Assembly: GCA_021324155.1 (NCBI GenBank)
Contig: JAJPJQ010000018.1
Span: 62,001-126,000 of the forward strand
Source: Pseudomonadota bacterium
GTDB taxonomy: Bacteria; Desulfobacterota; Binatia; UBA9968
DNA: 64,000 bases
Direction of reading: 5' to 3'
In this document: one piece after another, positions 1-64,000 of the stretch
Layout of the letters: every line of letters starts with the position of its first letter
How positions within the stretch are numbered: position 1 is the first letter of the stretch
Notes under the pieces: model-generated
What the model saw: the letters and a program-made list of their open reading frames with translations, nothing else
The model's database searches: none
What the model was told of the DNA's origin: nothing
Position numbers and translations under genes: made by a program

Positions 1-1
1 C

Positions 2-1171
2 GCAGAACGCCAGCGCCTTGAGCGGCAGCTCTTGCAAGCGCAGAAGATGGAAAGTATCGGCACCCTTGCGGGCGGAATCGCGCACGACTTCAACAATATA
101 TTGAATATTATTCAGGGATATTCCGCGCTGATTATGGAAACCTCGGGGGATCGGCGGAAGCTCCGCGAGAACGTCCAAGTCATTCGGGAAACCGTCGAGC
201 GGGGCGCCGTGCTGGTCCAGCAGCTGCTGACGGTCGCGCGCAAGACCGAAGTCAAATTCGAGCCCGTCGACATCGATGAGTTGCTGCGCAAAGTCGCCAA
301 ACTGACGGGCGAGACCTTTCCCAAGACGATCACGATCTCGCTCGAATTGCATTCGAATCTCCCACGAACGCAGGCGGATCCGAACCGGCTGGTACAGGCG
401 CTGCTCAATCTATGCGTCAATGCGCGCGACGCGATGAATGAGAGCGGAACGCTGACGCTGCGCAACGGCATCGTCTCCGGAAGTGACCTTCGGCATCGAT
501 TCCCGGATGCGGACGAGCAGCGGTATGTCTCGGTTGCTGTCGCAGATACAGGCCCGGGAATGGAAAAAAACATTCGCGACCACATCTTCGATCCATTTTT
601 CACGACCAAAGAACCAGGTAAAGGCACCGGGCTAGGTCTGCCGATGGCGTATAGTATAGTGCGGGATCATAATGGCTTCATCGACGTGCAAAGCGAGCCG
701 GGACGAGGCACGACCTTCTGCATTTACATTCCTTTGATTATTCCCGACGCGGGGAAAAGCGTCGTTCAAGAACTTGCGATAAATGAGATGCAAAGAAGCC
801 AAGAAAGCGGTCAAACGGTTCTTTTTGTCGAAGACGAACCCCACCAGGTCAACCTGATCCGCGACTTCTTGGAGCGGAGCGGTTATCGGGTGCTGATAGC
901 ACGGGACGGCGTGGAGGCGGTGAAAATTCACCATCATCACAGCGACCAGATCGCGGCCGTCATTCTGGATTTATCATTGCCCAAGCTCAACGGATGGGAC
1001 GCTTTTTTATCCATTAAGCAAAAGCAACCCACGGTGCGGACCATCTTGGCTACGGGCTATATAACTCCGGATCAACGCTCAATGATGTTGAGTGAAGGCG
1101 TGATCGATATACTTCCCAAGCCTTACGTGCCAAACGATCTACTAAAACGGCTCCGCGAGGTCATAACTTGA
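2..1171 (+). CDS. Hybrid sensor histidine kinase, 3' part (5' end outside window)
   Basis: The open frame enters from the left edge, so the start and any sensor domain are missing. Numbering from the TTG at base 32, the H-box GGIAHDFNN puts the phosphoacceptor His at 18. The N-box is near 121-136, the G1 box DTGPGM at 172-177, the F-box IFDPFFTTK at 185-193 and the G2 box GKGTGLGL at 196-203. A receiver domain follows, with the acidic EDE near 267, phosphoacceptor Asp313 and the conserved Lys near 362. It should autophosphorylate and pass phosphate to its own receiver; no DNA-binding output domain is attached. The upstream residues [18 protein letters not shown] are typical of a PAS-to-HisKA linker. 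Confidence in family is high; the signal is unknown. Confidence 0.93.
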
Positions 1172-1374
1172 TTTGGTCCCCGCGAGCAGGCTTGAAGGCG
1201 AGCCTCGGCGTTCCTATGAACGTGAATCGTTGTGTTGAATTACCTCGTGAGCGTCTGGCGGTCCGGGATTATTTTGCACAACGGACTGGCCATTCTTTTA
1301 TTAGCGTCTTTCTCTTAGCCGGCGGTTTAGTATCCCAAATGTATCCAGACCCAGCCAGAAGCAGCCGAAACTAA

Positions 1375-1411
1375 AGAAAAAGGCCGGCGCCGCTACGAGG
1401 GAACGGCCTTG
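1375..1411 (-). terminator. Hairpin terminator ending the methanol dehydrogenase/oxidase operon
   Basis: A 7-bp stem (AAGGCCG at 1380-1386 with CGGCCTT at 1404-1410) is followed, read on the minus strand, by TTTCTTTAG. It lies about 30 bases past the last minus-strand frame. On the plus strand it is followed by GCTTTCTT, so it may also stop the kinase transcript. The bases 1172-1374 hold no gene I can support. Confidence 0.5.
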
Positions 1412-1441
1412 CTTTCTTGCCCATGTAGCTCAGGGAAAAAT

Positions 1442-1654
1442 CTACGGATCTGGTTGGGGGTTAAAATCCTCCTGTTGCGCCATATCCGGCAAGTTGCGCC
1501 CGCCAAGTTTTAGGTCGCTCCGAGTTTCCCAGGTCGTTTCCAAGACATTCAGGCCGTGGATCTCACGTGCGCGCAGTCGCCGCGACTCGCCGAACATCTC
1601 ACGTGATCGAGACTTGAACAGCGCTGGGGTAATTGCTTTTCGTCGACCATTCAC
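1442..1654 (-). CDS. Small hypothetical protein, last gene of the operon
   Basis: A 70-residue frame starts at a GTG that overlaps the stop of the gene before it (GTGA), the same coupling seen through this operon. The product is charged and hydrophilic, with an Arg-rich first half and a tail ending near Pro-Asp-Pro; no domain is recognised. Third-codon GC is lower than in the neighbours, so it may be non-coding. The coupling and the terminator just beyond it are the main support. Confidence 0.35.
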   Translation of the reverse strand: MNGRRKAITPALFKSRSREMFGESRRLRAREIHGLNVLETTWETRSDLKLGGRNLPDMAQQEDFNPQPDP

Positions 1655-1920
1655 CGGGCGGAACGCGTCTTGCCTTTTTCCGTTGGACTGACAATCAGTA
1701 TCCCGGCGTGGATTTTTCTAACCGATTCCCACGAAATTCGCTCGCGCACCACTCTTTTAAGGCCAAGGCGCTCCGCCAGTCCGCCGTAGCCATAGACGAA
1801 CTCACGGATGTCCGCCTCGTTCGTTTGCGGCTTGGGTTCGCAGCGGAGATCGATTAGATGTCCGAGCCTCCGGCCTCCCTCGTCGGCGATTTCCAAAAAT
1901 AAGAGATCGGATAGCTTCAT
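1651..1920 (-). CDS. PRC-barrel-like small protein (second copy)
   Basis: An 89-residue protein beginning MKLSDLLFLEI; the ATG is chosen because it overlaps the upstream stop as ATGA. The segment with GRRLGHLIDLRCE resembles the start of a PRC-barrel strand pair, a small beta-barrel fold often found in ribosome-maturation and membrane-associated proteins. The previous gene encodes a clearer PRC-barrel, so the two may form a heterodimer. Its place directly after a transporter suggests a cytoplasmic accessory to that transporter, which is inference. There is no signal peptide or membrane segment. Confidence 0.6.
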   Translation of the reverse strand: MKLSDLLFLEIADEGGRRLGHLIDLRCEPKPQTNEADIREFVYGYGGLAERLGLKRVVRERISWESVRKIHAGILIVSPTEKGKTRSAR

Positions 1921-2279
1921 GATCGTAAAACTTTTCTCATGAAACGCGCTGCTTTGCGATCCGCCTTCCCGAGCCCCAACTCGGCGGCGGTAGACCTTAA
2001 CTTGATTGTCGGAGTGATTTCCTCGACCTGTTCCCATGCAACGGCCACAGTGGAACGGCGGAAGAACTTCCCTGCTATGAGCGCCAGCAGGGCAGGCAGG
2101 CGTGGCATCCAGGCGCCCGGCCCGACGTGCAGGGCTTTCACGCGCAACGGTCCGCCGAGATCGCCCTCGATCTCAATGTCGTCGACTTTGCCGCAGGGCA
2201 TGTCCTCGCTGTCCACGATCATGTGGTCGAGCACCTGACCGGCGAGATCGAAATAATCCGGATTATCCTTTGCCGCCAT
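1917..2279 (-). CDS. PRC-barrel domain protein
   Basis: A 120-residue soluble protein. The stretch DHMIVDSEDMPCGKVDDIEI (residues about 18-37) is a typical PRC-barrel opening: a short strand, an acidic turn, then G-K-V-D-D-I. The C-terminal third is basic and likely helical. The gene overlaps the transporter gene upstream by 17 bases and the next small gene by ATGA, so translation is probably coupled. Its function is unknown. PRC-barrels often bind RNA or scaffold membrane proteins; a partner role for the transporter is inferred from position only. Confidence 0.72.
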   Translation of the reverse strand: MAAKDNPDYFDLAGQVLDHMIVDSEDMPCGKVDDIEIEGDLGGPLRVKALHVGPGAWMPRLPALLALIAGKFFRRSTVAVAWEQVEEITPTIKLRSTAAELGLGKADRKAARFMRKVLRS

Positions 2280-3504
2280 GGGTTACGATGAGTAGGGGGA
2301 CTGCGGCCAGCGCCGCCAGAGTGCTGACGATCAAGTAAAACCAGCCGAGAACGTTCGCCAACCGGCCATTGGCGAATTTTCCCATTATCGCTTTGTTTCT
2401 CGCCACGGCGACGACCGGCAGGTACGTCAGCGGCAGAATGACGATCGAGAAGACGATCGAGTATTCGACCAGTTCGACGGGATCTATTCCGGTGAGCGTC
2501 AGCAGGGCGGCGAGAGAGAAAACGACAATCCAGGCGAAATAAAAACGCGCGGCATTTTTCGGGCCGCGGAACTTGCCCCAAGGCCACCCCCAGAATTGCG
2601 CGAAGCTGTAAGCCGCCGAGAGCGCCGTCTCGATCGCCGCGCCGGAGAAGGCGAAAAACATCCCAGCCAGGGCCGCCGCTAGGCCGACCTTGCCGTACAG
2701 CTCCATGGGGCCCAGCGCGGCAGCGCCTGGGAGCAGCGCGTCGGCGATGCCGTGCGGGCGGAGATATTCCGCGCCGACTCCAATCAGGCTCGCCGCCAGC
2801 AGCGAGCCAAGGGCGAAGCCTAGTCCCGAGGTGAAGCGGTTGACGGTGATGTCTGTCGGCTTCCAGCGGTCTTCGACGCCGCCGGCGTTATAGAAATAAA
2901 TCTCGTACGGCAGCATGATCGCGCTAAAAAGCGCCACGGCGAAATAGGCGTAGAGAAAATAATCGCTTTGTTCTCGAACCTCCGGAACGTTCGGCGCTAA
3001 ACCGGCAGCGACCCGGGACCAATCGGGCTGAAGCGCGACTGCCGAAAAGATGAAAATCACCATAAAAAGGCCAAGCAGCCCGAAGGTACGCTCGATCCAT
3101 TTGAAGGGCAAAAACCACACCGCGGCGAGCAGGAAGAAGAGAACGAGAAAAATCAGGAAACGGTAAGGCCAGCCGAGGAACAATTTTAATATAATGGCAA
3201 TGCCGCCTATCTCTGAAGCGCAGGTCATGACATTAACGAGATTCGCCGCTACCAGCGTCGCCAGACCCGCGGCGAACCCGATCCGGTCACGGACGATATC
3301 GAAGATTCCGAGATGGGTCACCGCGGCGATCCGGCCGGCCATCTCGCCGTAGACAATGACGCCGACCGTGCCGAAGAGCATGATCCACAACAGACTGTAG
3401 CCGAATTTGGCACCTGCGTTCAGGGTGAAGACGAGCTCGCCGATATCGACGAAGCCGCCCATCGCGCTGAGGATGCCGAGAAAGAGTTCGAGGAGGTTGT
3501 GCAT
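2263..3504 (-). CDS. Divergent Nramp-family metal transporter
   Basis: A 413-residue protein with about eleven hydrophobic segments. Segment 1 reads VDIGELVFTLNAGAKFGY, which aligns with the MntH stretch around DPGN: the Asp is kept, Pro becomes Ile and the metal-binding Asn becomes Glu. Segment 6 reads MLPYEIYFYN where classical Nramps have MPH-x-x-Y: Met becomes Leu and His becomes Tyr. The fold is Nramp, but the metal site has a harder, more carboxylate character, so Mn/Fe selectivity should not be assumed. It starts 9 bases after the previous stop and overlaps the PRC-barrel gene. Location in a lanthanide-type dehydrogenase operon makes a role in metal supply conceivable but unproven. Confidence 0.82.
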   Translation of the reverse strand: MHNLLELFLGILSAMGGFVDIGELVFTLNAGAKFGYSLLWIMLFGTVGVIVYGEMAGRIAAVTHLGIFDIVRDRIGFAAGLATLVAANLVNVMTCASEIGGIAIILKLFLGWPYRFLIFLVLFFLLAAVWFLPFKWIERTFGLLGLFMVIFIFSAVALQPDWSRVAAGLAPNVPEVREQSDYFLYAYFAVALFSAIMLPYEIYFYNAGGVEDRWKPTDITVNRFTSGLGFALGSLLAASLIGVGAEYLRPHGIADALLPGAAALGPMELYGKVGLAAALAGMFFAFSGAAIETALSAAYSFAQFWGWPWGKFRGPKNAARFYFAWIVVFSLAALLTLTGIDPVELVEYSIVFSIVILPLTYLPVVAVARNKAIMGKFANGRLANVLGWFYLIVSTLAALAAVPLLIVTHGGKG

Positions 3505-3513
3505 GCGCCGTCG

Positions 3514-3978
3514 TTATGCGGCGACCGCCTGCTCCAAAGACCACAGCTGCCGCGCGAGGTCTTCGAGCTCTCGTTTCGCCATTGCCGTTTCTTCGCGTGC
3601 GCCGAAAGCCGAGCCGAGCTTCGAGAGTTCGGCGCGGCTAGCGCGCGCGAGCTGGACGGCGACAGCGAGTTTGCTTTCGATTTCGCTTTTCGGCTCCGCC
3701 ATAGAGAGTTTTTGTAAAGTTTTGTCGACTCTATCTTGCAGCATATTCAATTGCTTGCGAAAGAACGTCGCCGTCATTTTCCCTTGCGCCGCTACCCCCG
3801 CGATGAGGGCAGCTTGTGCGACCACCGAGCGAAGGTCGCCTGCCTCGATTTTCAAACCCGCGGCGTCAAGCGACTTGTTAAGTGTTCGAGTGAATAGGAA
3901 AAGCAAGCCGATGGCGAAGAATAAAAGAAGCGCGCTCTCGAGCCGGACGTGCGATCCTCTTTTTCTGAGTCGCGGCAT
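3514..3978 (-). CDS. Membrane-anchored hypothetical protein
   Basis: A 154-residue protein starting MPRLRK. This ATG is preferred because it sits 2 bases after the upstream stop, whereas a longer frame would run into that gene. After a short basic N-terminus comes one strong membrane helix (ESALLLFFAIGLLFLF). The remaining 120 residues are alpha-helical and rich in Ala, Lys, Glu and Gln, suggesting a coiled-coil facing the periplasm. No family is recognised. It lies between the DoxX-propeller and Nramp genes with tight spacing, so it is probably a structural partner of one of them. Confidence 0.68.
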   Translation of the reverse strand: MPRLRKRGSHVRLESALLLFFAIGLLFLFTRTLNKSLDAAGLKIEAGDLRSVVAQAALIAGVAAQGKMTATFFRKQLNMLQDRVDKTLQKLSMAEPKSEIESKLAVAVQLARASRAELSKLGSAFGAREETAMAKRELEDLARQLWSLEQAVAA

Positions 3979-3980
3979 AT

Positions 3981-5423
3981 CTAGTCGAGGGCGACAACCG
4001 CCACGCCCCATGGGAGCGTGCCCGCTGGAATTCGTGCGGCCACGGCATCGGTCATGGTGTCGATCACGACGACTTCGTTCGCTCGGCCGACGGTTAGATA
4101 GATGAATCGCTTATCGGGCGTCCGCGCCATCCACCAGGATCGCGGTCCGGTCGGGATGATCGTCATCGGCTTCAGCGTCGTGCTGTCGAGAATACGGACT
4201 TCACCCGAGCCGCCATGTGAGACATAAAGCCGCGCTCCGTCGGCGCTGATAATGATATCGACGGGCCGCTGCCCGCCTGTCGCGCCACTTTCTAAGACCT
4301 GTTGTTTTGCAATATCGATGTTCGACACGACGTGCGCCTGCTCGCTCGCGACGTACAGCCGGCGTGAATCGGCCGTAAAGCGCATGCCGCGCGGGTTCTT
4401 CGGCACTTCGACCTTTCTGGCGAGAATTCCCGCGGCGGTGTCGTAAAGATAAATATCGTTCGACGTCTCGTTCGATATCGCGACCCACTTACCGTCTGGC
4501 GACACGACGGCGGTTTCCGGCTCGGTGCCGACGTCGAGGCGCTGAAGGATTTGCCGCGTCGCCACGTCGATGATGGTGAGCGCCGAGTCATTCTCGTTGA
4601 CGGCATAGAGCCGTCCGCGCGCGTCGATAGCCATTCCCTCGGGGTCGACGCCTGCCGGCAGCGTATCGACGACTTGTAGTGAACGTGTGTCGATCACGCT
4701 GACGTTGTTACTGTCGCTATTCGCGACGTAAACGCGAAGTCCATCGGCAGCGGCCGCAATACCGCGCGGCCGTTTCCCCACGGGAATCGTCTGCATAACC
4801 TTGTTGTCGCTGCCGCGAATGACGGTTACATCGTTCGACTTCTCATTCGTGACAAAGACGTGCACCTCGGCGGCGGCTGTGAGCGGTAGACAAACGACAG
4901 CGGCGAACGCCATAAATATGCGGAGCCACTTTCGGCGCGAAAGCGTCCGGCGTTTAAGCGCAAACCCATCGAGCCCCCACGCGCGTCCGGCATGCGCCGC
5001 CACGAACATGATCATTGCACTCGCCAGCATGACGTGAAATCCTTGCTGGCCGAAGCTCATCCATTGCGTCGCGAGTCCATAATTGATCGTCAGAAAAAGT
5101 CCGAGCAGCGACGCGATTCCAACACAGCATCCGAGGATCAGCGCAAAGCCCACGATCACCTCCGCGTACGCTTGCAGTTCTGCAAACAGCCGCGCATGCG
5201 GCAGCACGACATTTTCGAGGAAGTCCTTGTACCAGCCAATGGGGTTGCCGACTGCAAATTCGCTCACGCGCTTCGGTTGAAAACCAACGAAGCGCGGCGA
5301 CACAGCAATATAAGGCAGAACGCCCCAGGCAAGCTGAATCGTGAGTTTCGTCCAGACGGCTTTTAAAAACCACAACCCGACAACGATCCGCAAGAAAACG
5401 ATGCACGTTTCCGGCGCGAACAT
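3981..5423 (-). CDS. DoxX-like membrane domain fused to a YVTN-type beta-propeller
   Basis: A 480-residue protein. The first 170 residues carry four hydrophobic segments in the DoxX/TQO-small-subunit pattern. After a second hydrophobic stretch near residue 200, the rest is a seven-bladed propeller built of YVTN/PQQ-associated repeats such as VYVANSDSNNVSVID, LYAVNENDSALTIID and IYLTVGRANEVVVID. Such propellers accompany PQQ-dependent catabolic enzymes and are exported, so the propeller is likely periplasmic. The ATG at 5423 falls 25 bases after the previous stop; a longer frame to 5489 would overlap that gene. A role passing electrons or docking the dehydrogenase is inference; no heme or metal motif is visible. 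Confidence 0.8.
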   Translation of the reverse strand: MFAPETCIVFLRIVVGLWFLKAVWTKLTIQLAWGVLPYIAVSPRFVGFQPKRVSEFAVGNPIGWYKDFLENVVLPHARLFAELQAYAEVIVGFALILGCCVGIASLLGLFLTINYGLATQWMSFGQQGFHVMLASAMIMFVAAHAGRAWGLDGFALKRRTLSRRKWLRIFMAFAAVVCLPLTAAAEVHVFVTNEKSNDVTVIRGSDNKVMQTIPVGKRPRGIAAAADGLRVYVANSDSNNVSVIDTRSLQVVDTLPAGVDPEGMAIDARGRLYAVNENDSALTIIDVATRQILQRLDVGTEPETAVVSPDGKWVAISNETSNDIYLYDTAAGILARKVEVPKNPRGMRFTADSRRLYVASEQAHVVSNIDIAKQQVLESGATGGQRPVDIIISADGARLYVSHGGSGEVRILDSTTLKPMTIIPTGPRSWWMARTPDKRFIYLTVGRANEVVVIDTMTDAVAARIPAGTLPWGVAVVALD

Positions 5424-5448
5424 CCGTTGCGCCGGCTCGGCATGTACA

Positions 5449-6567
5449 TTATTTGAGCGTATATAAGTACGCTGCGATATCGCGCGCATCGGTATCCGTT
5501 ACCCCCATGTCAGGCATCGGCGTCGGCGATCGAATGCTCTGCGGTTTTTGAATCCACTCGACAAGATTTTTCGGACTGTTCTGCCGGCCGGCCACGTAGG
5601 AGCGGCCGGCGATGCCGTTCAGCGGCGGGCCGACCGTGGCGTTCGCGCCGGGAATCCCCGGGATCGTATGGCAGGTCCAGCAGCCGTATTGCTGGATTTT
5701 TTCTCTGCCCCGGTCGGCGTCGCCGCCGGTCAATGCGGCCGCTGTGGCCCGCGTATCATTGCATGCATTAAGAAACAGGGCGGAGCCGAGTACCATGATG
5801 ACGGCGCCGGATACGCGCGGCACGCGCGAGGCGAGCATGCGCTCGCGCGTCGCGACGCGCCGTTCGGTCTCCGCCAACCAGCGCCCAACGAGGAAGAGGG
5901 CTGTGACGGCGAGCACGACGCCGCCCGGCACCCACATGACGAGCCCGGCGAGCTGTTGATCGGCGAGCGCTGCCGGGCTGGTGCCATAAATGGGATACCA
6001 GATTAGCGGCGACAAAAAGAGCAAAGCACCGAGAACATTCTTGTGGAGTGAAGTCGCGAACACATAAAGCGCCGCCGCGCCGGCCCCGAGGCGCCGGTCC
6101 AAGGCGGCGCGCCAAAAAAGCAAAGCCGTGCCAAGAAAGCACATGTGCTCGATCGCATGAAGAAACGGAGTCGCTAGCGCCGCCTGGTAAACAGTGGGCA
6201 CATGCCACGCCCAGATGGCGGTTCCGTGAAGCGCCCACGCGACGGGCATGTTGATCCGGAGCATCCGCAGCCACCACACCAGCGCACGCCGGCGACGCCG
6301 TGGGGTGAGCGCGACGATTGCGAGTTCCAGGTGTCCGGCGGCGAGGAGTGGAGCGGCGACGACCATCAATAGCTCGTGCTGCGCCATATGCGCCGTGAGG
6401 CTCCCATCGGCCCATTCCTCGAGCGGCGACGCGAGCGCAAACACTACGACCACCCAGCCGGCGCAGAAGGCGGCGACCTCGCTGCGTCCGCCGGCCTTCG
6501 CGGTCCTAATCGCGAATGCGTAAATCAGCGCGAAAGCCACAAGCCCGGATAGAAGCGCGAAGTCCAT
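5449..6567 (-). CDS. ctaG: CtaG-type oxidase assembly protein fused to cytochrome c
   Basis: A 372-residue protein. Residues 1-235 are a caa3-CtaG domain with about seven membrane helices and the conserved histidines (MAQHELLM near 61, AWHVPTVYQ near 120, EHMCFLG near 140), known to help insert copper into cytochrome oxidase. After a further hydrophobic segment ending LFLNAC comes a cytochrome c domain with the heme motif CWTCH at 296-300 and a likely axial Met in PTPMPDMG. The gene starts 3 bases after the previous stop. The fused heme domain suggests direct electron transfer in addition to assembly, or simple co-tethering. Confidence 0.87.
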   Translation of the reverse strand: MDFALLSGLVAFALIYAFAIRTAKAGGRSEVAAFCAGWVVVVFALASPLEEWADGSLTAHMAQHELLMVVAAPLLAAGHLELAIVALTPRRRRRALVWWLRMLRINMPVAWALHGTAIWAWHVPTVYQAALATPFLHAIEHMCFLGTALLFWRAALDRRLGAGAAALYVFATSLHKNVLGALLFLSPLIWYPIYGTSPAALADQQLAGLVMWVPGGVVLAVTALFLVGRWLAETERRVATRERMLASRVPRVSGAVIMVLGSALFLNACNDTRATAAALTGGDADRGREKIQQYGCWTCHTIPGIPGANATVGPPLNGIAGRSYVAGRQNSPKNLVEWIQKPQSIRSPTPMPDMGVTDTDARDIAAYLYTLK

Positions 6568-6570
6568 CGT

Positions 6571-6909
6571 CTACTCGCACGGCTGCAGAATAAAAATCGG
6601 GATCGTGTTTGCGATCAGCACCAAAATGAAGAACGCCGACATGCCGAGGCCCGTGAGCGCGAGAAAACGGCTCCTGCCGATGATTCCCGGTCCGTCTGTG
6701 ACCGCCGATGACCCGAACATCCGCCATGAGCGCCACGCCGTGGCGGCCACAGCGATCGTCAAGACAATGGCTGCCGCCGCAACGATGCCTAGAATGCTCT
6801 TGTCGATGCGAGTGCAGAGAGACGTTGCCAGGACGTAGTTGAGCTGAAGAAACACGAACCATACGATCGGTCCGCCGAGCAGTCCAAGCCAAAGAGCGCG
6901 AAAACTCAT
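6571..6909 (-). CDS. Small membrane protein of the oxidase operon
   Basis: A 112-residue protein with three predicted membrane helices (about 8-28, 40-58 and 85-106). It overlaps the subunit III gene by ATGA and is followed 3 bases later by ctaG. Position and size fit an accessory subunit IV-like component of the oxidase, but no motif identifies it. Two Cys (in SLCTRID and near the C-terminus) could form a periplasmic disulfide. Confidence 0.7.
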   Translation of the reverse strand: MSFRALWLGLLGGPIVWFVFLQLNYVLATSLCTRIDKSILGIVAAAAIVLTIAVAATAWRSWRMFGSSAVTDGPGIIGRSRFLALTGLGMSAFFILVLIANTIPIFILQPCE

Positions 6910-7526
6910 AAGAGCCTCGGTGCGAAATAAAGGATCGCATAGATCGGCAGCCAGCCCAGCACGACAAAGTACCAGTACACGGCGTTAGCGTTGGTGTCGG
7001 TGAAATGTTTTCGCTCGACGGGACCGGCGAACATGAGCAGCGTGATGAGCAGGTTTTCGAGCGTCGAGGAGATGACGTGGGCCGTATGCATGCCCAGCAT
7101 CGTCCAGACAACCGAGCCATAAGCATTGAAGTCCCAGCGAATATGCATGGCGCGGAATTCGAAGAACCTAAGCGCAAGGGAGACGAATCCGATAACGCTG
7201 CAGATCGCGAGCGCAACAAAAACCGCCCGGCGCCGCTCTTCGAGACCGGCGCGATGCGCGATGCGCATCGGCCAAATGCTCGCAATGAGCAGCGCCATAT
7301 TGGCGCTGCCGGCGAAAAGATCGGGGTTCGGAGTGCCCGACGGCGGCCAGACGGTAAAATTTTGTTTAAGGTAAAAATATGTCGCGGCGAGGATCGCGAA
7401 CATCGTGCCTTCGATCAGCAGCAAGCCGATGACCCCCCACCAAATCGTCGCGTGCGGCCCGAACTTGATCGGCGGCAGCTCGGAGACATCGAAGGCCGCC
7501 GATGTATTGATTGTAGGAGCTCTCAT
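6906..7526 (-). CDS. ctaE: Cytochrome c oxidase subunit III
   Basis: A 206-residue, five-helix subunit III of the short bacterial type (the first two helices of the long form are absent). Diagnostic features are LIEGTMFAILAATYFYL in the first helix, HIRWDFNAYGSVVW and MLGMHTAHVISS in the middle, and VYWYFVVLGWLPIYAILYF at the C-terminus. It binds no redox centre itself but stabilises subunit I. It overlaps the subunit I gene by ATGA and the next small gene by ATGA, so the stoichiometry is probably set by translational coupling. Confidence 0.93.
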   Translation of the reverse strand: MRAPTINTSAAFDVSELPPIKFGPHATIWWGVIGLLLIEGTMFAILAATYFYLKQNFTVWPPSGTPNPDLFAGSANMALLIASIWPMRIAHRAGLEERRRAVFVALAICSVIGFVSLALRFFEFRAMHIRWDFNAYGSVVWTMLGMHTAHVISSTLENLLITLLMFAGPVERKHFTDTNANAVYWYFVVLGWLPIYAILYFAPRLL

Positions 7527-9469
7527 GCTCTTTCACCCAACGGCGGCGCTGCCTCGCGCGCGGTATCCTCTATCGGTTGGCCGGCAGGCCAGAACCACCC
7601 CGCGAGCGTGATGAAGCAAAGAACCGCCCCGATCGTGACTCCCCAGGCTGTGAAGATCGCTGTGATGACGCCGATACCGAATGCGACGGCCGTGAGAAAG
7701 GGCCAGATGCTGGGGCCGTCGAGCAGGTGGCGGTGATCGGGCGTCGCGTCGTGAAGCTCGGTCACGAGCACTTCGAGAATATCGGCGCGCATGCCGGTGA
7801 CCACGGGCTGCGCAGGTTCCATGGTCCATAATGGCGTGCGGCTGTTGACGGTAGGGATATAGAGGAAATTATAAGACGGCGCCGGCGACGGAACGCTCCA
7901 GTCGAGCGAGTCGGCGCCCCATGGATTCTCACCTGCGAGCGCGCCGGTTCTGTAGCTCACGAATGCGTTCAAGAGAAAAACGATTACGGCGACGCTGAGC
8001 ACGAATGCGCCGATCGTCGATACGAAATTGAGCGGTCCCCAGCCGGTCTGCGGCAAATAGGTGTAGACACGGCGCGGCATTCCGGCGAGGCCGAGCTGAT
8101 GCATGGGAAAGAAGGTGAGATTGAAGCCGATGAAGAAAATCCAAAAGTTCACTCGCCCGAGCGATTCGCTCATCATCCGGCCGGTCATCTTGGGGAACCA
8201 ATAATACAGTCCGCCGATGAGCGGGAAGACGGCGCCGCCTATCAGCACGTAGTGGAAGTGCGCGACGACAAAAAAGGTGTCGTGGACCTGCAGGTCGATC
8301 GGCACGGACGCTTGCATGACGCCGGTGAGCCCGCCGAGGACGAAAATGAAGATGAAGCCGGCGACGAAGAGAAGGGGCGTGCGCACGAGAAGGCGGCCGG
8401 TCCAAAGCGTCGCGATCCAGCAGAAAATCTGGATGCCGCTCGGAATCGCGATCAGCATGCTCGCCGCCGTGAAAAAGCTCTCGCCCAGCTGCGGCAGGCC
8501 GGTCGCGAACATATGATGCACCCACAGGCCGAATCCCAGGATTGCCGTCGCAATGAGCGAAAGCACGATCGCGGTGTAGCCGACGATCGGCCTGCGCGAG
8601 AAAGTTTGCACCAGCATCGAGACGATTCCGGTTGCGGGAATGAAGATGATGTAGACCTCGGGGTGGCCGAAGAACCAGAAGAGATGCTGCCAGAGAAGCG
8701 CATCGCCGCCTTCTGCGGGATTGAAGAAATGCGTATCCACGAGTCGGTCCATGGCGAGGAACGCGCTCGCCAGCATGACGGCGGGCATGGCGAAGATGAC
8801 CATGAACGAAGTGACGAGCTGCGCCCAAACGAAGATCGGTATGCGGTTGAGCGACATGCCGGGCGCGCGCAGCTTGAAGACCGTGACGATGATCTCGACC
8901 GCCGCTACAAGCGACGAGAGCTCGGTGAACGTGATCATCTGCGCCCAGACGTCCACGCGCTTGCCGGGTGAATACTCGGGTCCGGAAAGCGGCACGTAGC
9001 TGAACCAACCGGTGTCCGGCCCGATGTTGAGGAAAAGCGCGACCCAGAGGAGCACTCCGCCGATGATGTAGACGAAAAACCCGAAGGTGTTGAGGCGCGG
9101 AAACGCTAGGTTACGCGTGCCAACCATCAGAGGCACGAAGTATAACCCGACCGCCTGCATGACCGGCACGGCGAAAAGAAACATCATCGTGCTGCCATGC
9201 ACGGTGAACAGCTGGTTGTAGAGGTCAGGGCTCAGCAGCGTGTTTTCCGGCATCGCGAGCTGGAGGCGCATGAGCAGCGCGAGCACGCCGCCGAGCGCGA
9301 AAAAACCAAGTGCCGCGAAAATAAACCGCGTCGAGATCGGCTTGTGAAAGACGTTCTTGAACCAGCCGATAAATCCGCTCGGCGGCTCCCATACACGCTC
9401 GAGCGCCGCATGCAACTCGGCGGCGGTAAGATCGGTATCTCTGACACCGGTTTTCGCGAGCGTTGTCAT
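7523..9469 (-). CDS. ctaD: Cytochrome c oxidase subunit I with C-terminal extension; altered proton channels
   Basis: A 648-residue heme-copper oxidase core. The ATG at 9469 is chosen because it overlaps the subunit II stop (ATGA). Heme a His91 (FTVHGST), CuB His269 with the crosslinked Tyr273 and Glu271 (FGHPEVY), His318/His319 (WVHHM) and His404/His406 (AHFHY) are all present, so it should reduce O2. Two proton-path residues are changed: the D-channel Asp of GAPDMAFPR is Asn120 (GTRNLAFPR), and the K-channel Lys of PTGVK is Gln347 (PSGIQ). Beyond the usual twelve helices there is a soluble stretch and two further helices. It sits between subunits II and III in the operon. Confidence 0.95.
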   Translation of the reverse strand: MTTLAKTGVRDTDLTAAELHAALERVWEPPSGFIGWFKNVFHKPISTRFIFAALGFFALGGVLALLMRLQLAMPENTLLSPDLYNQLFTVHGSTMMFLFAVPVMQAVGLYFVPLMVGTRNLAFPRLNTFGFFVYIIGGVLLWVALFLNIGPDTGWFSYVPLSGPEYSPGKRVDVWAQMITFTELSSLVAAVEIIVTVFKLRAPGMSLNRIPIFVWAQLVTSFMVIFAMPAVMLASAFLAMDRLVDTHFFNPAEGGDALLWQHLFWFFGHPEVYIIFIPATGIVSMLVQTFSRRPIVGYTAIVLSLIATAILGFGLWVHHMFATGLPQLGESFFTAASMLIAIPSGIQIFCWIATLWTGRLLVRTPLLFVAGFIFIFVLGGLTGVMQASVPIDLQVHDTFFVVAHFHYVLIGGAVFPLIGGLYYWFPKMTGRMMSESLGRVNFWIFFIGFNLTFFPMHQLGLAGMPRRVYTYLPQTGWGPLNFVSTIGAFVLSVAVIVFLLNAFVSYRTGALAGENPWGADSLDWSVPSPAPSYNFLYIPTVNSRTPLWTMEPAQPVVTGMRADILEVLVTELHDATPDHRHLLDGPSIWPFLTAVAFGIGVITAIFTAWGVTIGAVLCFITLAGWFWPAGQPIEDTAREAAPPLGERA

Positions 9470-10470
9470 CGAAGCCCCTTCAGATACGCGAGCAGCGCCT
9501 GCAGGTCTTCCGCAGAGAGGCTGTTCGGCGGCATCGCCGCTCCGGGTTTCACATGCTGCGGATCGACGATCCATCCGGCGAGGTGCCCGGGCGTATTCGG
9601 CAGCGTTCCGGCGGCGAGCGTTGCGCGGCTCGCAATGTGCGTCAGGTCCGGCGCCACCTGCCCGTTTGCGTCGGTTCCCTGGATAGCGTGGCATAGCGCG
9701 CACGATCCAGTAAGAAAAACCTCCATGCCGCGTTTAGCGGTGTCGTCGCCGGGCGCCTGCGCCGTTACGCGCTGTGCGTCGAGCCACGCGTCGAACCGAT
9801 CCGGCGGATCGGCTATGACGATGAGCCGCATGTGCGCGTGCTGCTGGCCGCAGAATTCCGCGCATTGGCCGTCGTAGCGGCCCGGACGGTCGGCCTGAAT
9901 CCAGAGCGCATTCGGATGGCCTGGGATCAAGTCCCGCTTGCCGTGCAGCTCGGGGACCCAGAGGCTGTGAATCACGTCGCGCGAGTACAGATTAATGAGC
10001 ACGGGCTTTCCGACGGGGATATGAATCTCATTCGCCGTTACGACGATGCGCTCCGGCGCGGGATCGAGATAGCGCGCGCGCCACCACCAGCGATACCCGG
10101 TGAGCTCGATCGTCACGCCGCCCGAAGAGGTGAGCGATGCGAGCGAGCGGCCCGTCATTTCCGTCGCGAGAAGGAATGCGAAAAGAATTATGGCTGTAAG
10201 GACGATGAGGCCGAATATTTTTCGGTGGATGCCGGCCTCGCGTCCGGAGTCGAGAGTAACGGCTGGCCCGGAGCTTTCCTCTACCGAGCGGGCGCGGCCG
10301 CGATAGAGAGCGAAAACCAGCGCTGCGACGACCAGAACGAAAATGATCGTGCACACCCAGAAAAATAGCCACCAAAGCGCCGCGATGCGCTCGGCCTGCG
10401 GCCCGGCGGTCTCGAGCGCCGATTGCGCGAAGCGCTCGGTGAGTGATTGCAGCCGCTCGAGCAGGTTCAC
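9466..10470 (-). CDS. ctaC: Cytochrome c oxidase subunit II with fused cytochrome c (caa3 type)
   Basis: A 334-residue protein with two membrane helices (about 32-56 and 86-103) and a periplasmic cupredoxin domain. The binuclear CuA ligands are all visible: His168 (VIHSLW), Cys203, Glu205 and Cys207 (QCAEFC), His211 and Met214 (HAHM). A C-terminal cytochrome c domain carries CALCH at 247-251 with a probable axial Met in AAMPPNSL. It accepts electrons from a soluble or lipid-anchored cytochrome and passes them through CuA to subunit I. It overlaps both neighbouring genes by 4 bases. Confidence 0.95.
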   Translation of the reverse strand: MNLLERLQSLTERFAQSALETAGPQAERIAALWWLFFWVCTIIFVLVVAALVFALYRGRARSVEESSGPAVTLDSGREAGIHRKIFGLIVLTAIILFAFLLATEMTGRSLASLTSSGGVTIELTGYRWWWRARYLDPAPERIVVTANEIHIPVGKPVLINLYSRDVIHSLWVPELHGKRDLIPGHPNALWIQADRPGRYDGQCAEFCGQQHAHMRLIVIADPPDRFDAWLDAQRVTAQAPGDDTAKRGMEVFLTGSCALCHAIQGTDANGQVAPDLTHIASRATLAAGTLPNTPGHLAGWIVDPQHVKPGAAMPPNSLSAEDLQALLAYLKGLR

Positions 10471-11054
10471 CCGGGTCGCTCCGCGCTCGGCGGCGTTCCG
10501 GCTTCGTTTTTAGGCTTCGCGGGCCTCATCGCCTGCTCGGAAGGCCGCACGGACATATGGTCGCTGCGTGTTTGGCGCACGTCCTTCGGCAGCAGGCCGC
10601 TCATTGAGCGGACATAGGCGACGAGCTGCCAGATCTGCGAGTCGGGAATTTTCCCGCCGAATGCCGGCATTCCGTTGGGCCGCCCATCGACAATACTCTG
10701 ATGCACTTTGATGGGATCGCTGCCGTAGATCCATTTGTCGTCCATCAGCGGCGGTCCCATGCCGCCCCCGCCGTTCGCATGACAGCCGACGCAGTTGTAC
10801 CATTGATAGAGCCGCTTGCCTTCTGAAACCGCCCATGCGCTCTGCTCGTATGGAGCATGCGGCATTCCCTCGGCGGGTAGGGCGACGGCGCTCGGCTCTG
10901 CGGAAGGCGGCGTTCCGGTCGGTCCCGGTTGCAGCGCACTCTCGGGACTGCCTTCCGGCCGCGCACTCGACGGAGCGACGTCCGTCGGCTTTCTCCGCTC
11001 GCGTGTGCAGCCCGCTAGCGCCAACACAAGCATCAGGCACGTAAGCACCTTCAT
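10467..11054 (-). CDS. Lipoprotein monoheme cytochrome c, probable electron acceptor of the dehydrogenase
   Basis: A 195-residue protein with a lipoprotein signal (LVLALAGC, Cys16) followed by a Pro/Ser-rich linker of about 45 residues. It has one class I heme domain with CVGCH at 88-92 and a likely axial Met in NGMPAFGG. The segment PPLMDDKWIYG is common in cytochromes encoded beside PQQ alcohol dehydrogenases. A long tether anchored in the membrane would let it shuttle between the dehydrogenase and oxidase subunit II. It overlaps the oxidase subunit II gene and the XoxJ-like gene by 4 bases each. It may fill the XoxG role, though it is not a close match to classical cytochrome cL. Confidence 0.85.
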   Translation of the reverse strand: MKVLTCLMLVLALAGCTRERRKPTDVAPSSARPEGSPESALQPGPTGTPPSAEPSAVALPAEGMPHAPYEQSAWAVSEGKRLYQWYNCVGCHANGGGGMGPPLMDDKWIYGSDPIKVHQSIVDGRPNGMPAFGGKIPDSQIWQLVAYVRSMSGLLPKDVRQTRSDHMSVRPSEQAMRPAKPKNEAGTPPSAERPG

Positions 11055-11881
11055 TCGGCGTCCACCTGCGGTACGCCATAATCTTTCAGGATCGATTGAA
11101 TCTGCGCGTGCCGTTTATCGAGGAACGCATTTAGCTCGTCGCGAAGAACGCTGTCGCCTTTGCGGACGCCCATCGCGATCGCGAAAAAATAATGAAGCGC
11201 CGGCGGATCGACTGGCGGCGATACGGCGGCTAAATCCAGCGGAACCCGCTCGCGGCTCGCGAAATAGCCCGCGAGCGGGCCCCAGACAATCGCCGCGTCG
11301 ATGTCACCAGCAGCGACGGCTTCGATCAGCCGCGCCGGCGGATTGGGGTCACGGTAGTCGCCGTAAATCGTGTAGCCCACGACGTTCGTCACCATGCCGC
11401 GGCGCGCGAGCCCATGGGCCGGCGGCACGTTGAAGCCGTCGTTACCGATCAAATGCACGCCGATTCGGAGACTGCGAAGGCGCGGATCGTCGAGCGACTT
11501 GAGGGCAAGTCCGCGGTCGCGCCGGGTGACGAAAACGTACGTCGATCGGTAATAGGGTTGCGTCGTCAGCAGCGGATCGAAACCAACTGGCACGCCTACG
11601 ACGACGTCGCAAAGGCCTTCGCGCAAGGTGTTGCGGACGAATCCCCGCCGCTGCGCCCACCAGGTATAATTGATTTTCGCGCCCAGCTCGCCCGCGGCGA
11701 GCTCGGCGAGCTTGTTCTCGAAGCCTTCGCCGCGTTCGTTCGAGAACGGCAGGTTATTAGGATCGGCGCAGACGCGGAGAACGCGCTCGGCGCCATTGAC
11801 GCTGTCGACGATAAACATGAGCATGCCGAAGATGAGGCCGATCCAAAGGATCGTGCCGTATTCACGGGAGCGCGAAGACAT
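11051..11881 (-). CDS. XoxJ/MoxJ-like periplasmic protein associated with quinoprotein dehydrogenase
   Basis: A 276-residue protein with an N-terminal membrane/signal segment (WIGLIFGMLMFIVDSVNGA) and a type II periplasmic-binding fold. It begins RVLRVCADPNNLPFSNERGEGFENKLAEL, the hallmark of the family annotated as quinoprotein dehydrogenase-associated substrate-binding proteins. XoxJ in methylotrophs is thought to help activate the XoxF dehydrogenase rather than import a solute. Its gene overlaps the dehydrogenase gene by 20 bases and the cytochrome gene by 4, so the three are co-translated. The conserved Cys in VCADP is kept. Confidence 0.87.
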   Translation of the reverse strand: MSSRSREYGTILWIGLIFGMLMFIVDSVNGAERVLRVCADPNNLPFSNERGEGFENKLAELAAGELGAKINYTWWAQRRGFVRNTLREGLCDVVVGVPVGFDPLLTTQPYYRSTYVFVTRRDRGLALKSLDDPRLRSLRIGVHLIGNDGFNVPPAHGLARRGMVTNVVGYTIYGDYRDPNPPARLIEAVAAGDIDAAIVWGPLAGYFASRERVPLDLAAVSPPVDPPALHYFFAIAMGVRKGDSVLRDELNAFLDKRHAQIQSILKDYGVPQVDAE

Positions 11882-13661
11882 AGAGCGTGCCGCCTTTCGC
11901 CGTCTGATCCGGCAGATCCTTCATTGCGTTCACAAAGCCGAGCGCGGCGCTGGAGTCGCGCGCGTCAAGGTCGGCGGCGACGATCGCGCCCGCCCAGCCG
12001 CCGACGCCGGAGAGAATCGCCACGTATTGCTTGCCGTCAGGGCCGCGATACGTGATCGGCTGTCCGATGATTCCGCTGCTCACGCGGAACTGCCACAGGA
12101 TCTCGCCCGTGCGTGCATTCAGCGCTTTGAACCAGCGATCCATCGTTCCGTAGAAAACCACGTCCCCCGCGGTAACGAGCGCGCCGCTCCAGACGGGAAA
12201 ATGCTCCTTGACGCTCCACAGCTCGCGCGCGTTTACCGGGTCCCACGCAGTAAACAGGCCGCGGTCGCCTCCCGGCCCAGCTTTCATCCGGACATTGGCG
12301 CCGACATACGGTGTGCCGGCGATATAATTCGCTTCGACGTGCTCGATGTCCATGCAGAGATTCTGGTGCGGGATGTAAAGCAGCCCCGTGCGCGGCGAGA
12401 AGGCGGCGGGCTGCCAATCCTTAGCGCCGGGGGGAGCGGGACAGATGTCGCGAACGACTTTCCCGAGCTGCGGCTTTTTGTCTTCGTTATAAATCAACCG
12501 GCCAGTCTTTAAGTCGACGCGCTCGGTGCTTGTAATGTGAACGTACGGCGTCGCTGACAGCACTTCGCCTGTCGCGCGGTCGATCACATAAATGTAGCCG
12601 TTGCGCTCGGGCCGGACGAGAACTTTGCGCTTCTGGCCTTTGAGGGTCAGGTCGAGGAGAATATTTTCGTTGACGCCGTCGTAATCGTAGAGATCGTGCG
12701 GCGAAAACTGATAAGCCCAGATCGCTTCGCCGGTGTCCGGCTTGCGGGCGAACAACGTCGCTGCCCATTTATTGTCGCCCGGGCGCTGATCGGAGTTCCA
12801 CGGACCGGGATTGCTCGTGCCGTAGTAGATGAGATCGAGCTCCGGATCGTACGAGATCCATCCCCACACGGTACCGCCTCCGATCTTCCAGGCCTCCGGC
12901 GGCCAAGTCGATACGCCCAAGTCCTTGCCTTGGTCGAATTCATAAAACGGCTTGAAGTTCGAGCCGATGAGGACGTCCTTGTCGGGGCCGGTGCTGTAGG
13001 CGCGCCACGAAATCTTCCCAGTCGCGAGGTCGAGCGCGGTCAGCCAGCCGCGGACGCCCATCTCGCCGCCGCTGTTGCCGACGAGAACTTTATTCTTGAC
13101 CACGAGCGGCGCCATCGTGATCGTCTCGCCGCGGTTGATCTCGCCGAGCTTGGTCTTCCAGACTTCCTTGCCGGTTGCGGCATCGACTGCGACGGTCTGC
13201 CCGTCGAGGGTGTTATAAACGATCTTTCCGTCGGCGTAGACCGCGCCGCGATTGACGACGTCGCAGCACGCGACCCCCTGCGCCGCAGCCGCGGGTTTCG
13301 GCTCGTATTTCCACTTGAGGGGAGCGCCGGGCTTCGCGAGGTCGAGGGCGTAGAGGATATTTGGAAAGGGCGTGACGACGTACATCGTCGCGTCCACGAC
13401 TAGCGGCGCAGCCTCCTGGCCGCGGTTGACGCCGGTCGAGAAAGACCAGGCAAGCTTCAGTTGCTTGACGTTCCCGACATTGATCTCGGCGAGATCGCTG
13501 TAGCGTGTCGAGGCAAAGTCTTTAGCCGGCCGCAGCCATTGACCGTCTTTGCTAGGCGCGGGATTTTCCGCGGCGACGCTTGCTAACGCCAGCGCCATGA
13601 TCAAAACGACGCGACACACAATGACCCGTCGATTCGATTGCGACAGTCCGCTCAATGCCAC
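11862..13661 (-). CDS. xoxF: PQQ-dependent alcohol (methanol-type) dehydrogenase, lanthanide-type ligands
   Basis: A propeller quinoprotein of about 599 residues. The GTG at 13661 follows GAGGTTGG and gives the usual family length; an in-frame extension to 13748 is possible. After an export signal ending near SVAA come the vicinal cysteines CC at 132-133 and the PQQ/metal ligands Glu200 (GGEMG), Asn284 (TSNPG) and catalytic Asp326. A further Asp328 (DYDG) follows; in Ca-type MxaF this position is Ala, and Asp marks lanthanide-dependent XoxF enzymes. It oxidises methanol or another small alcohol in the periplasm. The genes behind it supply a cytochrome and an oxidase. No PQQ synthesis genes are in the window. 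Substrate range is not readable. Confidence 0.92.
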   Translation of the reverse strand: MALSGLSQSNRRVIVCRVVLIMALALASVAAENPAPSKDGQWLRPAKDFASTRYSDLAEINVGNVKQLKLAWSFSTGVNRGQEAAPLVVDATMYVVTPFPNILYALDLAKPGAPLKWKYEPKPAAAAQGVACCDVVNRGAVYADGKIVYNTLDGQTVAVDAATGKEVWKTKLGEINRGETITMAPLVVKNKVLVGNSGGEMGVRGWLTALDLATGKISWRAYSTGPDKDVLIGSNFKPFYEFDQGKDLGVSTWPPEAWKIGGGTVWGWISYDPELDLIYYGTSNPGPWNSDQRPGDNKWAATLFARKPDTGEAIWAYQFSPHDLYDYDGVNENILLDLTLKGQKRKVLVRPERNGYIYVIDRATGEVLSATPYVHITSTERVDLKTGRLIYNEDKKPQLGKVVRDICPAPPGAKDWQPAAFSPRTGLLYIPHQNLCMDIEHVEANYIAGTPYVGANVRMKAGPGGDRGLFTAWDPVNARELWSVKEHFPVWSGALVTAGDVVFYGTMDRWFKALNARTGEILWQFRVSSGIIGQPITYRGPDGKQYVAILSGVGGWAGAIVAADLDARDSSAALGFVNAMKDLPDQTAKGGTLYVFALP

Positions 13662-13734
13662 CCAACCTCGATGAGAAGGATAGCGCCGGAATCGACGATC
13701 GGGAATTGAGGTAAAACTTCGCTCTTGCGGTCGG

Positions 13735-13757
13735 TATTTACCGGACACCGGTAAATA
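13735..13757. promoter_or_regulatory. Perfect 10-bp inverted repeat upstream of the dehydrogenase operon
   Basis: TATTTACCGG, ACA, CCGGTAAATA: two perfectly complementary 10-base arms with a 3-base centre, 74 bases before the dehydrogenase GTG. A third half-like GTATTTAC lies at 13766-13773. No T-tract follows on either strand, so a dimeric regulator's operator fits better than a terminator. The 149-base gap 13662-13810 holds nothing else I can identify, and no clear -35/-10 pair. Confidence 0.5.
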
Positions 13758-13810
13758 GCAGCTACGTATTTACATTCCGTTTAGTTGGTGGGCTAGCGCC
13801 TTCTCTCGGT

Positions 13811-16090
13811 TTACGCTTCTTTTAACGAGCGCAGCACGTTCTCGGGGCTCAGCGGCAATTTTCTTATCCGCACGCCGGTCGCGTTGTAGATCGCATTGGC
13901 GATGCAGGCGAGCGGCGGCACGCACGCGATCTCACCGGCGCCTTTCGCGCCGTAAGGGCCTGCGCCCGGATAGCCGGGAACGAGCGTCGTTTCGATGCGC
14001 GGCATCATGTTGATCGTCGGCATGAGATAGTCGACGAACGACGGGTTCATCGTCCTGCCGTTTTTATCGAAGACCACTTGCTCGCACAGCGCCTGGCCGA
14101 TGCTCATCGCCGCAGCGCCTTCGATCTGTCCTTCGACCGCGGCGCGATGAATCGGGAAGCCGATGTCGTGCACGGCGACGTACTTCAATATCTTTACATT
14201 GCCGGTATCGGTGTCGACCTCGACGATGCAGGCGTGGGTCGTGAACGGCTGCGAGCTGCCGTGGGCCTTCTCTTCGGCCATCAAGGCGAGATTGTCGCAA
14301 TAGCCGCGCCCGATAACTTCGCCGATAATGTTATGCGCGTTGGTGGCGACCGTCGCGAGCGCAACCGACTTCGCCGGCGTGCCTTTGACCCGGATCTGCT
14401 TATCTTTGATTTCCAGATCGTCGGGGCTCGCTTCGAGCAGGCTCGCGGCCATCTTGAAGATTTGCCCGCGCGCGTCGATCGCCGCGAGGCGTGCGGCCGT
14501 TCCGGAGACGAGGATGCCGCGGCTGCCGACCGTGCCCGCGTCCCACGGGCTCGCGTCGGTATCGACATTCACAACGGTGACGTCGCTGACCGGGATGCCG
14601 AGCTCTTCGGCGACGATGAGCGGAATGCCGAATCCCGGGATCGTGCCCATGTCGATCTTGCCGATGTGCACTGTCGCCGAGCCGTCTTCGTTGATTTTGA
14701 CGACCGCGCCGCCGCCGGGGCCGGCGCTCTCGATCCAAGATCCTGTCGCGATGCCGATGCCCTGATTTTTCTCCAGCTTGACTTTGCCCCAGCCGATTTT
14801 CTCTTTTGCGATGCGGATCGTCTCGCCGAGCGAGACGTCGCGCAGCTTCGGCACTCCGACGATCTTGTCGCCCGGCTTCGGCATATTTTTCATGCGGAAT
14901 TCCGCCGGATCCATGCCGAGCTTCGTCGCGATGGAATCCATGTGCGACTCGACGGCGAACGCCGCCTGCGGCCCGCCGGGGCCGCGCACGGGTCCGCAGA
15001 CCTGCTTATTGGTATAAACGACATAGCCGTCGATATGGCAGTTGGGCATCAAGTACCAACCGCCGAGCATGTTGGTGCAGCGGCCTCCGGCCTGTGTGCC
15101 GAATCCGGAGTAGGCGCCGGCGTCGTAAATGACCTTGCCAGTGCGCGCGACGATCGTGCCGTCTTTCTTCACGCCGGTCTTGATGTACATCTTCGCGCCG
15201 GCGCGGATCGTTGTCGAAATCGTTTCTTCGGCTTTATCGAGGACGATCATGACCGCGCGCTTCGCCTTCATCGCCAGCAGCGCGCAAATCGGCTCGACGG
15301 CGGCGCCCGAAGTGATTCCGCTGCCTTTGCCCCCGAAGCCGCCGCCCAACTCCGCCGAGATCACGCGCACCTTGTTGAGCGGCATGCCCAGCGTTTTAGC
15401 GACCTCCTGGCGCACCGGAAAGGGCGCCTGCGCATTCGCCCAAACCGTCAGCCTGCCGTTCGGCTCGACTTGCGCTGCGGTCATGCGTGGCTCCAAATAT
15501 TGGGGGTGAATCATCTTCGTTTCGTAGGCTTCCTCGACGATCACATCCGCTTCGGCCATCGCCTTTTCGGGATCGCCGACATGGACCGCGGTGAAGCCGC
15601 AGACGTTCTTGACCTTAACCCCGTCGGGCAGGTTTTTCGGCAGCGGCATGTCTTCGTGCAGTGTCGGCGCTTCCGGTCGCATCGCATCCTCGGGATCGAT
15701 GACGACCGGCAGCGGCTCGTAGACGACTTTGATCTTTTTCAGCGCCTGTTTGACGAGCGCCGGAGTCTCTGCGGCGACGGCCGCCACCGGGTCGCCCATG
15801 AAACGAACCTTGTGCCGCGCAAGAATATAGCGGTCAATGTAGCTGCGGCCGTAGCGCACATCCGGTGCGTCGGCGGCAGTCACGACGGCGTGGACGCCGA
15901 GCAGGGCTTTCGCTTCGCTGATGTCAATGCTGACGATTTTCGCATGCGCGTACTGGCTGCGCAGAATGCCGCCGTGCAATTGGTCCTTGAGCATCACATC
16001 GATGCCGTAGACGCCCTTGCCGACGACGCGCTCGACGCCGCCGATTCTCGCGGGGCTGCTGCCGACTACGGTGAATTCAGCTTTGGCCAT
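13811..16090 (-). CDS. Molybdenum hydroxylase large subunit (xanthine dehydrogenase family), set 1
   Basis: A 759-residue Mo-cofactor subunit. The N-terminal aldehyde oxidase hammerhead domain (residues 1-130, GVYGIDVML...) is followed by two Mo-cofactor-binding domains. The glycine-rich ELGGGFGGKG near 245, GPVRGPGGPQ near 365 and the C-terminal GAKGAGE, containing the base-catalytic Glu, are intact. The AYRCSFR signature of form I CO dehydrogenase is absent, so this is a hydroxylase or aldehyde oxidase of unknown substrate. It is last in a FAD-FeS-Mo operon, 1 base after the FeS gene. The downstream dehydrogenase would make aldehydes, so aldehyde oxidation is one possible role. Confidence 0.92.
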   Translation of the reverse strand: MAKAEFTVVGSSPARIGGVERVVGKGVYGIDVMLKDQLHGGILRSQYAHAKIVSIDISEAKALLGVHAVVTAADAPDVRYGRSYIDRYILARHKVRFMGDPVAAVAAETPALVKQALKKIKVVYEPLPVVIDPEDAMRPEAPTLHEDMPLPKNLPDGVKVKNVCGFTAVHVGDPEKAMAEADVIVEEAYETKMIHPQYLEPRMTAAQVEPNGRLTVWANAQAPFPVRQEVAKTLGMPLNKVRVISAELGGGFGGKGSGITSGAAVEPICALLAMKAKRAVMIVLDKAEETISTTIRAGAKMYIKTGVKKDGTIVARTGKVIYDAGAYSGFGTQAGGRCTNMLGGWYLMPNCHIDGYVVYTNKQVCGPVRGPGGPQAAFAVESHMDSIATKLGMDPAEFRMKNMPKPGDKIVGVPKLRDVSLGETIRIAKEKIGWGKVKLEKNQGIGIATGSWIESAGPGGGAVVKINEDGSATVHIGKIDMGTIPGFGIPLIVAEELGIPVSDVTVVNVDTDASPWDAGTVGSRGILVSGTAARLAAIDARGQIFKMAASLLEASPDDLEIKDKQIRVKGTPAKSVALATVATNAHNIIGEVIGRGYCDNLALMAEEKAHGSSQPFTTHACIVEVDTDTGNVKILKYVAVHDIGFPIHRAAVEGQIEGAAAMSIGQALCEQVVFDKNGRTMNPSFVDYLMPTINMMPRIETTLVPGYPGAGPYGAKGAGEIACVPPLACIANAIYNATGVRIRKLPLSPENVLRSLKEA

Positions 16091-16091
16091 G

Positions 16092-16568
16092 TTATGCCCT
16101 CCCCGAGAGCCGGTCGGCTGCTAAATGGATTGCGTCCACGATCTTCGCGTAGCCGGTGCAACGGCAGATGTTGCCCGAAACCGCCTCTTCGATGTCTTCG
16201 GCCGTCGGTTTTGCCGTACGATCCAGCAGCGCTGCGACCGACATGATGTATCCGGGCGTGCAGTAGCCACACTGGACTGCGCCCGTATCGATGAAAGCCT
16301 GCTGCACGGCGTGCAGATTGGCGCCGTCCGCAAGGCCTTCGATCGTCGTGATCGTCGCGCCGTCGGCGTCGGCGGCCAGCGTGACGCAGGAATTGATGGG
16401 CTTGCCGTTAAAGATGATCGTGCACGCGCCACATTCGCCCGTGTTGCAGCAGAGCTTCGTGCCTTTCATCTCCAAGGTGTCGCGCAGAAATTCGAGCAGC
16501 GAGGTCGACGCCTCCGTGCTAGCGCTGACTTTTTTATCGTTGATCGTCGCGTTGATGGTGAAGCTCAT
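16092..16568 (-). CDS. Molybdenum hydroxylase [2Fe-2S] small subunit, set 1
   Basis: A 158-residue protein with both iron-sulfur domains of the family: the plant-ferredoxin-type cluster (CCNTGECGACTIIFNG near 40-55) and the helical C-terminal cluster (CGYCTPG near 100 and CRCTGY near 137). It carries electrons from the Mo centre to FAD. The gene begins at the base that ends the FAD subunit stop (TAATG) and stops 1 base before the large-subunit start, so all three subunits are co-translated. Confidence 0.95.
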   Translation of the reverse strand: MSFTINATINDKKVSASTEASTSLLEFLRDTLEMKGTKLCCNTGECGACTIIFNGKPINSCVTLAADADGATITTIEGLADGANLHAVQQAFIDTGAVQCGYCTPGYIMSVAALLDRTAKPTAEDIEEAVSGNICRCTGYAKIVDAIHLAADRLSGRA

Positions 16569-17437
16569 TACACTGCCTCCTTGCCCGTCGCGGCTTTCCA
16601 GCTTTGCGCCAAGCCTCGTCGCGTCAGAGCCTCGACGATCCAGCGGCGGTATTCGGCGCTGCTGCGCTGATCGTCGATCGGGCTCGCTTCCGATGCGGCG
16701 AGCTCCGCCGCCTGTTTGAGAAGCGCCGGCGTGAGCGGCTTGCCGCGCAGCGAGGCCTCGGCCTTCGCGGCGCGGATAGGCGTCGGGGCGACGGCGCCGA
16801 GGCCGATCCGCACATCCCGAACGGCTTTCTTTGCCGCATCCGGCGTTATGAGTACGGCCACGCCTACCATTGCGATATCCATCGCACCGCGCACCGCGTG
16901 CTTTAGATAGACGCCCCGGCTTTCCGCCGCCGGATAGGGGACATCGATAGCCGTCAGCAATCCCTTCGCGCCGAGAGTCGTTTTCCCGGGACCCGAAAAG
17001 AAATTGATAAACGGCTCGGCGGTTTCTTTATCCGAGAACGCGATATTGCCGCTCGCCTCGAGAACGAGCAGGGGAGTCAGCGTCTCGCCCGAAGGCGACG
17101 CGCGGCAGATGTTGCCGCCGATCGTGGCGGTGTTGCGGATTTGCAAGGACGCGAATTGATGCGCGGCTTCCCAAAGGACCGGCAGCTTGTCGCGTATTAA
17201 CGCGCTGGTCTCGAGATCACGGATCGTCGTCAGCGGACCGATGCGTACCCCGCCGTTGTTTTCTTTGATGCCGGCAAGGCCCCCGATCGCTTTGATGTTG
17301 ATTAGGCAGCCCGGCTCTTCCTTGTACTTTATATCCACCATGACGTCGGTGCCGCCGGCGATGACTTTTGCTTCGCCGCCGTAGCGCTCGAGAAGGGACA
17401 GCGCTTCAGCAATCGACTTGGGCGCGAAATATTCCAT
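16568..17437 (-). CDS. Molybdenum hydroxylase FAD subunit, set 1
   Basis: A 289-residue FAD-binding subunit starting MEYFAPKS. The ATG at 17437 is preceded by GGAGG at good distance; the frame could be extended 5 codons to a TTG, but that would place the ribosome site inside the gene. FAD-binding loops are VIAGGTDVMVDIKYK (about 32-46) and TIGGNICRASP (about 108-118). It passes electrons from FeS to an unknown acceptor. It is first gene of the three-gene unit; the 142 bases upstream show no clear promoter. Confidence 0.93.
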   Translation of the reverse strand: MEYFAPKSIAEALSLLERYGGEAKVIAGGTDVMVDIKYKEEPGCLINIKAIGGLAGIKENNGGVRIGPLTTIRDLETSALIRDKLPVLWEAAHQFASLQIRNTATIGGNICRASPSGETLTPLLVLEASGNIAFSDKETAEPFINFFSGPGKTTLGAKGLLTAIDVPYPAAESRGVYLKHAVRGAMDIAMVGVAVLITPDAAKKAVRDVRIGLGAVAPTPIRAAKAEASLRGKPLTPALLKQAAELAASEASPIDDQRSSAEYRRWIVEALTRRGLAQSWKAATGKEAV

Positions 17438-17579
17438 GACAGTCGCCTCCAATCTCGCGCTCTATCACGCCTAATAACGTCACCGCAACACCGATCTCTC
17501 AAATTTCACGAGCAAGGATGCGCGAAATCGCAGTCAGACTGCGGTCCGATGGAATGACAAAGCGTAATCGAAAAGAAAG

Positions 17580-17786
17580 CTAGACGGTCGGCTGAAGGGT
17601 CGAGGCGGCGTCAACAGCCGGAGCGCCGCCGACAGCAGGAGACCAACGCCCCAGCGCGCGGCGCTGGCGCAAGCAATCAGCGATGCAGAAGGGAAGATAG
17701 ACGAGCAAGATCAGTGCGACGATCGCGTAAAGCCCGGCGGTGAACATGAGGAAAAGTTTTCCGATTTCCCAGAGGAAGGTGATCAT
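17580..17786 (-). CDS. Small single-span membrane protein, hypothetical
   Basis: A 68-residue protein with one or two closely spaced hydrophobic segments (residues 9-37), a Cys pair (CIADC) and a basic QRRALGRW stretch after the membrane. GGAG lies 7 bases before the ATG, supporting translation. No family is recognised, and it stands alone between the hydroxylase unit and a 470-base gap. Confidence 0.55.
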   Translation of the reverse strand: MITFLWEIGKLFLMFTAGLYAIVALILLVYLPFCIADCLRQRRALGRWSPAVGGAPAVDAASTLQPTV

Positions 17787-18254
17787 AGCTCAACTCCGGA
17801 CTTAATACGCGTACGTAATTTACCCGAGTGGACGCCTGATCAGTATCAGGTTCGCCAAAAAATGCAAGGATTATTTTAGAAAATATTTCTTGGGGCAGGC
17901 GCGCACGTTGTATGACGTAGAGGGAGAAAATTACCTTGCCCGAGAAAAAGCTTCGCCCTCCGGTTGCTGTTAATGATCCTAAGTAGTTGAATATAATCAA
18001 GTTCTGTATGGCCCGAATCGTGCTTCGATGGGCCGCAGAAGGGGATTGCCAAGATGAGCTACAAGCTGCGAACATTCATTATCCGGCTTAGAGTCCGATA
18101 CCTCGTGTGGTCCTACAACCACCACCTCCGCAGGCGCCGCGCTACGGTCTGACCAGCGGACCGACTTTCGCTGCATCGCTTCGATTGTCGCGTTACTTGA
18201 CTCTTTCCGCCCTGCACACCAGAATACTCGCCGGTTATCGTCGGAGGGTTTGTC
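17787..18254. other. Gene-free gap with a short palindrome
   Basis: This 468-base stretch separates divergently oriented genes. It contains CCTGAT-CAGT-ATCAGG at 17835-17850, a perfect 6-bp inverted repeat about 50 bases upstream of the small membrane protein start, possibly an operator or hairpin. GGAGG at 18244-18248 is the ribosome site of the aminotransferase. The minus-strand frames crossing the gap lack ribosome sites and protein-like composition. Confidence 0.4.
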
Positions 18255-19253
18255 ATGGCGGAAAACGATCGGACGCCGTCTTTTGATTCGAATGAGGCGG
18301 CGGCACGCTTGCGCGCCGCGGTTCATGCGAAGGCGGCGAATTATTACGCGATGTATTCGAGCGTCCTCGGTGGAATCGTGACTGATCCGGCATTCATGGT
18401 CTTGCCGCTCGACGATCACATGGTCCATCGGGGACACTCCGTTTTCGATACGGCGATTCTCGCTGGCGGGCGGCTGTATCAGTTGGACCAGCACTTAGAG
18501 CGCTTTCTCCGCTCGGCCGAAATGGCGCGGATTCCGCTGCCGTTCCCGGTCGAGAAACTTCGACAGATCATCATCGATACCGCGGCCGCGAGCGGGCGCC
18601 GCGACGCCTCGGTGCGATACTGGCTCTCCGCCGGCCCCGGCGGATTCGGCTTAGGGCCCGCCGAATGCGTCGGCAGCAGTTTTTACGTCATTATCTTCGT
18701 CGCGGAGTTTTACCCCGAGAGCTTTTATTCGCAGGGGCTCAAGGTCGTCACGAGCAGTGTCGCTATCAAGCCGCCATTTTTCGCGCGTGTGAAATCGACC
18801 AATTATCTTCCGAATGTTCTTGTCTTGCTTGAAGCCAAGGATAAAGGCGCCGATAACGGCGTGTTCATCGACCATCATGGCATGATCGCCGAGAGCTCGA
18901 ACATGAACGTCGCGTTCGTGACGCGCGGGCGTGTCTTTCGTCATCCGCCTTTCGACGCGATTCTCTCGGGAGTTACCGTTCAGCGGCTGTTTCAGCTGGC
19001 GCGGCATCTGGTCGAGAGCGGCGATCTGAAAGACATTCGCATCGGCGATGTCCCGATGGAGGAAGGCAAGGCGGCGGCGGAAATGATGCTCGTGGGCAGC
19101 TCGGTGAAAGTCGCGCCTGTGGTCGAATGGGACGGGCGGGCAATCGGCGACGGCAAGCCTGGCCCGATCGCGCGCAAGCTGCTTGAACTCTGGCGCGAAG
19201 ATATTAGAAAGGCGACCGACCAGCTCGTGGCGGTGCCCTATGCGGGCCAATGA
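18255..19253 (+). CDS. Class IV PLP aminotransferase (branched-chain/D-amino acid type)
   Basis: A 332-residue fold-type IV enzyme. The Schiff-base Lys is Lys180 (FARVKSTNYLPN), Glu213 (IAESSNMN) is the PLP-nitrogen partner, and the phosphate-binding stretch LSGVTVQRL follows near 238. The N-terminal HMVHRGHSVFDT is the usual substrate-side motif. It could be a branched-chain aminotransferase, a D-amino acid transaminase or an aminodeoxychorismate lyase-like enzyme; the acidic N-terminal extension of about 25 residues is unusual for ilvE. GGAGG sits 6 bases before the ATG. It has no co-directional neighbour, so the context does not define the substrate. Confidence 0.85.
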   Translation: MAENDRTPSFDSNEAAARLRAAVHAKAANYYAMYSSVLGGIVTDPAFMVLPLDDHMVHRGHSVFDTAILAGGRLYQLDQHLERFLRSAEMARIPLPFPVEKLRQIIIDTAAASGRRDASVRYWLSAGPGGFGLGPAECVGSSFYVIIFVAEFYPESFYSQGLKVVTSSVAIKPPFFARVKSTNYLPNVLVLLEAKDKGADNGVFIDHHGMIAESSNMNVAFVTRGRVFRHPPFDAILSGVTVQRLFQLARHLVESGDLKDIRIGDVPMEEGKAAAEMMLVGSSVKVAPVVEWDGRAIGDGKPGPIARKLLELWREDIRKATDQLVAVPYAGQ

Positions 19254-19256
19254 CGA

Positions 19257-22200
19257 TCAGTGACGATCGGGTGCCGGAAGGCGTGTGCCGGCACGCAAGG
19301 CATGGAACTCCGCTTCTTCGAGAGCCGCCGCCCGTTTTTCGCTGAGCGTCTGGGCTGTCGCCTTTTTCTTTGTCGGCAACGGCACGATGATGTTGAGCCC
19401 TCCCTCGCTGAGAAGCGTCAACGTATTCGACTGTATGCCCTGCGCATCGACGCCTACCGCGGTGAATTGGGAAATTTGCAAAGCAATCGACTCGCACTTG
19501 GCCTTTTTGGCCGTATTCATCGCCGGCTTTGTCACCTCGTAGAGCTTGAACGCAAGCTGTACCGTGTCGAGATTGCCCTGCGACACGGGCACCGAGAACT
19601 GTTTTAAAGTCTCGATCGACGCCGTAAGCGGTTTGCCACAGTTGTTGGCGACATTGCGCGCCCGCGCGGTCACATCGACCCGGACGCCGTCGCGCAGGAT
19701 ATCGGTAAACGAAACATTGACCTCCACGCCCGGACTCTTAAAATTCTTGGGTAGCGGCGTGGTGATTTTCGGCACGAACCCGGCGCCTACGAATGCCAGC
19801 GTGATGGAATGCGGCAGCACGGTTACCTGCTCGCTGCAACCGCTCGTCGACGAGGCATTGGAAATGTCGCCGCTGTAATCCACCTTCCAGAAAAAAGTTC
19901 CGGCCTGCGTGAAGGTAATCGAATTTGAATCCGGCACGATCCCATTCGTGACCGTCTTCGTTCCGCCGCTCGCGAAGACCGTGGTGCACGTGCCGTCGCT
20001 GAAAATCGTGTAGGTAACTGTTCCGCCGGCATTGGCTGTCGCGCCGTTCAAAGTGGCGCTGTCCGTTACGGAAGTGCCGGCCTGAATGGTTATGCTCGTG
20101 CCGGTTTGACCGCCGCCGGACAGCGAGGTCGTGATACCGGTCGTTCTAGATGTTATCGACAGCGACTCGCACGGGCCGGTCTTGGCGTTGTAAGCGCCGT
20201 CCCCGTTATAGGTCGCCTGGAACGCGTAGGTAGAAGAGACGTGGAAGTCGGGGATTTGCGCGAAGGTCGCCGCATCCACAGCGCCGGCGGACAGCGCGAG
20301 CGGCGAAGACGTAGCGAGCGCCGTACCGCTGCATGTGCCGTTGCTGAACCATTTGAACGTAACCGTTCCGGTCGGCGTCGCCAAGCTGCCGCTGACGGCT
20401 GCGCTGTCATGCACGCTCGTGCCGCTCAGCGCGGCGATAATCACGGCGTGTGAGGTGTCATGAATGTCCGTCGCGACGATCGGATCGATTTTGCCCACCG
20501 ACAACGGTTCGCAAGGACCGAGCTTAACGTTATACGTTCCATCCCCACTGTAACTTGCCTGGAAAGCGAACGAGCCGGAGGTGCTCGGCGTCTGTGTGAA
20601 CGTGGTGCCGTCGACCGCGCCGCTCGCAAGTGTCAGCGCGCCGGAAGTCTGCGCAGGCGAACCGGCGCATGTCCCGTTGGTAAACCAACTGAAAGTTACC
20701 GTGCCCGTCGGCGTTCCGACGGCGCCGCTGACCGTTGCCTTGTCGTGGATGGTCGTACCCGCGGCGACCGAGGTCACGACGTTGTGCGACGCGTCGTGGA
20801 TATCCGTTGCGACGGCGGCCTCGATCTTAGCGACGCTCAGCACTTCGCAAGGACCGAGCTTCGTGTTGTAGGTATTGTCCCCGCCGTAGCTGGCTTGAAA
20901 CGCGAACGATCCCGACGCACCGGGCATCTGCGCGAAGTTCGTCGCATCGACGATGCCGCTGACTAATGCCAGGGCGCTCGATGTTTGCGACGGTGAGCCT
21001 GTACAGGTTGCATTGGTGAACCAGCTGAAAGTCACCGTGCCGGTCGGTGTGCCGACGGTGCCGCTGACCGTCGCCTTGTCGTGCACGGTCGTGCCCGCAG
21101 CGACGGAGGTTACGACGTTGTGCGCGGTGTCGTGAATTTCCGTCGCCACTGCCGGATCGATTTTGCTCAAGCTCAAAACTTCGCAAGCTGCGTCTTTGGC
21201 GTTGTAAGTGTTATCGCCGCTGTAACTTGCGAGGAACGAATAGGTCTTGCTGGCATCGACGGGCGTCTGCGTGAAGGTTGCGGCGTCGACGGCGCCGCTT
21301 GTCAGCGTAAAAGAGCCGGATGTTTGTGCCGGGGTTGCTGAACAGGTGCCGTTTTCAAACCACTTGAAAGTTACCGTGCCCGTCGGCGTAGCCAGACTAC
21401 CGCTGACGGCCGCGCTGTCATGCACAGTTGTGCCGGCCGCAACGGACGTGACCGTCGCGTGCGCCGCATTGTGGACAGCGGTAGCGACGGCGGTTGGATC
21501 AATCTTGCCCACCGTTAGCAGTTCGCACGCGGCCGTTGCCGAATTATAAGTGCCATCGCCGCTGTAGCTCGCCTGGAAGGAGAACGAGCCGGAGGTGTTC
21601 GGCGTCTGCGTGAAGGTCGTGCCGTCGACGGCGCCGCTTACCAAAGTAAACGTACCCGAGGTCTGTGCCGGCGTGCCCGTGCAGGTTCCGTTAAGGAACC
21701 AGCTGAACGTCACCGTGCCCGTCGGGACCGGCAGAGAACCGTTCGCGGTAAGTGTCGCCTGGTCGTGTACGGTGGTTCCTGCTGCAACGGCCGTGACCGT
21801 CGCGTGCGCCGCGTTATGGATGTTTGTCGCGAACGATCCGACAGTGACTTTGCCGACGGTCAAAACCTCGCAAGGTCCGACCTTGGAATTATAAGTTCCG
21901 TCGCCGTTGTACGTCGCCTGGAAGGCGAAGGAGCCGGAAGCGCTGGGCGTCTGCGTGAAGGTCGTGCCGTCGACGGCGCCGCTTGCCAAGGTAAACGTCC
22001 CCGAGGTCTGTGCCGGCGTGCCCGTGCAGGTTCCGTTAAGGAACCAACTGAACGTTACGGTGCCGCTCGGCATGCCCACGCTGCCGCTGACCGAGGCGCT
22101 GTCGTGCACTGTCGTACCGGCGGGGACCGAGGTCACGACGGCATGCGCCGTGTCGTGAATTGAGGTCGAGACCGCCGTCGGATCGATTTTGTTGACTGTC

Positions 22201-24896
22201 AGCAGCTCGCAAGCCGCCGTGGCCGAATTGTAGGTGCCGTCTCCACTGTAGCTCGCCTGGAACGAGAACGAGCCGGAGGCATTCGGTGTCTGCGTGAACG
22301 TCGTCCCGTCGACGGCCCCGCTCACGAGCGCAAATTCGCTGGAGGTCTGCGTAGGCGTGCCCGTACAGGTTCCGTTGAGGAACCAGCTGAACGTCACGGT
22401 GCCGGTAGGGACGGGCAGGGCGCCATTGGCGGTAAGCGTTGCTTTGTCGTGTACCGTGGTGCCGGAGTCGACGGAAGACACCACGTTATGAGAGGTGTTG
22501 TGAATATCGGTCGTGAAACTGCCGGGATTCACTTTGTTGACGGTCAGCGGCTCGCAGGCTCCGACCTTGGAGTTATATGTACCGTCGCCGTTGTACGTAG
22601 CCTGGAAGGCGAACGAGCCGGAGGCGTTCGGCGTCTGCGTGAAAGTAGTGCCGTCGACAGAACCGCTAGCGAGCGTGAATGTGTTGGAAGTCTGCGCGGG
22701 CGAGCCCGCGCACGTTCCGTTCGTAAACCAGCTGAAGGTCACCGTGCCGGTCGGCGTGCCGAAGCTGCCGGTTACAGCGACACTGTCATGCACCGTCGTG
22801 CCCGCCGCGACCGAGGTGACTGTCGCGTGCGTCCCATCGTGAATTACCGTGGTAACCGCCGTGGGATCGGCCTTGCTTACGGTCAACGCTTCGCACGGCC
22901 CGTCGGCGGGATTGTAGTTGCTGTCGCCGTTGTAATGCGCTTTGAACGAGTAGCTTCCAGGCGCCAGCGGCCCTTGCGGGAAAGCCGTCGCGTCCAACGC
23001 CCCGCTGGAGAGCGAAAGGGCGGACGACGTCGCCGTCGCTGTGCCGGTACAGGTGCCATTGCTGTAGAAAGCGAACGTGACTGTACCGGTAGCCGTAGTG
23101 GTTCCACCGGTAACACTCACGCTATCGTGGACCGTGGAGCCGGCCGCTGCGGTCGTAATGACGTTGTGCGCCGGATTATGGATCGCCGTCGTAACGGTCG
23201 GAGTCGTGACGACGACGATTGTCGCTACGGAAACGCTGTCGGCGGCTGAATCATTCCCCGGCGCTTGGCTATGATAAAGCCGTGCTGTAATGGTTACCGA
23301 TCCGCCGGCGGCAAAGGAATGATCCGGGCTGCTCGACCAAGTGCCCGAAAAGTCGCCGCATCCCGCATTTGTGCAATTGAAGTTAACACTGGAATCGTTA
23401 TCGACCGTTCCATCTCCCCAGACGATCTGAACCTGGTATTGTGAGATCTGTCCCTGAAAATTTTGTGTGGAGGCGATACCTTCGAGGTGCACGGGATTTG
23501 AAAAAGGCCCGCACGGCCCTGGATCGATGCTACATCCGTTTACTTTCGTGATCGTGATCGACGGGACTGCCGGCGCATCGGTGAATGCCGTCTGAGCGAA
23601 CTTGCCAGAGCTTGTTCCTGCCGCCGTGACTGTGAAGGTTCTGCCCGCGTCGCTCGAGGCGGGCGCGAAGTCCGTGTTGACGAAGTTGCCGGCGTTGTCG
23701 GCGTTCGAAGTAACGATGACGTCGGGGTGCGTCTCGGGCTCCTCGTGCAAGACCATGACGACGCTTTCGCCCGGCTGCCAGCCGGCTCCGGTGATCGTCA
23801 CGGTGTTCCCGGGGGGATAATCGAATTTATCCGTGGTAACCGTCGCCTGCGAGTTTGAGACCAGCGCCGACGACGCCAGCACCTCGCCTTTGTCGTTTAC
23901 CCCGCCCGCAACGAGAGCGCGGTCCGCCAGTGGGATATCGGTGACCGTGTGATCGGAGCGGTCGAGCAATTCCGCAACCTCCGGGTCCTGCAAGGCGGAC
24001 TGCAGCGCCGGCGCTCCGACGATCGCGGTGCTGATCAACGCGGCGCGGCTCTCGGTGCTGAGAGTCGCCTCGAGCAAGTCCGGCGTCGGTGGAAAATGCG
24101 CCAACGCGTTGAACGCGCCCGTTGCGGCGTTGAACATTTCCATCGAGAAATCCGTGCTGCCGCCGATAATCTGCACCTTGCCGTCCGGCAAAACTTTAAC
24201 GGTCGGCAGCGCGCGGGCGACAGCCATTGTGGTCGTCGTGGATGAGAACTGCCCCGTATTCGGGTTGAAGATTTCCGCGGAATCGAGCGCCTCCGCGCTA
24301 TCGGCAGGATCGATGCCGCCAACGATGAGCACGCGGCCATCTTTCATGAGAGCGGCAGCATGCAGTGCGCGCGGCTCGCCGAGCGATCCGACGAGCGAAG
24401 CCAGCTGTTGGTCGACGTGTAGTACTTCGGCGCTGCCGTCGGCGTCCCCGCCGGCGAATAATATTTTTCCGTCGGCGAGCATTGTCGCCGTGTGTCCCGC
24501 GCGCGCGCGGCTGAGCGGCGGACCGGCAGAAAACGAATTGTCCGCGGGATTGAAGAACTCCGTTGTGGCGAGCCCGGCTTGACCGTCGCGCCCGCCCGCG
24601 ATGAGAACCCGGCCGTCCGCCAAAAGAGTTGCCGTATGATCGGTGCGTCCGGTCGAGCTGCCTACGATGAGAAACGTGTTCGAGTTGGGATCGAAAATCT
24701 CGGCCTGATTTACAATGCCGTTCGCGTTTTCGCCGCCTACGATGAGGACGCGCCCGTCTTTGATTAAAGTGGCGCTATGGCCGCGGCGTTCTATGTTCAG
24801 CGAAACGCCGTCGATAATCTGCGCATGTGCAGAGGCGGCGAGTACGACCGCGCAAAGGATAAAAGCGTAAAAGCAAAGTCGCCGCGACAATTTCAT
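19257..24896 (-). CDS. Giant secreted Kelch/Ig-repeat surface protein
   Basis: About 1,879 residues. A signal peptide starts at MKLSRRLCFYA and ends ASAHA. Residues 30-330 form Kelch-type blades with repeated HTATLLADGRVLIAGG motifs. After a linker Ig-like region come nine close copies of a roughly 110-residue Ig-like repeat and one divergent copy (residues about 564-1694), then a C-terminal domain that ends basic and Ala/Glu-rich. Each repeat has two Cys (NGTC...GPCE) likely to pair. There is no LPXTG, PEP-CTERM or autotransporter barrel, so secretion route and anchoring are unknown. It is probably an adhesin or carbohydrate-binding matrix protein. The shorter ATG is preferred because the signal peptide then begins with KLSRR. 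Confidence 0.85.
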   Translation of the reverse strand: MKLSRRLCFYAFILCAVVLAASAHAQIIDGVSLNIERRGHSATLIKDGRVLIVGGENANGIVNQAEIFDPNSNTFLIVGSSTGRTDHTATLLADGRVLIAGGRDGQAGLATTEFFNPADNSFSAGPPLSRARAGHTATMLADGKILFAGGDADGSAEVLHVDQQLASLVGSLGEPRALHAAALMKDGRVLIVGGIDPADSAEALDSAEIFNPNTGQFSSTTTTMAVARALPTVKVLPDGKVQIIGGSTDFSMEMFNAATGAFNALAHFPPTPDLLEATLSTESRAALISTAIVGAPALQSALQDPEVAELLDRSDHTVTDIPLADRALVAGGVNDKGEVLASSALVSNSQATVTTDKFDYPPGNTVTITGAGWQPGESVVMVLHEEPETHPDVIVTSNADNAGNFVNTDFAPASSDAGRTFTVTAAGTSSGKFAQTAFTDAPAVPSITITKVNGCSIDPGPCGPFSNPVHLEGIASTQNFQGQISQYQVQIVWGDGTVDNDSSVNFNCTNAGCGDFSGTWSSSPDHSFAAGGSVTITARLYHSQAPGNDSAADSVSVATIVVVTTPTVTTAIHNPAHNVITTAAAGSTVHDSVSVTGGTTTATGTVTFAFYSNGTCTGTATATSSALSLSSGALDATAFPQGPLAPGSYSFKAHYNGDSNYNPADGPCEALTVSKADPTAVTTVIHDGTHATVTSVAAGTTVHDSVAVTGSFGTPTGTVTFSWFTNGTCAGSPAQTSNTFTLASGSVDGTTFTQTPNASGSFAFQATYNGDGTYNSKVGACEPLTVNKVNPGSFTTDIHNTSHNVVSSVDSGTTVHDKATLTANGALPVPTGTVTFSWFLNGTCTGTPTQTSSEFALVSGAVDGTTFTQTPNASGSFSFQASYSGDGTYNSATAACELLTVNKIDPTAVSTSIHDTAHAVVTSVPAGTTVHDSASVSGSVGMPSGTVTFSWFLNGTCTGTPAQTSGTFTLASGAVDGTTFTQTPSASGSFAFQATYNGDGTYNSKVGPCEVLTVGKVTVGSFATNIHNAAHATVTAVAAGTTVHDQATLTANGSLPVPTGTVTFSWFLNGTCTGTPAQTSGTFTLVSGAVDGTTFTQTPNTSGSFSFQASYSGDGTYNSATAACELLTVGKIDPTAVATAVHNAAHATVTSVAAGTTVHDSAAVSGSLATPTGTVTFKWFENGTCSATPAQTSGSFTLTSGAVDAATFTQTPVDASKTYSFLASYSGDNTYNAKDAACEVLSLSKIDPAVATEIHDTAHNVVTSVAAGTTVHDKATVSGTVGTPTGTVTFSWFTNATCTGSPSQTSSALALVSGIVDATNFAQMPGASGSFAFQASYGGDNTYNTKLGPCEVLSVAKIEAAVATDIHDASHNVVTSVAAGTTIHDKATVSGAVGTPTGTVTFSWFTNGTCAGSPAQTSGALTLASGAVDGTTFTQTPSTSGSFAFQASYSGDGTYNVKLGPCEPLSVGKIDPIVATDIHDTSHAVIIAALSGTSVHDSAAVSGSLATPTGTVTFKWFSNGTCSGTALATSSPLALSAGAVDAATFAQIPDFHVSSTYAFQATYNGDGAYNAKTGPCESLSITSRTTGITTSLSGGGQTGTSITIQAGTSVTDSATLNGATANAGGTVTYTIFSDGTCTTVFASGGTKTVTNGIVPDSNSITFTQAGTFFWKVDYSGDISNASSTSGCSEQVTVLPHSITLAFVGAGFVPKITTPLPKNFKSPGVEVNVSFTDILRDGVRVDVTARARNVANNCGKPLTASIETLKQFSVPVSQGNLDTVQLAFKLYEVTKPAMNTAKKAKCESIALQISQFTAVGVDAQGIQSNTLTLLSEGGLNIIVPLPTKKKATAQTLSEKRAAALEEAEFHALRAGTRLPAPDRH
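20150..23205 (-). repeat. Tandem Ig-like coding repeats
   Basis: Nine units of roughly 320-345 bases within the giant gene, alike in DNA and protein (each with a TVHD segment, TPTGTVTF, NGTC and GPCE), plus a tenth divergent unit downstream. Units 3 and 5 share an ANG-LPVPTG insertion not present in units 2 and 4, pointing to duplication of a two-unit block. Such an array is prone to copy-number change and to assembly collapse. Confidence 0.85.
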
Positions 24897-24906
24897 GGCC
24901 ACCATC

Positions 24907-24935
24907 GTGCCCGGCGGAGTTACGCACACGGGCAC
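24907..24935 (-). promoter_or_regulatory. Leader hairpin just before the giant protein start
   Basis: A perfect 7-bp stem (GTGCCCG at 24907-24913, CGGGCAC at 24929-24935) with a 15-base loop ends 10 bases upstream of the ATG at 24896. It could mask the ribosome site. I could not match it to a known riboswitch class. Confidence 0.3.
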
Positions 24936-25058
24936 CGCGCCAAATATAGGCGTCGCCGGGAGCCTATTCTTTTATTTTGTTACGATTACGAATGAAACCG
25001 CTGGGAAGGTCACATTTAAGGGGGGAATTTGTGACCCCCTACGGGCTGGATATTTGGA

Positions 25059-25098
25059 GAAAAAAAAGGCCTCGCCGCTTTCTGGCGGCGAGGCCTTT
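25059..25098 (-). terminator. Strong intrinsic terminator after the FecR gene
   Basis: A perfect 14-bp stem (25065-25078 with 25085-25098, arm AAAGGCCTCGCCGC) with a 6-base loop, followed on the minus strand by a run of Ts. It ends the cyclase/TPR/FecR transcript and so separates the giant protein gene as its own unit. The A-rich bases 24970-25020 upstream of the giant gene may hold its promoter. Confidence 0.9.
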
Positions 25099-25116
25099 AC
25101 TGCGTAGGGATGGCGG

Positions 25117-25908
25117 TCATCCTGGAGGACCGAGGCCGCCTTTATTTTTGTGCTTGCAGAGCAGACAGCCACCGCTGTTATTGTTGTAGTTGTTGTTTGA
25201 ACCGCCGCCTGGCGGCGGACCGCCACCCGGAGGCGGCGGCGTGACTTTACCCTCGGCCTTTACGCCGTGATCGGAATTTTGCGAGCCGCGGGGTCCGATT
25301 TCGGTGAGCGCTCGGTAATCGTTCAAAGAGATGCTTCGAACATCGATACGATCGGGAAGAATCGAAGCGCATTGAAGGTTGTTCAATTCTTTTTGACCGA
25401 CGGCCGGGTTTTCATGAATCGCCATGGCTGAGGACCCGGGTCCGGTGCAGAACTCCGTCTTATCTTTGTCCGCGCTGCCGTACAGATCGCTGCCGCGAAT
25501 CGCCGCGACCGCGTGGCTCGTCTTCACCTCGTAGCCGCTGTTCTTGAGCATGTCCTTGTCGACGACGACGCGCACGGCACCCGATTGCAGATCGACGACG
25601 GATTTTTTGTTAGTGCCGCCGGCGATGACGTCTTCGCGCAGTTGCATTTGCGTCAGCTCTTTCATCGTAATGACGCTTTTTTGCTGGATCAGCAGCCGTA
25701 GTTGTGCGTCCGTGCCGGTGCTGAGAAAGTCCTGCCAAAAAACGTCGTCCTTGAATTTCAGATGCTGCGTCTGCGCACCGCGCTCGTGACGAACGGTCGC
25801 GTCGCCCCGAATGCCGGATACGATGCCGACGCCCTGAGCATTCGCCTGCGCTGCTATAGCCAGGATACCGGCGCAGAGGAAAGGTAAAGCCCTCAGGTTT
25901 TTAAGCAT
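25117..25908 (-). CDS. FecR-domain exported protein with Pro/Gly/Asn-rich tail
   Basis: A 263-residue protein with a signal peptide (LPFLCAGILAIAAQANA). A FecR domain covers residues 28-160: IRGDATV, the LSTGTDAQLRLLIQQKS segment, then VDLQSGAVRVVVDK and HAVAAIRGSDLYG. The last 50 residues are low complexity, PPPPGGG then Asn-rich, ending GGCLLCKHKNKGG with a CxxC pair. The GGGAGGG ribosome site is well placed. In many proteobacteria such FecR proteins are encoded beside CHASE2 cyclases and TPR proteins, as here. They are thought to sense or scaffold at the envelope rather than regulate iron. Confidence 0.85.
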   Translation of the reverse strand: MLKNLRALPFLCAGILAIAAQANAQGVGIVSGIRGDATVRHERGAQTQHLKFKDDVFWQDFLSTGTDAQLRLLIQQKSVITMKELTQMQLREDVIAGGTNKKSVVDLQSGAVRVVVDKDMLKNSGYEVKTSHAVAAIRGSDLYGSADKDKTEFCTGPGSSAMAIHENPAVGQKELNNLQCASILPDRIDVRSISLNDYRALTEIGPRGSQNSDHGVKAEGKVTPPPPGGGPPPGGGSNNNYNNNSGGCLLCKHKNKGGLGPPG

Positions 25909-25970
25909 GTTCGGCCCTCCCTTCGAATGGGAAAAGCAGTGACTTTCGTATCACGGAATGATCTGCGCCG

Positions 25971-27512
25971 CTAGTACCGCCAGGTGATGCCCGCGGCGAT
26001 GACTTCTCTGATGAGATTAAACTCTCTGATTGTGGAAAGATTTTTATCAAAAAAATATTGCACAGTCGCGGTAATGTTAGGCGTGATGTCTTTGCTTAAC
26101 GAGGTGAGCGCCGTCGGTTCATGTTCCAAACGGTTTTTGCTATTCACCGTATTGAAGTTCGTATAGAAACGAGCATGATATTCAACGTTTGTATTCCATC
26201 GAATCTGCCAAGGCAACTTAATTAAAAAGCCCCCAATGGCCCTGTAGCCGTTATAGCGCCAATCGCTACCCCGAGCATCCTCGCGGTCATATTGGAAGCC
26301 AAAGTTGAATTGATGACCGTCACCGAACCGTATGTAGTGGATGAAACCAAGCATGTAATTAAAGGCGTTTCTGCGCTCGTCCGGTTCTGCCGCGCCTTGT
26401 AGAAAATCCTTATATTGCGGACGATAGATCAGCGTCGTGAAGTTCGATGGATTCTCTTGAGCGGTAAACGTAAAAGTGGCGGTGGGGCGCTGAATATATA
26501 AGTCGCCGCCAAAAAGAAGGAGATCGTTGTTGAGTTGCAGTCCGGCAATGCTGGGCATTCCCGCCACAACCGATCTATAATAGATATTCAGGCCTATGAG
26601 ATTGTCGTTGATGTCGCCGCGATGATTTTCATAATTGATCGTTTGTAAGAAAGAATAACTTGCCGTACTTTCCCACGGTCCTGCTTTGTAAATAGTGTAA
26701 TCCGCCCTCGCATTTATAAGATTGCCATAGCTGCTTTCGCGGTTTCGTCGGAATTCGGGATTACTATCGAATTGAGTATTTAATGTCGCTTCCAGCCGCA
26801 GGCGCTTCCCGCCCGTTTCTTCGCGTATGGCGGTGAGAAGCTGCTGCGTCGCTCCGACAATCGGCGACGCCGGCGCGATTTTTACCACCTCGTTCAGCTC
26901 TTCGATGGCTTCGGCGTTGCGCCCGAGCTCGCGCAGCGCAAGACCGAGATAGTACTGGTTCTGCTGTCGCGTCTTAACATCCGTCGAAACGTTTCTGCGA
27001 AAATACGCGACGGCATTTTCGTAATCTTTTTTCTGATAATAGCAGAGACCTGCGTAATAGCCGGCGTTGTCTTTGTGCGGATCCGCCGCGAGAATCGCGA
27101 GGAATTCTTTCAGCGCATCGTCGTAGCGCTTCTGGCCGTAGAGCGCGATGCCGAGCTCGTAATGAAGATCGAGATTTTTCGGCTGCAGGCGCAGCCCGTC
27201 GCTCAAATGACGCGCCGCTTCGCCGAAGTTCCCTTGCGCATTGTAGGTGAGGCCGAGATAGTAGATGACGTTGACGTTGCCGGGATCCAGCGCATGGGCT
27301 TTCACCAGGTCCCGCGCCGCTTCGTCGTATTTGCCGTCGTCGTAAGCCAAGACAGCATGCGTGAACAAAATCTCCGCCGCCTCGAACTCCGACTCGGCAC
27401 GCGCCGCCGCAGGTGCGAGCAGTAAGGCGATAAGGATCAAAAATGCGGCTATTCCAGGACTTATCAAGACAAGTGACTCCAGATTATATGGGGCGATGTA
27501 GCGCGGCAGCAT
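25971..27512 (-). CDS. TPR protein with C-terminal outer-membrane beta-barrel
   Basis: About 513 residues. An N-terminal hydrophobic export signal ends LLLAPAAARA. Residues 45-260 are five or six TPR units (for example YYLGLTYNAQGNFGEAARHL). The C-terminal 260 residues are rich in Tyr, Phe, Asn and alternating polar/non-polar strands and end in TWRY, a typical outer-membrane barrel terminus. The barrel half is less GC-rich than the TPR half. Similar TPR-barrel proteins act in surface lipoprotein or exopolysaccharide export. It lies between the FecR and cyclase genes with short gaps (62 and 46 bases). The ATG at 27512 is favoured over the GTG at 27527. Confidence 0.78.
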   Translation of the reverse strand: MLPRYIAPYNLESLVLISPGIAAFLILIALLLAPAAARAESEFEAAEILFTHAVLAYDDGKYDEAARDLVKAHALDPGNVNVIYYLGLTYNAQGNFGEAARHLSDGLRLQPKNLDLHYELGIALYGQKRYDDALKEFLAILAADPHKDNAGYYAGLCYYQKKDYENAVAYFRRNVSTDVKTRQQNQYYLGLALRELGRNAEAIEELNEVVKIAPASPIVGATQQLLTAIREETGGKRLRLEATLNTQFDSNPEFRRNRESSYGNLINARADYTIYKAGPWESTASYSFLQTINYENHRGDINDNLIGLNIYYRSVVAGMPSIAGLQLNNDLLLFGGDLYIQRPTATFTFTAQENPSNFTTLIYRPQYKDFLQGAAEPDERRNAFNYMLGFIHYIRFGDGHQFNFGFQYDREDARGSDWRYNGYRAIGGFLIKLPWQIRWNTNVEYHARFYTNFNTVNSKNRLEHEPTALTSLSKDITPNITATVQYFFDKNLSTIREFNLIREVIAAGITWRY

Positions 27513-27558
27513 ACAATCGAGCCGCACCGTCTGTCAACGAAGATTCTGTGAATTGATG

Positions 27559-29433
27559 TTACTTATGCTGCTGGACGTAAGGGGTTTCCGCGTCAGCGAC
27601 GGTCTCGATCTCGCCTTTGATCAGCGACTCGGGACAGTAGACCATGATAGGCGCTTCGCGTCCCTGCACCTTCACTTTGCGGAGCGGGCGCAGCGGAATG
27701 GCGCCGTTCACTTCCGCCGCGGTGAATTCGCTGACGAGCATCGGAACACCGAGCTCCTTCGTTAGCGCCTCCAGACGCGCGCCGAGGTTGACGGTGTCGC
27801 CGATCGCAGTAAGATCGGATTTACTCTCAGAGCCGATGTTGCCCAAAACGGCATCGCCGGTGTTGATGCCGATGCCGACCTTTAGGGGCCGGCCGATAAC
27901 CTCGGTCCACTTGGCTCCGAGTGAATCGACCAGCTCGATCATGGCGATGCCTGTCTTGATTGCTCTCACCGCATCATCTGCTTTCGACAGCGACGGGGGC
28001 CAGCCGAAAATCGCAAATACGGCGTCGCCGATAAATTTATCCAAGAAACCATCGTTGTTGAAAACGATATGCGCGGCCTTGCCGAGATAATCGCTAAGCA
28101 GTGAAACCACTTCCTCGGGTTTCAGATGCTCTGAGAGACTCGTGAAGCCGCGCACGTCGGAGAAAAGCACGGTGATGTGTGTCCGGCTGCCTTGAAGCTC
28201 CATGCCTTCAGGCGCGTTCATAACCGCCTCGGCGGCCTTAGGCGATAGGTAGCGGTTGAGCATGGCGCGCGTCCGCAGGCGCTCGCGCTGCTCGGCGATG
28301 TAATGATCCAAAATGATTCCGCCGTAGCTCAGCGTGCAAGCCAAAAAAACGGACGCGACGCCCTGCCAAAGATCGTTGTAAGAGAAAAGATACAATGCCA
28401 GGAAGCCGTAAACGGCGATCAGCGCGATGACGGCGGCTGTCGCTTCGAGCGGCTTTAAATGAATGGAAGCCCATATCGCTATGGCGACGAAGACGATGAA
28501 AAGCGTAACCAAGATCCATCCAGGCACAGGCACAATCGGATCGTGGCCGGCCAGCGTATCGACGAAATTCGCCTGAATCTCGACCCCCGCCATTTGTTCG
28601 CTAGCGCTGAACGGGGTTGGGAAGACATCGTGCAAGCTTGCCGCATAGGCACCGACCAGAACGATTTTGTCGCGGAACACCTCCGGATTAATCTCGCCGC
28701 GGAGCACGCGGTAGTACGGCGTAAGCGGGTAGCTGCGGTTTGGACCGCGAAAGTTGATCATGTAACGAGCGGTCGAGAGATCGTCGCCGCTGGACGGCTT
28801 CTGCTCCGTCGCCGCTTCATAGATCCGGTATGCAAGGGCGGGAAATTTTTGCTCCTGAAAGGGGATGGCGAATCGGCCGCTCCTCACGACGCCGTCGGAA
28901 TCAGTGACCAGATTCGCCGGCCCGTAGCCGCGCGCGTATTGGCGAATGAGCGGGATCGGCAGACTGAGGCGCGTTCGCGGACCAAAGTCGCTGTCGACCT
29001 CGGTATGCTCGGCCGCGAGGATGACATTGCCTGCCTCCCGAATCGCCTCTGCGAGCGCCTGGTCCTCGCGCGGATCGGGTTTGGGCTCGGTAAAAAGCAC
29101 GTCAAAGGCGATCACCTTCGCACCGGCAGCTTTGAGCTTGCGAATGAGTTCCGCGTGCATCGTCCGCGGCCACGGCCACGGGAGATCGAGCTCATCGAAA
29201 GAGTCCTGATCGATGTTGACGATGACGATCGGGAGTTTGTGGGCGATCGAGCCGCGGATTTGAAAGCGCAGGTCGAGGAATTTGTATTCGAGTCCGTCCA
29301 GCAGTCCGCGGTGATGCGCGACGAACACGGCGGCCGCCAGTCCGGCGCCGATCATGAGCTGACGGAGGCGTTTGTTCGCCAGCAGATTGCGAATGGCTGA
29401 ACTGAAGCCGCGAAAGATCCTTTGCGCCAGCAT
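27559..29433 (-). CDS. CHASE2-domain membrane adenylate cyclase
   Basis: A 624-residue protein. An N-terminal helix (residues 25-42) is followed by a CHASE2 sensor (about 45-310), three membrane helices (about 315-395) and a class III cyclase domain (about 420-600). Metal-binding Asp residues are in FSDVRGFTSL and FIGDAVFAIFG. The purine-selecting Lys (FLDKFIGD) and Asp (AIGDTVNLGARLE) point to ATP rather than GTP. It should convert an extracytoplasmic signal into cAMP. Gene order cyclase, TPR-barrel, FecR is conserved in many bacteria and suggests one envelope-sensing unit. A TTGACA at 29477-29472 on the minus strand is a plausible -35 element. Confidence 0.92.
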   Translation of the reverse strand: MLAQRIFRGFSSAIRNLLANKRLRQLMIGAGLAAAVFVAHHRGLLDGLEYKFLDLRFQIRGSIAHKLPIVIVNIDQDSFDELDLPWPWPRTMHAELIRKLKAAGAKVIAFDVLFTEPKPDPREDQALAEAIREAGNVILAAEHTEVDSDFGPRTRLSLPIPLIRQYARGYGPANLVTDSDGVVRSGRFAIPFQEQKFPALAYRIYEAATEQKPSSGDDLSTARYMINFRGPNRSYPLTPYYRVLRGEINPEVFRDKIVLVGAYAASLHDVFPTPFSASEQMAGVEIQANFVDTLAGHDPIVPVPGWILVTLFIVFVAIAIWASIHLKPLEATAAVIALIAVYGFLALYLFSYNDLWQGVASVFLACTLSYGGIILDHYIAEQRERLRTRAMLNRYLSPKAAEAVMNAPEGMELQGSRTHITVLFSDVRGFTSLSEHLKPEEVVSLLSDYLGKAAHIVFNNDGFLDKFIGDAVFAIFGWPPSLSKADDAVRAIKTGIAMIELVDSLGAKWTEVIGRPLKVGIGINTGDAVLGNIGSESKSDLTAIGDTVNLGARLEALTKELGVPMLVSEFTAAEVNGAIPLRPLRKVKVQGREAPIMVYCPESLIKGEIETVADAETPYVQQHK

Positions 29434-29442
29434 AGAACGCTT

Positions 29443-29477
29443 GGAGCGACAGTAAAGAGCATCGCTCCGGGTGTCAA
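29443..29477 (-). promoter_or_regulatory. Putative promoter and palindrome for the cyclase operon
   Basis: On the minus strand a perfect TTGACA (29477-29472) is followed 17 bases later by TACTGT, a weak -10 element. The inverted repeat GGAGCGA (29443-29449) / TCGCTCC (29462-29468) overlaps the spacer and -10, as a repressor site would. It lies between the divergent cyclase and tadA genes. Confidence 0.4.
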
Positions 29478-29519
29478 GCTCGATACAAGAGTCCAGGGTT
29501 CTGTGTTAATTTGACGCGC

Positions 29520-30026
29520 ATGGAGAGTAGGGAGGCAGGCTCCGCGACGGATTTGGCTTACATGCGGATGGCGCTGGACGAGGCGCGCGCCGCCGCCGCG
29601 GCGGGCGAGATCCCGGTCGGGGCGGTCGTCGTCGCAAACGGCGCTGTCGTGGCGCGGTCGCACAACGTGCGCGAAGCTCGCCAGAGCGCGCTCGCGCATG
29701 CGGAAATCCTGGCGATCGAAGGCGCATCCGCGCGGCTCAAAAGCTGGCGGTTGGAGGAGTGCACGATGTACGTCACGCTCGAGCCGTGCATCATGTGCGT
29801 CGGCGCCATCCTGCAGGCGCGCATCGCGCGGCTCGTATTTGGCTGTCTCGATCCTAAGGCCGGCGCGGTGAGGTCGCTTTACCGTTTATGCGAAGATGCG
29901 CGCCTCAATCACCGTGTGACGGTTGCCGACGGCGTGTTGGCGGAAGATTGCGGCAGGATACTAAGCGATTTTTTCGCAGATTTGCGAAAGGCCAAGCAAG
30001 GCGGCCGATCTTCTATCAAGCAGTAA
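29520..30026 (+). CDS. tadA: tRNA-specific adenosine deaminase
   Basis: A 168-residue cytidine-deaminase-fold enzyme that converts adenosine-34 to inosine in tRNA-Arg(ACG). The zinc and catalytic residues are all present: His60-Ala-Glu62 (HAEI) and Pro89-Cys90-x-x-Cys93 (PCIMC). The ATG at 29520 is chosen over a TTG three codons earlier. It runs convergently into the RMD1-family gene with only 13 bases between the stops. It is a housekeeping gene with normal family length. Confidence 0.95.
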   Translation: MESREAGSATDLAYMRMALDEARAAAAAGEIPVGAVVVANGAVVARSHNVREARQSALAHAEILAIEGASARLKSWRLEECTMYVTLEPCIMCVGAILQARIARLVFGCLDPKAGAVRSLYRLCEDARLNHRVTVADGVLAEDCGRILSDFFADLRKAKQGGRSSIKQ

Positions 30027-30039
30027 TCTTGCGTCGTGG

Positions 30040-31185
30040 CTACGGCATTCGGTGCAGCAACTCGAGGGCGACCGACACGGCGATGAGTACGACGATGATC
30101 CACTCCAGCAGCTCCATGCGCTGGTCCGTGACCTGATCCGAGATCATCTCGTAAATACTTTTCAGCGTATTCAGCTTGCGGAGAATGCTTACGTCCCACT
30201 CTTCGAGGTGGAAGCGCTTGCTCGCGAGACGGTAGACGCGCGCGAGATATTGATCGCCGAGGAGCTTCAGCGTGTTGTTGACGCCTTCGAAGAGGATCGC
30301 GCTTTCCGCCTGGAGCTCGGCGACCCGGCGAAGATCGGCGCCATAGGAGCGCAATACCGGCACGCGCCGCCACGAGCGCTTCGAGAGCGCTTCATACGCC
30401 TGATCCAGCGAGAGGTCGAGCTTTCGGTCGAGGTAGCGCATCTCGAGCAGCTCGACGTTCGCGAACTCGAGAACCGAGCGAATATCGTCTCCCTCGCGGT
30501 CGACGAGCAATGCGGCGTTCCAGTCGATGACCGCCACGTCATCGGTGCGGAAGGCCGTCTTGGTCGCGAGCGCGTCTTCAGTTTCCTGCTCGGAGAGGGA
30601 AGCGCCTTCGGCGCGGAGAATCTGTGCGATCGCCTGCGCCTGCTTAGCGATGAGATCGTCGGGCGCAAGCGCGGGCGTTAGGCTCTCGATTTGAAAGATG
30701 ACGTAGTCTTCGACGAAGTCGGCAATTCTCGGCTCCGTCGCCGCCCCGCCGATAAGACGGAGCGTCTCTTCGACTCTCCGCCGTGAGTCGCCGAGCAGGG
30801 CCTGGTTATCGTAGAGGTCGTCGCTCAGCGGCAGGAGCTTTGTCATCGGACCGCTGATCGGAATGCTATACACAACAGAGATCGCACCGAAGTCGTACAT
30901 CACGAGATCGACGGTGGCGCTGGTCTGAAACAATCCTCCGATGCCGAGCGGCTGGATGGGCTGAGTCACACGGATCGGTGCCGGCTGGTATTCAAAATAA
31001 CTGGGGGCGCGCCGCTTATGCGGCAGGCTCTCGCGCTGCGTCGTCTGGTGGATGCGCTCCTCCGCGCGGTCGAGGTCGATCGAAAACGCCGTCTCGTACG
31101 CGAAAAAGGCGTAGCACACGCCTTTTTCGATATAGGCATCGGCCACGGCCGGCCACTTCTCGCGCGAGAGGATCTCGGGAATCAT
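30040..31185 (-). CDS. RMD1/YagE (DUF155) family membrane-anchored protein
   Basis: A 381-residue protein. The first 160 residues form an alpha/beta domain (AYFFAYETAF-like start, VYSIPISGP). The middle is helical and ends in the family-typical MELLEWIIVVLIAVSVALELL membrane helix (about 357-377). Yeast RMD1 and the related RMND1 act in mitochondrial division or translation; bacterial members have no settled function. The gene is transcribed toward tadA and has a clean ATG. Confidence 0.85.
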   Translation of the reverse strand: MIPEILSREKWPAVADAYIEKGVCYAFFAYETAFSIDLDRAEERIHQTTQRESLPHKRRAPSYFEYQPAPIRVTQPIQPLGIGGLFQTSATVDLVMYDFGAISVVYSIPISGPMTKLLPLSDDLYDNQALLGDSRRRVEETLRLIGGAATEPRIADFVEDYVIFQIESLTPALAPDDLIAKQAQAIAQILRAEGASLSEQETEDALATKTAFRTDDVAVIDWNAALLVDREGDDIRSVLEFANVELLEMRYLDRKLDLSLDQAYEALSKRSWRRVPVLRSYGADLRRVAELQAESAILFEGVNNTLKLLGDQYLARVYRLASKRFHLEEWDVSILRKLNTLKSIYEMISDQVTDQRMELLEWIIVVLIAVSVALELLHRMP

Positions 31186-31276
31186 AATTCTAAATATATC
31201 ACGCGCAGCGTCTTACCTGCACCGGTACGCTCGCGTGGTATGTAGGCATAATCGGACCGAGGCGAGAAACGCGTGG

Positions 31277-31292
31277 CGGAGAGGTGGCCGAG
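31277..31292 (+). pseudogene. 5' fragment of a tRNA-Ser gene, opposite strand
   Basis: CGGAGAGGTGGCCGAG here exactly matches the first 16 bases around the acceptor and D-arm start of the intact tRNA-Ser at 31557-31648, but in inverted orientation. After GAGTG the likeness is lost; only a weak T-loop-like GGATTCGAAT at about 31324-31333 remains, without its stem. The surrounding gap 31186-31556 shows no coding frame. Confidence 0.55.
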
Positions 31293-31556
31293 TGAAATCG
31301 ACGATTATTTTAGAACATATGTCGGATTCGAATGGCGCCAAATAGGGGGAACCCCGATTCTCTTGCTTTTATGCCACTAGATGTATGTCAGCAGGGCCAT
31401 CATACAATCGAGTTGCAACAATCGGCGGATTAATTGACGACAACCAACTCAAAGAAACATCCGAACACATCGCTGACGATCGAGGATGAGGAGATTTGTT
31501 ATTGGAAATCGAAGGCGTGTTGAGGTCGATCAACAAGGCCTTGAAGCAGAAGAAAT

Positions 31557-31648
31557 TGGCGGAGAGGGAGGGATTCGAACCCCCGGTACCCTTCCGGGTA
31601 CACTTGATTTCGAGTCAAGCGCCTTCAACCGGGCTCGGCCACCTCTCC
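31557..31648 (-). tRNA. tRNA-Ser (anticodon CGA)
   Basis: Read on the minus strand, it begins GGAGAGG and ends with the paired CCTCTCC, discriminator G and an encoded CCA. The anticodon stem CTTGA/TCAAG closes a 7-base loop CTCGAAA, giving CGA, which reads UCG. A long variable arm (GTACCCGGAAGGGTAC) and T-arm GGGGGTTCGAATCCC complete a class II serine tRNA. The 163 bases from 31649 to 31811 hold no gene I can support. Confidence 0.97.
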
Positions 31649-31811
31649 GTAAGGAATATCAATAAGTTACCTTAGCTGAAGAGTCAACCGAAGGCTGGAA
31701 ACACACTTGGAACCGGCGCCCAAAGAATTTGAATGTCTAAAGTGCCGTCCTTGCGCATACACAGAAACGAGCGATGAGGCCGGAGAGGTCCCGGCTGATT
31801 CTGAGATTGGT

Positions 31812-32894
31812 CTAACGCAGTGAAAAGATCGTGTTGTACTGATTAACAAGCTCGACTTGTTTGTCGTCCCACTCTGGACCGGGGATCTGCATTTTTTTGC
31901 CCTTGAGGTCGACGAAGTATTTTCCGTCTTTGCGGCTTACCCAGCGACCCTGCGCGGCCATAACGTCCTGGCCGGGCTTGGAAAGCAGAAAGTCGACGAA
32001 CAGCGCCGCGGCGTGCGGATGCGGCGCGCCGGACGAGATCGAAACCGTCGTCGGCGTTTTCACCGGCACGAACGGCTCCGAGAGAACGAAATCTGCCGGA
32101 GCCCCCGCGCGCTTGAGCTGTAAAACCTCTTCGGGGAAAACGTCGATCACGATAGGAAATTCGCCGGCGACGGCGAGTTGTGCGAGGAGAGTAGGGCTGC
32201 GGCGGAAGTTGAGCTGCTGCTTGGCCAATTTATTCCCGAAGTCGATGGCTCTGTCGCGTCCATAGTAGTCGATCAAAGACGCGAGCCAATCGTAATCGGT
32301 CGTATCCAATCCGAGCTTCTCTTTCCACTTCGCGTCCAGCAGGTCCTCGAACGAGCGGGGCGGGGCATCTCTCCCGAGCATCTTCGTATTGTAAAGAAAG
32401 ACGCGAGGCTGAGCGTAGATGCCGTTTACGAATCCGTCTTTGTCGGTGAAGCCCTCGCGCAGCGCCGCCCGCAGCGGGGTGCGGTAGCGCGCTACCGCGC
32501 CGGCTTTCGCCATCACGCCTACATACGACCGGCGCGTATTGATGATGTCGGCCTGATGCTTCTTTGTGCGATGCTCGACAAGAAGCTGCTCGAGCTGCCG
32601 TCCGGCGCCGCCCGGTTGGAAGCGGATTTTGACGAATGGATATCTGCTCTCGAACGCGCGGATGACCTCGCCGGCACGGTCGCTCGCCATCGCCGCATAC
32701 CAGACGATCTCGCCTTCTCTGCGCGCCTCTTTTTCCAAGGCTTCCTCGCGCGTCTTTTCGGCCATGCGGTTGAGCCGCTCCAATCGCTCCTCGACGGACG
32801 CAGCGAAAAGGCGCGTCGCCGTGAACAAAAAACAGGCTGCAAGAATCGCAACTCGCGCAAATTTGTAAAGATAGATCACAGACGCCGGTCGCAT
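31812..32894 (-). CDS. Extracellular solute-binding protein (iron/thiamine-type fold), no permease
   Basis: A 360-residue exported protein starting MRPASVIY, chosen because the ATG overlaps the upstream cupin stop (TAATG); a longer frame is not needed. The signal ends LFAASVEE. The body is a class II binding fold (GEIVWYAAMASDRAGEVIRAF...). Members bind ferric iron, thiamine, polyamines, phosphonates or organic acids, so the ligand is open. No permease or ATPase gene lies nearby. Location after two cupin dioxygenase-like genes suggests an aromatic or organic-acid ligand. Confidence 0.82.
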   Translation of the reverse strand: MRPASVIYLYKFARVAILAACFLFTATRLFAASVEERLERLNRMAEKTREEALEKEARREGEIVWYAAMASDRAGEVIRAFESRYPFVKIRFQPGGAGRQLEQLLVEHRTKKHQADIINTRRSYVGVMAKAGAVARYRTPLRAALREGFTDKDGFVNGIYAQPRVFLYNTKMLGRDAPPRSFEDLLDAKWKEKLGLDTTDYDWLASLIDYYGRDRAIDFGNKLAKQQLNFRRSPTLLAQLAVAGEFPIVIDVFPEEVLQLKRAGAPADFVLSEPFVPVKTPTTVSISSGAPHPHAAALFVDFLLSKPGQDVMAAQGRWVSRKDGKYFVDLKGKKMQIPGPEWDDKQVELVNQYNTIFSLR

Positions 32895-33877
32895 TATCTT
32901 TGAGAGTCCGTGGCATCGGCCAAATGCTCGATGCCTCCGAGAAATTCGTGCCCTGGTTGCCGCGGCCAGACGGATACGAGACGGGCTGCGTCGCCGCCAT
33001 CGTTCACGTGCCGGTGAACGATCATCGGTGGGATGCAGATGAGGTCGCCTTTCTCCCATGCATGGGTCGTACCTTCGTGAATGTCGTGGCCACGGCCCGC
33101 GACGACCAGCAGCAGCTCCTCGAAGATGTGCCGGTGCTCGCCGCTCTGTTCTCCAGGCGCGATCTCCTGAGCCATGAGGTCCATTCCGCATGCGGCGATT
33201 TCCGTCCAGCGATCGATATAATATTTGAGCCTGCCTTGCCGCGTCGCTTGCCATGGATGATCGTCGGCGCGGATGACACGCCGCGCTTCACGCTCGATGC
33301 GGTTCTCGTCATCGAGTTTAGATAAAAACCAATCGTAGCGCGTTTTGCCCGCTGTGTGCGGTTGCGCCGCGCGCCTCGATTCGAAAACGCGTGTGATTTT
33401 TTCTTCGAGTTCCGTCTTGTCGTCGGCGGATTCCGGTTCACGCGACAATAGACCTTGTCCGTGCCAAAGCCTTAGCTGCGGCAGCCATGCGCGAAAACCG
33501 GCATCTCCCGCGATGAACCGGTACTTGGTATACGGCGGGACGAGCACCACGTCGCCGGCGCTGAAGTCGAAATGCTTCTCTTCCTGAATGGATTTTCCGC
33601 CGCCGCTGACGATGTACGCTACGATCGAGGGGATCATGCGCCGAGGCGAAGTTCCACTGCCGGCGGCAACGTCGAGAAAACCGCAGGTGAGCGCGCTCAA
33701 AGGCGCGATCGTATAACGGCCGAAGACGCGCATATCGCCGAGCGCGAACTCGCCTTTGGCGAACATGCCCGGCTTAATGACCCTCGGCAGCATCGCGATG
33801 CGCTCGTGCTCGCGCTTCTGCTTGATGAAACGGGCCTCGTAATCGTAGTCGTATGACTGGGCTTTTTGTTTAGCCAT
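32894..33877 (-). CDS. Bicupin dioxygenase-like protein A
   Basis: A 327-residue protein starting MAKQKAQSYD; the frame extends 8 codons upstream but that would deepen overlap with the previous gene. It has two cupin domains. The first (about 40-130) has lost most metal ligands. The second (about 230-315) keeps GEHRHIFEEL and, later, MIVHRHVN, the His/His/Glu/His set for Fe(II). It resembles gentisate 1,2-dioxygenase-type ring-cleaving enzymes and related bicupins. Paired with protein B, it may form a hetero-oligomer. The substrate is unknown. Confidence 0.78.
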   Translation of the reverse strand: MAKQKAQSYDYDYEARFIKQKREHERIAMLPRVIKPGMFAKGEFALGDMRVFGRYTIAPLSALTCGFLDVAAGSGTSPRRMIPSIVAYIVSGGGKSIQEEKHFDFSAGDVVLVPPYTKYRFIAGDAGFRAWLPQLRLWHGQGLLSREPESADDKTELEEKITRVFESRRAAQPHTAGKTRYDWFLSKLDDENRIEREARRVIRADDHPWQATRQGRLKYYIDRWTEIAACGMDLMAQEIAPGEQSGEHRHIFEELLLVVAGRGHDIHEGTTHAWEKGDLICIPPMIVHRHVNDGGDAARLVSVWPRQPGHEFLGGIEHLADATDSQR

Positions 33878-35006
33878 TCTCGTTGGCAAATTCCGGCGCA
33901 TCTTCGAGCTGCTCGATGCCGCCCAGTCCGAGATCCGCGCCGACGCTCGGCATCGACGACAGCAACAGCGCCGGGTTCTTCGCGTCCATGTTGAAATGCT
34001 GATGCGCCGTCATCGCAGGGATGCTCACCAGATCGCCGCGCTCCCACTCGAACCGCTCGCCGTCGTGCAGGTCGTAGCCGCGTCCCTCGATAATGAGAAT
34101 CTGCTCCTCGACCATGTGTCGGTGCATACCGGAGCGGCTGGCCGCCGGAATCTCCTGCATGTAGAGCCAGAGGCGGCGCGCGGCGCTATTCATCTCCGGA
34201 TGCGTGAACCACTTGAATTTTCCCTGGCGGCACCATTCCCACGGCTCGGCGTCGTACGCAACCACGTGCGTCACCGTATTGCAGAAGACGCTCTCATCGT
34301 GAAACAGTTTGAGGTAGCGATCGTACGTATTCTCGACCGAGCCTTGCCACGGCTGCGCTTCCTTCCGCGCGCGAAAGACGGCTTCCGTCTTGGGATCGCC
34401 GCCGAGCATGACGTCGATAGCGTCCTTGATCCCGAGCACGCCTTTTTTGATGCGGTAGCCGATCAGCTTGCCGTTCTCGTCTTGGAGAGGCTCGGTGCCG
34501 TCCGGGAACTCGGGCTTTTCGCCGAATTTGATTTGCTCGCGTTTGGTTAATCCGAGGATGCTGAGCATACGGCTTTGCGGAACGAAGATCTGCGCCCCGG
34601 CGTCTTCGTCGCCGCCGTGCTGGTGAATCGTGAACGGCGGCACCACGAGCATGTCGTAGGTGCCGAAAGAATAGGTCTTGCCATCGTTGATCTCCCAGCC
34701 GCGCCCGCGCAGGCAGAAAAGCGTCGGCGCGCTGATGTGGCGGTGTGCGCCGCGCGCCGGAGCGTGCGGTTTGATGTCGGAGAAATGCGAGGTGAGGTCG
34801 TAAACGGGCGCGCGCTTGAGGATGTCGTAGCAGACGATGTCGCCGGTCTGATGTGGGCTGCTCTGCCCCATGACCGTGTCCTGCACGTCGAGAAGCTTGA
34901 TCACGCGCGGCAGCTTTTCCTTGACGGATTCTTCGTGACGCTGGTGGGCCAGCGGATCGGGAGCTTCGAGGCTCGATTCTTCTTCCCAGGGCCAGCGTTC
35001 TTCCAT
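33870..35006 (-). CDS. Bicupin dioxygenase-like protein B
   Basis: A 378-residue bicupin. Domain 1 (about 70-145) has ARGAHRHISAP and FTIHQHGG; domain 2 (about 285-350) has SGMHRHMVEEQ and MTAHQHFN. Both cupins therefore seem able to bind metal, unlike protein A. An insertion of about 100 residues lies between them. Similarity is to gentisate dioxygenase-type proteins by motif only. The stop overlaps the start of protein A by 8 bases, and the ATG is 21 bases after the FAD-subunit stop. Confidence 0.78.
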   Translation of the reverse strand: MEERWPWEEESSLEAPDPLAHQRHEESVKEKLPRVIKLLDVQDTVMGQSSPHQTGDIVCYDILKRAPVYDLTSHFSDIKPHAPARGAHRHISAPTLFCLRGRGWEINDGKTYSFGTYDMLVVPPFTIHQHGGDEDAGAQIFVPQSRMLSILGLTKREQIKFGEKPEFPDGTEPLQDENGKLIGYRIKKGVLGIKDAIDVMLGGDPKTEAVFRARKEAQPWQGSVENTYDRYLKLFHDESVFCNTVTHVVAYDAEPWEWCRQGKFKWFTHPEMNSAARRLWLYMQEIPAASRSGMHRHMVEEQILIIEGRGYDLHDGERFEWERGDLVSIPAMTAHQHFNMDAKNPALLLSSMPSVGADLGLGGIEQLEDAPEFANENG

Positions 35007-35027
35007 GCCGACTGATCTCGATAACGA

Positions 35028-35903
35028 TTATAGATTGTTTGTCGTAAGGCGCAGGCTTTCCGTCAGCGCGCGGCGCAGAACCGCGCTCAGCGCCTTCCTT
35101 TTATATGCCGCCGAACCGCGGAGATCTTCGATCGGCTCGGCGTCGTCTTGAATCAGCCGTCCGGCTTCCTCGGTCAGCTCGCGATCGATCTTCTTACCGC
35201 GCAGGAGATTTTCAACGGCAGCGGGCTTTTGCGGCATGGGTCCGCCGCCGCTCACGCCGATGGCGATAGAGGTACACACGCCGTCTCGGCCGACGGCCAG
35301 CTGCACCGCCGCGGCCGCGATGGCGAAATCGCCGGCGACTTTTTCGAGCTTGTGATACACGCCGGCGCTGCCGCGCGGCGGTAGGGGAAAGATAATCTCC
35401 ATGAGGATTTCATCTGGTTCCAGCGCGGTCGTATAGGCGAAGGTAAAGAAGTCGCTCGCCGGAATCTCTCGCACGCCGCTCGGCCGGACGCACTTCATCC
35501 GCGCGTCCAGAGCCAGCGCGACGGGTCCGTAATCGCCGACCGGATCGGCTTCGGCAAGGCCGCCGCCGATCGTGCCGCGGTTGCGCACCTGCGCGTCGCC
35601 GATCTCGCCCGCCGCCTGCGCGAGCATAGACATCTTGTCGCGTATCAAAGGAGACTGCTCGATCTGGACGTGCCGGGTCGTCGCGCCGATGCAAATCGCC
35701 CCGTGTTCCTCCCGGACATAGTTCAGCCCGGCGATGCGATGAATGTCGATGAGATACTTCGGCCGCGCGACGCGCAGCTTCATCATCGGCACGAGGCTCT
35801 GGCCGCCCGCCAAGAGCTTAGCGTCCTCGCCGTGGCGCAACAAAAGCTCGACCGCTTCGCGAATGCTCCGCGGGCGCAAATATTCGAAAGCCGCCGGATA
35901 CAT
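35028..35903 (-). CDS. Molybdenum hydroxylase FAD subunit, set 2
   Basis: A 291-residue FAD subunit (CoxM-like). FAD loops are AGGQSLVPMMKLR (32-44) and TIGGGLAEADP (111-121). It starts at the base that ends the binding-protein gene upstream (TAATG). It is separated from the FeS and Mo subunits of set 2 by a binding protein and a hydrolase, an unusual gene order. It is the only FAD subunit in the 35-64 kb region, so it may serve both Mo subunits there. Confidence 0.92.
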   Translation of the reverse strand: MYPAAFEYLRPRSIREAVELLLRHGEDAKLLAGGQSLVPMMKLRVARPKYLIDIHRIAGLNYVREEHGAICIGATTRHVQIEQSPLIRDKMSMLAQAAGEIGDAQVRNRGTIGGGLAEADPVGDYGPVALALDARMKCVRPSGVREIPASDFFTFAYTTALEPDEILMEIIFPLPPRGSAGVYHKLEKVAGDFAIAAAAVQLAVGRDGVCTSIAIGVSGGGPMPQKPAAVENLLRGKKIDRELTEEAGRLIQDDAEPIEDLRGSAAYKRKALSAVLRRALTESLRLTTNNL

Positions 35904-36934
35904 TATTTTTTCACATATTCGTATCGCATCGGATCGAATTTGCTCGCGCGAATCTCCTCGTAAGCTTTCTTGGCGAAGGAGAAGTCGTATACCTGATCGA
36001 GCGTCACGGGTCCTTTCATGCGGCTGGCAGCGCCGACGGCGCGCATCTGCTCTCGCACGCGATCGATGTTGACCTGCATGACTTCTTCACTCGCGCGGCC
36101 GGTCCTGGCGACCTCAGAGACTTCCTGGTCGCGCTGGCGCCAGATCTCTTTGGCTTCGTTGAAATCGGTGAGGCGTAGCGCTTCCATGATAAATCTCGTG
36201 CTCTCGTTGGCGTTGCGGTGATAAAAGATGTGGCCCTTGAGCGTCGCCCTGACAGCCCGGTAGACCTCGTCGGCCTGGCTTTGTATTTTATCGTCGCTTG
36301 CCTCAAGGTTCGCGCTCAGCGCCGAGACGTAGTCGCCGCTGTAGGCGAGGATGCGAAAGCCTTTCGCCTGCGCCTGGCGCGCCATGCCTATGCTGATCAT
36401 CGTCGCGTCGACGGTGCCGGCGAGTAGAGCGCCGAGGCGCACCGAGGGCTCGCCCAGCGCGCGCATTTGCACTGTCTCCACGTTGACGCCGGCTTTCTTG
36501 AGCATCTCGCGGAAGAGCAGAGTCGAGTTCCCCGAGGTATCGGAGATCGCCACCGTTTTGCCGTTGAGCTGTTTAATGTCGGTGATTTTCGGCGAGACGA
36601 CGAGATGCTGCGACGGTTTGTCCGAGCTGACGAGAAGAATTTTCATGCGCGCGCCGCCGAGGATCGCGGGGATGGAGCCGCCGTTGCCGTAATCGACCGC
36701 GCCGCTGAGCACCACCTGCGTTGTCACCGTGCCGCGCGTCACGATCACATCGGCATCGAGGCCTTCGTCGCGATAGAAGCCGAGACGCTGCGCGATCATA
36801 TAGGGGACCAGCGATTCGCCGGGCGCCTTCGACGCGATGCGGATCTTTTTGAGCGTCTCCGCCGCATAAATTTGGACTGAGGCGGAAAGAAGCAGCGCTG
36901 CGACGACAAGAAGCCTGAGAATCAAAAAGCGCAT
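35903..36934 (-). CDS. NMT1/THI5-like ABC substrate-binding protein, no permease
   Basis: A 343-residue exported protein (signal MRFLILRLLVVAALLLSASVQIYAA). The body is the SsuA/NMT1 fold: IRIASKAPGESLVPYMIAQRLGFYRDEGLDADVI, then GGARMKILLVSSDKPSQ and TDIKQLNGKTVAIS. Relatives bind thiamine precursors, alkanesulfonates, nitrate, taurine or aromatic acids. It sits between the hydrolase gene and the FAD subunit, 6 bases and one shared base away. No transport partner is in the window. Confidence 0.85.
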   Translation of the reverse strand: MRFLILRLLVVAALLLSASVQIYAAETLKKIRIASKAPGESLVPYMIAQRLGFYRDEGLDADVIVTRGTVTTQVVLSGAVDYGNGGSIPAILGGARMKILLVSSDKPSQHLVVSPKITDIKQLNGKTVAISDTSGNSTLLFREMLKKAGVNVETVQMRALGEPSVRLGALLAGTVDATMISIGMARQAQAKGFRILAYSGDYVSALSANLEASDDKIQSQADEVYRAVRATLKGHIFYHRNANESTRFIMEALRLTDFNEAKEIWRQRDQEVSEVARTGRASEEVMQVNIDRVREQMRAVGAASRMKGPVTLDQVYDFSFAKKAYEEIRASKFDPMRYEYVKK

Positions 36935-36940
36935 CGAAAG

Positions 36941-37606
36941 TCACTCCCTCGGGCCGGCGAAGATGCGGCCGAGATTATTGTTCGCTCCCTCGTAAACATC
37001 GTCGCCGTGTCCGACGAGAATCCGGTCCAGATTAAGATTCATCGCGATCAGCCGCTTGACGGATTCCGAGGCGGCGTCGGGATCCGAGCAGAGGTAAGTA
37101 GGGGAGACGACCAGATGCTCGCCGGCGCTCACGATGGCGTCGCCGGCGATGAGCGTTTTGATGCGCGGCAAGTGAAGGCTGATATGGCCGGCGGTATGGC
37201 CCGGCGTGTGCAGGACGTCGATGCCGCCGCAGTCGGGCAACCGCTCGCCGCCTTTGACGACGTGTTCCACCTCGTAGCCGCACGATTTATGAATCGCCGG
37301 CATGTCCAGCTCGTGCGCCATGACCTGGAACTTGAGCGTCTTCTTTAGCTTCTTGAGACCGCCCGTGTGGTCGCCGTGGCGATGCGTGATTACGCAAAGC
37401 TTCAAATCGGCGTGCTCCCGGCCCATGTCCTTGACCGCGTCCATGATGATATCGGCGTCCGCGTCCGAGGCGCCGGTGTCGACGAGGATCAACCGGTCGG
37501 CGGCGTCAAGGAGAAACGATTTGACCACGCCTTTATTATTGATCGCCACGCGGCAGGGAACGATCTTGATGCCGTCGATCGGGATATCTTTCAATATGCT
37601 GACCAC
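36941..37606 (-). CDS. Metallo-beta-lactamase-fold hydrolase
   Basis: A 221-residue protein with THRHGDHTGG (HxHxDH) near residue 74, a second metal His in TPGHTAGH near 135, Asp in AGDAIVS near 154 and the last His in LVGHGDD near 201. It can bind two metals and most likely hydrolyses a thioester, lactone or ester. In a catabolic cluster a lactonase or thioesterase role is plausible, but the substrate is not defined. It lies between set 2 FeS and the binding protein, with short gaps on each side. Confidence 0.85.
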   Translation of the reverse strand: MVSILKDIPIDGIKIVPCRVAINNKGVVKSFLLDAADRLILVDTGASDADADIIMDAVKDMGREHADLKLCVITHRHGDHTGGLKKLKKTLKFQVMAHELDMPAIHKSCGYEVEHVVKGGERLPDCGGIDVLHTPGHTAGHISLHLPRIKTLIAGDAIVSAGEHLVVSPTYLCSDPDAASESVKRLIAMNLNLDRILVGHGDDVYEGANNNLGRIFAGPRE

Positions 37607-37616
37607 AGGTCCGCTC

Positions 37617-38081
37617 CTATTTGAAATTGCCGGCGGCCTCGCGGATCGCGGCGACGATGTTGCCGTAACCGGTGCAGCGGCAGAGATTCCCCGAGATCGC
37701 TTTTTTGATCTCCGCTTCCGTCGGCGTCTTGCCGTTGCTGAGCAGCCCGTACGCCGACATGAGCATTCCCGGCGTGCAGTAGCCGCACTCGACGGCGTCT
37801 TTTTTCCAGAAGGCTTCCTGTAAAGGATGGAGCCGCTTGTCGCGCGCGAGACCCTCGACGGTAACGACCTCGTCGCCGTCGGTCTGGACGGCGAAGACCA
37901 TGCACGACTTCACCGGCGCGCCGTTCCACATCACCGTGCAGGCGCCGCAGCGCCCGACCACACATCCGACGTGCGTGCCGGTGAGACGAAGCGTGTCGCG
38001 AAGAAAATGCACCAGCAGGGTTCTTGACTCGGCTTCGCCGGAGCGTGTCTCGCCATTCACAGTCAGTGAAATGTTAGCCAT
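37617..38081 (-). CDS. Molybdenum hydroxylase [2Fe-2S] subunit, set 2
   Basis: A 154-residue FeS subunit. The N-terminal cluster motif is VGCVVGRCGACTVMWNG (about 38-54); the C-terminal cluster uses CGYCTPG (about 99) and CRCTGY (about 136). Its start overlaps the stop of the Mo subunit by 8 bases. It should form a complex with the large subunit upstream and, most likely, the FAD subunit 2 kb downstream. Confidence 0.93.
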   Translation of the reverse strand: MANISLTVNGETRSGEAESRTLLVHFLRDTLRLTGTHVGCVVGRCGACTVMWNGAPVKSCMVFAVQTDGDEVVTVEGLARDKRLHPLQEAFWKKDAVECGYCTPGMLMSAYGLLSNGKTPTEAEIKKAISGNLCRCTGYGNIVAAIREAAGNFK

Positions 38082-40446
38082 GCGATGATTTCGCCTTTTC
38101 GATCAGATCTAGAATTCTGTCCGGTGTGAGCGGCGTCTCGCGGATCTTCACTCCGAGCGGCGCCAGCGCGTCTTCCACCGCGTTGCAAAGCGCGGGTGGC
38201 GGCCCCAGCATCCCGGTCTCGCCGGCGCCCTTGGCGCCGAGCGGCGTAAACGGATTCGGCGTCACGATGTGCTCGAGCGCTAGCTCCGGAACCTCTTCGA
38301 CGCACGGCAGGCGGTAGTCCATGAACGTGGAGGAGAGTAGCCGACCTTCCTCGTCGTAGCGGAGCTCTTCGTAAAGCGCCGCGCCGATTCCCTGCATGAT
38401 CGAGCCCTGCTGCTGCGTGTCCACGATCTGCGGGTTGATCATGTTGCCGCAGTCGTGCACGGTGCAGTAGCGCACGATATTGATGAAGCCCGTCTCGACA
38501 TCGACGTCTACCACGGCGATCACTCCGGCGTAGGGATAGCTGGAGAACGTATTCATGCGGCCTTTATCGTCGGGCGCGTAATCGATGTTCGGGTTGACGA
38601 ACGTGCCCATCGTTTCCAGTCCGGGCTCCATGTTTTCCGGCAATAGATGGATCGCTCCGTAGGCGGTGCGGATGATCTCGGCGATCGCGATCGCCTGATC
38701 GCGCTTTTCTTTGGCGAAAACTTTCCCGTCGCCGATCTCGAGCCGCTCGGGCGGCACGCCGATGAGCCGCGCGCCGATGCCGACGAGCTTCTCGCGCATC
38801 TTCTTGGCCGCGACCCATGCCGATGGCATCAGCACGACCGACGAGCGGCTGCTGCCGGTACCGAAGCCGTACGGCGTCGGCAGGGTGTCGCCGTGAATGA
38901 CGGTTATTTTCTCGAACGGAATGCCGGTCTGGCTCGCGACGATCTGCGCGATGGTCGTCTCGTGGCCCTGGCCCTGCTCGCCCATGCTGGAGAAAACCGT
39001 CGCCGCGCCGGACGGATCGATGCGCATGCGGCACGACGCGTAGCCGCCGGTCGCGTGGATGCGGCTCGAACTCGTCGGCTCCATCACGAGGGCGACGCCG
39101 ATGCCGCGGCAGATGCCTTTTTTCCTGAGCTCTGCTTGTTCTTGTTTCAGTTTTTCATAACCCGCAATTTCGGCCGTGCGTTTCAGGCAGAGATGATACT
39201 GGCCGCTGTCGTAGAGCGCGCCGGTGACATTGCGGTAGGGAAACGACTCCGCCGGAATGAAGTTCTTCATCCGAATGTCGATCGGATCGATATTCAGTTT
39301 TCGCGCGGCGATGTCGACTAAGCGCTCGATGACATACGCGGCGTCGGCCTTGCCGATGCCGCGGAGCGAGCCGTGCGTTGTCTTGTTGGTCGAGACGCCG
39401 GTCGCGTCGACCGCGTAATTTTGAATCTGATAGACGCCTGTCATGTAGAGCGCGCTCGCCATGATCGAGTGGTCGACGGTATACGTCGAACCCATATCGG
39501 CGATGATGCGGTCGCGCAGGCCGAGGATGGTGCCGTCCTTCTTAAGCGCCATCTCGATATAGTGAATCTGATCGCGGCCGTGGCGGCCGTTGCGCATGTG
39601 CTCGACGCGCGTCTCGCACCATTTTATCGGGCGGCCGAGCTCGCGCGAGATGAACGGCAGCAGCAGCTCTTCCTGATAGGTCTGAATCTTGACACCGAAC
39701 GAGCCGCCGACGTCCGGCGCGATGACGCGAATTTTTCCTTCCGGAAAATTGATCACGTCGGCGATGCGGCCGCGCAGCGAGTGCGGATTCGCCGTCGCCG
39801 ACCACATCGTGAGGCTGTCTTCGTCCGGGCTGTAATGCGCGAGATAGGCGCGCGGCTCGATCGGGCAGGCGGTGATGCGATGGCTGCGGATGCGTTCTTT
39901 GACGACGACGTCGGCTTTGGCGAAGATCTCGTCGATACCGTCGGTCGCGAAGTGAAATTTGTAAACCTTGTTGCCGCCGAGCACGTCATGCACCGGCGTC
40001 GCGCCGGGCTCCAGCGCCGCCTCGGGGTCGATGACCGCGGGCAGCGGCTCGTAATCAATCGCGATCGCCTCGACCGCGTCCTCGGCGAGGTAGCGGTTGT
40101 CGGCGACGACGACCGCGACCGGCTCGCCGAAGTAGCGGATCTTGTCGACGGCGAGAGGGTAGAGCTTGAGCGGACGCAAAAGCGGGCTGCCGCCGACGCG
40201 CATCGGCTTGATGCGGTCGGCGATGTCTTTGCCGGTGAAGACGGCGCGCACGCCGGGCATGGTCAGCGCAGCGGAAGCATCGACCGAGTTGATGCGCGCG
40301 TGCGCGCAGGGACTGCGCGTAAACGAGGCGTGCAATGTTCCCGGCGGCAGGAGATCGTCTACGAACCGTCCGGTGCCGGTGACGAATCGCTGCGTTTCCT
40401 TGCGCCGGACGCGCTCGCCGATCGGCGGGTTGATCGGAAAATCCAT
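38074..40446 (-). CDS. Molybdenum hydroxylase large subunit, set 2
   Basis: A 790-residue Mo-cofactor subunit. It has the N-terminal hammerhead domain (TGTGRFVDDLLPPGTLH), DVGGSFGVK near 255, GEQGQGHETT near 480 and GAKGAGETG with the catalytic Glu near 742. The CO dehydrogenase form I loop AYRCSFR is replaced by THGSLRGIGKAD, so CO is not the substrate. Form II-like members hydroxylate N-heteroaromatics, aldehydes or aryl-CoA. It is 9 bases after the NicX-like gene. With an NicX-like enzyme beside it, a hydroxypyridine or nicotinate-like substrate is a fair hypothesis. Confidence 0.92.
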   Translation of the reverse strand: MDFPINPPIGERVRRKETQRFVTGTGRFVDDLLPPGTLHASFTRSPCAHARINSVDASAALTMPGVRAVFTGKDIADRIKPMRVGGSPLLRPLKLYPLAVDKIRYFGEPVAVVVADNRYLAEDAVEAIAIDYEPLPAVIDPEAALEPGATPVHDVLGGNKVYKFHFATDGIDEIFAKADVVVKERIRSHRITACPIEPRAYLAHYSPDEDSLTMWSATANPHSLRGRIADVINFPEGKIRVIAPDVGGSFGVKIQTYQEELLLPFISRELGRPIKWCETRVEHMRNGRHGRDQIHYIEMALKKDGTILGLRDRIIADMGSTYTVDHSIMASALYMTGVYQIQNYAVDATGVSTNKTTHGSLRGIGKADAAYVIERLVDIAARKLNIDPIDIRMKNFIPAESFPYRNVTGALYDSGQYHLCLKRTAEIAGYEKLKQEQAELRKKGICRGIGVALVMEPTSSSRIHATGGYASCRMRIDPSGAATVFSSMGEQGQGHETTIAQIVASQTGIPFEKITVIHGDTLPTPYGFGTGSSRSSVVLMPSAWVAAKKMREKLVGIGARLIGVPPERLEIGDGKVFAKEKRDQAIAIAEIIRTAYGAIHLLPENMEPGLETMGTFVNPNIDYAPDDKGRMNTFSSYPYAGVIAVVDVDVETGFINIVRYCTVHDCGNMINPQIVDTQQQGSIMQGIGAALYEELRYDEEGRLLSSTFMDYRLPCVEEVPELALEHIVTPNPFTPLGAKGAGETGMLGPPPALCNAVEDALAPLGVKIRETPLTPDRILDLIEKAKSSHG

Positions 40447-40455
40447 TCCCGCCGC

Positions 40456-41514
40456 TTACACCTTGAACTTGCCGTCCTCGCAGACGACTTTGTTGTCGTC
40501 GACGACGATGGTCACGCGCGCGGCGATGCCTTCGAGGCGAAGATTGCTTTTCACCTGCCCGCGGTCGGCGCCATGGCCGATGCCGAAGTGCATCGCGCCG
40601 AGCGCCTTCTTGTCGTTGCGCATCATACCCATCGCGGGCCAGCATTTATGGTTCGTGCCGACGGCGATCTCGCCGCCGACGAGCCAGCAGTTGTCGTCGC
40701 CGTAGGTCTCGAGGTACCAGCGTACCTGGTCCGCTTCCGAGCCGCCTTGAATGTCGACGACCCGGCCATTCTTGATGATGAGTGCGACCGGATCGCGCCA
40801 GCGCCCCGGCGGATAGTGGGACGTCGTGTCCCACACGATCGTGCCGTTCGCGGTTCCCGGCGCCGGCTCGATGTGGATCTCGCCGAACGGCCAGGTGCCG
40901 GAGCCGAGCTTGCCGGTCTTTTCGTTGCGCTCGAACGGCATTCTGCCCCAGCGGTCGGCGGAATGACCGGCGGGCATGCCCGAGATGTCGGCCGTCAAGT
41001 CGCTGCCGAATTTCGTGGTGACGTGAATCTTCTTTCCCTTGTCGTAAATTTCGCCGACGCGCCGCTGCAGATCGCAGATCTTCTCCAGGTCTTCGACCGT
41101 CGCGCGGCCGCCGCCCTCGGTGAGAATCTCGACCGTCACTTCTTCCATCAGCCAGATCGGCGTGCGGCCGGAGCCGCCGCCCTCGCCGCGGATCGAGCGC
41201 AGGCCGGGCGTGCCGCTGTTGAGCGCGGTGGTTGTGAGCGCGACGACGACGTCGGCTTCCTTCGCCGCCGCAACCGCCATCGGCGACGGGTCGGCGCAGT
41301 GGTACGCGCGCTTCGGATACATCGCGAGCGTCACCTCGGCGCCGCGCTCTGCGATCGCCGCCATCGCCGACTGCCAGACCATCGGGTCCATCGCGTCGTC
41401 GGTCATGACGAGCAGGCGGTCGCCTTTCTGTACGTTGCGGAACGGCACCTGCCAGCTCTTCATCAAGCCGATGATCTTCGTCGACGGCACGCCGTATCTT
41501 TCCACCATGACCAT
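40456..41514 (-). CDS. NicX/M29-peptidase-like metalloenzyme
   Basis: A 352-residue protein starting MVMVERYG; GGAGG lies about 8 bases before the ATG and decides the start over a longer frame. The fold looks like the M29 aminopeptidase family, which also contains 2,5-dihydroxypyridine 5,6-dioxygenase NicX. A candidate metal-binding region is GEIAVGTNHKC near 275 and GAMHFGIGHG near 305, with Glu and His conserved. It may be an Fe(II) extradiol-like ring-cleavage enzyme or a peptidase; the context of ring-hydroxylating and decarboxylating enzymes favours the former. Confidence 0.72.
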   Translation of the reverse strand: MVMVERYGVPSTKIIGLMKSWQVPFRNVQKGDRLLVMTDDAMDPMVWQSAMAAIAERGAEVTLAMYPKRAYHCADPSPMAVAAAKEADVVVALTTTALNSGTPGLRSIRGEGGGSGRTPIWLMEEVTVEILTEGGGRATVEDLEKICDLQRRVGEIYDKGKKIHVTTKFGSDLTADISGMPAGHSADRWGRMPFERNEKTGKLGSGTWPFGEIHIEPAPGTANGTIVWDTTSHYPPGRWRDPVALIIKNGRVVDIQGGSEADQVRWYLETYGDDNCWLVGGEIAVGTNHKCWPAMGMMRNDKKALGAMHFGIGHGADRGQVKSNLRLEGIAARVTIVVDDNKVVCEDGKFKV

Positions 41515-41549
41515 GAGAAAATTCCTCCTAAGTTTTTTTGCGACTCTGA

Positions 41550-41643
41550 ATTCCCCCCACCTTCTCCCCACGAAGCGTGGCGGAGAGGGAATTTTTTCGA
41601 GGCATTCACCCTCACCCGCTTGCGGGAGAGGCCAGGGGTGAGG
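41550..41643. repeat. Intergenic inverted-repeat element
   Basis: Two imperfect hairpins lie in tandem: one around CCACG-AAG-CGTGG (41569-41581) flanked by complementary CTTCTCC/GGAGAGG, the other from CTCACCCGCTTGCGGG to CCAGGGGTGAG (about 41611-41642). The composition is like dispersed REP/MITE-type elements seen in many proteobacterial genomes. It may also cut transcription between the UbiD and NicX-like genes. Confidence 0.5.
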
Positions 41644-41663
41644 CGGCGAGCGTCACCTGGTGT

Positions 41664-43079
41664 TTAATCTTCTCCTAAAATCTTCGCCCACTTGGCGCTC
41701 GTCTCTTTCAACAATTCTTCGCTGATCTGCGTCGTCGCGGGAAATTCGTTCATCCAGTGATACGGACGGCAAGCGTCGATGATCGCGACCGCCCCGGTAT
41801 AATCGCCGGCTTCTTTCTTATGCTTCGGCAGCCGCGGGTCGATCTTGTAGCTCCAGATCCTGCGGCAAATATCGAGCGAAGTCTCCGGATCGCAGCGCGT
41901 GGCGATGGCCCACAGAACCTGCTCGAGATTATACGGATCGATGTCCTCGTCCACGATGATGACGAATCTTCCATGATAACCGGCGGTGCCGCCCATCGCG
42001 CCGTGCGCCGCGCGCATCGCGTGGCCGGGATAGGCTTGCTTGAGCGAGATGATGCACATACCCCACGAATAGTTGACGGCTTTGACGTCGGGGATACCGA
42101 GCTTCTCGAGCTCGTTCCACACGAGAATCCCGCGCGAGGAGAGCACGCCGCGGCTCGCGCCGATAAACGGCGGCGAGCCCAGAATGATCGGGTCCTTGCG
42201 GTAGAGCACGCTCTTGATCATCGTAACCGGCGCCGGCCTTGCACCGCCGCCGTAGTAGCCGGAGAATTCGCCGAACGGTCCCTCGATCTCCGTGCCGCCC
42301 TCCGGCGGCGGCATCTCGCCTTCGAAGACGACCTCGGCGGTCGCGGGAATCGGCAGATCGGTCGCGACGCCGCGCGTCACTTCGACCGCACCGCCGCGCA
42401 TCCAGCCGGCGAAGCCGTATTCCGAAACGCCCCAGCTAAGATTGGTTCCCGCCGCGACCAGCAGTGAAGGCTCGTTTCCCAGCGCGATCGCGATCGGGCA
42501 CGATTTGCCGTTTGCCCAGTATTTTTTGCGGATGACGTCGCCGTGGTGGCCCGAGCCGATATGCGCGACGATCTTATTTTTTCCCAGCAGCATGAAGCGG
42601 TACGAGCCGAGATTTAGGTAGCCGGAGTCCGGATCGCGTGTGACGCAGGAAGTCGCGCATATATACGGACCGCCGTCGCGCTGGTGCCACTTGGGCCACG
42701 GAAAGCGCGTAATATCGATTTCGCCGCCGGTCTGCACGTTTTCTTTCACGGGCGCGTCGTCGGTCATGACCGGCTCGACCGGCGCGAACTCTTTCAATTT
42801 ATTTTTCCAGTAGAGCACCGCTTCGGGATCGGTGAGATCGTTGCCGACGCCGAAGACGAGCCGCTCGCGCGTGCGGTTGGTGAGAAAGTTGGTGAGGACG
42901 CGCTCGCCTTTCTTATGGCCTTTAATAGAGTCGAAGAGCACCGCGGGACATTTCTTGCGGAACGACGCGACTTCGGTGATCGCGCCGATCTCGAGGTTGG
43001 GATCGGCTCCGGACAAGGTCACAAGCTCTCCGAGCTTGTCGATGCTCTTGAGAAATTCTCTTAGATCGTAGAACAGCAC
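41664..43079 (-). CDS. UbiD-family decarboxylase 1
   Basis: A 471-residue prenylated-FMN decarboxylase-type protein. Expected landmarks are FPWPKWHQRDGGPYICA (about 130-146), the IEGPFGEFSGYYG acidic motif (about 270-282) and the DEDIDPYNLEQVLWAIATR segment near 375. It would reversibly decarboxylate an aromatic or alpha,beta-unsaturated acid in the cytoplasm; prFMN supply (UbiX) is not seen here. The GTG start is supported by GGAGG 7 bases before it. It is about one third identical in motif pattern, by eye, to the second copy at 57.3 kb, so the two probably have different substrates. Confidence 0.9.
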   Translation of the reverse strand: MLFYDLREFLKSIDKLGELVTLSGADPNLEIGAITEVASFRKKCPAVLFDSIKGHKKGERVLTNFLTNRTRERLVFGVGNDLTDPEAVLYWKNKLKEFAPVEPVMTDDAPVKENVQTGGEIDITRFPWPKWHQRDGGPYICATSCVTRDPDSGYLNLGSYRFMLLGKNKIVAHIGSGHHGDVIRKKYWANGKSCPIAIALGNEPSLLVAAGTNLSWGVSEYGFAGWMRGGAVEVTRGVATDLPIPATAEVVFEGEMPPPEGGTEIEGPFGEFSGYYGGGARPAPVTMIKSVLYRKDPIILGSPPFIGASRGVLSSRGILVWNELEKLGIPDVKAVNYSWGMCIISLKQAYPGHAMRAAHGAMGGTAGYHGRFVIIVDEDIDPYNLEQVLWAIATRCDPETSLDICRRIWSYKIDPRLPKHKKEAGDYTGAVAIIDACRPYHWMNEFPATTQISEELLKETSAKWAKILGED

Positions 43080-43097
43080 TGACGCCTCCGGACCTGA

Positions 43098-43649
43098 CTA
43101 CTTCCCCCGGCGGTCGTATGTCTTTGCGCCGAGATTCTTCTCGTTGTGCACGATCGTAACCTCGATGGGGATGCTGCGGGCGGCGGAAACGAACGCGGGG
43201 CAGCGTTTGGTTGCGACTTCCACAATCGATTGGATCGCGTCGCCGGACGCGGGACTGTCGATACTTACTTTGTAAGCGATGCGCGAGAAGCCGCGCTCGA
43301 CCTCGCGCCCGGCGTCGCCGCCGCCGGCTTCGACATAGCCGGAGATCTCGCCTTCGAGGCGGGAGAGCGCGACGTCGACGACAGCCGCGCTCTTTACGCA
43401 CCAGACTTGATGGCACATCATGATGCCCGCGAGGAAATAGCGCAGCGGCGCGGGGCCGGCATCGTGCCCGCCGTGCACTTCGTCGGAAATGAAGCTGTGA
43501 CCTTCTACGGTCGCGCGGAATTGCAGGCCGTGCAGAGCCTTGCATTGCACGGTTGTCACCGGGCGCTGCGGCTCGCTCTCTTTACGCGCGCTGCGCTGCG
43601 CGAGCTGGCGCGTCGCGATATCTTTCAAATTCGGCTCGACCTTGAACAT
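43098..43649 (-). CDS. OsmC-family protein
   Basis: A 183-residue OsmC-like protein with two reactive-cysteine segments: GIMMCHQVWC near 78 and TKRCPAF near 150. Family members are thiol peroxidases or are fused to hydrolases. It is immediately upstream of the UbiD gene (18 bases), with a strong GGAGG ribosome site. Its job may be protection from peroxide made by the pathway. The 184-base gap upstream (43650-43833) shows nothing certain and may hold a promoter. Confidence 0.85.
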   Translation of the reverse strand: MFKVEPNLKDIATRQLAQRSARKESEPQRPVTTVQCKALHGLQFRATVEGHSFISDEVHGGHDAGPAPLRYFLAGIMMCHQVWCVKSAAVVDVALSRLEGEISGYVEAGGGDAGREVERGFSRIAYKVSIDSPASGDAIQSIVEVATKRCPAFVSAARSIPIEVTIVHNEKNLGAKTYDRRGK

Positions 43650-43833
43650 TTTTCCTCCGCTTGCTCTTCCGCGAACCTATCCAACAGATGGAATACATGC
43701 AAGCGGGTTCCGGCGGCCCGCGAATTTCTCAACATTTGACGAAGCACCACACTCGCTGAAGGAGGCTGCATCGACGGCAAGCTGCTGGCGGATCATCTCT
43801 CTTCGCCGCGGAAATGTTAGGAATCGCAGAGAT

Positions 43834-44988
43834 TTACCCGTACGTCTTCAATACGTGGCGGGCGATCACCATGCGCATCACTTCGGAAGCGCCTTCCGTG
43901 ATGAGCCGGCTCCGCTGGTCGACGAACCACTTGGCGAGCGGCAGGTCGAGCGTGAGGCCGATGCCGCCGTGGATCTGGAGCACGCGATCGACGACGCGCA
44001 CCGACATCTCGTCGGCATAAAGTTTCGCCATGTACGCCTCGTTGCGCGTGTCTTCGCCTTGATCGCTCTTCCACGCGGCTTGATAGACCATGAGCCGCGC
44101 GGCATGCAGCTCGATATAGGAATCGGCGAGCTTCCACTGGATGGCCTGGCGCTCGGCGAGCGGCTTGCCGAATGTGACGCGCTGTTTGGCGTAGCTCGAG
44201 CCCATCTCGATGCAGCGCTCGGCGATGCCGATGGCGCGCGCGCCGTGCCGCAGGCGGCCCACCGACAGCCATTTCTGCGCGAGCTTGAAGCCTTCGCCTT
44301 CCTTGCCGACGAGATTCGCGGCCGGAACCTTCGCATCTTCGAAGACGATTTCGCACGGCTCGTCGCCCATGATCGTCTTGTAGCGCGCGGTGATCTTCAC
44401 GCCCGGCGTGTTCATGTCGACCAGCAGGCAGGAGATGCCTCCGTGCGAGCCTTTGGCCGGGTCGGTTACGACCATGACCTGCGCGAAGTCCGCCTTCTCC
44501 GCATCCGTGATGAAGCGCTTCACGCCGTTGACGATGTAATGATCGCCATGGCGCACGGCGCGCGTCTTCATCGAGCCCGGGTCGGATCCTGCGTCGGGCT
44601 CGGTCTGCGCGAAGCACATCGTCTTTTCGCCTTTGACGACGGGATAAAAATAGCGCTGCTTCTGCTCGTCGTTGAGGCTGTATAAAATCGGCCGCACCTC
44701 GGGGCCGAAGATCGTCTCGCCGCGCGACGGCAGAGCGGCCGTGCGCGCGAGCTGCTCCCAGACGACGACCTGCGCGAGAAGATCGAGTCCGGCGCCGCCG
44801 TACTCCTCCGGCACGTCGAGCATCCATAGGCCCATGTCGCGCGTCTTCTTCTCGAGTCTCGTCTTGACATCCGGCTTCAACTCCACGCCGTCCTTCGACT
44901 GCATTTCGATCGGGATCAATTCCTTATCGACGAATTGCCGGACGGTTTGCTGGAGCATCTGAAGCTCTTCGGGCAGATTGAAATCCAT
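43834..44988 (-). CDS. Acyl-CoA dehydrogenase
   Basis: A 384-residue flavoenzyme of the standard acyl-CoA dehydrogenase length. Landmarks are CFAQTEPDAGSD (about 124), VNGVKRFITDA (about 153), AKQRVTFGKPL (about 266) and the catalytic Glu in ITEGASEVMR (about 365). It introduces a double bond into an acyl-CoA thioester and passes electrons to ETF, which is not in the window. AAGGAG is well placed before the ATG. Acyl chain specificity cannot be read. It sits between binding-protein and OsmC genes. Confidence 0.93.
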   Translation of the reverse strand: MDFNLPEELQMLQQTVRQFVDKELIPIEMQSKDGVELKPDVKTRLEKKTRDMGLWMLDVPEEYGGAGLDLLAQVVVWEQLARTAALPSRGETIFGPEVRPILYSLNDEQKQRYFYPVVKGEKTMCFAQTEPDAGSDPGSMKTRAVRHGDHYIVNGVKRFITDAEKADFAQVMVVTDPAKGSHGGISCLLVDMNTPGVKITARYKTIMGDEPCEIVFEDAKVPAANLVGKEGEGFKLAQKWLSVGRLRHGARAIGIAERCIEMGSSYAKQRVTFGKPLAERQAIQWKLADSYIELHAARLMVYQAAWKSDQGEDTRNEAYMAKLYADEMSVRVVDRVLQIHGGIGLTLDLPLAKWFVDQRSRLITEGASEVMRMVIARHVLKTYG

Positions 44989-45016
44989 AGGGGGCTCCTT
45001 GTGCGCGTTCCCGCCG

Positions 45017-46003
45017 CTAAGGCGCCGGACGCCATTGCTGCGCTTTTAGGTCAGCCATCGTTTTGCGCGTCAGCGAAAAATCGAAAATCTTTCCCAGCGG
45101 TGGCGGCTCCTTATTTTTTTCGAGAAAAGCCGTCAGCGATTTTTTCTGCTGCGGCTCGCCGACGGTGCCGTCCTGCGTCATCCCGGGACGGACCTCGTCG
45201 TAGGTGCGCGCGGCGACGTCGGGCGTGATCTTCAGCGTGCGGGCGAGGAGCGCGATGGTCGGCGACCGATTGGCCTGCGCATACAGGAGGCCTTTCAGGC
45301 TGCCGCGGATGAATTTCTCGATCAGCGCCGGATCCGTCTTGAGCAGACTCGAGCGCGTGATGACCCCGCCCTGGAGATAGACATAATTCGGCTGGCGCAC
45401 GAAGGATACCAGCTCGCGAAAGCCTGCGTCCTCCGCCATGATATAAGCCGACGGCGACAGCATGGCGGCGTCCACCGCGCCGGTTTTCAGCGAGACGAAC
45501 CGCTCCATGCCCGTTCCGACCGCCAGGATGGTCGCGTCTCGTCCCGCTTCGATACCGTGATCATGCAAGAAATCCCTCAGCAGGGAGTCCGGACCGCTGC
45601 CGAAGCTAGAGACGCCGATGCGCCTGCCTTTCAGCTCCGCCACCGAGCGAATCGACGGATTCGAGTATAAGGAGAAATTCGCCTTGTCATAGCTCGTGAA
45701 AAGGAAGGTCATCGGCAGGCCGCGCGTGATCGGCAGTAGCGCCGAGCCGCCGGCGGTGCCGAATTCGACGTTGCCGGCGATAACCGCCTGAATCGAGATT
45801 GCGGCGCGCACGAGGATGAGCTCGACGTCGAGACCCTCCTCGCGCCAGTAGCCTTTTTCCTTGGCGATATAAAACGCGACGGAAGACTCCGACACCGCGG
45901 GTATGGTCGCGTTGATTTTTCGAAGCGCCTGGGCTTCGGCGAAGCGCGGGGCCGCGCCCGAGAGAACCGCGAGGCAAAACAAAAACCAGCGGAGCGGATT
46001 CAT
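45017..46003 (-). CDS. NMT1-like ABC substrate-binding protein, no permease
   Basis: A 328-residue exported protein starting MNPLRWFLFC, chosen because its ATG overlaps the Mo-subunit stop (ATGA). The signal ends RFAEA. The fold is SsuA/NMT1-like (SSVAFYIAKEKGYWREEGLDVELILV, then SVAELKGRRIGVSSFGSGPDSLLRDFL). The ligand is unknown. Its coupling to a Mo subunit gene is strong evidence that the pathway's substrate or a precursor is what it binds. Confidence 0.85.
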   Translation of the reverse strand: MNPLRWFLFCLAVLSGAAPRFAEAQALRKINATIPAVSESSVAFYIAKEKGYWREEGLDVELILVRAAISIQAVIAGNVEFGTAGGSALLPITRGLPMTFLFTSYDKANFSLYSNPSIRSVAELKGRRIGVSSFGSGPDSLLRDFLHDHGIEAGRDATILAVGTGMERFVSLKTGAVDAAMLSPSAYIMAEDAGFRELVSFVRQPNYVYLQGGVITRSSLLKTDPALIEKFIRGSLKGLLYAQANRSPTIALLARTLKITPDVAARTYDEVRPGMTQDGTVGEPQQKKSLTAFLEKNKEPPPLGKIFDFSLTRKTMADLKAQQWRPAP

Positions 46004-48225
46004 GCGGAGCGGTCCTTTCGATATTTCAGCGCGGAGTAAATCTTTTCCGCCGTGATCGGCGCGTCGAGGATCTGCACGCCGATTGCGTCGTAGACCGCAT
46101 TGGCGATCGCTGCGGGCGTCGGCGTCGTCGTGCACTCGCCGATGGGTTTGCTTTGAAACGGCCCCGGTCCGGCGGGGTTGTAGACATGGATGGTCTCGAG
46201 CTCCGGGATATCGCGCACGCAGGGAATTTTATAGTCGCCCAGGTTCGTCGTTGTGATCCGGCCCTCGGAATCGGGGAGGTTCTCGATCGTCGCGAAACCG
46301 AGCCCCTGCATCATACCGCCCTCGATCTGTCCCTGGTGCGCGATCGGGTTGATGATCGTGCCGACTTCGTTGAACGAAGTGATTTTCAGATGAACGATTT
46401 TTCCCGTCTCGGGATCGATCTGAATGTCGGCGGCCTGGCCGAAGAAAGAGAGCGTGCCGTCTCTGTCCGAATGGATGCGCCGTCCGAATTCCTTCATCTC
46501 GCCGGTTTCGGCAGCGAGCGCGCCGAAGCTGAGCTTCTTCCCCGGCGCCGACAGCATCCCGCGACCGACATGGATCGCGGCCTCCGGCAGTTCCCAGCGG
46601 TGCGCCGCCTCGGTAATCATTTTTTCACGGAGCTTAGTCGCGGCGATCGTCGCCGCCGTGCCGGCGAGAAAAGTCACGCGGCTTCCGCCGAGGGCGATAT
46701 CCGTCGCGAACGTGTCGGTGTCGCCCGAGATGATCGTGACCTCGTCGGCGGCGATGCCGAAGATCTCAGCCACGATCTGGCGGAGAATCGTGTGCGCGCC
46801 GGTGCCCGTGTCGGTCACGGTCGTCAGGATGAAAATCTTGCCCTGCCGGTCCATCCCCACTTCGAGATTGCATTCTCCGGGGCCGATGTTGCCGATGCAC
46901 AGAGCAACGCCGCGACCGGCGAATGGCTTCTTGCCGGAAGCCCGCTTCGGCCGCATGCGGTCGACGACCGTGATGCCCATGTCGCTGTCGATTCGGTGGC
47001 CGCCGGCCAGCATGTCGCCGATACGCAGTACGTTCTTCCGTCGGAATTCCCACGGGTCCATGCCGATCTGGCGAGCGATGTAGTCGGTGTGCGATTCCAC
47101 GGCGAAATAAATCTGCGGATCGCCGGGGCCGCGCATGTGGCCGCTCGGAATCAAATTCGTGTAGATCGAGAAGGCATCCACGGCGGAGTTAGGAATACGG
47201 TAGGCGCCGGCGGCGTGCCGGGCGCCTGGAAGATTGATCGTCGCGTTCGGCTTAAAGCCGGCGTATGCGCCGCTGTTGAATACGACGCGGACTTCGCGGG
47301 CCCACAGCGTGCCGTCTTTTTTAACCCCGCTCTTGATCCGGATGGTCGAAGGATGGCGCGGATTTCCCGCGCTCAGCTCCTCGCCGTAGGTCATCACCAT
47401 CTTCACCGGCCTGCCGGCGGCGCGCGAGAGATAATAAGCGAGCGGGATGTCCATCACCGAACCCTTGGCGCCGAAATCGCCGCCGACGGGGCCGAGCTGA
47501 ATCAAAATCTTCGCCGGTTCGACGCCGAGAATCTCCGCCAGATACTGTCGCGTCTGAAACGGAACCTTATTCGACGACCAGACGGATATGCGATCGCCAT
47601 TGCCGGCATCGACGACGCAGGAATGCGGCTCGAGATAGGCCTGATGGACACGGTGTGTGGTGAATGTCTGCTCGAAGACGAAGTCGGATTCGGCAAAGCC
47701 TGCCGCGGCGTCGCCGAGACGCCATTTAACGTGCGAGTGGGTATTGGGCAGCGACGGCATGGGCTGCGGCGCGTTGATATAGCCGCCGAGATTTTCGTGC
47801 AGCACAGGCGCGCCTTCTCGCATCGCCGACGCCGCGTCGAAGACCGCCGGAAGCTCAGCATACTCGACATCGATCAGCGCCGCCGCCTCTTCGGCGATTG
47901 CAGCGCTCTCCGCCGCTACCGCGGCGACTTTCTCACCGACGAAGCGCACACGGTCGCGCGCCAGCACCGGCATGTCGCGGAGCTGGCGGCCGAAAAGCTT
48001 TTCGGATACGTCGGCCGCCGTGATAACCGCCAGCACGCCGGGAACGGCGCGCGCGCGCGACGCATCGATTCTGACGATGCGCGCGTGGGGCAGGGGACTG
48101 CGCAGAGTTTTTCCCCAGGCGATGTTTGGCAGCGAGCGGTCGGCGGTATAGACCGCCTTTCCGGTCACCTTATGCCTGCCTTCGAATTTGGGCTCGGATT
48201 TGCCGATGGCGGAATATTTTTTCAA
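46000..48225 (-). CDS. Molybdenum hydroxylase large subunit, set 3 (orphan)
   Basis: A 741-residue Mo-cofactor subunit with a TTG start (MKKYSAIGK). It has the hammerhead domain (VTGKAVYTADRSLP), PVGGDFGAKG near 240, GHMRGPGDPQ near 345 and SKPIGECTTTP with the catalytic Glu near 710. No FeS or FAD subunit gene adjoins it; the nearest are those of set 2, 8-10 kb away on the same strand. It may borrow them or use partners encoded elsewhere. Substrate unknown; the CO dehydrogenase loop is absent. Confidence 0.9.
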   Translation of the reverse strand: MKKYSAIGKSEPKFEGRHKVTGKAVYTADRSLPNIAWGKTLRSPLPHARIVRIDASRARAVPGVLAVITAADVSEKLFGRQLRDMPVLARDRVRFVGEKVAAVAAESAAIAEEAAALIDVEYAELPAVFDAASAMREGAPVLHENLGGYINAPQPMPSLPNTHSHVKWRLGDAAAGFAESDFVFEQTFTTHRVHQAYLEPHSCVVDAGNGDRISVWSSNKVPFQTRQYLAEILGVEPAKILIQLGPVGGDFGAKGSVMDIPLAYYLSRAAGRPVKMVMTYGEELSAGNPRHPSTIRIKSGVKKDGTLWAREVRVVFNSGAYAGFKPNATINLPGARHAAGAYRIPNSAVDAFSIYTNLIPSGHMRGPGDPQIYFAVESHTDYIARQIGMDPWEFRRKNVLRIGDMLAGGHRIDSDMGITVVDRMRPKRASGKKPFAGRGVALCIGNIGPGECNLEVGMDRQGKIFILTTVTDTGTGAHTILRQIVAEIFGIAADEVTIISGDTDTFATDIALGGSRVTFLAGTAATIAATKLREKMITEAAHRWELPEAAIHVGRGMLSAPGKKLSFGALAAETGEMKEFGRRIHSDRDGTLSFFGQAADIQIDPETGKIVHLKITSFNEVGTIINPIAHQGQIEGGMMQGLGFATIENLPDSEGRITTTNLGDYKIPCVRDIPELETIHVYNPAGPGPFQSKPIGECTTTPTPAAIANAVYDAIGVQILDAPITAEKIYSALKYRKDRSA

Positions 48226-48270
48226 GCTCGATTCCCCGTGAGTGATGGAGTCATAGTCTGACAGGCCGCG

Positions 48271-49365
48271 TTAGCAATGGTGGAATATGTCGCAGTACCA
48301 GCGGGCGTAGTCCGCGTATTGCGGACCGAACTTCTCCGGGTTCACGACCAGGTATTTCGGCTTGACCAGCTCTGGATAGAGATGCTTGAAGCCCTGGATG
48401 GTGGAGTTCCTGCCGAATTTCCCTACGAGAATTTCCTGTCCCTCAGACAGCAGCCAGTCGATCATGAGAGCCGCGGCGTGCGGATGCGCGCTGTGTTTCG
48501 CCAACAGCACATACTTGGGAGTGGACAAGACCGGCTCCAGCAGCACGGCTTCCACGGGAGCTCCCCTGCGCTTCAGCTCCACAACATTATGCCCCAGAAG
48601 CCACGGCGCCATGGCGAATTCTCCGGCGGCCAGCAGCTGCGCTTGCAGCGTGTGCCCCTCGCGCATCGCGGGCGCGTTTTTCGCCAACCGGGTGAAATAG
48701 GCGAAAGTTTTTTCCTTGCCCCAGAATTCCAGCAGCGTTCCGAAGAGCTCCTGGTCGGCGCTGCTGAGGGAAAGTTTGCCTTTATAAATCGGATTCAAGA
48801 GATCGTCGTATGTTTTCGGCATCTCGTTTTTCGAAATGCTCGGCGTGTGGATTCCCAAGGCCATGACCGAATGAAAGTAGCCTGTCCAGTACCCTTCTTT
48901 ATCGGCATAGCCCTCGAGAACGGATTTACGGAGCGGCGAGAGGTACGGGTCGAGCAATTGGCTTTGCTTCAATTTGAACGCGGAGTCGGGGGAAATCTCG
49001 ATGACGTCGACGGCATGACTTCCCGCGCGCGCTTCCGCCAGTACCTTGGAAGACACGCCGTTCGTCGTGGCCCGGAAATTGTCGACTTGGAGAAACGCGT
49101 ATTTCTTCTTGAAGCGCTCAAGCAGCTGCTGCATCACGGCGACATTGGTCGTGCCGTAGAGAACGATCTTACCTTCGCGCTTCGCGCCCTCGATAAGCTG
49201 CGACTCGCGGGCGGGGTCTTGAAGGCCCTGGAAGTGCTGGAGGACTTGGCCCGCGGTTTTGCCAAGAGCGGCGCCGCCGGCGGCATGCAAAAAGACAAGC
49301 AAGAAAAATAATTTCGAGAAGCGATAGGTGATGCGTCTTGGATTCGGACGAGCGTGGCGGGTCAT
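48271..49365 (-). CDS. Extracellular solute-binding protein (iron-type fold), no permease
   Basis: A 364-residue exported protein with a signal (RFSKLFFLLVFLHAAGGAALG). It has an iron/thiamine-type binding fold: GKIVLYGTTNVAVMQQLLERFKK, then DVIEISPDSAFKLKQSQLL. It is similar in layout to the protein at 31.8-32.9 kb, sharing the WLLSEGQE-type and HPHAAALMIDW motifs. It starts 9 bases after the second TPP-subunit gene. No permease or ATPase is nearby. Confidence 0.83.
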   Translation of the reverse strand: MTRHARPNPRRITYRFSKLFFLLVFLHAAGGAALGKTAGQVLQHFQGLQDPARESQLIEGAKREGKIVLYGTTNVAVMQQLLERFKKKYAFLQVDNFRATTNGVSSKVLAEARAGSHAVDVIEISPDSAFKLKQSQLLDPYLSPLRKSVLEGYADKEGYWTGYFHSVMALGIHTPSISKNEMPKTYDDLLNPIYKGKLSLSSADQELFGTLLEFWGKEKTFAYFTRLAKNAPAMREGHTLQAQLLAAGEFAMAPWLLGHNVVELKRRGAPVEAVLLEPVLSTPKYVLLAKHSAHPHAAALMIDWLLSEGQEILVGKFGRNSTIQGFKHLYPELVKPKYLVVNPEKFGPQYADYARWYCDIFHHC

Positions 49366-49374
49366 TGTTGCGCT

Positions 49375-49974
49375 TTATCCACGGCCCAAAAAGATCGGCT
49401 TTCCTTCCGTCTTTTCGATATAACGAACGAAGCGATATTTATTTTCCAGCAGGTCCATGTTGGTGCGCTGGATTTTACGATGGCCGCGGCTCTCTTCGAC
49501 TTTCGCGACAATGAAGTTGAGGCCGCTTCCGGTCAGAGCCGGGAGCGCGGCTTTCTTGAACGTCTCGAGATCGCGCACCGTCACCGCGTCCTCGATGCCG
49601 GCGCCGCGAGCGATGATCTCGAGGTCGGTCTTGCCGGCGGTCGCTGTCGGCTCGCTGATGCGCGTGCCGCTATAAATCTGGTTGTCGAAGACGAACACGG
49701 AGAGATTTTGTGGGCCGAGATTTGCCACCGTCGGAAGATTGAAAAGCGACAGCAGGATGCTGCCGTCGGATTCCAGGACGACAACCCGCCGATGGGGCAA
49801 GGCCATGGCAAGGCCGCAGCCCACCGCCAACGCGTTGCCCATCGAGCCGAGCAGCAGATTGCCCTCGCGGTTGGAAAGGTGTCCCCACTCCACGCGCTGA
49901 CCGCTGAGCGACGTCACGACGAGGTGATCGTCGATGAGCGGCGCCATCCACTCGAAGCATTCGTATCGGATCAT
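49375..49974 (-). CDS. TPP decarboxylase-like beta (cofactor-binding) subunit, pair 2
   Basis: A 199-residue protein with the C-terminal TPP-enzyme fold, like ComE (sulfopyruvate decarboxylase beta) and phosphonopyruvate decarboxylase. The cofactor/Mg motif begins ESDGS near 77 and ends FVFDNQIYSG near 110; the first Gly of the usual GDG is Ser. It overlaps its alpha partner by ATGA. The pair should decarboxylate a 2-oxo acid, but the substrate is unknown. Confidence 0.86.
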   Translation of the reverse strand: MIRYECFEWMAPLIDDHLVVTSLSGQRVEWGHLSNREGNLLLGSMGNALAVGCGLAMALPHRRVVVLESDGSILLSLFNLPTVANLGPQNLSVFVFDNQIYSGTRISEPTATAGKTDLEIIARGAGIEDAVTVRDLETFKKAALPALTGSGLNFIVAKVEESRGHRKIQRTNMDLLENKYRFVRYIEKTEGKPIFLGRG

Positions 49975-50477
49975 ACCGTGAACTCCCCCGTAAAGAGCAG
50001 AACGACCGGCAGCTTGAGCGCGTGCATCATGCGCACGGCGTCTTTGATGCGCGTTTCCAGATTCTCGCCGTCGGTGACGATCTGGTATTCGATTCCGAGC
50101 GCCTCAAGAACGGGAATCATCCGGGTGCCGCGGCGAACGTACAAGAAGCTGTTTCTCTTGTCCGCGGCGCTGCCGACGTACGATACCAGGAGAAGCATTG
50201 GTATGCCGAAGCGCTCGGCGATCGTCAGCAGGTTGTAGGTAGACACGAACACGCCGGTGCCCTCCATATACGATGCGACCTGCTTGCCGCCCAGGGCCGC
50301 GCCTGCGGCGATCGAAACTCCCTCGGCTTCGCTCGCCACCGGCGCGAGCTGAAAAAATTCATCCTGGCGCATGAGCGGTAGGATCTGGCTCAAGCGCGTT
50401 TCCGGCAGGTAGGTGACGAAATTGATGCCGGCCGCTTTCAGGCCGTTGACGAGTTTACTGGCGAGCTCCGGTTCCAC
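49971..50477 (-). CDS. TPP decarboxylase-like alpha (N-terminal) subunit, pair 2
   Basis: A 168-residue protein with the N-terminal TPP-enzyme domain. It has the activating Glu in ASEAEGVSIAAGAALGGK (about 47-64) and the MEGTGVFVSTYNLLT segment. The size matches the alpha subunit of ComDE-type sulfopyruvate decarboxylase (about 169 residues). It makes the active site with the following beta subunit. It is the third gene of the minus-strand arm; 39 bases separate it from pair 1. Confidence 0.86.
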   Translation of the reverse strand: MEPELASKLVNGLKAAGINFVTYLPETRLSQILPLMRQDEFFQLAPVASEAEGVSIAAGAALGGKQVASYMEGTGVFVSTYNLLTIAERFGIPMLLLVSYVGSAADKRNSFLYVRRGTRMIPVLEALGIEYQIVTDGENLETRIKDAVRMMHALKLPVVLLFTGEFTV

Positions 50478-50516
50478 GATGGTAACTCCTTCAGAGACGA
50501 AGCCGTTGGGATTTCG

Positions 50517-51116
50517 TCAGCCGCGGCCGCGAAACACCGCCTTGCCTTCGGTGCGTTCGATATAGCGGACGAAGCGGTACTTGTTCTCCGTCAAGTCGGC
50601 AGTCGATCGCTCGGCCTGCCGGTGCTCGAGCGTTTCTTCCACTTTAGCGACCACAAATCCCAGTCCTTGGCGACTAAGCGCCCCTTGGGACTCGCGCTTG
50701 AAGCTATCGAGATCGCGCACCTCCACGGCGTGCGAGATGCCGCAGTCACGGGCAACTGCGGCAAGATCGGTTCCGGCCGCCGTGGCGGACGGTCGGCTGA
50801 TTCGGCTGCCGCTGTATTTCTCGTTGTCGAAGACGAAGACGACTAGGTTGTCCGGCTTTAGTGCTCCTAGAGTCGGTAAGTTGAACAGCGACAGCAGCAC
50901 GCTGCCGTCGGATTCTATGACGATAACTTTGCGATGGGGGAGGCCGAGCGCCATGCCGAGGCCGACGCCGAGCGCGTTGCCCATCGACCCCAGCAGAAGA
51001 TTTCCGTCATGTTCCTTCGTCAGATGGCCCCAGATCCACTGGCCGCTGACGGATGGGACGACGAGCTGGTCTGTGATGTGCGGCACGAGAGATTCGAGAC
51101 AGGCGCTGCGATTCAT
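50517..51116 (-). CDS. TPP decarboxylase-like beta subunit, pair 1
   Basis: A 199-residue cofactor-binding subunit closely parallel to that of pair 2, with ESDGSVLLSLFNL and FVFDNEKYSG as cofactor/Mg motif. It starts MNRSACLES and overlaps the alpha subunit by ATGA. It begins the first of two consecutive pairs, presumably a tandem duplication with divergence. Confidence 0.86.
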   Translation of the reverse strand: MNRSACLESLVPHITDQLVVPSVSGQWIWGHLTKEHDGNLLLGSMGNALGVGLGMALGLPHRKVIVIESDGSVLLSLFNLPTLGALKPDNLVVFVFDNEKYSGSRISRPSATAAGTDLAAVARDCGISHAVEVRDLDSFKRESQGALSRQGLGFVVAKVEETLEHRQAERSTADLTENKYRFVRYIERTEGKAVFRGRG

Positions 51117-51619
51117 AGTGTAAAAGCTCCCGTGAAGAGCAGCGCGACGGGCTGCTTCAGCGCATGCATCATTCGCGTCGCATTCTGTAGCTGCGTCTCA
51201 ACTTGCGCCGGGTCCTCGGCGATCTGATATTCGATGTTGAGCGCGCGCAGCTGTTGCTCGGTGCGGAGTCCCGTCGGCGCGAAACGAAAACTGTTTTTCT
51301 GATCCGCCATGCTGCCGACGTAAGAGATAAGAAGGAGAATCGGTGTGCCGACGCGGATGCTGACGGTAAGCAAATTGTACGAGCAGACGAACAGGCCGGT
51401 CCCTTCCATATAGACGGCCGGCTGCTTGCCGACGAGAGCGGCACCCGATGCGATTGTGACCGCCTCGGCTTCGCTCGACGTTGGAACGAGTTTGAAAGCG
51501 GAATCCGCTTCGAGCAGCGGAAGAATGCGGCTCAGCCGCGTCTCGGGGAGGTAGGTAACGAAATCGATGCCGGCGCCCTTCAGCGCCGCGGCCGTTTTTT
51601 GTGCGACGTCTTTTTCCAT
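51113..51619 (-). CDS. TPP decarboxylase-like alpha subunit, pair 1 (first gene of the minus arm)
   Basis: A 168-residue N-terminal TPP-domain subunit with SSEAEAVTIASGAALVGK and MEGTGLFVCSYNLLT. It is the first gene after the shared divergent promoter; the ATG at 51619 lies about 50 bases from the predicted minus-strand transcription start. Together with pair 2 it gives two neighbouring decarboxylase candidates; neither substrate is known. Confidence 0.86.
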   Translation of the reverse strand: MEKDVAQKTAAALKGAGIDFVTYLPETRLSRILPLLEADSAFKLVPTSSEAEAVTIASGAALVGKQPAVYMEGTGLFVCSYNLLTVSIRVGTPILLLISYVGSMADQKNSFRFAPTGLRTEQQLRALNIEYQIAEDPAQVETQLQNATRMMHALKQPVALLFTGAFTL

Positions 51620-51631
51620 GCGAGAACGTGC

Positions 51632-51704
51632 TTGACAACTACATGCAGTTCTGAATAAAACGCTGCATGTCGCTGGCTATATAACAGCGTCCGAGACGTG
51701 TCAA
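51632..51704. promoter_or_regulatory. Overlapping divergent promoters with central operator
   Basis: Plus strand: TTGACA (51632-51637), then AATAAA 16 bases on. Minus strand: TTGACA (51704-51699), then TATAGC 17 bases on. Between them is the perfect inverted repeat ACATGCAG (51641-51648) / CTGCATGT (51663-51670), centres 22 bases apart, two helical turns. A GntR-family dimer bound here would cover both promoters. The arrangement is typical of an autoregulated catabolic switch. Confidence 0.6.
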
Positions 51705-51706
51705 CA

Positions 51707-52393
51707 ATGGAAGCCTCTAACGGCAAGAATCTCACCGAAGAAGCCTACCAGAAGATCAAAGGCTTCATCCTGAGCAGCGAGATTTATCCACGCCAGAAGA
51801 TCGTCATCGAGGAGCTCGCGCGACAAATGGGGGTGAGCCGCACGCCGATCCGCGAGGCGATGAACCGTTTGGTGAACGAAGGGTACGTCACGCACGTCTG
51901 GAACCGTGGCTTCTCCGTCAAGGAAATTACCGCCGACGAAGTCGAGGAGCTTTACGGCGCGCGGGAGGCGCTGGAGCCTTATCTCGCCGAGGAAGCCGCG
52001 CGCCGAATCAGCAAAAGCGAAGTCCAGGACCTCGAGCGGCTGCTGAAGCAATACGGCGAATTTGTCGAGCGCCGGCCGCGCCGCCAGCGCCGGCTGGTCG
52101 ACCTCGACTTCCATTCGAAGATCGGCAAGATTGCCGGTAACTCCTATCTGCAGAGCATCCTCGGCGAAGTCTTCGAGCGTATCGTCCTCAAACAGAGGGT
52201 GGCGGCCGGCCAGCTCGACCGCGGCAAGGATGCCTGGCTGCAACACCGCGCGATTCTTGTCGCAATCCGCGACGGCAAGCCGAAGGAAGCGCGCCGGGCT
52301 GCGCTTTTTCACGTGCGGAAATCGAAACAGCTCGCGATGCTTCGCCTCCAGGAAGAAGCCGAGTATTTGAAACAGCTAAGAGTCGTCGGCTAA
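51707..52393 (+). CDS. GntR-family (FCD) transcriptional regulator
   Basis: A 228-residue regulator. A winged helix (residues about 8-72, with ARQMGVSRTPIREAMNRLVNEGYV) precedes an all-helical FCD ligand-binding domain (about 85-215), which often binds a metal through Asp/His residues; DLDFHSKIGKIAGN and WLQHRAIL are candidates. It is first in the plus arm, and its promoter overlaps that of the minus arm. It probably represses both until an organic acid appears. The ATG at 51707 is favoured over a GTG at 51698. Confidence 0.9.
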   Translation: MEASNGKNLTEEAYQKIKGFILSSEIYPRQKIVIEELARQMGVSRTPIREAMNRLVNEGYVTHVWNRGFSVKEITADEVEELYGAREALEPYLAEEAARRISKSEVQDLERLLKQYGEFVERRPRRQRRLVDLDFHSKIGKIAGNSYLQSILGEVFERIVLKQRVAAGQLDRGKDAWLQHRAILVAIRDGKPKEARRAALFHVRKSKQLAMLRLQEEAEYLKQLRVVG

Positions 52394-52420
52394 GAAAAAG
52401 CGCGGTAGGAAGCGATCTCT

Positions 52421-54184
52421 ATGAACCAACCGCACTGCGACCCCATTTCCGTTGCGGTCATCTCCAACCGACTCGCCGCGATCACGAGAGAGATGGGGCA
52501 GATCATGCTGCTCACCTCGCGCTCTCCGATCTTCAGCGAATCGAGAGATTTCGTTACGGCGATCTTCGACGGCCAAGGCCGTCTCATTGCGCAGACATCC
52601 TATATACCCGTGCTGCTCGGGGCGATCCCCTTTGCTTTGCAAGCGATCCGCGACCGCTATCACGGCAAAGACCTCCACCCCGGCGATGTCATCGTCGCCA
52701 ACGATCCGTATCTCGGCAACAGCCATCTCCCCGACGTCACCATTGCGCGGCCGGTTTTTTATCGCGGCGAGCTCGTCTTCTGGGCCGTCACGAAAGGGCA
52801 CCAGGCCGACCTCGGCGGCGCCGGCGTCGCCGGCTATAACCCGGAGGCTACGACGGTTTGGGAGGAGGGTCTGCGGCTGCCGCCGATGAAGCTCTACAGC
52901 CAGGGCGAATACCAGCGCGATCTCTGGGACTTCATTCTCCTCAACGTCAAAAGCCGCCACTTGGTAGAGGGGGATTTGCATTGTCAGATAGGCGCTGCGA
53001 CGCGCGGCGAAGAGGCGGTGCTCGAGCTTTTGGATCGTTACGGGTGGGACGCTGCCGCAGCGGCGATTGAGGCGTATATTGCGGCAACCGAGAAGTCGAT
53101 GTCGGCGGCAATCAAAAAAATCCCCAACGGTATTTATGCCGGGGAAAGCTTCCTCGACAACGACGGTGTCGAGATGGAAAAGGCGCCGGGCATCCGCGTC
53201 GCCGTGAAAGTGGAAGACGAGACGCTCACCTTCGATTTCGCCGGCTCCGATCCTCAAACGCGCGGTTTCGTCAACAGCCCGTTCGCCAACACGGCGTCGG
53301 TTTGTTTCCAGGCGCTTTTCGCATGCATCGGCGCAGCGATCCCGATCAATTTCGGCTCGCTGCGGCCGATTCGCATCGTCGCGCCGGAAGGGTCGATCGT
53401 CAACTGCCGCGCGCCGGCGCCGACGACGGCGTCTACGCTCGTTACCTGCGCGGCGATCGCCGAAGCGATCTGGATCGCGCTCGCCGAGGCGATTCCGTCG
53501 CAAACCCAGTCCGGCTGGGGCCGGCGCTGCGCCCCGATGAGCGCGGGAACCAATCCGCGCACCGGCCGCCGGTTCGTATGCACGCATCACAACTGCAAAG
53601 GCGGCTCGGGCGCCACGGAAGGATATGATGGCTGGAACCATACCGGCCCTGTGAGCAACATGGGCGGATCGCGCGCGACCGATCCGGAGATCTTCGAGCT
53701 TGCATACCCCTACCGTCTCTTCGAATACGAGCTGGCGCCCGACACCGGAGGCGCCGGCCAATGGCGCGGCGGTACCGGCGCGGTGCTGCGCTGGCGCGTA
53801 GAGTCGCCGGACGTGCAATGCGTCACGGTCGGCTCGGGCATGCTCGAGCAAACGCGCGCCTTCGGCCTTTTCGGCGGTAAGCCGGGGTCGTTGCCGATCA
53901 TGCGCGTCGTCGGCGGCGACGGCGCAAGCAGAAAGCTCCCGCTCAACCAATTCTCGGAAGTCAAAGAAGGCGATGTCTTCGAACTCGTGTCTCAAGGCGG
54001 CGGAGGCTTCGGCGATCCCTTCATGCGCTCGCCCGAGCGAGTGCGCGACGACGTCGTCAACGGACTCGTATCGATGGAGAAAGCGGCGCAGGAGTACGGC
54101 GTGATGCTCGAGCGGCGCGGGCGCGAGATAGTAATCGATCGAGATGCCACCGCTAAAAAGCGCGCAGCACGAACAAAGGCCTAG
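52421..54184 (+). CDS. hyuB: Hydantoinase B / oxoprolinase beta-type subunit
   Basis: A 587-residue HyuB-family protein; DVIVANDPYLGNSHLPD near 90, VVTKGHQADLGG-type residues near 125 and the GGGGFGDP segment near 525 are family landmarks. HyuA/HyuB pairs include N-methylhydantoinase, 5-oxoprolinase and ATP-dependent carboxylases of acetone or acetophenone. Its partner hyuA is separated by a binding-protein gene. Starting 28 bases after the regulator, it is the first structural gene of the plus arm. Confidence 0.92.
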   Translation: MNQPHCDPISVAVISNRLAAITREMGQIMLLTSRSPIFSESRDFVTAIFDGQGRLIAQTSYIPVLLGAIPFALQAIRDRYHGKDLHPGDVIVANDPYLGNSHLPDVTIARPVFYRGELVFWAVTKGHQADLGGAGVAGYNPEATTVWEEGLRLPPMKLYSQGEYQRDLWDFILLNVKSRHLVEGDLHCQIGAATRGEEAVLELLDRYGWDAAAAAIEAYIAATEKSMSAAIKKIPNGIYAGESFLDNDGVEMEKAPGIRVAVKVEDETLTFDFAGSDPQTRGFVNSPFANTASVCFQALFACIGAAIPINFGSLRPIRIVAPEGSIVNCRAPAPTTASTLVTCAAIAEAIWIALAEAIPSQTQSGWGRRCAPMSAGTNPRTGRRFVCTHHNCKGGSGATEGYDGWNHTGPVSNMGGSRATDPEIFELAYPYRLFEYELAPDTGGAGQWRGGTGAVLRWRVESPDVQCVTVGSGMLEQTRAFGLFGGKPGSLPIMRVVGGDGASRKLPLNQFSEVKEGDVFELVSQGGGGFGDPFMRSPERVRDDVVNGLVSMEKAAQEYGVMLERRGREIVIDRDATAKKRAARTKA

Positions 54185-54207
54185 AGCAACAATACCGAGA
54201 GAGACGA

Positions 54208-55194
54208 ATGACAAAAAAGCTTTTACTCTGCCTAACGATAACCGCGATCTTTCTGCAATCGCCGGCAATGGCTCAAGCGCCCAAAACAACCTTCAATGTA
54301 GGGTTCTCGGCGTTTTCCGCCGCGTTCATGCCGGCCTTTGTTGCGGATCAGGCCGGCTACTTCGCGCAGGAAGGCATCGGCACGCGGCTCGTGTTTTTTC
54401 AAAGCGGCGTGCAGCTCATGCAATCGGTCATCGCCGGCGACACGCACATCGGCATGGGCTCCGCGCCGGAGCTGGTGACGGCGACGAATGCGGGCGCGAA
54501 GGTGCACGGTTTTTGGGGCATCTCCAATCTCATGCCGTATGCGCTCATCTCGCGCCCCAATATCAAAACGATCGCCGAGCTGAAGGGAAAAAAGATCGCG
54601 GTGAGCGCGCGAGGCTCCTTAAGTGAATTTCTGGCGAGCTACGTTCTCAAAAACAAGGGTCTCGATCCGTCGAAAGACGTCGTCTACCTTCCGCTCGGCG
54701 GGGTGCCGACGCGGTTCGCCGCGCTGCTGTCCGGCTCCGCGGACGCGAGTCTCATCAGCGCAGCGCAGTTCGACAAGGGACGCAAGGCAGGCCTCAACTT
54801 TCTCTTTATGCTCGCCGATCTGATCCCGGAGTGGCCGCAGGACGTAATCTATTTGAAGGACGAGTTCGTCGCCAGCCGCGATCCGGAGTTCCGCGCCTTC
54901 TTACGCGCTTACCGGCGCGCCGTCGCGACCTCAAAGAAAAACCCCGACATCGCCATCGCCGCAATGCAGAAGGCGATGCGTTTCGATGAGCCGACCGCGC
55001 GCGACGGCTACAAAGCCTACGTGGCGTCGCTGCCGGACGACGGCCGGATCGGCGAGAAGGGGTTCGAGCTGCTCGTGGACCAGATGTTCCAGGAGAATAC
55101 GATCAAACGGCGGCTCACGATGACCGACCTGATCGATTACCGTTATATCCATGAAGCGCAGAAAAATAATAACGCACGATCGGTACGCGACTGA
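54208..55194 (+). CDS. NMT1-like ABC substrate-binding protein between hyuB and hyuA
   Basis: A 328-residue exported protein with a clear signal (MTKKLLLCLTITAIFLQSPAMAQA). The body is SsuA/NMT1-like: AFMPAFVADQAGYFAQEGIGTRLVFF, then KTIAELKGKKIAVSARGSLSEFLASY. It overlaps the hyuA start by one base. Placement between the two hydantoinase/carboxylase subunits ties its ligand to that enzyme's substrate. No permease gene is present. Confidence 0.86.
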   Translation: MTKKLLLCLTITAIFLQSPAMAQAPKTTFNVGFSAFSAAFMPAFVADQAGYFAQEGIGTRLVFFQSGVQLMQSVIAGDTHIGMGSAPELVTATNAGAKVHGFWGISNLMPYALISRPNIKTIAELKGKKIAVSARGSLSEFLASYVLKNKGLDPSKDVVYLPLGGVPTRFAALLSGSADASLISAAQFDKGRKAGLNFLFMLADLIPEWPQDVIYLKDEFVASRDPEFRAFLRAYRRAVATSKKNPDIAIAAMQKAMRFDEPTARDGYKAYVASLPDDGRIGEKGFELLVDQMFQENTIKRRLTMTDLIDYRYIHEAQKNNNARSVRD

Positions 55195-57281
55195 TGGCGG
55201 CCCGCGATCATTTCGATATCGGGATCGACGTCGGCGGAACTTTTACCGATTGCGTCATGATCGACGCGGCGGGGCGAAGCTTCGTCGAGAAGACCTTCAC
55301 GACGCCGCGCGACCCGTCCGAGGGCGTGCTCGCGGGCCTGGAAAAGCTCGCGACGAAGGCGAATGCGCCGCTCGCGGATTTTCTCCGCTGCGTTCGGCGC
55401 ATTGTCCACGGCACGACGATCACGACGAACGCCGTGCTCACCGGCAACGGCGTCAAGACGGGCTTCGTTACGACGCAGGGCTTCCGCGATGTGCTATTGA
55501 TGCGTCGCGGCGTGCGTGAAAACCAATTCAATTCGAAGATCGATCCGCCGCCGCCGCTCGTGCCGCGGAGCCTCACGGTGACCGTTGCCGAGCGCGTCGA
55601 TTGCGTCGGCGCCGAGACCGTTCCCCTCGACCGCGAGAGTGCGCGCCGGGCGATCCGCGACCTGAAGGAGCAAGGCGTCGAGTCCGTCGCCGTCAGTTTC
55701 CTGTTTTCTTTTCTCAATCCGAAGCATGAAGCAGAGATCGCAGAACTACTGAAAGAGGATTTTCCGGAAGCCTACATCTCGCTCTCGACGCAGGTCCTGC
55801 CGCAGCTGCGCGCGTACGAGCGCCACAGCACGACCGCGCTGAACGCTTACGTCGGTCCGTTGCTCGATCGCTATCTGCGGCGTTTAACCGAACGGCTCGA
55901 AAAAGCCGGATTCAGCGGACGGCTGCTCATCATGCAATCGAACGGCGGCGTCATGGCGCCCGAGACCGCCGCCCGCTTCGCCTGTCGTACGCTGCTCTCG
56001 GGACCCGCCGGAGGACCGGTCGCGGCCATTTTTTACGGTGGGCGCGCCGGACGTGGCGACGTGATCGCGATGGACATGGGAGGCACGAGCTTCGACGTGT
56101 CGCTTATCAAGGCGGGCGAAGCGAGCTTTACCACAACCGGCGATGTCGGCGGTCACGCTATGGCGTTCCCCGTGCTCGACATTCGCACCGTCGGCGCAGG
56201 CGGCGGCAGCATCGCCTGGCTCGACGACGGCGGCGTTCTCCACGTAGGCCCGGCCAGCGCCGGCGCGGATCCAGGTCCGATCTGCTACGGGCGCGGCGGA
56301 AAGGCCCCGACGGTCACCGACGCCGATCTCGTGCTCGGGTATTTGGGCGCCGACGATTTCTTAGGCGGCGAGTTCAGGCTCGACATTGACGGCGCTCGCA
56401 AGGGAATCCAGGAGCGCATCGCAGCGCCGTTGGGTTTAGATCTCATTACAGCCGCCGAGGGTATTCACCGGATCGTCAACGCCACGATGGCCGACGCGAT
56501 CCGGCTCGTCTCGATCGCGCAGGGCTACGACCCGCGTCAATGTACGCTCGTGGTAGCGGGCGGCGCCGGCGCGGTTCACGCCGCAGCGATCGCGCGCGAG
56601 CTCGGCATCACGAGCCTTCTCATCCCGCGCGAAGCGTCGGTTTTCTGCGCGGCGGGCATGCTGCTTTCCGATTTGAAGCACGACTATGTGCGCACGCTTT
56701 CCGGCGAGCTCGGGACCATCCCGCCCGAGAAAATCGCGGTGATCTATGCTGACATGTCTACCGAGGCGCTGCACACGCTCGCGGAAGAAGGCATCGGCGA
56801 GAGAGAAGCGCAGATTTCATACGGAGTCGATCTCAAATACGTCGGGCAGTTCCATGAAGTGACTATCCCGTTCGCGTCGGCTTCGACCGACGTCGAGCGG
56901 CTCAAGTCCGATTTCGCCGCGCGCCATCTGAAGCTTTACGGCTACAATCTTCCCGGCCAGCCGGTCGAAGCGCTTCACTGGCGCTTGACGGCAATCGGGC
57001 GCACCGAGCGGCCGCGTTTTGCGCGCGCAGCATCGGTTTCGAGCAAGCCGGCGCCGACAAAACGCGACGTGGTTTTCGACGGCCGAAAAACCTCGACGGA
57101 CGTCTATCGCGGCGGCGAGCTGAATCCCGGAGCGTCGTTCGAAGGCCCCGCGATTATCGAAGAGCCCACGACGACGATCGTGATTCCGCCGGCGTGCAGG
57201 CTTGCAGTTAACGAATTCGGCGATTACGAGCTGACGCTAGCGTCCGAACAGGCCGCGCCCACCATCGCGGCGGCGAGTTGA
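55194..57281 (+). CDS. hyuA: Hydantoinase A / oxoprolinase alpha-type subunit (ATPase)
   Basis: A 695-residue HyuA protein. N-terminal IGIDVGGTFTDCV is the phosphate-binding loop of the actin-like ATPase fold; GTTITTNAVL near 75, DMGGTSFDVSLI near 300 and GPASAGADPGPICYGRGG near 350 are family marks. It would use ATP to activate a carbonyl or lactam for hydrolysis or carboxylation with HyuB. It starts at the last base of the binding-protein stop. Confidence 0.93.
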   Translation: MAARDHFDIGIDVGGTFTDCVMIDAAGRSFVEKTFTTPRDPSEGVLAGLEKLATKANAPLADFLRCVRRIVHGTTITTNAVLTGNGVKTGFVTTQGFRDVLLMRRGVRENQFNSKIDPPPPLVPRSLTVTVAERVDCVGAETVPLDRESARRAIRDLKEQGVESVAVSFLFSFLNPKHEAEIAELLKEDFPEAYISLSTQVLPQLRAYERHSTTALNAYVGPLLDRYLRRLTERLEKAGFSGRLLIMQSNGGVMAPETAARFACRTLLSGPAGGPVAAIFYGGRAGRGDVIAMDMGGTSFDVSLIKAGEASFTTTGDVGGHAMAFPVLDIRTVGAGGGSIAWLDDGGVLHVGPASAGADPGPICYGRGGKAPTVTDADLVLGYLGADDFLGGEFRLDIDGARKGIQERIAAPLGLDLITAAEGIHRIVNATMADAIRLVSIAQGYDPRQCTLVVAGGAGAVHAAAIARELGITSLLIPREASVFCAAGMLLSDLKHDYVRTLSGELGTIPPEKIAVIYADMSTEALHTLAEEGIGEREAQISYGVDLKYVGQFHEVTIPFASASTDVERLKSDFAARHLKLYGYNLPGQPVEALHWRLTAIGRTERPRFARAASVSSKPAPTKRDVVFDGRKTSTDVYRGGELNPGASFEGPAIIEEPTTTIVIPPACRLAVNEFGDYELTLASEQAAPTIAAAS

Positions 57282-57286
57282 GGAAT

Positions 57287-58924
57287 ATGAAAGCTCCAAA
57301 GGACGTGCGCGAGCATATCAAGAACTTGGAGGAGCGCGGCCTACTGGTTCGCGTCTCGCGGCCGTCCAACAAGGATACCGAGATCCACCCGCTCGTGCGC
57401 TGGCAGTTTCGCGGCGGCGTCCGCGAGGAAGACCGGAAGGCATTTCTCTTCGAGAACGTCGTTGACGATCGTCGTAAATACGATGGCTCCGTGCTCGTCG
57501 GCGGGCTGGCCGCGTCGCGCTGGGTTTACGCGCTCGGCATGGGCTGCGAGCCGAGTGAGATCGTCGAGAAGTGGCAGAAGGCGCTTGCGAAGCCGGTCGA
57601 GCCGGCGCTCGTCGAGAGCGGCCCGGCGCAGGAAGTCGTCCATATGGGCGACGCGCTCGACCGCGAAGGCGGCGGCCTCGACGCGATCGCCGTGCCGATT
57701 TCCACGCCTGGCTTCGACAACGCGCCGTATTTCACCTGCGCGCAGTGGATCACCAAAGATTTGGAGACCGGCATTCGCAACGTCGGCAACTACCGCGCCC
57801 AGGTGAAAGGCCGCCGCCGGACGGGCGTCTGCCCGGGGCCGCAGGCGAATCAGCAGTTGAATATTCATTGGCGGCAAGCGGCGGCGCGCGGCAAACATCT
57901 CGAAGCCGCCCTGGTCGTCGGCGGGCCGCCGGTCGTGACCCACGCCGCCGTGCAAAAGATTCCGTACGGCGTCGACGAGCTGGCGGTCGCCGGCGCGCTC
58001 GCGGGCGAGCCGATCCCGCTGGTCAAGTGCAAGACCGTCGACGTCGAAGTGCCCGCGACGGCCGAGATCGTGCTCGAAGGCATCATCCGCACCGATTTCC
58101 TCGAGCCCGAGGGCGCCTTCGGTGAGTCGCACGGCTACATTCACCCGCGCATCATGAATCCGGTGTTCGAGATCAGCTGCATCACGCACCGTAAAAACCC
58201 GGTCTTTGTCGGCATATTGAGCCAAGTGACGCCGAGCGAGTCGAGCAAGCTCAAAGAGATCGGCATGGAGGCGATGCTGCTACGCTACCTGCGCGAGCAC
58301 TCGAGCAATGAGTGGGTGACCGGCGTCGGCTGTTACGAGCCGCTGGTCAACCTAAGGCGCTACGTCGTCGTCCAGTGCAAGCGCGGCGCGCCGCAGTACG
58401 AAGTGTGGCGCGCGCTCCACGGCGTGCTCGCGTTTCGCCAGGAGCTCGGCAAATACGTCGTCGCAGTCGACGATGACATCGATCCGAAGGACGGCGATGC
58501 GATCAACTGGGCGATCACGATGCGCTGCGAGCCGTCGAAGGACGTGCGCATCGTCGAGGGCCGTGAGAAAGGCCATGCGCCGCCGTTCCGCGTGCACGGC
58601 GAATCGATCGACAAAATGGAAGAGGCCGAAGAGCGCTCGGCGGAATACTCCGTCATGATGATGAATGCGACACTCAAGGAGCCGTTCCCGCCCGTTGCGC
58701 TGCCGTCGCAGGAATATATGGAGCGGGCGAAGGATATCTGGGAAAACGAACTCAAGCTGCCACCGCTGCGGCCGCAATCGCCGTGGTACGGCTACTCGCT
58801 CGGTCAGTGGGACGAAGAGTCCGTCGATGAGGCGGCGGCGGCGATGAAGGGTGAATATTACAAAACCGGCGACAAACTCGCCGGGCGTCGCGTGCCGGTG
58901 AAGATCAAGCGAGGGGATAAATAG
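57287..58924 (+). CDS. UbiD-family decarboxylase 2
   Basis: A 545-residue UbiD protein, about 70 residues longer than copy 1. Landmarks are RTGVCPGPQANQQLNIHW near 180, LEPEGAFGESHGYI near 277 and AVDDDIDPKDGDAINWAITMR near 390. It would decarboxylate (or carboxylate) an aromatic acid with prFMN. The ATG at 57287 lies 5 bases after the hyuA stop, with GAGGA close before it; a TTG at 57278 is also possible. It starts the metabolic half of the plus arm after the hydantoinase unit. Confidence 0.9.
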   Translation: MKAPKDVREHIKNLEERGLLVRVSRPSNKDTEIHPLVRWQFRGGVREEDRKAFLFENVVDDRRKYDGSVLVGGLAASRWVYALGMGCEPSEIVEKWQKALAKPVEPALVESGPAQEVVHMGDALDREGGGLDAIAVPISTPGFDNAPYFTCAQWITKDLETGIRNVGNYRAQVKGRRRTGVCPGPQANQQLNIHWRQAAARGKHLEAALVVGGPPVVTHAAVQKIPYGVDELAVAGALAGEPIPLVKCKTVDVEVPATAEIVLEGIIRTDFLEPEGAFGESHGYIHPRIMNPVFEISCITHRKNPVFVGILSQVTPSESSKLKEIGMEAMLLRYLREHSSNEWVTGVGCYEPLVNLRRYVVVQCKRGAPQYEVWRALHGVLAFRQELGKYVVAVDDDIDPKDGDAINWAITMRCEPSKDVRIVEGREKGHAPPFRVHGESIDKMEEAEERSAEYSVMMMNATLKEPFPPVALPSQEYMERAKDIWENELKLPPLRPQSPWYGYSLGQWDEESVDEAAAAMKGEYYKTGDKLAGRRVPVKIKRGDK

Positions 58925-58932
58925 AACCCGCG

Positions 58933-61056
58933 ATGGATCGCAAGCCCGTCATCGAGAGAATGTTCTATCCCCGTTCGGTCGCGGTGGTCGGCGCGTCCGC
59001 CGACGCCGACAAGTTCACCGGCCGCGTCCTCAAGCATCTTCTTAAATCCCGCTTCAAAGGATCGATTTTTCCAGTAAATCCCAACCGCACAGAAGTCCAG
59101 GGCGTACGAGCTTATTCTAACCTCCGGGACATTCAGGAACCGATTGATGTCGCAGTGATGATGGTGCCGAACAGCAGATTGTTCGACGCGCTGGAGGACT
59201 GCCGCGCGAAGAACGTCGGCGCGGCGCTGGTGCTGAATTCCGGCTTCGCAGAGGCGGGCGACGACGGCAAGCAGCTGCAGGAAAAGCTCCGCGCGTTCGC
59301 GCGCGACAGCGGAATCCGCATCTGCGGGCCGAATTGCAACGGCTACGTCAATGTCCTCGACAAGCTCATCGTCGGCACGTCGGGCGCTTTCGATCGCGCC
59401 GAATTCGTGCCGGGCGATATCGCGTTTCTCGTCCAGAGCGGCGGCGTCGCCGGCGTGCTGCTCGATCTCGCGCAGGATAAGAAAATCGGGCTGAGCTATT
59501 GCGTGTCTGTGGGCAACGAAGCCGACCTGGACATCGCCGACTTCGTCGAATACCTCGCGGAGGACCCGCGGACAAACGTCATCGCGCTATTCGTCGAGGG
59601 CGTCGAGGACGGCAGGCGCTTCCTCGCCGCCGTGGAGAAGGCGAAGGCGCGCGGCAAGCGCGTCGTCGCATGCAAGGTCGGCCGCTCGGCGAAAGGGCAT
59701 CAGGCGGCGTCGGCGCACACAGGCAAGCTGGCGGGCTCGTCGCTCGTCTGGACCCAGGCGATGAAGCGTGCCGGCGTCGCCGAAGTCGGGGATATCGAAG
59801 AGCTGGTCGAGACCGCGAACCTCATGAGTAAGTTCGACACGCCGGGAGGGAAGCGGCTCGCGATTCTGACTCTTTCGGGCGGCCAGGGCGTGCTGTTGGC
59901 CGATCTCTGCGATGCGCATGGAATTGCGCTGCCGCCCCCGTCGTCTTCCGCGGGCCCGCTGCGCGAGGCTTTGCCGGATTTCGCCGGACTCGCGAATCCG
60001 ATCGATCTCACCGGTCAGGCATCCGGCGAGCCCGAGGTGCTGGAGCGAGTCATTCGCAGTCTCGCCGACGATCCCGAATACGATGCCGTGTTGCTGGTTC
60101 TCGTCGCGAGCCCGGTGGCGGCACGTCTATGGACCGAGCGCATCGCGCGTTTCGCTCCGGAATTGCCCAAGCCGGTCGCGGTTTTGTGGACCGGCGGGCG
60201 CGGGCTCGACGAGTGGCGCAATCAATTGCTGGTCGCGCGCGTGCCGATGTTTTCCTCGGCGACGGTCGCCATCCGCAGCTTCGCCGGTTATTTCGTCTCC
60301 ACGGCGACGGCAGAGCATGTTACAGCCAACATCGACGCGCTGCGCGCAAAGAAGGCGCGCGAATTTCTCCGAGGCGGTGTCGCGCAGGGAATTGCCGAGC
60401 CGGAAGCGAAGGAGATCGCGAAGATGTACGGCATTCCGGTGCCGCGGGAATTTCTCGCGACGAGCGATAAAGGAGCGGCCGATGCCGCGCGCACTCTCGG
60501 CAGCGCGGTTGCGATGAAGCTGATCTCTCCCGACATTCTCCATCGCTCGGACGGCGGCTTCGTGCGCCTCGGAATTTCCGCGCCGGAAGCCGCCGTGGAA
60601 TGCTACCGCGATTTCGTCGGCCGCGCGGGCGGCGCGCGCGTGCGCGGCGTTCTGGTGCAGCCGATGGTGCGTGGCGTCGCGGAGACAATTGCGGGCCTAT
60701 CTTACGACGCGCAGTTCGGGCCAGTCGTCTTGTTCGGCTCCGGCGGCGTGCGCGCGGAGCTCGCGAACGACGTCGCGATGCGTCTCTGTCCGCTGTCGGC
60801 CGACGATTGCCGGGCGATGATCGCGGAAACGAAGGCGGGAAAACTACTCGCGGGCTATCGCGGCGGTGCGGTGGGCGACATCGAAGCCGTCGTACAAGTC
60901 CTCTTATCGCTGTCCGATCTGGCCGTGGAGCTTGGTCCCGCGGTCCAGGAGATGGATATCAATCCGCTGATCGTCGCCGAGAATGGCGCCGTTGCGGTCG
61001 ATGTGAGGCTCGTCGCGGCGGAGCGTTTTCTGAAGGAGCAGGATCCATGGCATTGA
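58933..61056 (+). CDS. ADP-forming acyl-CoA synthetase (fused)
   Basis: A 707-residue single-chain enzyme. Order of domains is CoA-binding Rossmann (about 8-105), ligase domains with the phospho-His in SAHTGKLAGS near 263, then an ATP-grasp domain (from about 480; RGGAVGDIEAVVQVLLSLSDLA near 660). It makes an acyl-CoA from an acid, CoA and ATP, or runs in reverse to save energy. It could provide the CoA thioester for the acyl-CoA dehydrogenase in the other arm. It is 8 bases from the UbiD gene and overlaps the next by 10. Confidence 0.93.
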   Translation: MDRKPVIERMFYPRSVAVVGASADADKFTGRVLKHLLKSRFKGSIFPVNPNRTEVQGVRAYSNLRDIQEPIDVAVMMVPNSRLFDALEDCRAKNVGAALVLNSGFAEAGDDGKQLQEKLRAFARDSGIRICGPNCNGYVNVLDKLIVGTSGAFDRAEFVPGDIAFLVQSGGVAGVLLDLAQDKKIGLSYCVSVGNEADLDIADFVEYLAEDPRTNVIALFVEGVEDGRRFLAAVEKAKARGKRVVACKVGRSAKGHQAASAHTGKLAGSSLVWTQAMKRAGVAEVGDIEELVETANLMSKFDTPGGKRLAILTLSGGQGVLLADLCDAHGIALPPPSSSAGPLREALPDFAGLANPIDLTGQASGEPEVLERVIRSLADDPEYDAVLLVLVASPVAARLWTERIARFAPELPKPVAVLWTGGRGLDEWRNQLLVARVPMFSSATVAIRSFAGYFVSTATAEHVTANIDALRAKKAREFLRGGVAQGIAEPEAKEIAKMYGIPVPREFLATSDKGAADAARTLGSAVAMKLISPDILHRSDGGFVRLGISAPEAAVECYRDFVGRAGGARVRGVLVQPMVRGVAETIAGLSYDAQFGPVVLFGSGGVRAELANDVAMRLCPLSADDCRAMIAETKAGKLLAGYRGGAVGDIEAVVQVLLSLSDLAVELGPAVQEMDINPLIVAENGAVAVDVRLVAAERFLKEQDPWH

Positions 61057-62054
61057 CCTTTGGCGTGAGCTTTGCGCCGAATCATCCGAAGGAAGTCGCC
61101 GAGTGGTGCCGCGCAGCAGAGGACTGCGGCTTCGAGCGCGTTGGGCTCGTCGATTCACAGTCGATCTATCGCGAGCTGTACGTGACCTGCACGGCGGGAC
61201 TCCAGGCCACGCGCCGCATTCAAGTCGGGCCGCGCGTGACCAACGCGCTCACGCGTCATCCGAGCGTGACGGCGAGCGCGCTCGTCACGATGGCCGAGGT
61301 TTCGGACGGCCGCGTCTTCGCGGGAATCGGCACGGGCGACAGCGCGCTCATCAATATCGGCATGAAGCCGGTGAAGCTCGCGGCGCTGGGAGAATTTTTG
61401 ACCACGATCCGCGCGCTCATGCGCGGCGAAAGCGTCCAGCGAAACGGCTCCGAAATGCGCCTCACCTGGGGCAAAGCGAACATACCCATTTACGTCTCGG
61501 CGCACGGGCCGAAGACGCTCGAATTCGCCGGCCGTTATGCCGAAGGCGTCATCTACGGCGACGGCGTCGGCCAGGAAGTCGTCGAGGATGCGCTGCGTTC
61601 CGTGGCAACCGGCGCGGCGGCGGCCGGCCGGCGCGGGCAGGATGTGGATGTCTGGTGGGGACTTTGCGGCAATATCGGCGAGAGCCGGGAAAACGCGCTC
61701 ACCGCTATTCGCATGCTTCTCGCGGCGAAAGCAAATCATTTGGCGCGCTTTCCTGAGCAGAACAAGCACGTGCCGCCGGAATTCCGCGATGTGCTCGACC
61801 GTATCCATAAAAGCTACAGCTACCTCGAGCATCAGAAGCCCGGCGAGACGACCAATTCGCGCCTCGTGAAGGAGAGCGGCCTCGAAGACTACCTCGCCGC
61901 GCGCTACGCGATCGCCGGAACCCCCGAGCAGTGCCGCGCGCGCGTATACGAGTTGGAACGAATGGGCGTGCGAAAAATTTGGCTCAATGTCCACTTCGAC
62001 GACAAAATCGGCTTCATGGAAAAGTGGAGCCGCGAGGTGATAGCCAAGATTTAA
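61047..62054 (+). CDS. LLM-class flavin/F420-dependent oxidoreductase
   Basis: A 335-residue TIM-barrel protein, start MALTFGVSF supported by AAGGAG before it; the longer frame to 60600 is in another gene's territory. Residues RVTNALTRHPSVTASAL (about 59-75) and GIGTGDSA are typical of the bacterial luciferase-like family, many of which use F420 or FMN. It may be a monooxygenase or hydride-transfer reductase in the same pathway. Cofactor cannot be decided from motifs seen here. Confidence 0.87.
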   Translation: MALTFGVSFAPNHPKEVAEWCRAAEDCGFERVGLVDSQSIYRELYVTCTAGLQATRRIQVGPRVTNALTRHPSVTASALVTMAEVSDGRVFAGIGTGDSALINIGMKPVKLAALGEFLTTIRALMRGESVQRNGSEMRLTWGKANIPIYVSAHGPKTLEFAGRYAEGVIYGDGVGQEVVEDALRSVATGAAAAGRRGQDVDVWWGLCGNIGESRENALTAIRMLLAAKANHLARFPEQNKHVPPEFRDVLDRIHKSYSYLEHQKPGETTNSRLVKESGLEDYLAARYAIAGTPEQCRARVYELERMGVRKIWLNVHFDDKIGFMEKWSREVIAKI

Positions 62055-62064
62055 AGGCGGTGTG

Positions 62065-62571
62065 ATGGAAGCAGAACTGGCCAAAAGACTCGTCGGCGGC
62101 CTCGGCGACGCGGGCATCGATTTCATGAGCTATCTCCCCGAAAGTCGCCTCAGCCAAATTTTGCCGCTCATGCGGAGCGATCCGCGCTTTCGCCTCGCGC
62201 CTGCCGCGAGCGAGACCGACGCGGTGTCGATTGCCGTCGGAGCGACGCTCGGCGGCAAGCAGTCCGCCTGTTACATGGAGAGCACCGGAATTTTCGTCTC
62301 GTCGTATCAGCTCGTGGTCGTGGCGCTGCATCTCCGCGTCCCCGTTCTGCTGCTGGTCGGACACCTCGGCGGCTTCGACGACCAGCGCAACAGCTTTCTT
62401 TATTCGCTGCCGGGCCGGCTTTTGCTTCCGACGCTCGACGCGCTCCACATCGAGCACACCGTGGTCAAGAACGGAGATGAGATCGAGGGCGACATCAAAA
62501 CGGCAGTGCGCACGATGAACGCGTTGCGCGAGCCGGTGGCGCTCGTCTTCACGGGAGACTTCACGATATGA
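62065..62571 (+). CDS. TPP decarboxylase-like alpha subunit, pair 3
   Basis: A 168-residue subunit parallel to those of the minus arm (LAPAASETDAVSIAVGATLGGK region and MESTGIFVSSYQLVV). The usual SEAE motif is SETDAV here, so the activating Glu is retained in a slightly altered context. It starts 10 bases after the LLM gene and overlaps the beta gene by ATGA. Confidence 0.86.
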   Translation: MEAELAKRLVGGLGDAGIDFMSYLPESRLSQILPLMRSDPRFRLAPAASETDAVSIAVGATLGGKQSACYMESTGIFVSSYQLVVVALHLRVPVLLLVGHLGGFDDQRNSFLYSLPGRLLLPTLDALHIEHTVVKNGDEIEGDIKTAVRTMNALREPVALVFTGDFTI

Positions 62572-63170
62572 AGCGTTACGATTGTCTGGAATATCTCGTG
62601 CCGCTCATCACCGATCACTTGATCGTGACGAGCCAGAGCGGCCAGCGCATCGAATGGGGCCATCTCTCGAAGCATGACGGCAATCTGTTGCTCGGCGAGA
62701 TGGGCGCCGCGCTTGCCGTTGCTGCCGGCATCGCCGCCGCGCTGCCGCACCGGCGCGTCATCGCGCTCGAATCCGACGGCAGCGTACTATTGACCCTCAG
62801 CAGCCTTGCGACCGTGGCGAATCTCGGCATCGACAATCTTTCTGTCTTTGTCTTCGACAACGGAGCGTACAGCGGCACGCGCATCAGCGAGCCGACCGCG
62901 ACAAGCGGCCGTACCGATCTAGCGGAGGTCGCGCTCGGCGCGGGCATCGAGCGTTCCGTCACGGTCCACGATCTCGAGGCCTTCAAACGGCAGGCGAAAG
63001 CGGCGCTCGGCGGAAAGGGGCTGAATTTCATCGTCTGCAAAGTCGAAGAGAGCCTGCTCCATCGCGACATCCCACGGCCCGACGTCGATCTTCAAGAGAA
63101 CAAATATAAGTTTGTGCGCTATATACAGGCGACGGAAGGCAAACTGCCGCCGTTTATCGGCCGCGGTTGA
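62568..63170 (+). CDS. TPP decarboxylase-like beta subunit, pair 3
   Basis: A 200-residue cofactor-binding subunit with ESDGSVLLTLSSL and FVFDNGAYSG as TPP/Mg motif, again SDG in place of GDG. With the preceding alpha subunit it completes the third such pair in 14 kb. It is followed by the amidohydrolase gene 14 bases on. Confidence 0.87.
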   Translation: MKRYDCLEYLVPLITDHLIVTSQSGQRIEWGHLSKHDGNLLLGEMGAALAVAAGIAAALPHRRVIALESDGSVLLTLSSLATVANLGIDNLSVFVFDNGAYSGTRISEPTATSGRTDLAEVALGAGIERSVTVHDLEAFKRQAKAALGGKGLNFIVCKVEESLLHRDIPRPDVDLQENKYKFVRYIQATEGKLPPFIGRG

Positions 63171-63184
63171 AGCGAGAGGTCAAT

Positions 63185-63931
63185 ATGGCGATTTGGGACG
63201 ACGCGACGACTCCGCGCGACAAACAGGTGCTCGACGCTTGCGGCTACGGCCGCGTGCGCGGACTCGGAAAACGGCCCGCGCTGCTCATCGTCGATATGAA
63301 TTACAACTGGGTCGGCGATCGCCGCGAGCCGGTGCTCGAATCGATCAAGCGCATCCGTCACAGCTGCGGCGAGGAAGCCTGGGACGCGGTCGATACCGTG
63401 CGCACTCTCCTCGGCAAGGCGCGGCGGAAAAAAATCCCGGTCGTCTACACGACCGGCTACGGTCCCGAGAAGCACTACGAGTCGAATCGCCGCGCGTGGA
63501 AGAACCATCGCCATGACGAGGACGAGACCATGGACTACTCCTCGCGGATGAAGATTGTGGCCGAGATCGCGCCTGCGCCTTCGGAGATCATTATTCAGAA
63601 AGCCAAGCCTTCGGGTTTCTTCGGGACGCCGCTCCACGGCGTGCTCAACGATTACGCCGTCGACACGTTGCTCGTGACCGGCGGCTCGACGAGCGGCTGC
63701 ATTCGCGCGACGGTCGTCGACGCTTTTTCCTACAATTACTTCGTCGCCGTCGTCGAGGAGGGTACGTTCGACCGCATACAGTTATCGCACAAGGCGAGCC
63801 TGCTCGACATGAACATGAAGTATGCCGATGTGATGAAAGCCGAAAGCGTCGCCGCATATCTCGATGGTTTGCCGCAAGACCTCTACCAATGGAATTCCGA
63901 GCCGTCGGCGCGAACGCCGCGTAGTGCGTGA
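63185..63931 (+). CDS. Isochorismatase-fold cysteine amidohydrolase (N-carbamoylsarcosine/maleamate amidase type)
   Basis: A 248-residue enzyme starting MAIWDD; AGAGG upstream supports this ATG over a TTG six codons earlier. The catalytic triad is Asp37 (LLIVDMN), Lys139 (IIQKAKPSGFFGT) and Cys172 (TSGCIRATVVDA). Such residues occur in N-carbamoylsarcosine amidase and in maleamate amidohydrolase NicF of nicotinate breakdown. The product would be a free acid and ammonia. In this cluster it may release nitrogen after ring opening. Confidence 0.9.
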   Translation: MAIWDDATTPRDKQVLDACGYGRVRGLGKRPALLIVDMNYNWVGDRREPVLESIKRIRHSCGEEAWDAVDTVRTLLGKARRKKIPVVYTTGYGPEKHYESNRRAWKNHRHDEDETMDYSSRMKIVAEIAPAPSEIIIQKAKPSGFFGTPLHGVLNDYAVDTLLVTGGSTSGCIRATVVDAFSYNYFVAVVEEGTFDRIQLSHKASLLDMNMKYADVMKAESVAAYLDGLPQDLYQWNSEPSARTPRSA

Positions 63932-63932
63932 C

Positions 63933-64000
63933 ATGAATCCTTTCGCCAGCGGAGTGGCAATCGCGTGTTTCGCCTTGTCGGCGCTGATGGTGCCGGCCAG
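63933..64000 (+). CDS. Truncated gene with N-terminal signal peptide (runs off the window)
   Basis: Begins MNPFASGVAIACFALSALMVPA, a typical export signal, 1 base after the amidohydrolase stop. By analogy with the rest of the cluster it is likely another substrate-binding protein, but only 22 codons are visible, so this is a guess. Confidence 0.5.
   Translation, partial: MNPFASGVAIACFALSALMVPA

Follow-up and report, generated by a model that had tools for sequence, protein, structure and literature searches.

There are three complete gene pairs for two-subunit TPP enzymes in the window, i.e., the whole stretch of 64,000 nucleotides that was analysed (C20:62001-126000 of G000, a genome of 4.8 Mb that is 98% complete and in which no 16S gene was found). 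In each pair, as checked on the open reading frames, an alpha gene (168–169 amino acids) lies upstream of a beta gene (199–200 amino acids) and overlaps it by 4 nt. Pair 1 comprises alpha1 (51113–51619, minus strand, 168 amino acids) and beta1 (50517–51116, minus strand, 199 amino acids); pair 2 comprises alpha2 (49971–50477, minus strand, 168 amino acids) and beta2 (49375–49974, minus strand, 199 amino acids); and pair 3 comprises alpha3 (62062–62571, plus strand, 169 amino acids) and beta3 (62568–63170, plus strand, 200 amino acids). The alpha chains match the Pfam domain TPP_enzyme_N (PYR domain) at 1.6e-6, 9.7e-8 (alpha1) and 8e-6, the last match being slightly below the gathering score, and the beta chains match TPP_enzyme_C (PP domain) at 5e-13, 3e-12 (beta1, 2.8e-12) and 1e-16.

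The three pairs span 13.8 kb and lie on both arms of a divergent cluster, as the preliminary description had stated (within 14 kb). The two arms diverge at a GntR/FCD regulator gene (51698–52393, plus strand; PF00392, PF07729). The rightward arm, all on the plus strand, encodes, in order, a HyuB-like subunit (52421–54184; PF02538, 9e-160; nearest NCBIfam model caprolactamase beta, NF050157, at 412 bits against a cut-off of 1000), an NMT1/THI5-like substrate-binding protein (54208–55194; PF09084, 1e-26), a HyuA-like subunit (hydantoinase A/oxoprolinase; 55194–57281; PF01968, 2e-96), UbiD-family decarboxylase B (57278–58924; PF01977, 5e-54), an ADP-forming acyl-CoA synthetase (58933–61056; ATP-grasp_5, Succ_CoA_lig, CoA_binding_2), a luciferase-like (F420-type LLM) oxidoreductase immediately before pair 3 (61050–62054; PF00296, 2e-46; TIGR03842 below cut-off), alpha3, beta3, and an isochorismatase-fold amidohydrolase (63167–63931; PF00857, 2e-27; best PDB match N-carbamoylsarcosine amidohydrolase, 6e-29), the gene for which overlaps that for beta3 by 4 nt.

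The leftward arm opens with alpha1, beta1, alpha2 and beta2, directly followed by an extracellular solute-binding protein (SBP_bac_6; 48271–49365, minus strand; PF13343, 4e-15) and then by molybdenum hydroxylase large subunit 2 (xanthine dehydrogenase/4-hydroxybenzoyl-CoA reductase type; 46000–48225, minus strand; MoCoBD_1/2; TIGR03194 at 465 bits, below cut-off). Also present are an acyl-CoA dehydrogenase (43834–44988, minus strand; PF00441 and others), UbiD-family decarboxylase A (41664–43079, minus strand; PF01977, 7e-59), an M29-fold protein (40456–41571, minus strand), molybdenum hydroxylase large subunit 1 (of the CODH/glyceraldehyde dehydrogenase type; 38074–40446, minus strand), its probable [2Fe-2S] subunit (37617–38081, judged from position and size), its FAD_binding_5 subunit (35028–35903), and a two-cupin gentisate/5-aminosalicylate dioxygenase-like protein (33870–35006, minus strand; two Cupin_2 domains; NF049978 weak). 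The PDB matches of the M29-fold protein were to NicX (2,5-dihydroxypyridine dioxygenase) only, which it resembles distantly. In the alignment, the NicX iron ligands H265, S302, H318 and D320 are not matched: H265 aligns with a Glu, and the C-terminal part has no HxD motif. An identity as NicX was rejected on these grounds and, as this neighbour lacks the iron ligands, the support from NicX for a nicotinate-type pathway was dropped.

The placement of the pairs was addressed using profile scores and three trees of concatenated alpha and beta subunits. For most chains, the top-scoring NCBIfam models are those for ComD/ComE (sulfopyruvate decarboxylase), TIGR03845 and TIGR03846, at 61–104 bits, together with NF004813 and TIGR03297. 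The window pairs miss both ComDE cut-offs (61–86 against 148 bits and 88–104 against 221.5 bits), which are passed by none of the 17 matches in their own genome. In the first tree, the window pairs group with four other paralogs from their own genome and a Rhizobium pair. In the second, LumKL (LumK/LumL, from Nocardioides simplex; PMC12746152) was added and falls outside the 100/100 clade that holds the window pairs. In the third, AzcB/AzcC from Streptomyces and the phosphonopyruvate decarboxylase RhiE/RhiF (PDB 9IZ3, 9IZ4) were added, with sequences taken from PDB alignments (near-complete for AzcBC). AzcBC lies within the superclade of the window pairs (31-tip node, 96/94), nearest to a Rhizobium/Nocardioidaceae group (97/97), and a separate group (91/90) comprises RhiEF, AepY, Ppd and ComDE. 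The nearest node joining AzcBC to the window clade is weakly supported (35/67), and a grouping of the two is not rejected by the AU test (p = 0.10). Groupings of the window pairs with ComDE/Ppd and with LumKL are each rejected (p = 0.009), and one of AzcBC with Ppd is borderline (0.06). The alpha profile scores AzcB (91 bits) above RhiE (66 bits); with the beta profile on its own, RhiF (74 bits) is ahead of AzcC (53 bits).

AzcBC is the only characterised enzyme that could be placed in the superclade, and the nearest characterised relative of the window pairs. By the titles of its PDB entries (9U8Q, 9U8R, 9U8S), it is a TPP-dependent alpha-imino acid decarboxylase; a search of open papers found none that describes it. 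The preliminary description had named sulfopyruvate and phosphonopyruvate decarboxylases as the relatives, and in this respect the results turned elsewhere, as AzcBC points to C=N-type acids. Its suggestion that the clade does something new survives, in that the pairs fall outside the characterised sulfopyruvate/phosphonopyruvate clade. Its term “ComDE-like” is borne out for architecture and fold: the best PDB matches of single-chain AlphaFold2 models are RhiE and AzcB for alpha2 (pLDDT 82.5, pTM 0.82) and RhiF and AzcC for beta2 (pLDDT 84.8, pTM 0.86), with TM values of 0.7–0.85.

All three window betas contain the motif ESDGS...(V)FDN, in which the Asp and Asn that hold Mg-TPP are kept, the DN lying about 30 residues after DGS. 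The alphas read YLPETRLSRI (alpha1), YLPETRLSQI (alpha2) and YLPESRLSQI (alpha3), and each keeps the catalytic Glu, in SEAEG, SEAEA or SETDA (within SSEAEA in alpha1). The superclade-invariant residues are likewise retained by all three pairs. A loss of TPP-binding residues, which the preliminary description had raised as counter-evidence, was not seen in the motif alignments. Because the Asp of DGS and the later DN are kept, SDG is a change at the first, non-ligand position rather than a loss of the cofactor site. The contrast of ESDG with the usual GDG holds against the sulfopyruvate and phosphonopyruvate enzymes, but is not confined to this locus: most superclade members have S, T or A in place of the first Gly, so that its replacement is a trait of the subfamily.

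Two active-site positions split the groups. Most superclade betas have S/T-DG, and an acid follows the active-site Pro of alpha (P-D/E); this combination is shared by the window clade, AzcBC and the pairs of the Rhizobium and Nocardioidaceae types, as opposed to GDG with P-C in ComDE, RhiEF, AepY and Ppd. GDG and VPC were read in ComDE, RhiEF, AepY and a PEP-mutase-linked enzyme. In the last alignment, window-type pairs have SDG with LPE (or VPE) in 15 of 15 cases, Rhizobium-type pairs TDG with LPD, AzcBC TDG with VPD, three Nocardioidaceae pairs TDG with LPE, and LumKL GDG with LPD. TDG was read in all 63 script-parsed betas from sister loci.

The preliminary count of three pairs is correct for the window; the total is larger, as 13 beta homologues are encoded in the genome, including five (63–100% identical to beta2) of the window type. 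This type is present in 19 of the 39 genomes searched (the own genome and relatives). A single copy is present in each of nine species of one sister genus, with an adjoining M20 hydrolase gene and, in several of the species, Amidohydro_2 and RidA-type genes nearby. The nearest relatives of beta1, beta2 and beta3 are from another genus, at 79% (L066), 83% and 77% identity, respectively, in comparison with 63–70% among the window betas themselves. Because the closest counterpart of each window pair is from another genus and not from the window itself, the three are old paralogs under purifying selection (pN/pS of 0.14–0.23 against the other-genus counterparts, with synonymous sites saturated) and not a fresh tandem duplication. 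The repeated retention proposed earlier is upheld in this sense, the paralogs being old and separately retained, and there may be a division of labour among the three pairs, with differing substrates.

The genome also has 41 UbiD genes and about 26 molybdenum hydroxylase large subunits. Three of its five window-type pairs are within 5 kb of a molybdenum hydroxylase (p ~4e-4) and all five are within 10 kb of a UbiD gene (p ~3e-4); for these values, the five pairs were counted as four independent places and a random distribution of positions over the genome was assumed, a generous assumption given that catabolic genes cluster anyway. Molybdenum hydroxylases also accompany the sister pairs. At 80 named sister loci (Rhizobiales, Rhodobacterales, Microbacterium and others), both subunits are encoded in every case, with a molybdenum hydroxylase at 59 loci, a methylthioadenosine/atrazine-type amidohydrolase at 68, a Rieske-type protein at 64–65 and a GMC oxidoreductase at 71. 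By sequence reading, the superclade pairs of Nocardioidaceae (G705, G506, G625) lie near genes for a molybdenum hydroxylase, a Rieske-type dioxygenase, and extradiol-dioxygenase-like and aldolase-like proteins. For the Rhizobium-type cluster (GMC, ALDH, XDH and a deaminase-like amidohydrolase), pterin catabolism is plausible; a paper on folate degradation (PMC9513972) gives no TPP gene.

LumKL is a two-subunit TPP enzyme that decarboxylates a heteroaromatic alpha-imino acid, a quinoxaline carboxylate, in which the ring C=N adjoining the carboxylate takes the part that C=O has in a 2-oxo acid (PMC12746152, PMC12752717); LumK is soluble only with its partner. Because of the LumKL chemistry, the PDB title of AzcBC, the replacement of the Cys and the Gly, and the molybdenum hydroxylases next door, the reading favoured here is that the three pairs are working two-subunit TPP decarboxylases of an uncharacterised subfamily, most likely acting on a cyclic alpha-imino acid (probability roughly 0.45). 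Both the substrate class and the direction of the reaction are inferred. The Glu of the alpha chain (PYR domain) would activate TPP, and the SDG...DN of the beta chain (PP domain) would hold Mg-TPP. The TPP carbanion would most likely attack the carbon adjoining the carboxylate of the cyclic alpha-imino acid, which may be an N-heteroaromatic 2-carboxylate or a dihydro or hydroxylated form of one, with C=N in place of C=O. CO2 would leave, and the decarboxylated ring would pass to the neighbouring molybdenum hydroxylases, ring-opening oxygenases and amidohydrolases, with hydroxylation of the ring before or after the removal of CO2. A slightly more tentative extension is that the whole window clade is a family of TPP decarboxylases for N-heteroaromatic 2-carboxylates (alpha-imino acids), which, in an uncultured lineage, has expanded to several paralogs of distinct substrate specificity in each genome and works beside UbiD decarboxylases and molybdenum hydroxylases.

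TPP enzymes are textbook 2-oxo acid enzymes. The main rival, which is possible but carries less weight, is that the pairs are conventional decarboxylases of aryl or branched 2-oxo acids (similar to benzoylformate, arylpyruvate or oxo-dicarboxylates) and belong to a pathway for aromatic acids, with several copies to handle related oxo acids and with the aldehyde passing to a dehydrogenase or to a CoA branch. An aryl 2-oxo acid is accordingly the second-choice substrate. Most of the two-subunit and single-chain relatives decarboxylate 2-oxo acids, and genes for an ADP-forming acyl-CoA synthetase, an acyl-CoA dehydrogenase and UbiD are nearby. The context also fits the catabolism of homocyclic aromatics, as UbiD, the cupin dioxygenase and the acyl-CoA enzymes are not specific for N-heterocycles. 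Against the rival, no aldehyde dehydrogenase was found among the genes annotated in the two arms, VPC, a motif that the known C3 oxo-acid enzymes have, is missing from the window pairs, and the one characterised member of the superclade is, by its PDB title, an imino acid enzyme. It is unlikely that, in place of non-oxidative decarboxylation, the pairs catalyse carboligation (acyloin or 2-hydroxyacyl-type C–C bond formation) or serve an oxidoreductase as its TPP half: such TPP folds are common to acetolactate synthase, benzaldehyde lyase and 2-oxoacid:ferredoxin oxidoreductase, but no ferredoxin-binding or CoA-binding subunit is attached to the pairs, and the characterised relatives in the tree are decarboxylases.

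That the pairs are bacterial ComDE or phosphonopyruvate decarboxylases is very improbable, despite the choice of NCBIfam models, as such membership is ruled out by the scores (at best 104 against 221.5 and 86 against 148), by the tree, and by the motifs, LPE and SDG standing in place of VPC and GDG. A PEP mutase gene is present at the Ppd-like loci L070 and L098, and a match on an Arthrobacter plasmid (H99) is a PEP-mutase-linked phosphonopyruvate decarboxylase; among the annotated neighbours in the window, PEP mutase or other phosphonate genes and sulfolactate and taurine genes were not found. There is equally little to commend the view that some copies are catalytically dead, i.e., regulatory or decaying paralogs. 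This might be expected from the copy number (three within 14 kb, 13 genome-wide), but the catalytic Glu, the DG..N site and the invariant residues are kept in all three, and each copy has an orthologue in another genus under purifying selection.

Should decarboxylation of cyclic alpha-imino acids prove correct for the window clade, TPP chemistry on C=N carboxylates would be widespread as a catabolic strategy instead of being limited to two isolated cases (AzcBC and LumKL). The clade would show where the reaction is common, offer two residue positions with which to probe its basis, and provide enzymes for the degradation of heterocyclic pollutants. The locus suggests a poorly known route for the breakdown of nitrogen-containing rings, and it is a compact test bed, with three old paralogs in one cluster and a common active-site signature.

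Among known systems, ComDE resembles the window pairs in subunit sizes and alpha–beta gene order and provides the best NCBIfam model for most chains, but the window scores are far below cut-off, the clade is separate, and GDG and VPC belong to ComDE. RhiEF has the two-subunit architecture and the fold, and is the best structural match; it differs in its own GDG and VPC and groups with AepY/Ppd. The pair from Rhizobiales, Rhodobacterales and Microbacterium (L068 type) belongs to the window superclade, with a beta identity of about 35–40%, but is highly conserved (79% or more), has TDG and P-D, and usually lies in its own cluster of molybdenum hydroxylase, Rieske, amidohydrolase, GMC and ALDH genes. 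AzcBC has two chains of about 170 and 194 amino acids, the fold, a T/S before DG, an acid after the active-site Pro of alpha, and a place in the superclade; it is only about 20% identical to the window pairs, and its closest branch is the Rhizobium/Nocardioidaceae group and not the window clade.

LumKL was sought using a Nocardioides 16S sequence, which gave the family, then by profile search and then by gene order, and was assigned on the basis of gene order and gene size rather than a locus tag. Its locus in Nocardioidaceae genomes encodes an isochorismatase, XDH, TPP alpha, TPP beta, a 493-amino-acid amidohydrolase and a 740-amino-acid P450. Like the window pairs, LumKL is a TPP enzyme of two subunits whose catabolic cluster also encodes a molybdenum hydroxylase, an isochorismatase and ABC importers, and its alpha has P-D. 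Its own cluster has P450 and Rieske genes, which were not found among the annotated genes of the two window arms, where a molybdenum hydroxylase and an isochorismatase are present. LumKL keeps its own GDG and lies outside the window superclade; it is a mechanistic analogue of the window pairs and not a member of their clade.

The genes for ring-acid catabolism are strongly expanded in the window's own genome (4.8 Mb), as can be seen from its total of 41 genes of the UbiD family, from its roughly 26 large subunits of molybdenum hydroxylases, and from the many NMT1/THI5-type binding proteins that surround its loci for probable two-subunit TPP-dependent decarboxylases (TPP pairs). In one paralogous locus of this genome (L019, 9238-11401), the gene order is beta, NMT1 binding protein, alpha, rather than the usual alpha followed by beta.

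Near the TPP pairs of the window, the product of 40456-41571 has the M29 fold, and its sole relative in the PDB is NicX (2,5-dihydroxypyridine dioxygenase). A Glu replaces the iron-ligand His of NicX, and the HxD motif is absent from the C-terminal part of this protein. Possibly it has a third activity within the aminopeptidase/NicX fold. Elsewhere in the window, a protein of 1892 amino acids (19257-24935) has Kelch repeats, along with five domains of the bacterial Ig-like type (Big_3_5); CHASE2-guanylate cyclase, TPR and FecR proteins are encoded nearby.

In a sister genus (L086, L087, L088, L094, L095), each genome has precisely one TPP pair, adjoined by an M20 hydrolase and, at several loci, accompanied by Amidohydro_2 and RidA-like genes, which suggests a dedicated compact pathway.

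An uncharacterised cluster (L097, 13322-34804, and sister loci L100-L179) is highly conserved across Rhizobiales, Rhodobacterales and Microbacterium. It comprises a TPP pair, GMC, ALDH, molybdenum hydroxylase, N-heterocycle-type amidohydrolase, Rieske and GST enzymes and a BMP-type ABC importer, and the substrate degraded may be a pterin- or flavin-like heterocycle. In Nocardioidaceae (L206, L207, L208), TPP pairs occur in clusters with genes for a molybdenum hydroxylase and for proteins that resemble Rieske alpha and beta subunits, extradiol dioxygenases and hydratase-aldolases, a content which, as named from reading the sequences, is reminiscent of bicyclic N-heteroarene degradation.

Follow-up and report, generated by a model that had tools for sequence, protein, structure and literature searches.

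Two long gene arms run away from each other in the window, as we call the whole 64,000-nucleotide stretch of DNA analysed here, with a gap of 87 bp between the minus-strand ATG (51619) and the plus-strand ATG (51707). The question raised by this locus is how both arms are controlled from the gap. A sequence-only reading had proposed that perfect TTGACA hexamers with reasonable -10 elements lie on both strands, that an 8-bp inverted repeat sits in the middle, and that one GntR/FCD dimer bound there could block both promoters, making the 20-kb minus arm and the 12-kb plus arm a single regulon. Based on a comparison of orthologous loci, the block is most likely a pair of facing promoters (P+ and P-) that would be repressed by the adjacent FCD regulator. 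The features of the locus are collected in Table 1.

Table 1. Coordinates of the features in and around the gap between the divergent arms (window positions; 3/3, in all three orthologous loci).
Feature	Position	Strand	Remarks
Whole conserved block	51632-51704		73 bp in the window, 75 bp in G016, 73 bp in G022
P+ -35, TTGACA	51632-51637	+	toward the FCD regulator and hydantoinase/UbiD arm; invariant 3/3
P+ best -10, TAAAAC	51656-51661	+	predicted; 18-bp spacer, 4/6; TAAAA invariant 3/3
P- -35, TTGACA	51704-51699	-	toward the TPP-enzyme/molybdopterin-oxidase arm; invariant 3/3
P- best -10, TATAGC	51681-51676	-	predicted; 17-bp spacer, 4/6; CTATATAAC invariant 3/3
Inverted repeat ACATGCAG-N14-CTGCATGT	51641-51670		perfect in the window only
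Repeat arm ACATGCAG	51641-51648		14 bp between the arms
Repeat arm CTGCATGT	51663-51670		
Candidate operator site 1, AACTACATGCAGTT	51637-51650		12/14 palindromic; just inside the P+ -35; TACATG invariant 3/3
Candidate operator site 2 or half-site, CTGCATGT	51663-51670		24 bp centre-to-centre from site 1; TGCAT invariant 3/3
GntR/FCD (FadR-subfamily) regulator	51707-52393	+	Pfam FCD 1.1e-22, GntR 6.1e-15; both above cut-off
Plus arm	52421-63931	+	largest gap 27 bp; syntenic in G022, 66-86% identical
First two minus-arm genes, split TPP decarboxylase N and C halves	50517-51619	-	70% and 81% identical in G022
Minus arm, remainder	31812-50477	-	gaps up to 184 bp; putative co-transcription

Both TTGACA hexamers are perfect, as proposed. 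The best hexamer pairs, TTGACA-18-TAAAAC on the plus strand and TTGACA-17-TATAGC on the minus strand, reach 10 of 12 matches each. Both -10 elements match at 4/6 and lack the final T. A consensus promoter scan of the gap, which demands this final T, returned no promoter because neither -10 ends in T. Counting 7 bases on from the -10 places the predicted +1 at 51668 for P+ and at 51669 for P-, that is, on neighbouring bases. As predicted, P+ and P- would overlap fully as DNA while their transcripts would hardly overlap. In the 4.8-Mb genome the pattern TTGACA-N46-70-TGTCAA was found 4 times and the reversed-pattern control 0 times; the three other places overlap long ORFs, and that of the block lies between divergent genes.

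The family is represented by 25 genomes, mostly multi-contig drafts, and two of them contain a close orthologue of the regulator besides that of the window: G016 (75%) and G022 (70%). The ATG start of the regulator was fixed by orthologue alignment, and the upstream regions of both orthologues align with the window along the entire block. No further close orthologue was found in the other 10 genomes of the order (35 in all) or in 395 genomes of the phylum (E 1e-50), and a wider contig search returned as the single close relative the G016 locus, JACQUW010000153.1, from a metagenome-assembled 'Deltaproteobacteria bacterium'. The comparison thus comprises three orthologous loci only. Of the 71 gap-free columns, 49 show the same base at every locus. 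Among fourfold-degenerate sites in the regulator gene this holds for 5 of 58, and pairwise agreement of 22-31% there indicates saturation. The corresponding Fisher p value of ~7e-13 is post hoc, the block having been picked and aligned for similarity.

Conservation follows the outline of the proposed promoters. From the start of TTGACA to that of TGTCAA the distance is 67 bp in the window, 69 bp in G016 and 67 bp in G022, and spacing is nearly fixed for both TTGACA hexamers, TACATG, TGAATAAAA, TGCAT and CTATATAAC, while the flanks vary. TGTCAA precedes the regulator ATG by 2 bp (window), 14 bp (G016) or 7 bp (G022), and TTGACA is 12 bp from the minus start codon in the window versus 50 bp in G022; the G016 contig starts 6 bases left of the block, and its divergent side lies outside the sequence. 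Invariant runs are TTGACAA, TACATG, TTnTGAATAAAA (with one variable base), TGCAT, CTATATAAC and GTGTCAAC, with the left core TACATG and the right core TGCAT at a fixed distance. The P- spacer is 17 bp in the window and 18 bp in G016 and G022. The conserved stretch is bounded by the two TTGACA hexamers, matching the facing-promoter prediction, and in all three loci these TTGACA belong to the top-scoring hexamer pair of their strand. The hexamers of both strands are kept throughout, the starts being predicted ones. The orthologue comparison makes a strong promoter call out of a weak one: the -10 elements fail the scan, and the block is kept at saturated divergence. This conservation is strong evidence and lifts the block well above chance. 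Since it persists where neutral divergence is saturated, the 73-bp block is, on this comparative evidence, a real regulatory element.

Unusual conservation of a non-coding block could also point to a structured RNA leader or riboswitch. This candidate was rejected and is very improbable, as there is no Rfam match up to E 1 and the RNAalifold consensus of -4.25 kcal/mol contains 1 pair out of 18 in which both partners changed, although with three sequences the latter is a weak test.

Another explanation, which we find distinctly unlikely, is that only one promoter is real, most likely P- or else P+ alone, and that the other TTGACA is kept for a different purpose, for example as a protein-binding site. 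The weak -10 hexamers on both strands would fit this, as would the outer inverted repeat that the two TTGACA on opposite strands form. However, both hexamers are invariant in all three loci while neutral sites are saturated, and both genes require a promoter within the 87-bp gap. A third arrangement is suggested by E. coli bidirectional promoters, which overlap on opposite strands, with one polymerase excluding the other; they share a -10, point away from each other and often have starts 10, 18 or 23 bp apart, 18 bp being the commonest distance and 10 and 23 bp also common in the data given in PMC12825309. Here, the invariant CTATATAAC could act as a symmetrical -10 in both directions, reading TATAAC on the plus strand (51680-51685, 5/6) and TATAGC on the minus strand with predicted starts at 51692 and 51669, 23 bp apart, and P+ as drawn would then not be the main promoter of the regulator. 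We consider this unlikely, since TATAAC has no -35 hexamer at the right distance, the best partners available to it fall well short of the TTGACA pairs in score, and the invariant TTGACA at 51632 and TGAATAAAA are left unexplained. In the facing arrangement, by contrast with bidirectional promoters, the two promoters are directed toward one another, with their -35 hexamers on the outer sides. Both kinds of promoter could exist side by side.

The inverted repeat was said to sit in the middle; its centre (51655.5) is actually 12.5 bp to the left of that of the promoter pair (51668.0). The repeat extends over the P+ spacer, -10 and start as well as the ~30 first transcribed bases of P-. Complementarity of the arms declines from 8/8 in the window to 6/8 in G016 and 4/8 in G022. 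When the 87-bp region was dinucleotide-shuffled 5000 times, 131 of the shuffles had an equally good repeat (8-bp perfect inverted repeat, spacer <=20); 74 such repeat starts occur in the 64-kb window, or ~0.10 per 87 bp. By itself, the inverted repeat is weak evidence. The shuffle figure is also what speaks for chance promoter-like strings in intergenic DNA, an explanation that is largely refuted already by conservation at three loci at saturated divergence and that we regard as hardly credible.

Operators of the FadR subfamily are A/T-rich palindromes of 10-11 bp with the consensus TKGT-N2/3-ACMA, the GT and AC of the two boxes being 2 or 3 nt apart, according to the description in PMC4494728. 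The proposal of one dimer on the 8-bp repeat is not supported, because the repeat is not kept in the relatives and, with 30 bp, has the wrong size for a FadR-type site; we rejected it as a single operator. Two CATG-centred candidate sites 24 bp apart seem to fit the FadR family better, a reading that is favoured because the palindromes of the subfamily are 10-11 bp long. Candidate site 2 is conserved only in half. Against control by the FCD regulator, the sites match the boxes only loosely, with CTAC/GCAG in the AACTACATGCAGTT palindrome and a core of TAC-AT-GCA where the subfamily has TKGT/ACMA, and the 8-bp repeat is not kept. Among FadR-subfamily divergons that include the transcription factor gene and have double sites, a constant inter-site distance was found in 29 of 100, which the account in PMC4494728 interprets as joint control of both operons.

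Within the window, AACTACATGCAGTT-like sites do not exceed chance: 4 matches, of which 2 are site 1 itself, compare with a shuffle mean of 1.39, and 6 of 100 shuffles reach 4. For TTGACAANTACATG at <=3 mismatches, 9 matches were found versus a shuffle mean of 4.70. The pattern ACATGN18-22CATGT was rejected as genome-wide evidence, with 3 places in the genome and 3 in the reversed control; the other two places lie on C44 within a frame of >1000 codons and on C49 within a 92-aa ORF.

The regulator itself belongs to the FCD (FadR) subfamily of the GntR family, with an N-terminal GntR winged helix and a C-terminal FCD domain. A search of solved structures yielded distant relatives only and was given no weight. 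FCD paralogues (~40%) of the family have TTGCAT-N10-ATGCAA repeats near their own starts. Such repeats occur in 14 of 24 paralogue upstream regions at >=5/6, 11 of them perfect, in a scan that required a TGCA or TGTA core and is hence biased that way; it left out L002-L004, L006-L008, L023 and L032 (own distant paralogues, far relatives, or a clipped upstream region). The paralogue repeats have the TGCA core of the block, with inward half-sites and cores 16 bp apart versus 20 bp in the block. They support the link between regulator and block by kinship, not as proof. A second FCD group (upstream regions L011-L022, L025, L027 and L028) has a TTGACA and a conserved GGATCGGATAGGTTC-like stretch, and in most of its members a repeat of the TTGCAT-N10-ATGCAA type separates the promoter from the start codon.

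The poor match to the FadR-subfamily consensus and the putative nature of FCD binding leave some room for the block being the operator of a different regulator, or for the FCD protein being an activator instead of a repressor. We judge this quite unlikely: repressors are typically placed in this way, in the spacer and in the -10 and start regions, the block accompanies the FCD gene in all three loci even though the genes behind it differ in G016, and regulator paralogues have related TGCA-core repeats.

Facing promoters repressed by the adjacent FCD regulator are discussed here as the leading explanation, and we think it fairly probable that the locus is a divergon in which the regulator binds one or both CATG sites and represses both overlapping promoters until a pathway compound releases it. 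Two sigma70-type promoters would face each other and overlap completely, P+ driving the FCD regulator and the hydantoinase/UbiD operon and P- the split TPP-decarboxylase operon. As P+ and P- cover the same DNA and their predicted starts are adjacent, the block would presumably admit one RNA polymerase at a time, and this sharing of promoter DNA predicts competition between the arms upon derepression. The candidate sites take in the P+ spacer, -10 and start, and relative to P- they lie between about +1 and +30. From there the regulator could block polymerase at P+, and thereby repress its own gene, and block initiation or escape at P-. Release would come from a pathway compound, probably an acidic one, a suggestion drawn from the FadR subfamily as described in PMC4494728.

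Face-to-face promoters of divergent operons with a common operator region are found in E. coli argECBH, a biosynthetic system controlled by the ArgR hexamer through ARG boxes, whereas the present cluster is catabolic and would employ an FCD dimer. The promoters of the E. coli bioABFCD divergon also face each other, and its operator is a long BirA palindrome. There, one BirA operator between the divergent genes represses both transcripts, as summarized in PMC5438404. The present locus is similar in having one operator, here a candidate, between divergent genes, and differs in that the bioABFCD regulator is of the BirA family and encoded outside the divergon. FadR-subfamily divergons with the transcription factor gene, with single or double sites and shared control, are documented in PMC4494728 and resemble the present locus in that the FCD gene is in one arm and the (here candidate) sites lie between the arms; the portion of that source considered here describes site positions, not facing overlapping promoters. 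In Streptomyces coelicolor, scbA and the repressor gene scbR have face-to-face promoters whose transcripts overlap by 53 bp, with two operators, in the account of PMC3134472. Unlike in that pair, collision or antisense effects are not expected here because the predicted starts are adjacent. The arrangement as such is known, and the present locus adds a probable example from an FCD-controlled catabolic cluster. With the block, this uncharacterised cluster of a little-studied bacterium gains a candidate operator as well as a candidate regulon.

In the window, genes follow closely on one another in both arms, with the reservation that some ORF starts are uncertain and give negative gaps in the packing figures. 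Plus-arm genes encode hydantoinase B, an NMT1 binding protein, hydantoinase A, UbiD, an NDP-forming acyl-CoA synthetase-like protein, a luciferase-like protein, a TPP N/C pair and an isochorismatase. The minus arm opens with the split TPP pair, which is sulfopyruvate/phosphonopyruvate-decarboxylase-like below NCBIfam cut-offs, followed by a second TPP pair, binding proteins, molybdopterin oxidases, an acyl-CoA dehydrogenase, UbiD and cupins; down to 31812 its widest gaps measure 184 and 92 bp, and the next larger one is of 626 bp. In G022, too, the split TPP pair is divergent to the regulator; of the minus arm, the contig includes this pair and then breaks off early in a molybdopterin-oxidase gene. 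A conserved control region with a putative operator thus lies between divergent genes in the window and in G022, as in a shared-operator divergon. G016 has a different set of genes behind its regulator (NMT1 28%, acyl-CoA dehydrogenase, hydantoinases 47%). That the block is kept there nonetheless indicates that it goes with the regulator and not with one enzyme set.

Regarding the sequence-only reading, its facing promoters and candidate shared operator are supported by TTGACA hexamers, -10 regions and TACATG/TGCAT cores kept in all three loci and by the syntenic arms of G022. Its single regulon of 20 and 12 kb agrees with the tight packing of both arms in the window but is limited by the different genes behind the regulator in G016 and by a G022 minus arm that is seen only at its start.

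The window contains three split TPP decarboxylase copies with separate N and C genes, two in the minus arm (49375-51619) and one near the plus-arm end (62062-63170). It also encodes three large xanthine dehydrogenase-type subunits of molybdopterin-binding oxidases, all on the minus strand, at 46000-48225, 38074-40446 and 13811-16090; an FeS subunit (37617-38081) and a FAD subunit (35028-35903) are found near the second of these.

The regulon may extend past the two arms, as a further candidate site exists on contig C48. Using a sequence model of the whole block, no second full copy was found in the 25 genomes, and the next best match in the own genome is a weak one on C48 (E 0.25, G000:C48:60776-60809, minus strand). 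At this match, TTGACAATTGCATGCA precedes a solute-binding-protein gene, at a distance of 106 bp from its ATG, and the core is positioned as in the block. The pattern TTGACAAN0-4ATGCA occurs at 3 places in the own genome, C48 being one and the third lying on C5, versus 0 in the control. In G022 the orthologue of the C48 gene (73-75% over ~155 residues) is part of the plus arm, flanked there by the luciferase-like and TPP genes. The G016 orthologue (74%) comes immediately after the orthologue, 72% identical, of the window's luciferase-like gene and is followed by the same NMT1 gene; its upstream region contains no TTGACAATTGCATGCA-type site, as it stands directly behind the luciferase-like gene. 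No paralogue of the FCD regulator was detected on C48 at E 0.001. We treat as a lead that a gene which is an operon member in a relative and stands apart here has a predicted promoter with the same core, a single site that was found post hoc.

Taking the facing promoters under FCD repression one step further, the block could be a locked cassette of 73-75 bp: facing promoters with adjacent starts would make the arms mutually exclusive per firing, a double FCD site would close both, the cassette would travel with the regulator as genes are exchanged (as in G016), and the operator would also be placed at displaced operon members (as on C48). This extension is possible, and we put it forward tentatively.

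At G000:C48:60776-60809 (L053, L079), TTGACAATTGCATGCATTTTCACATAA lies ahead of a run of solute-binding-protein, NMT1 and solute-binding-protein genes. The plus-arm solute-binding-protein orthologue in G022 (G022:C163:11326-11799) is short, with a frame of 182 codons compared with 359 aa, and is possibly a broken gene. Genomes of the family carry very large sets of solute-binding-protein paralogues; G016, for instance, has 33 matches at E 1e-60.
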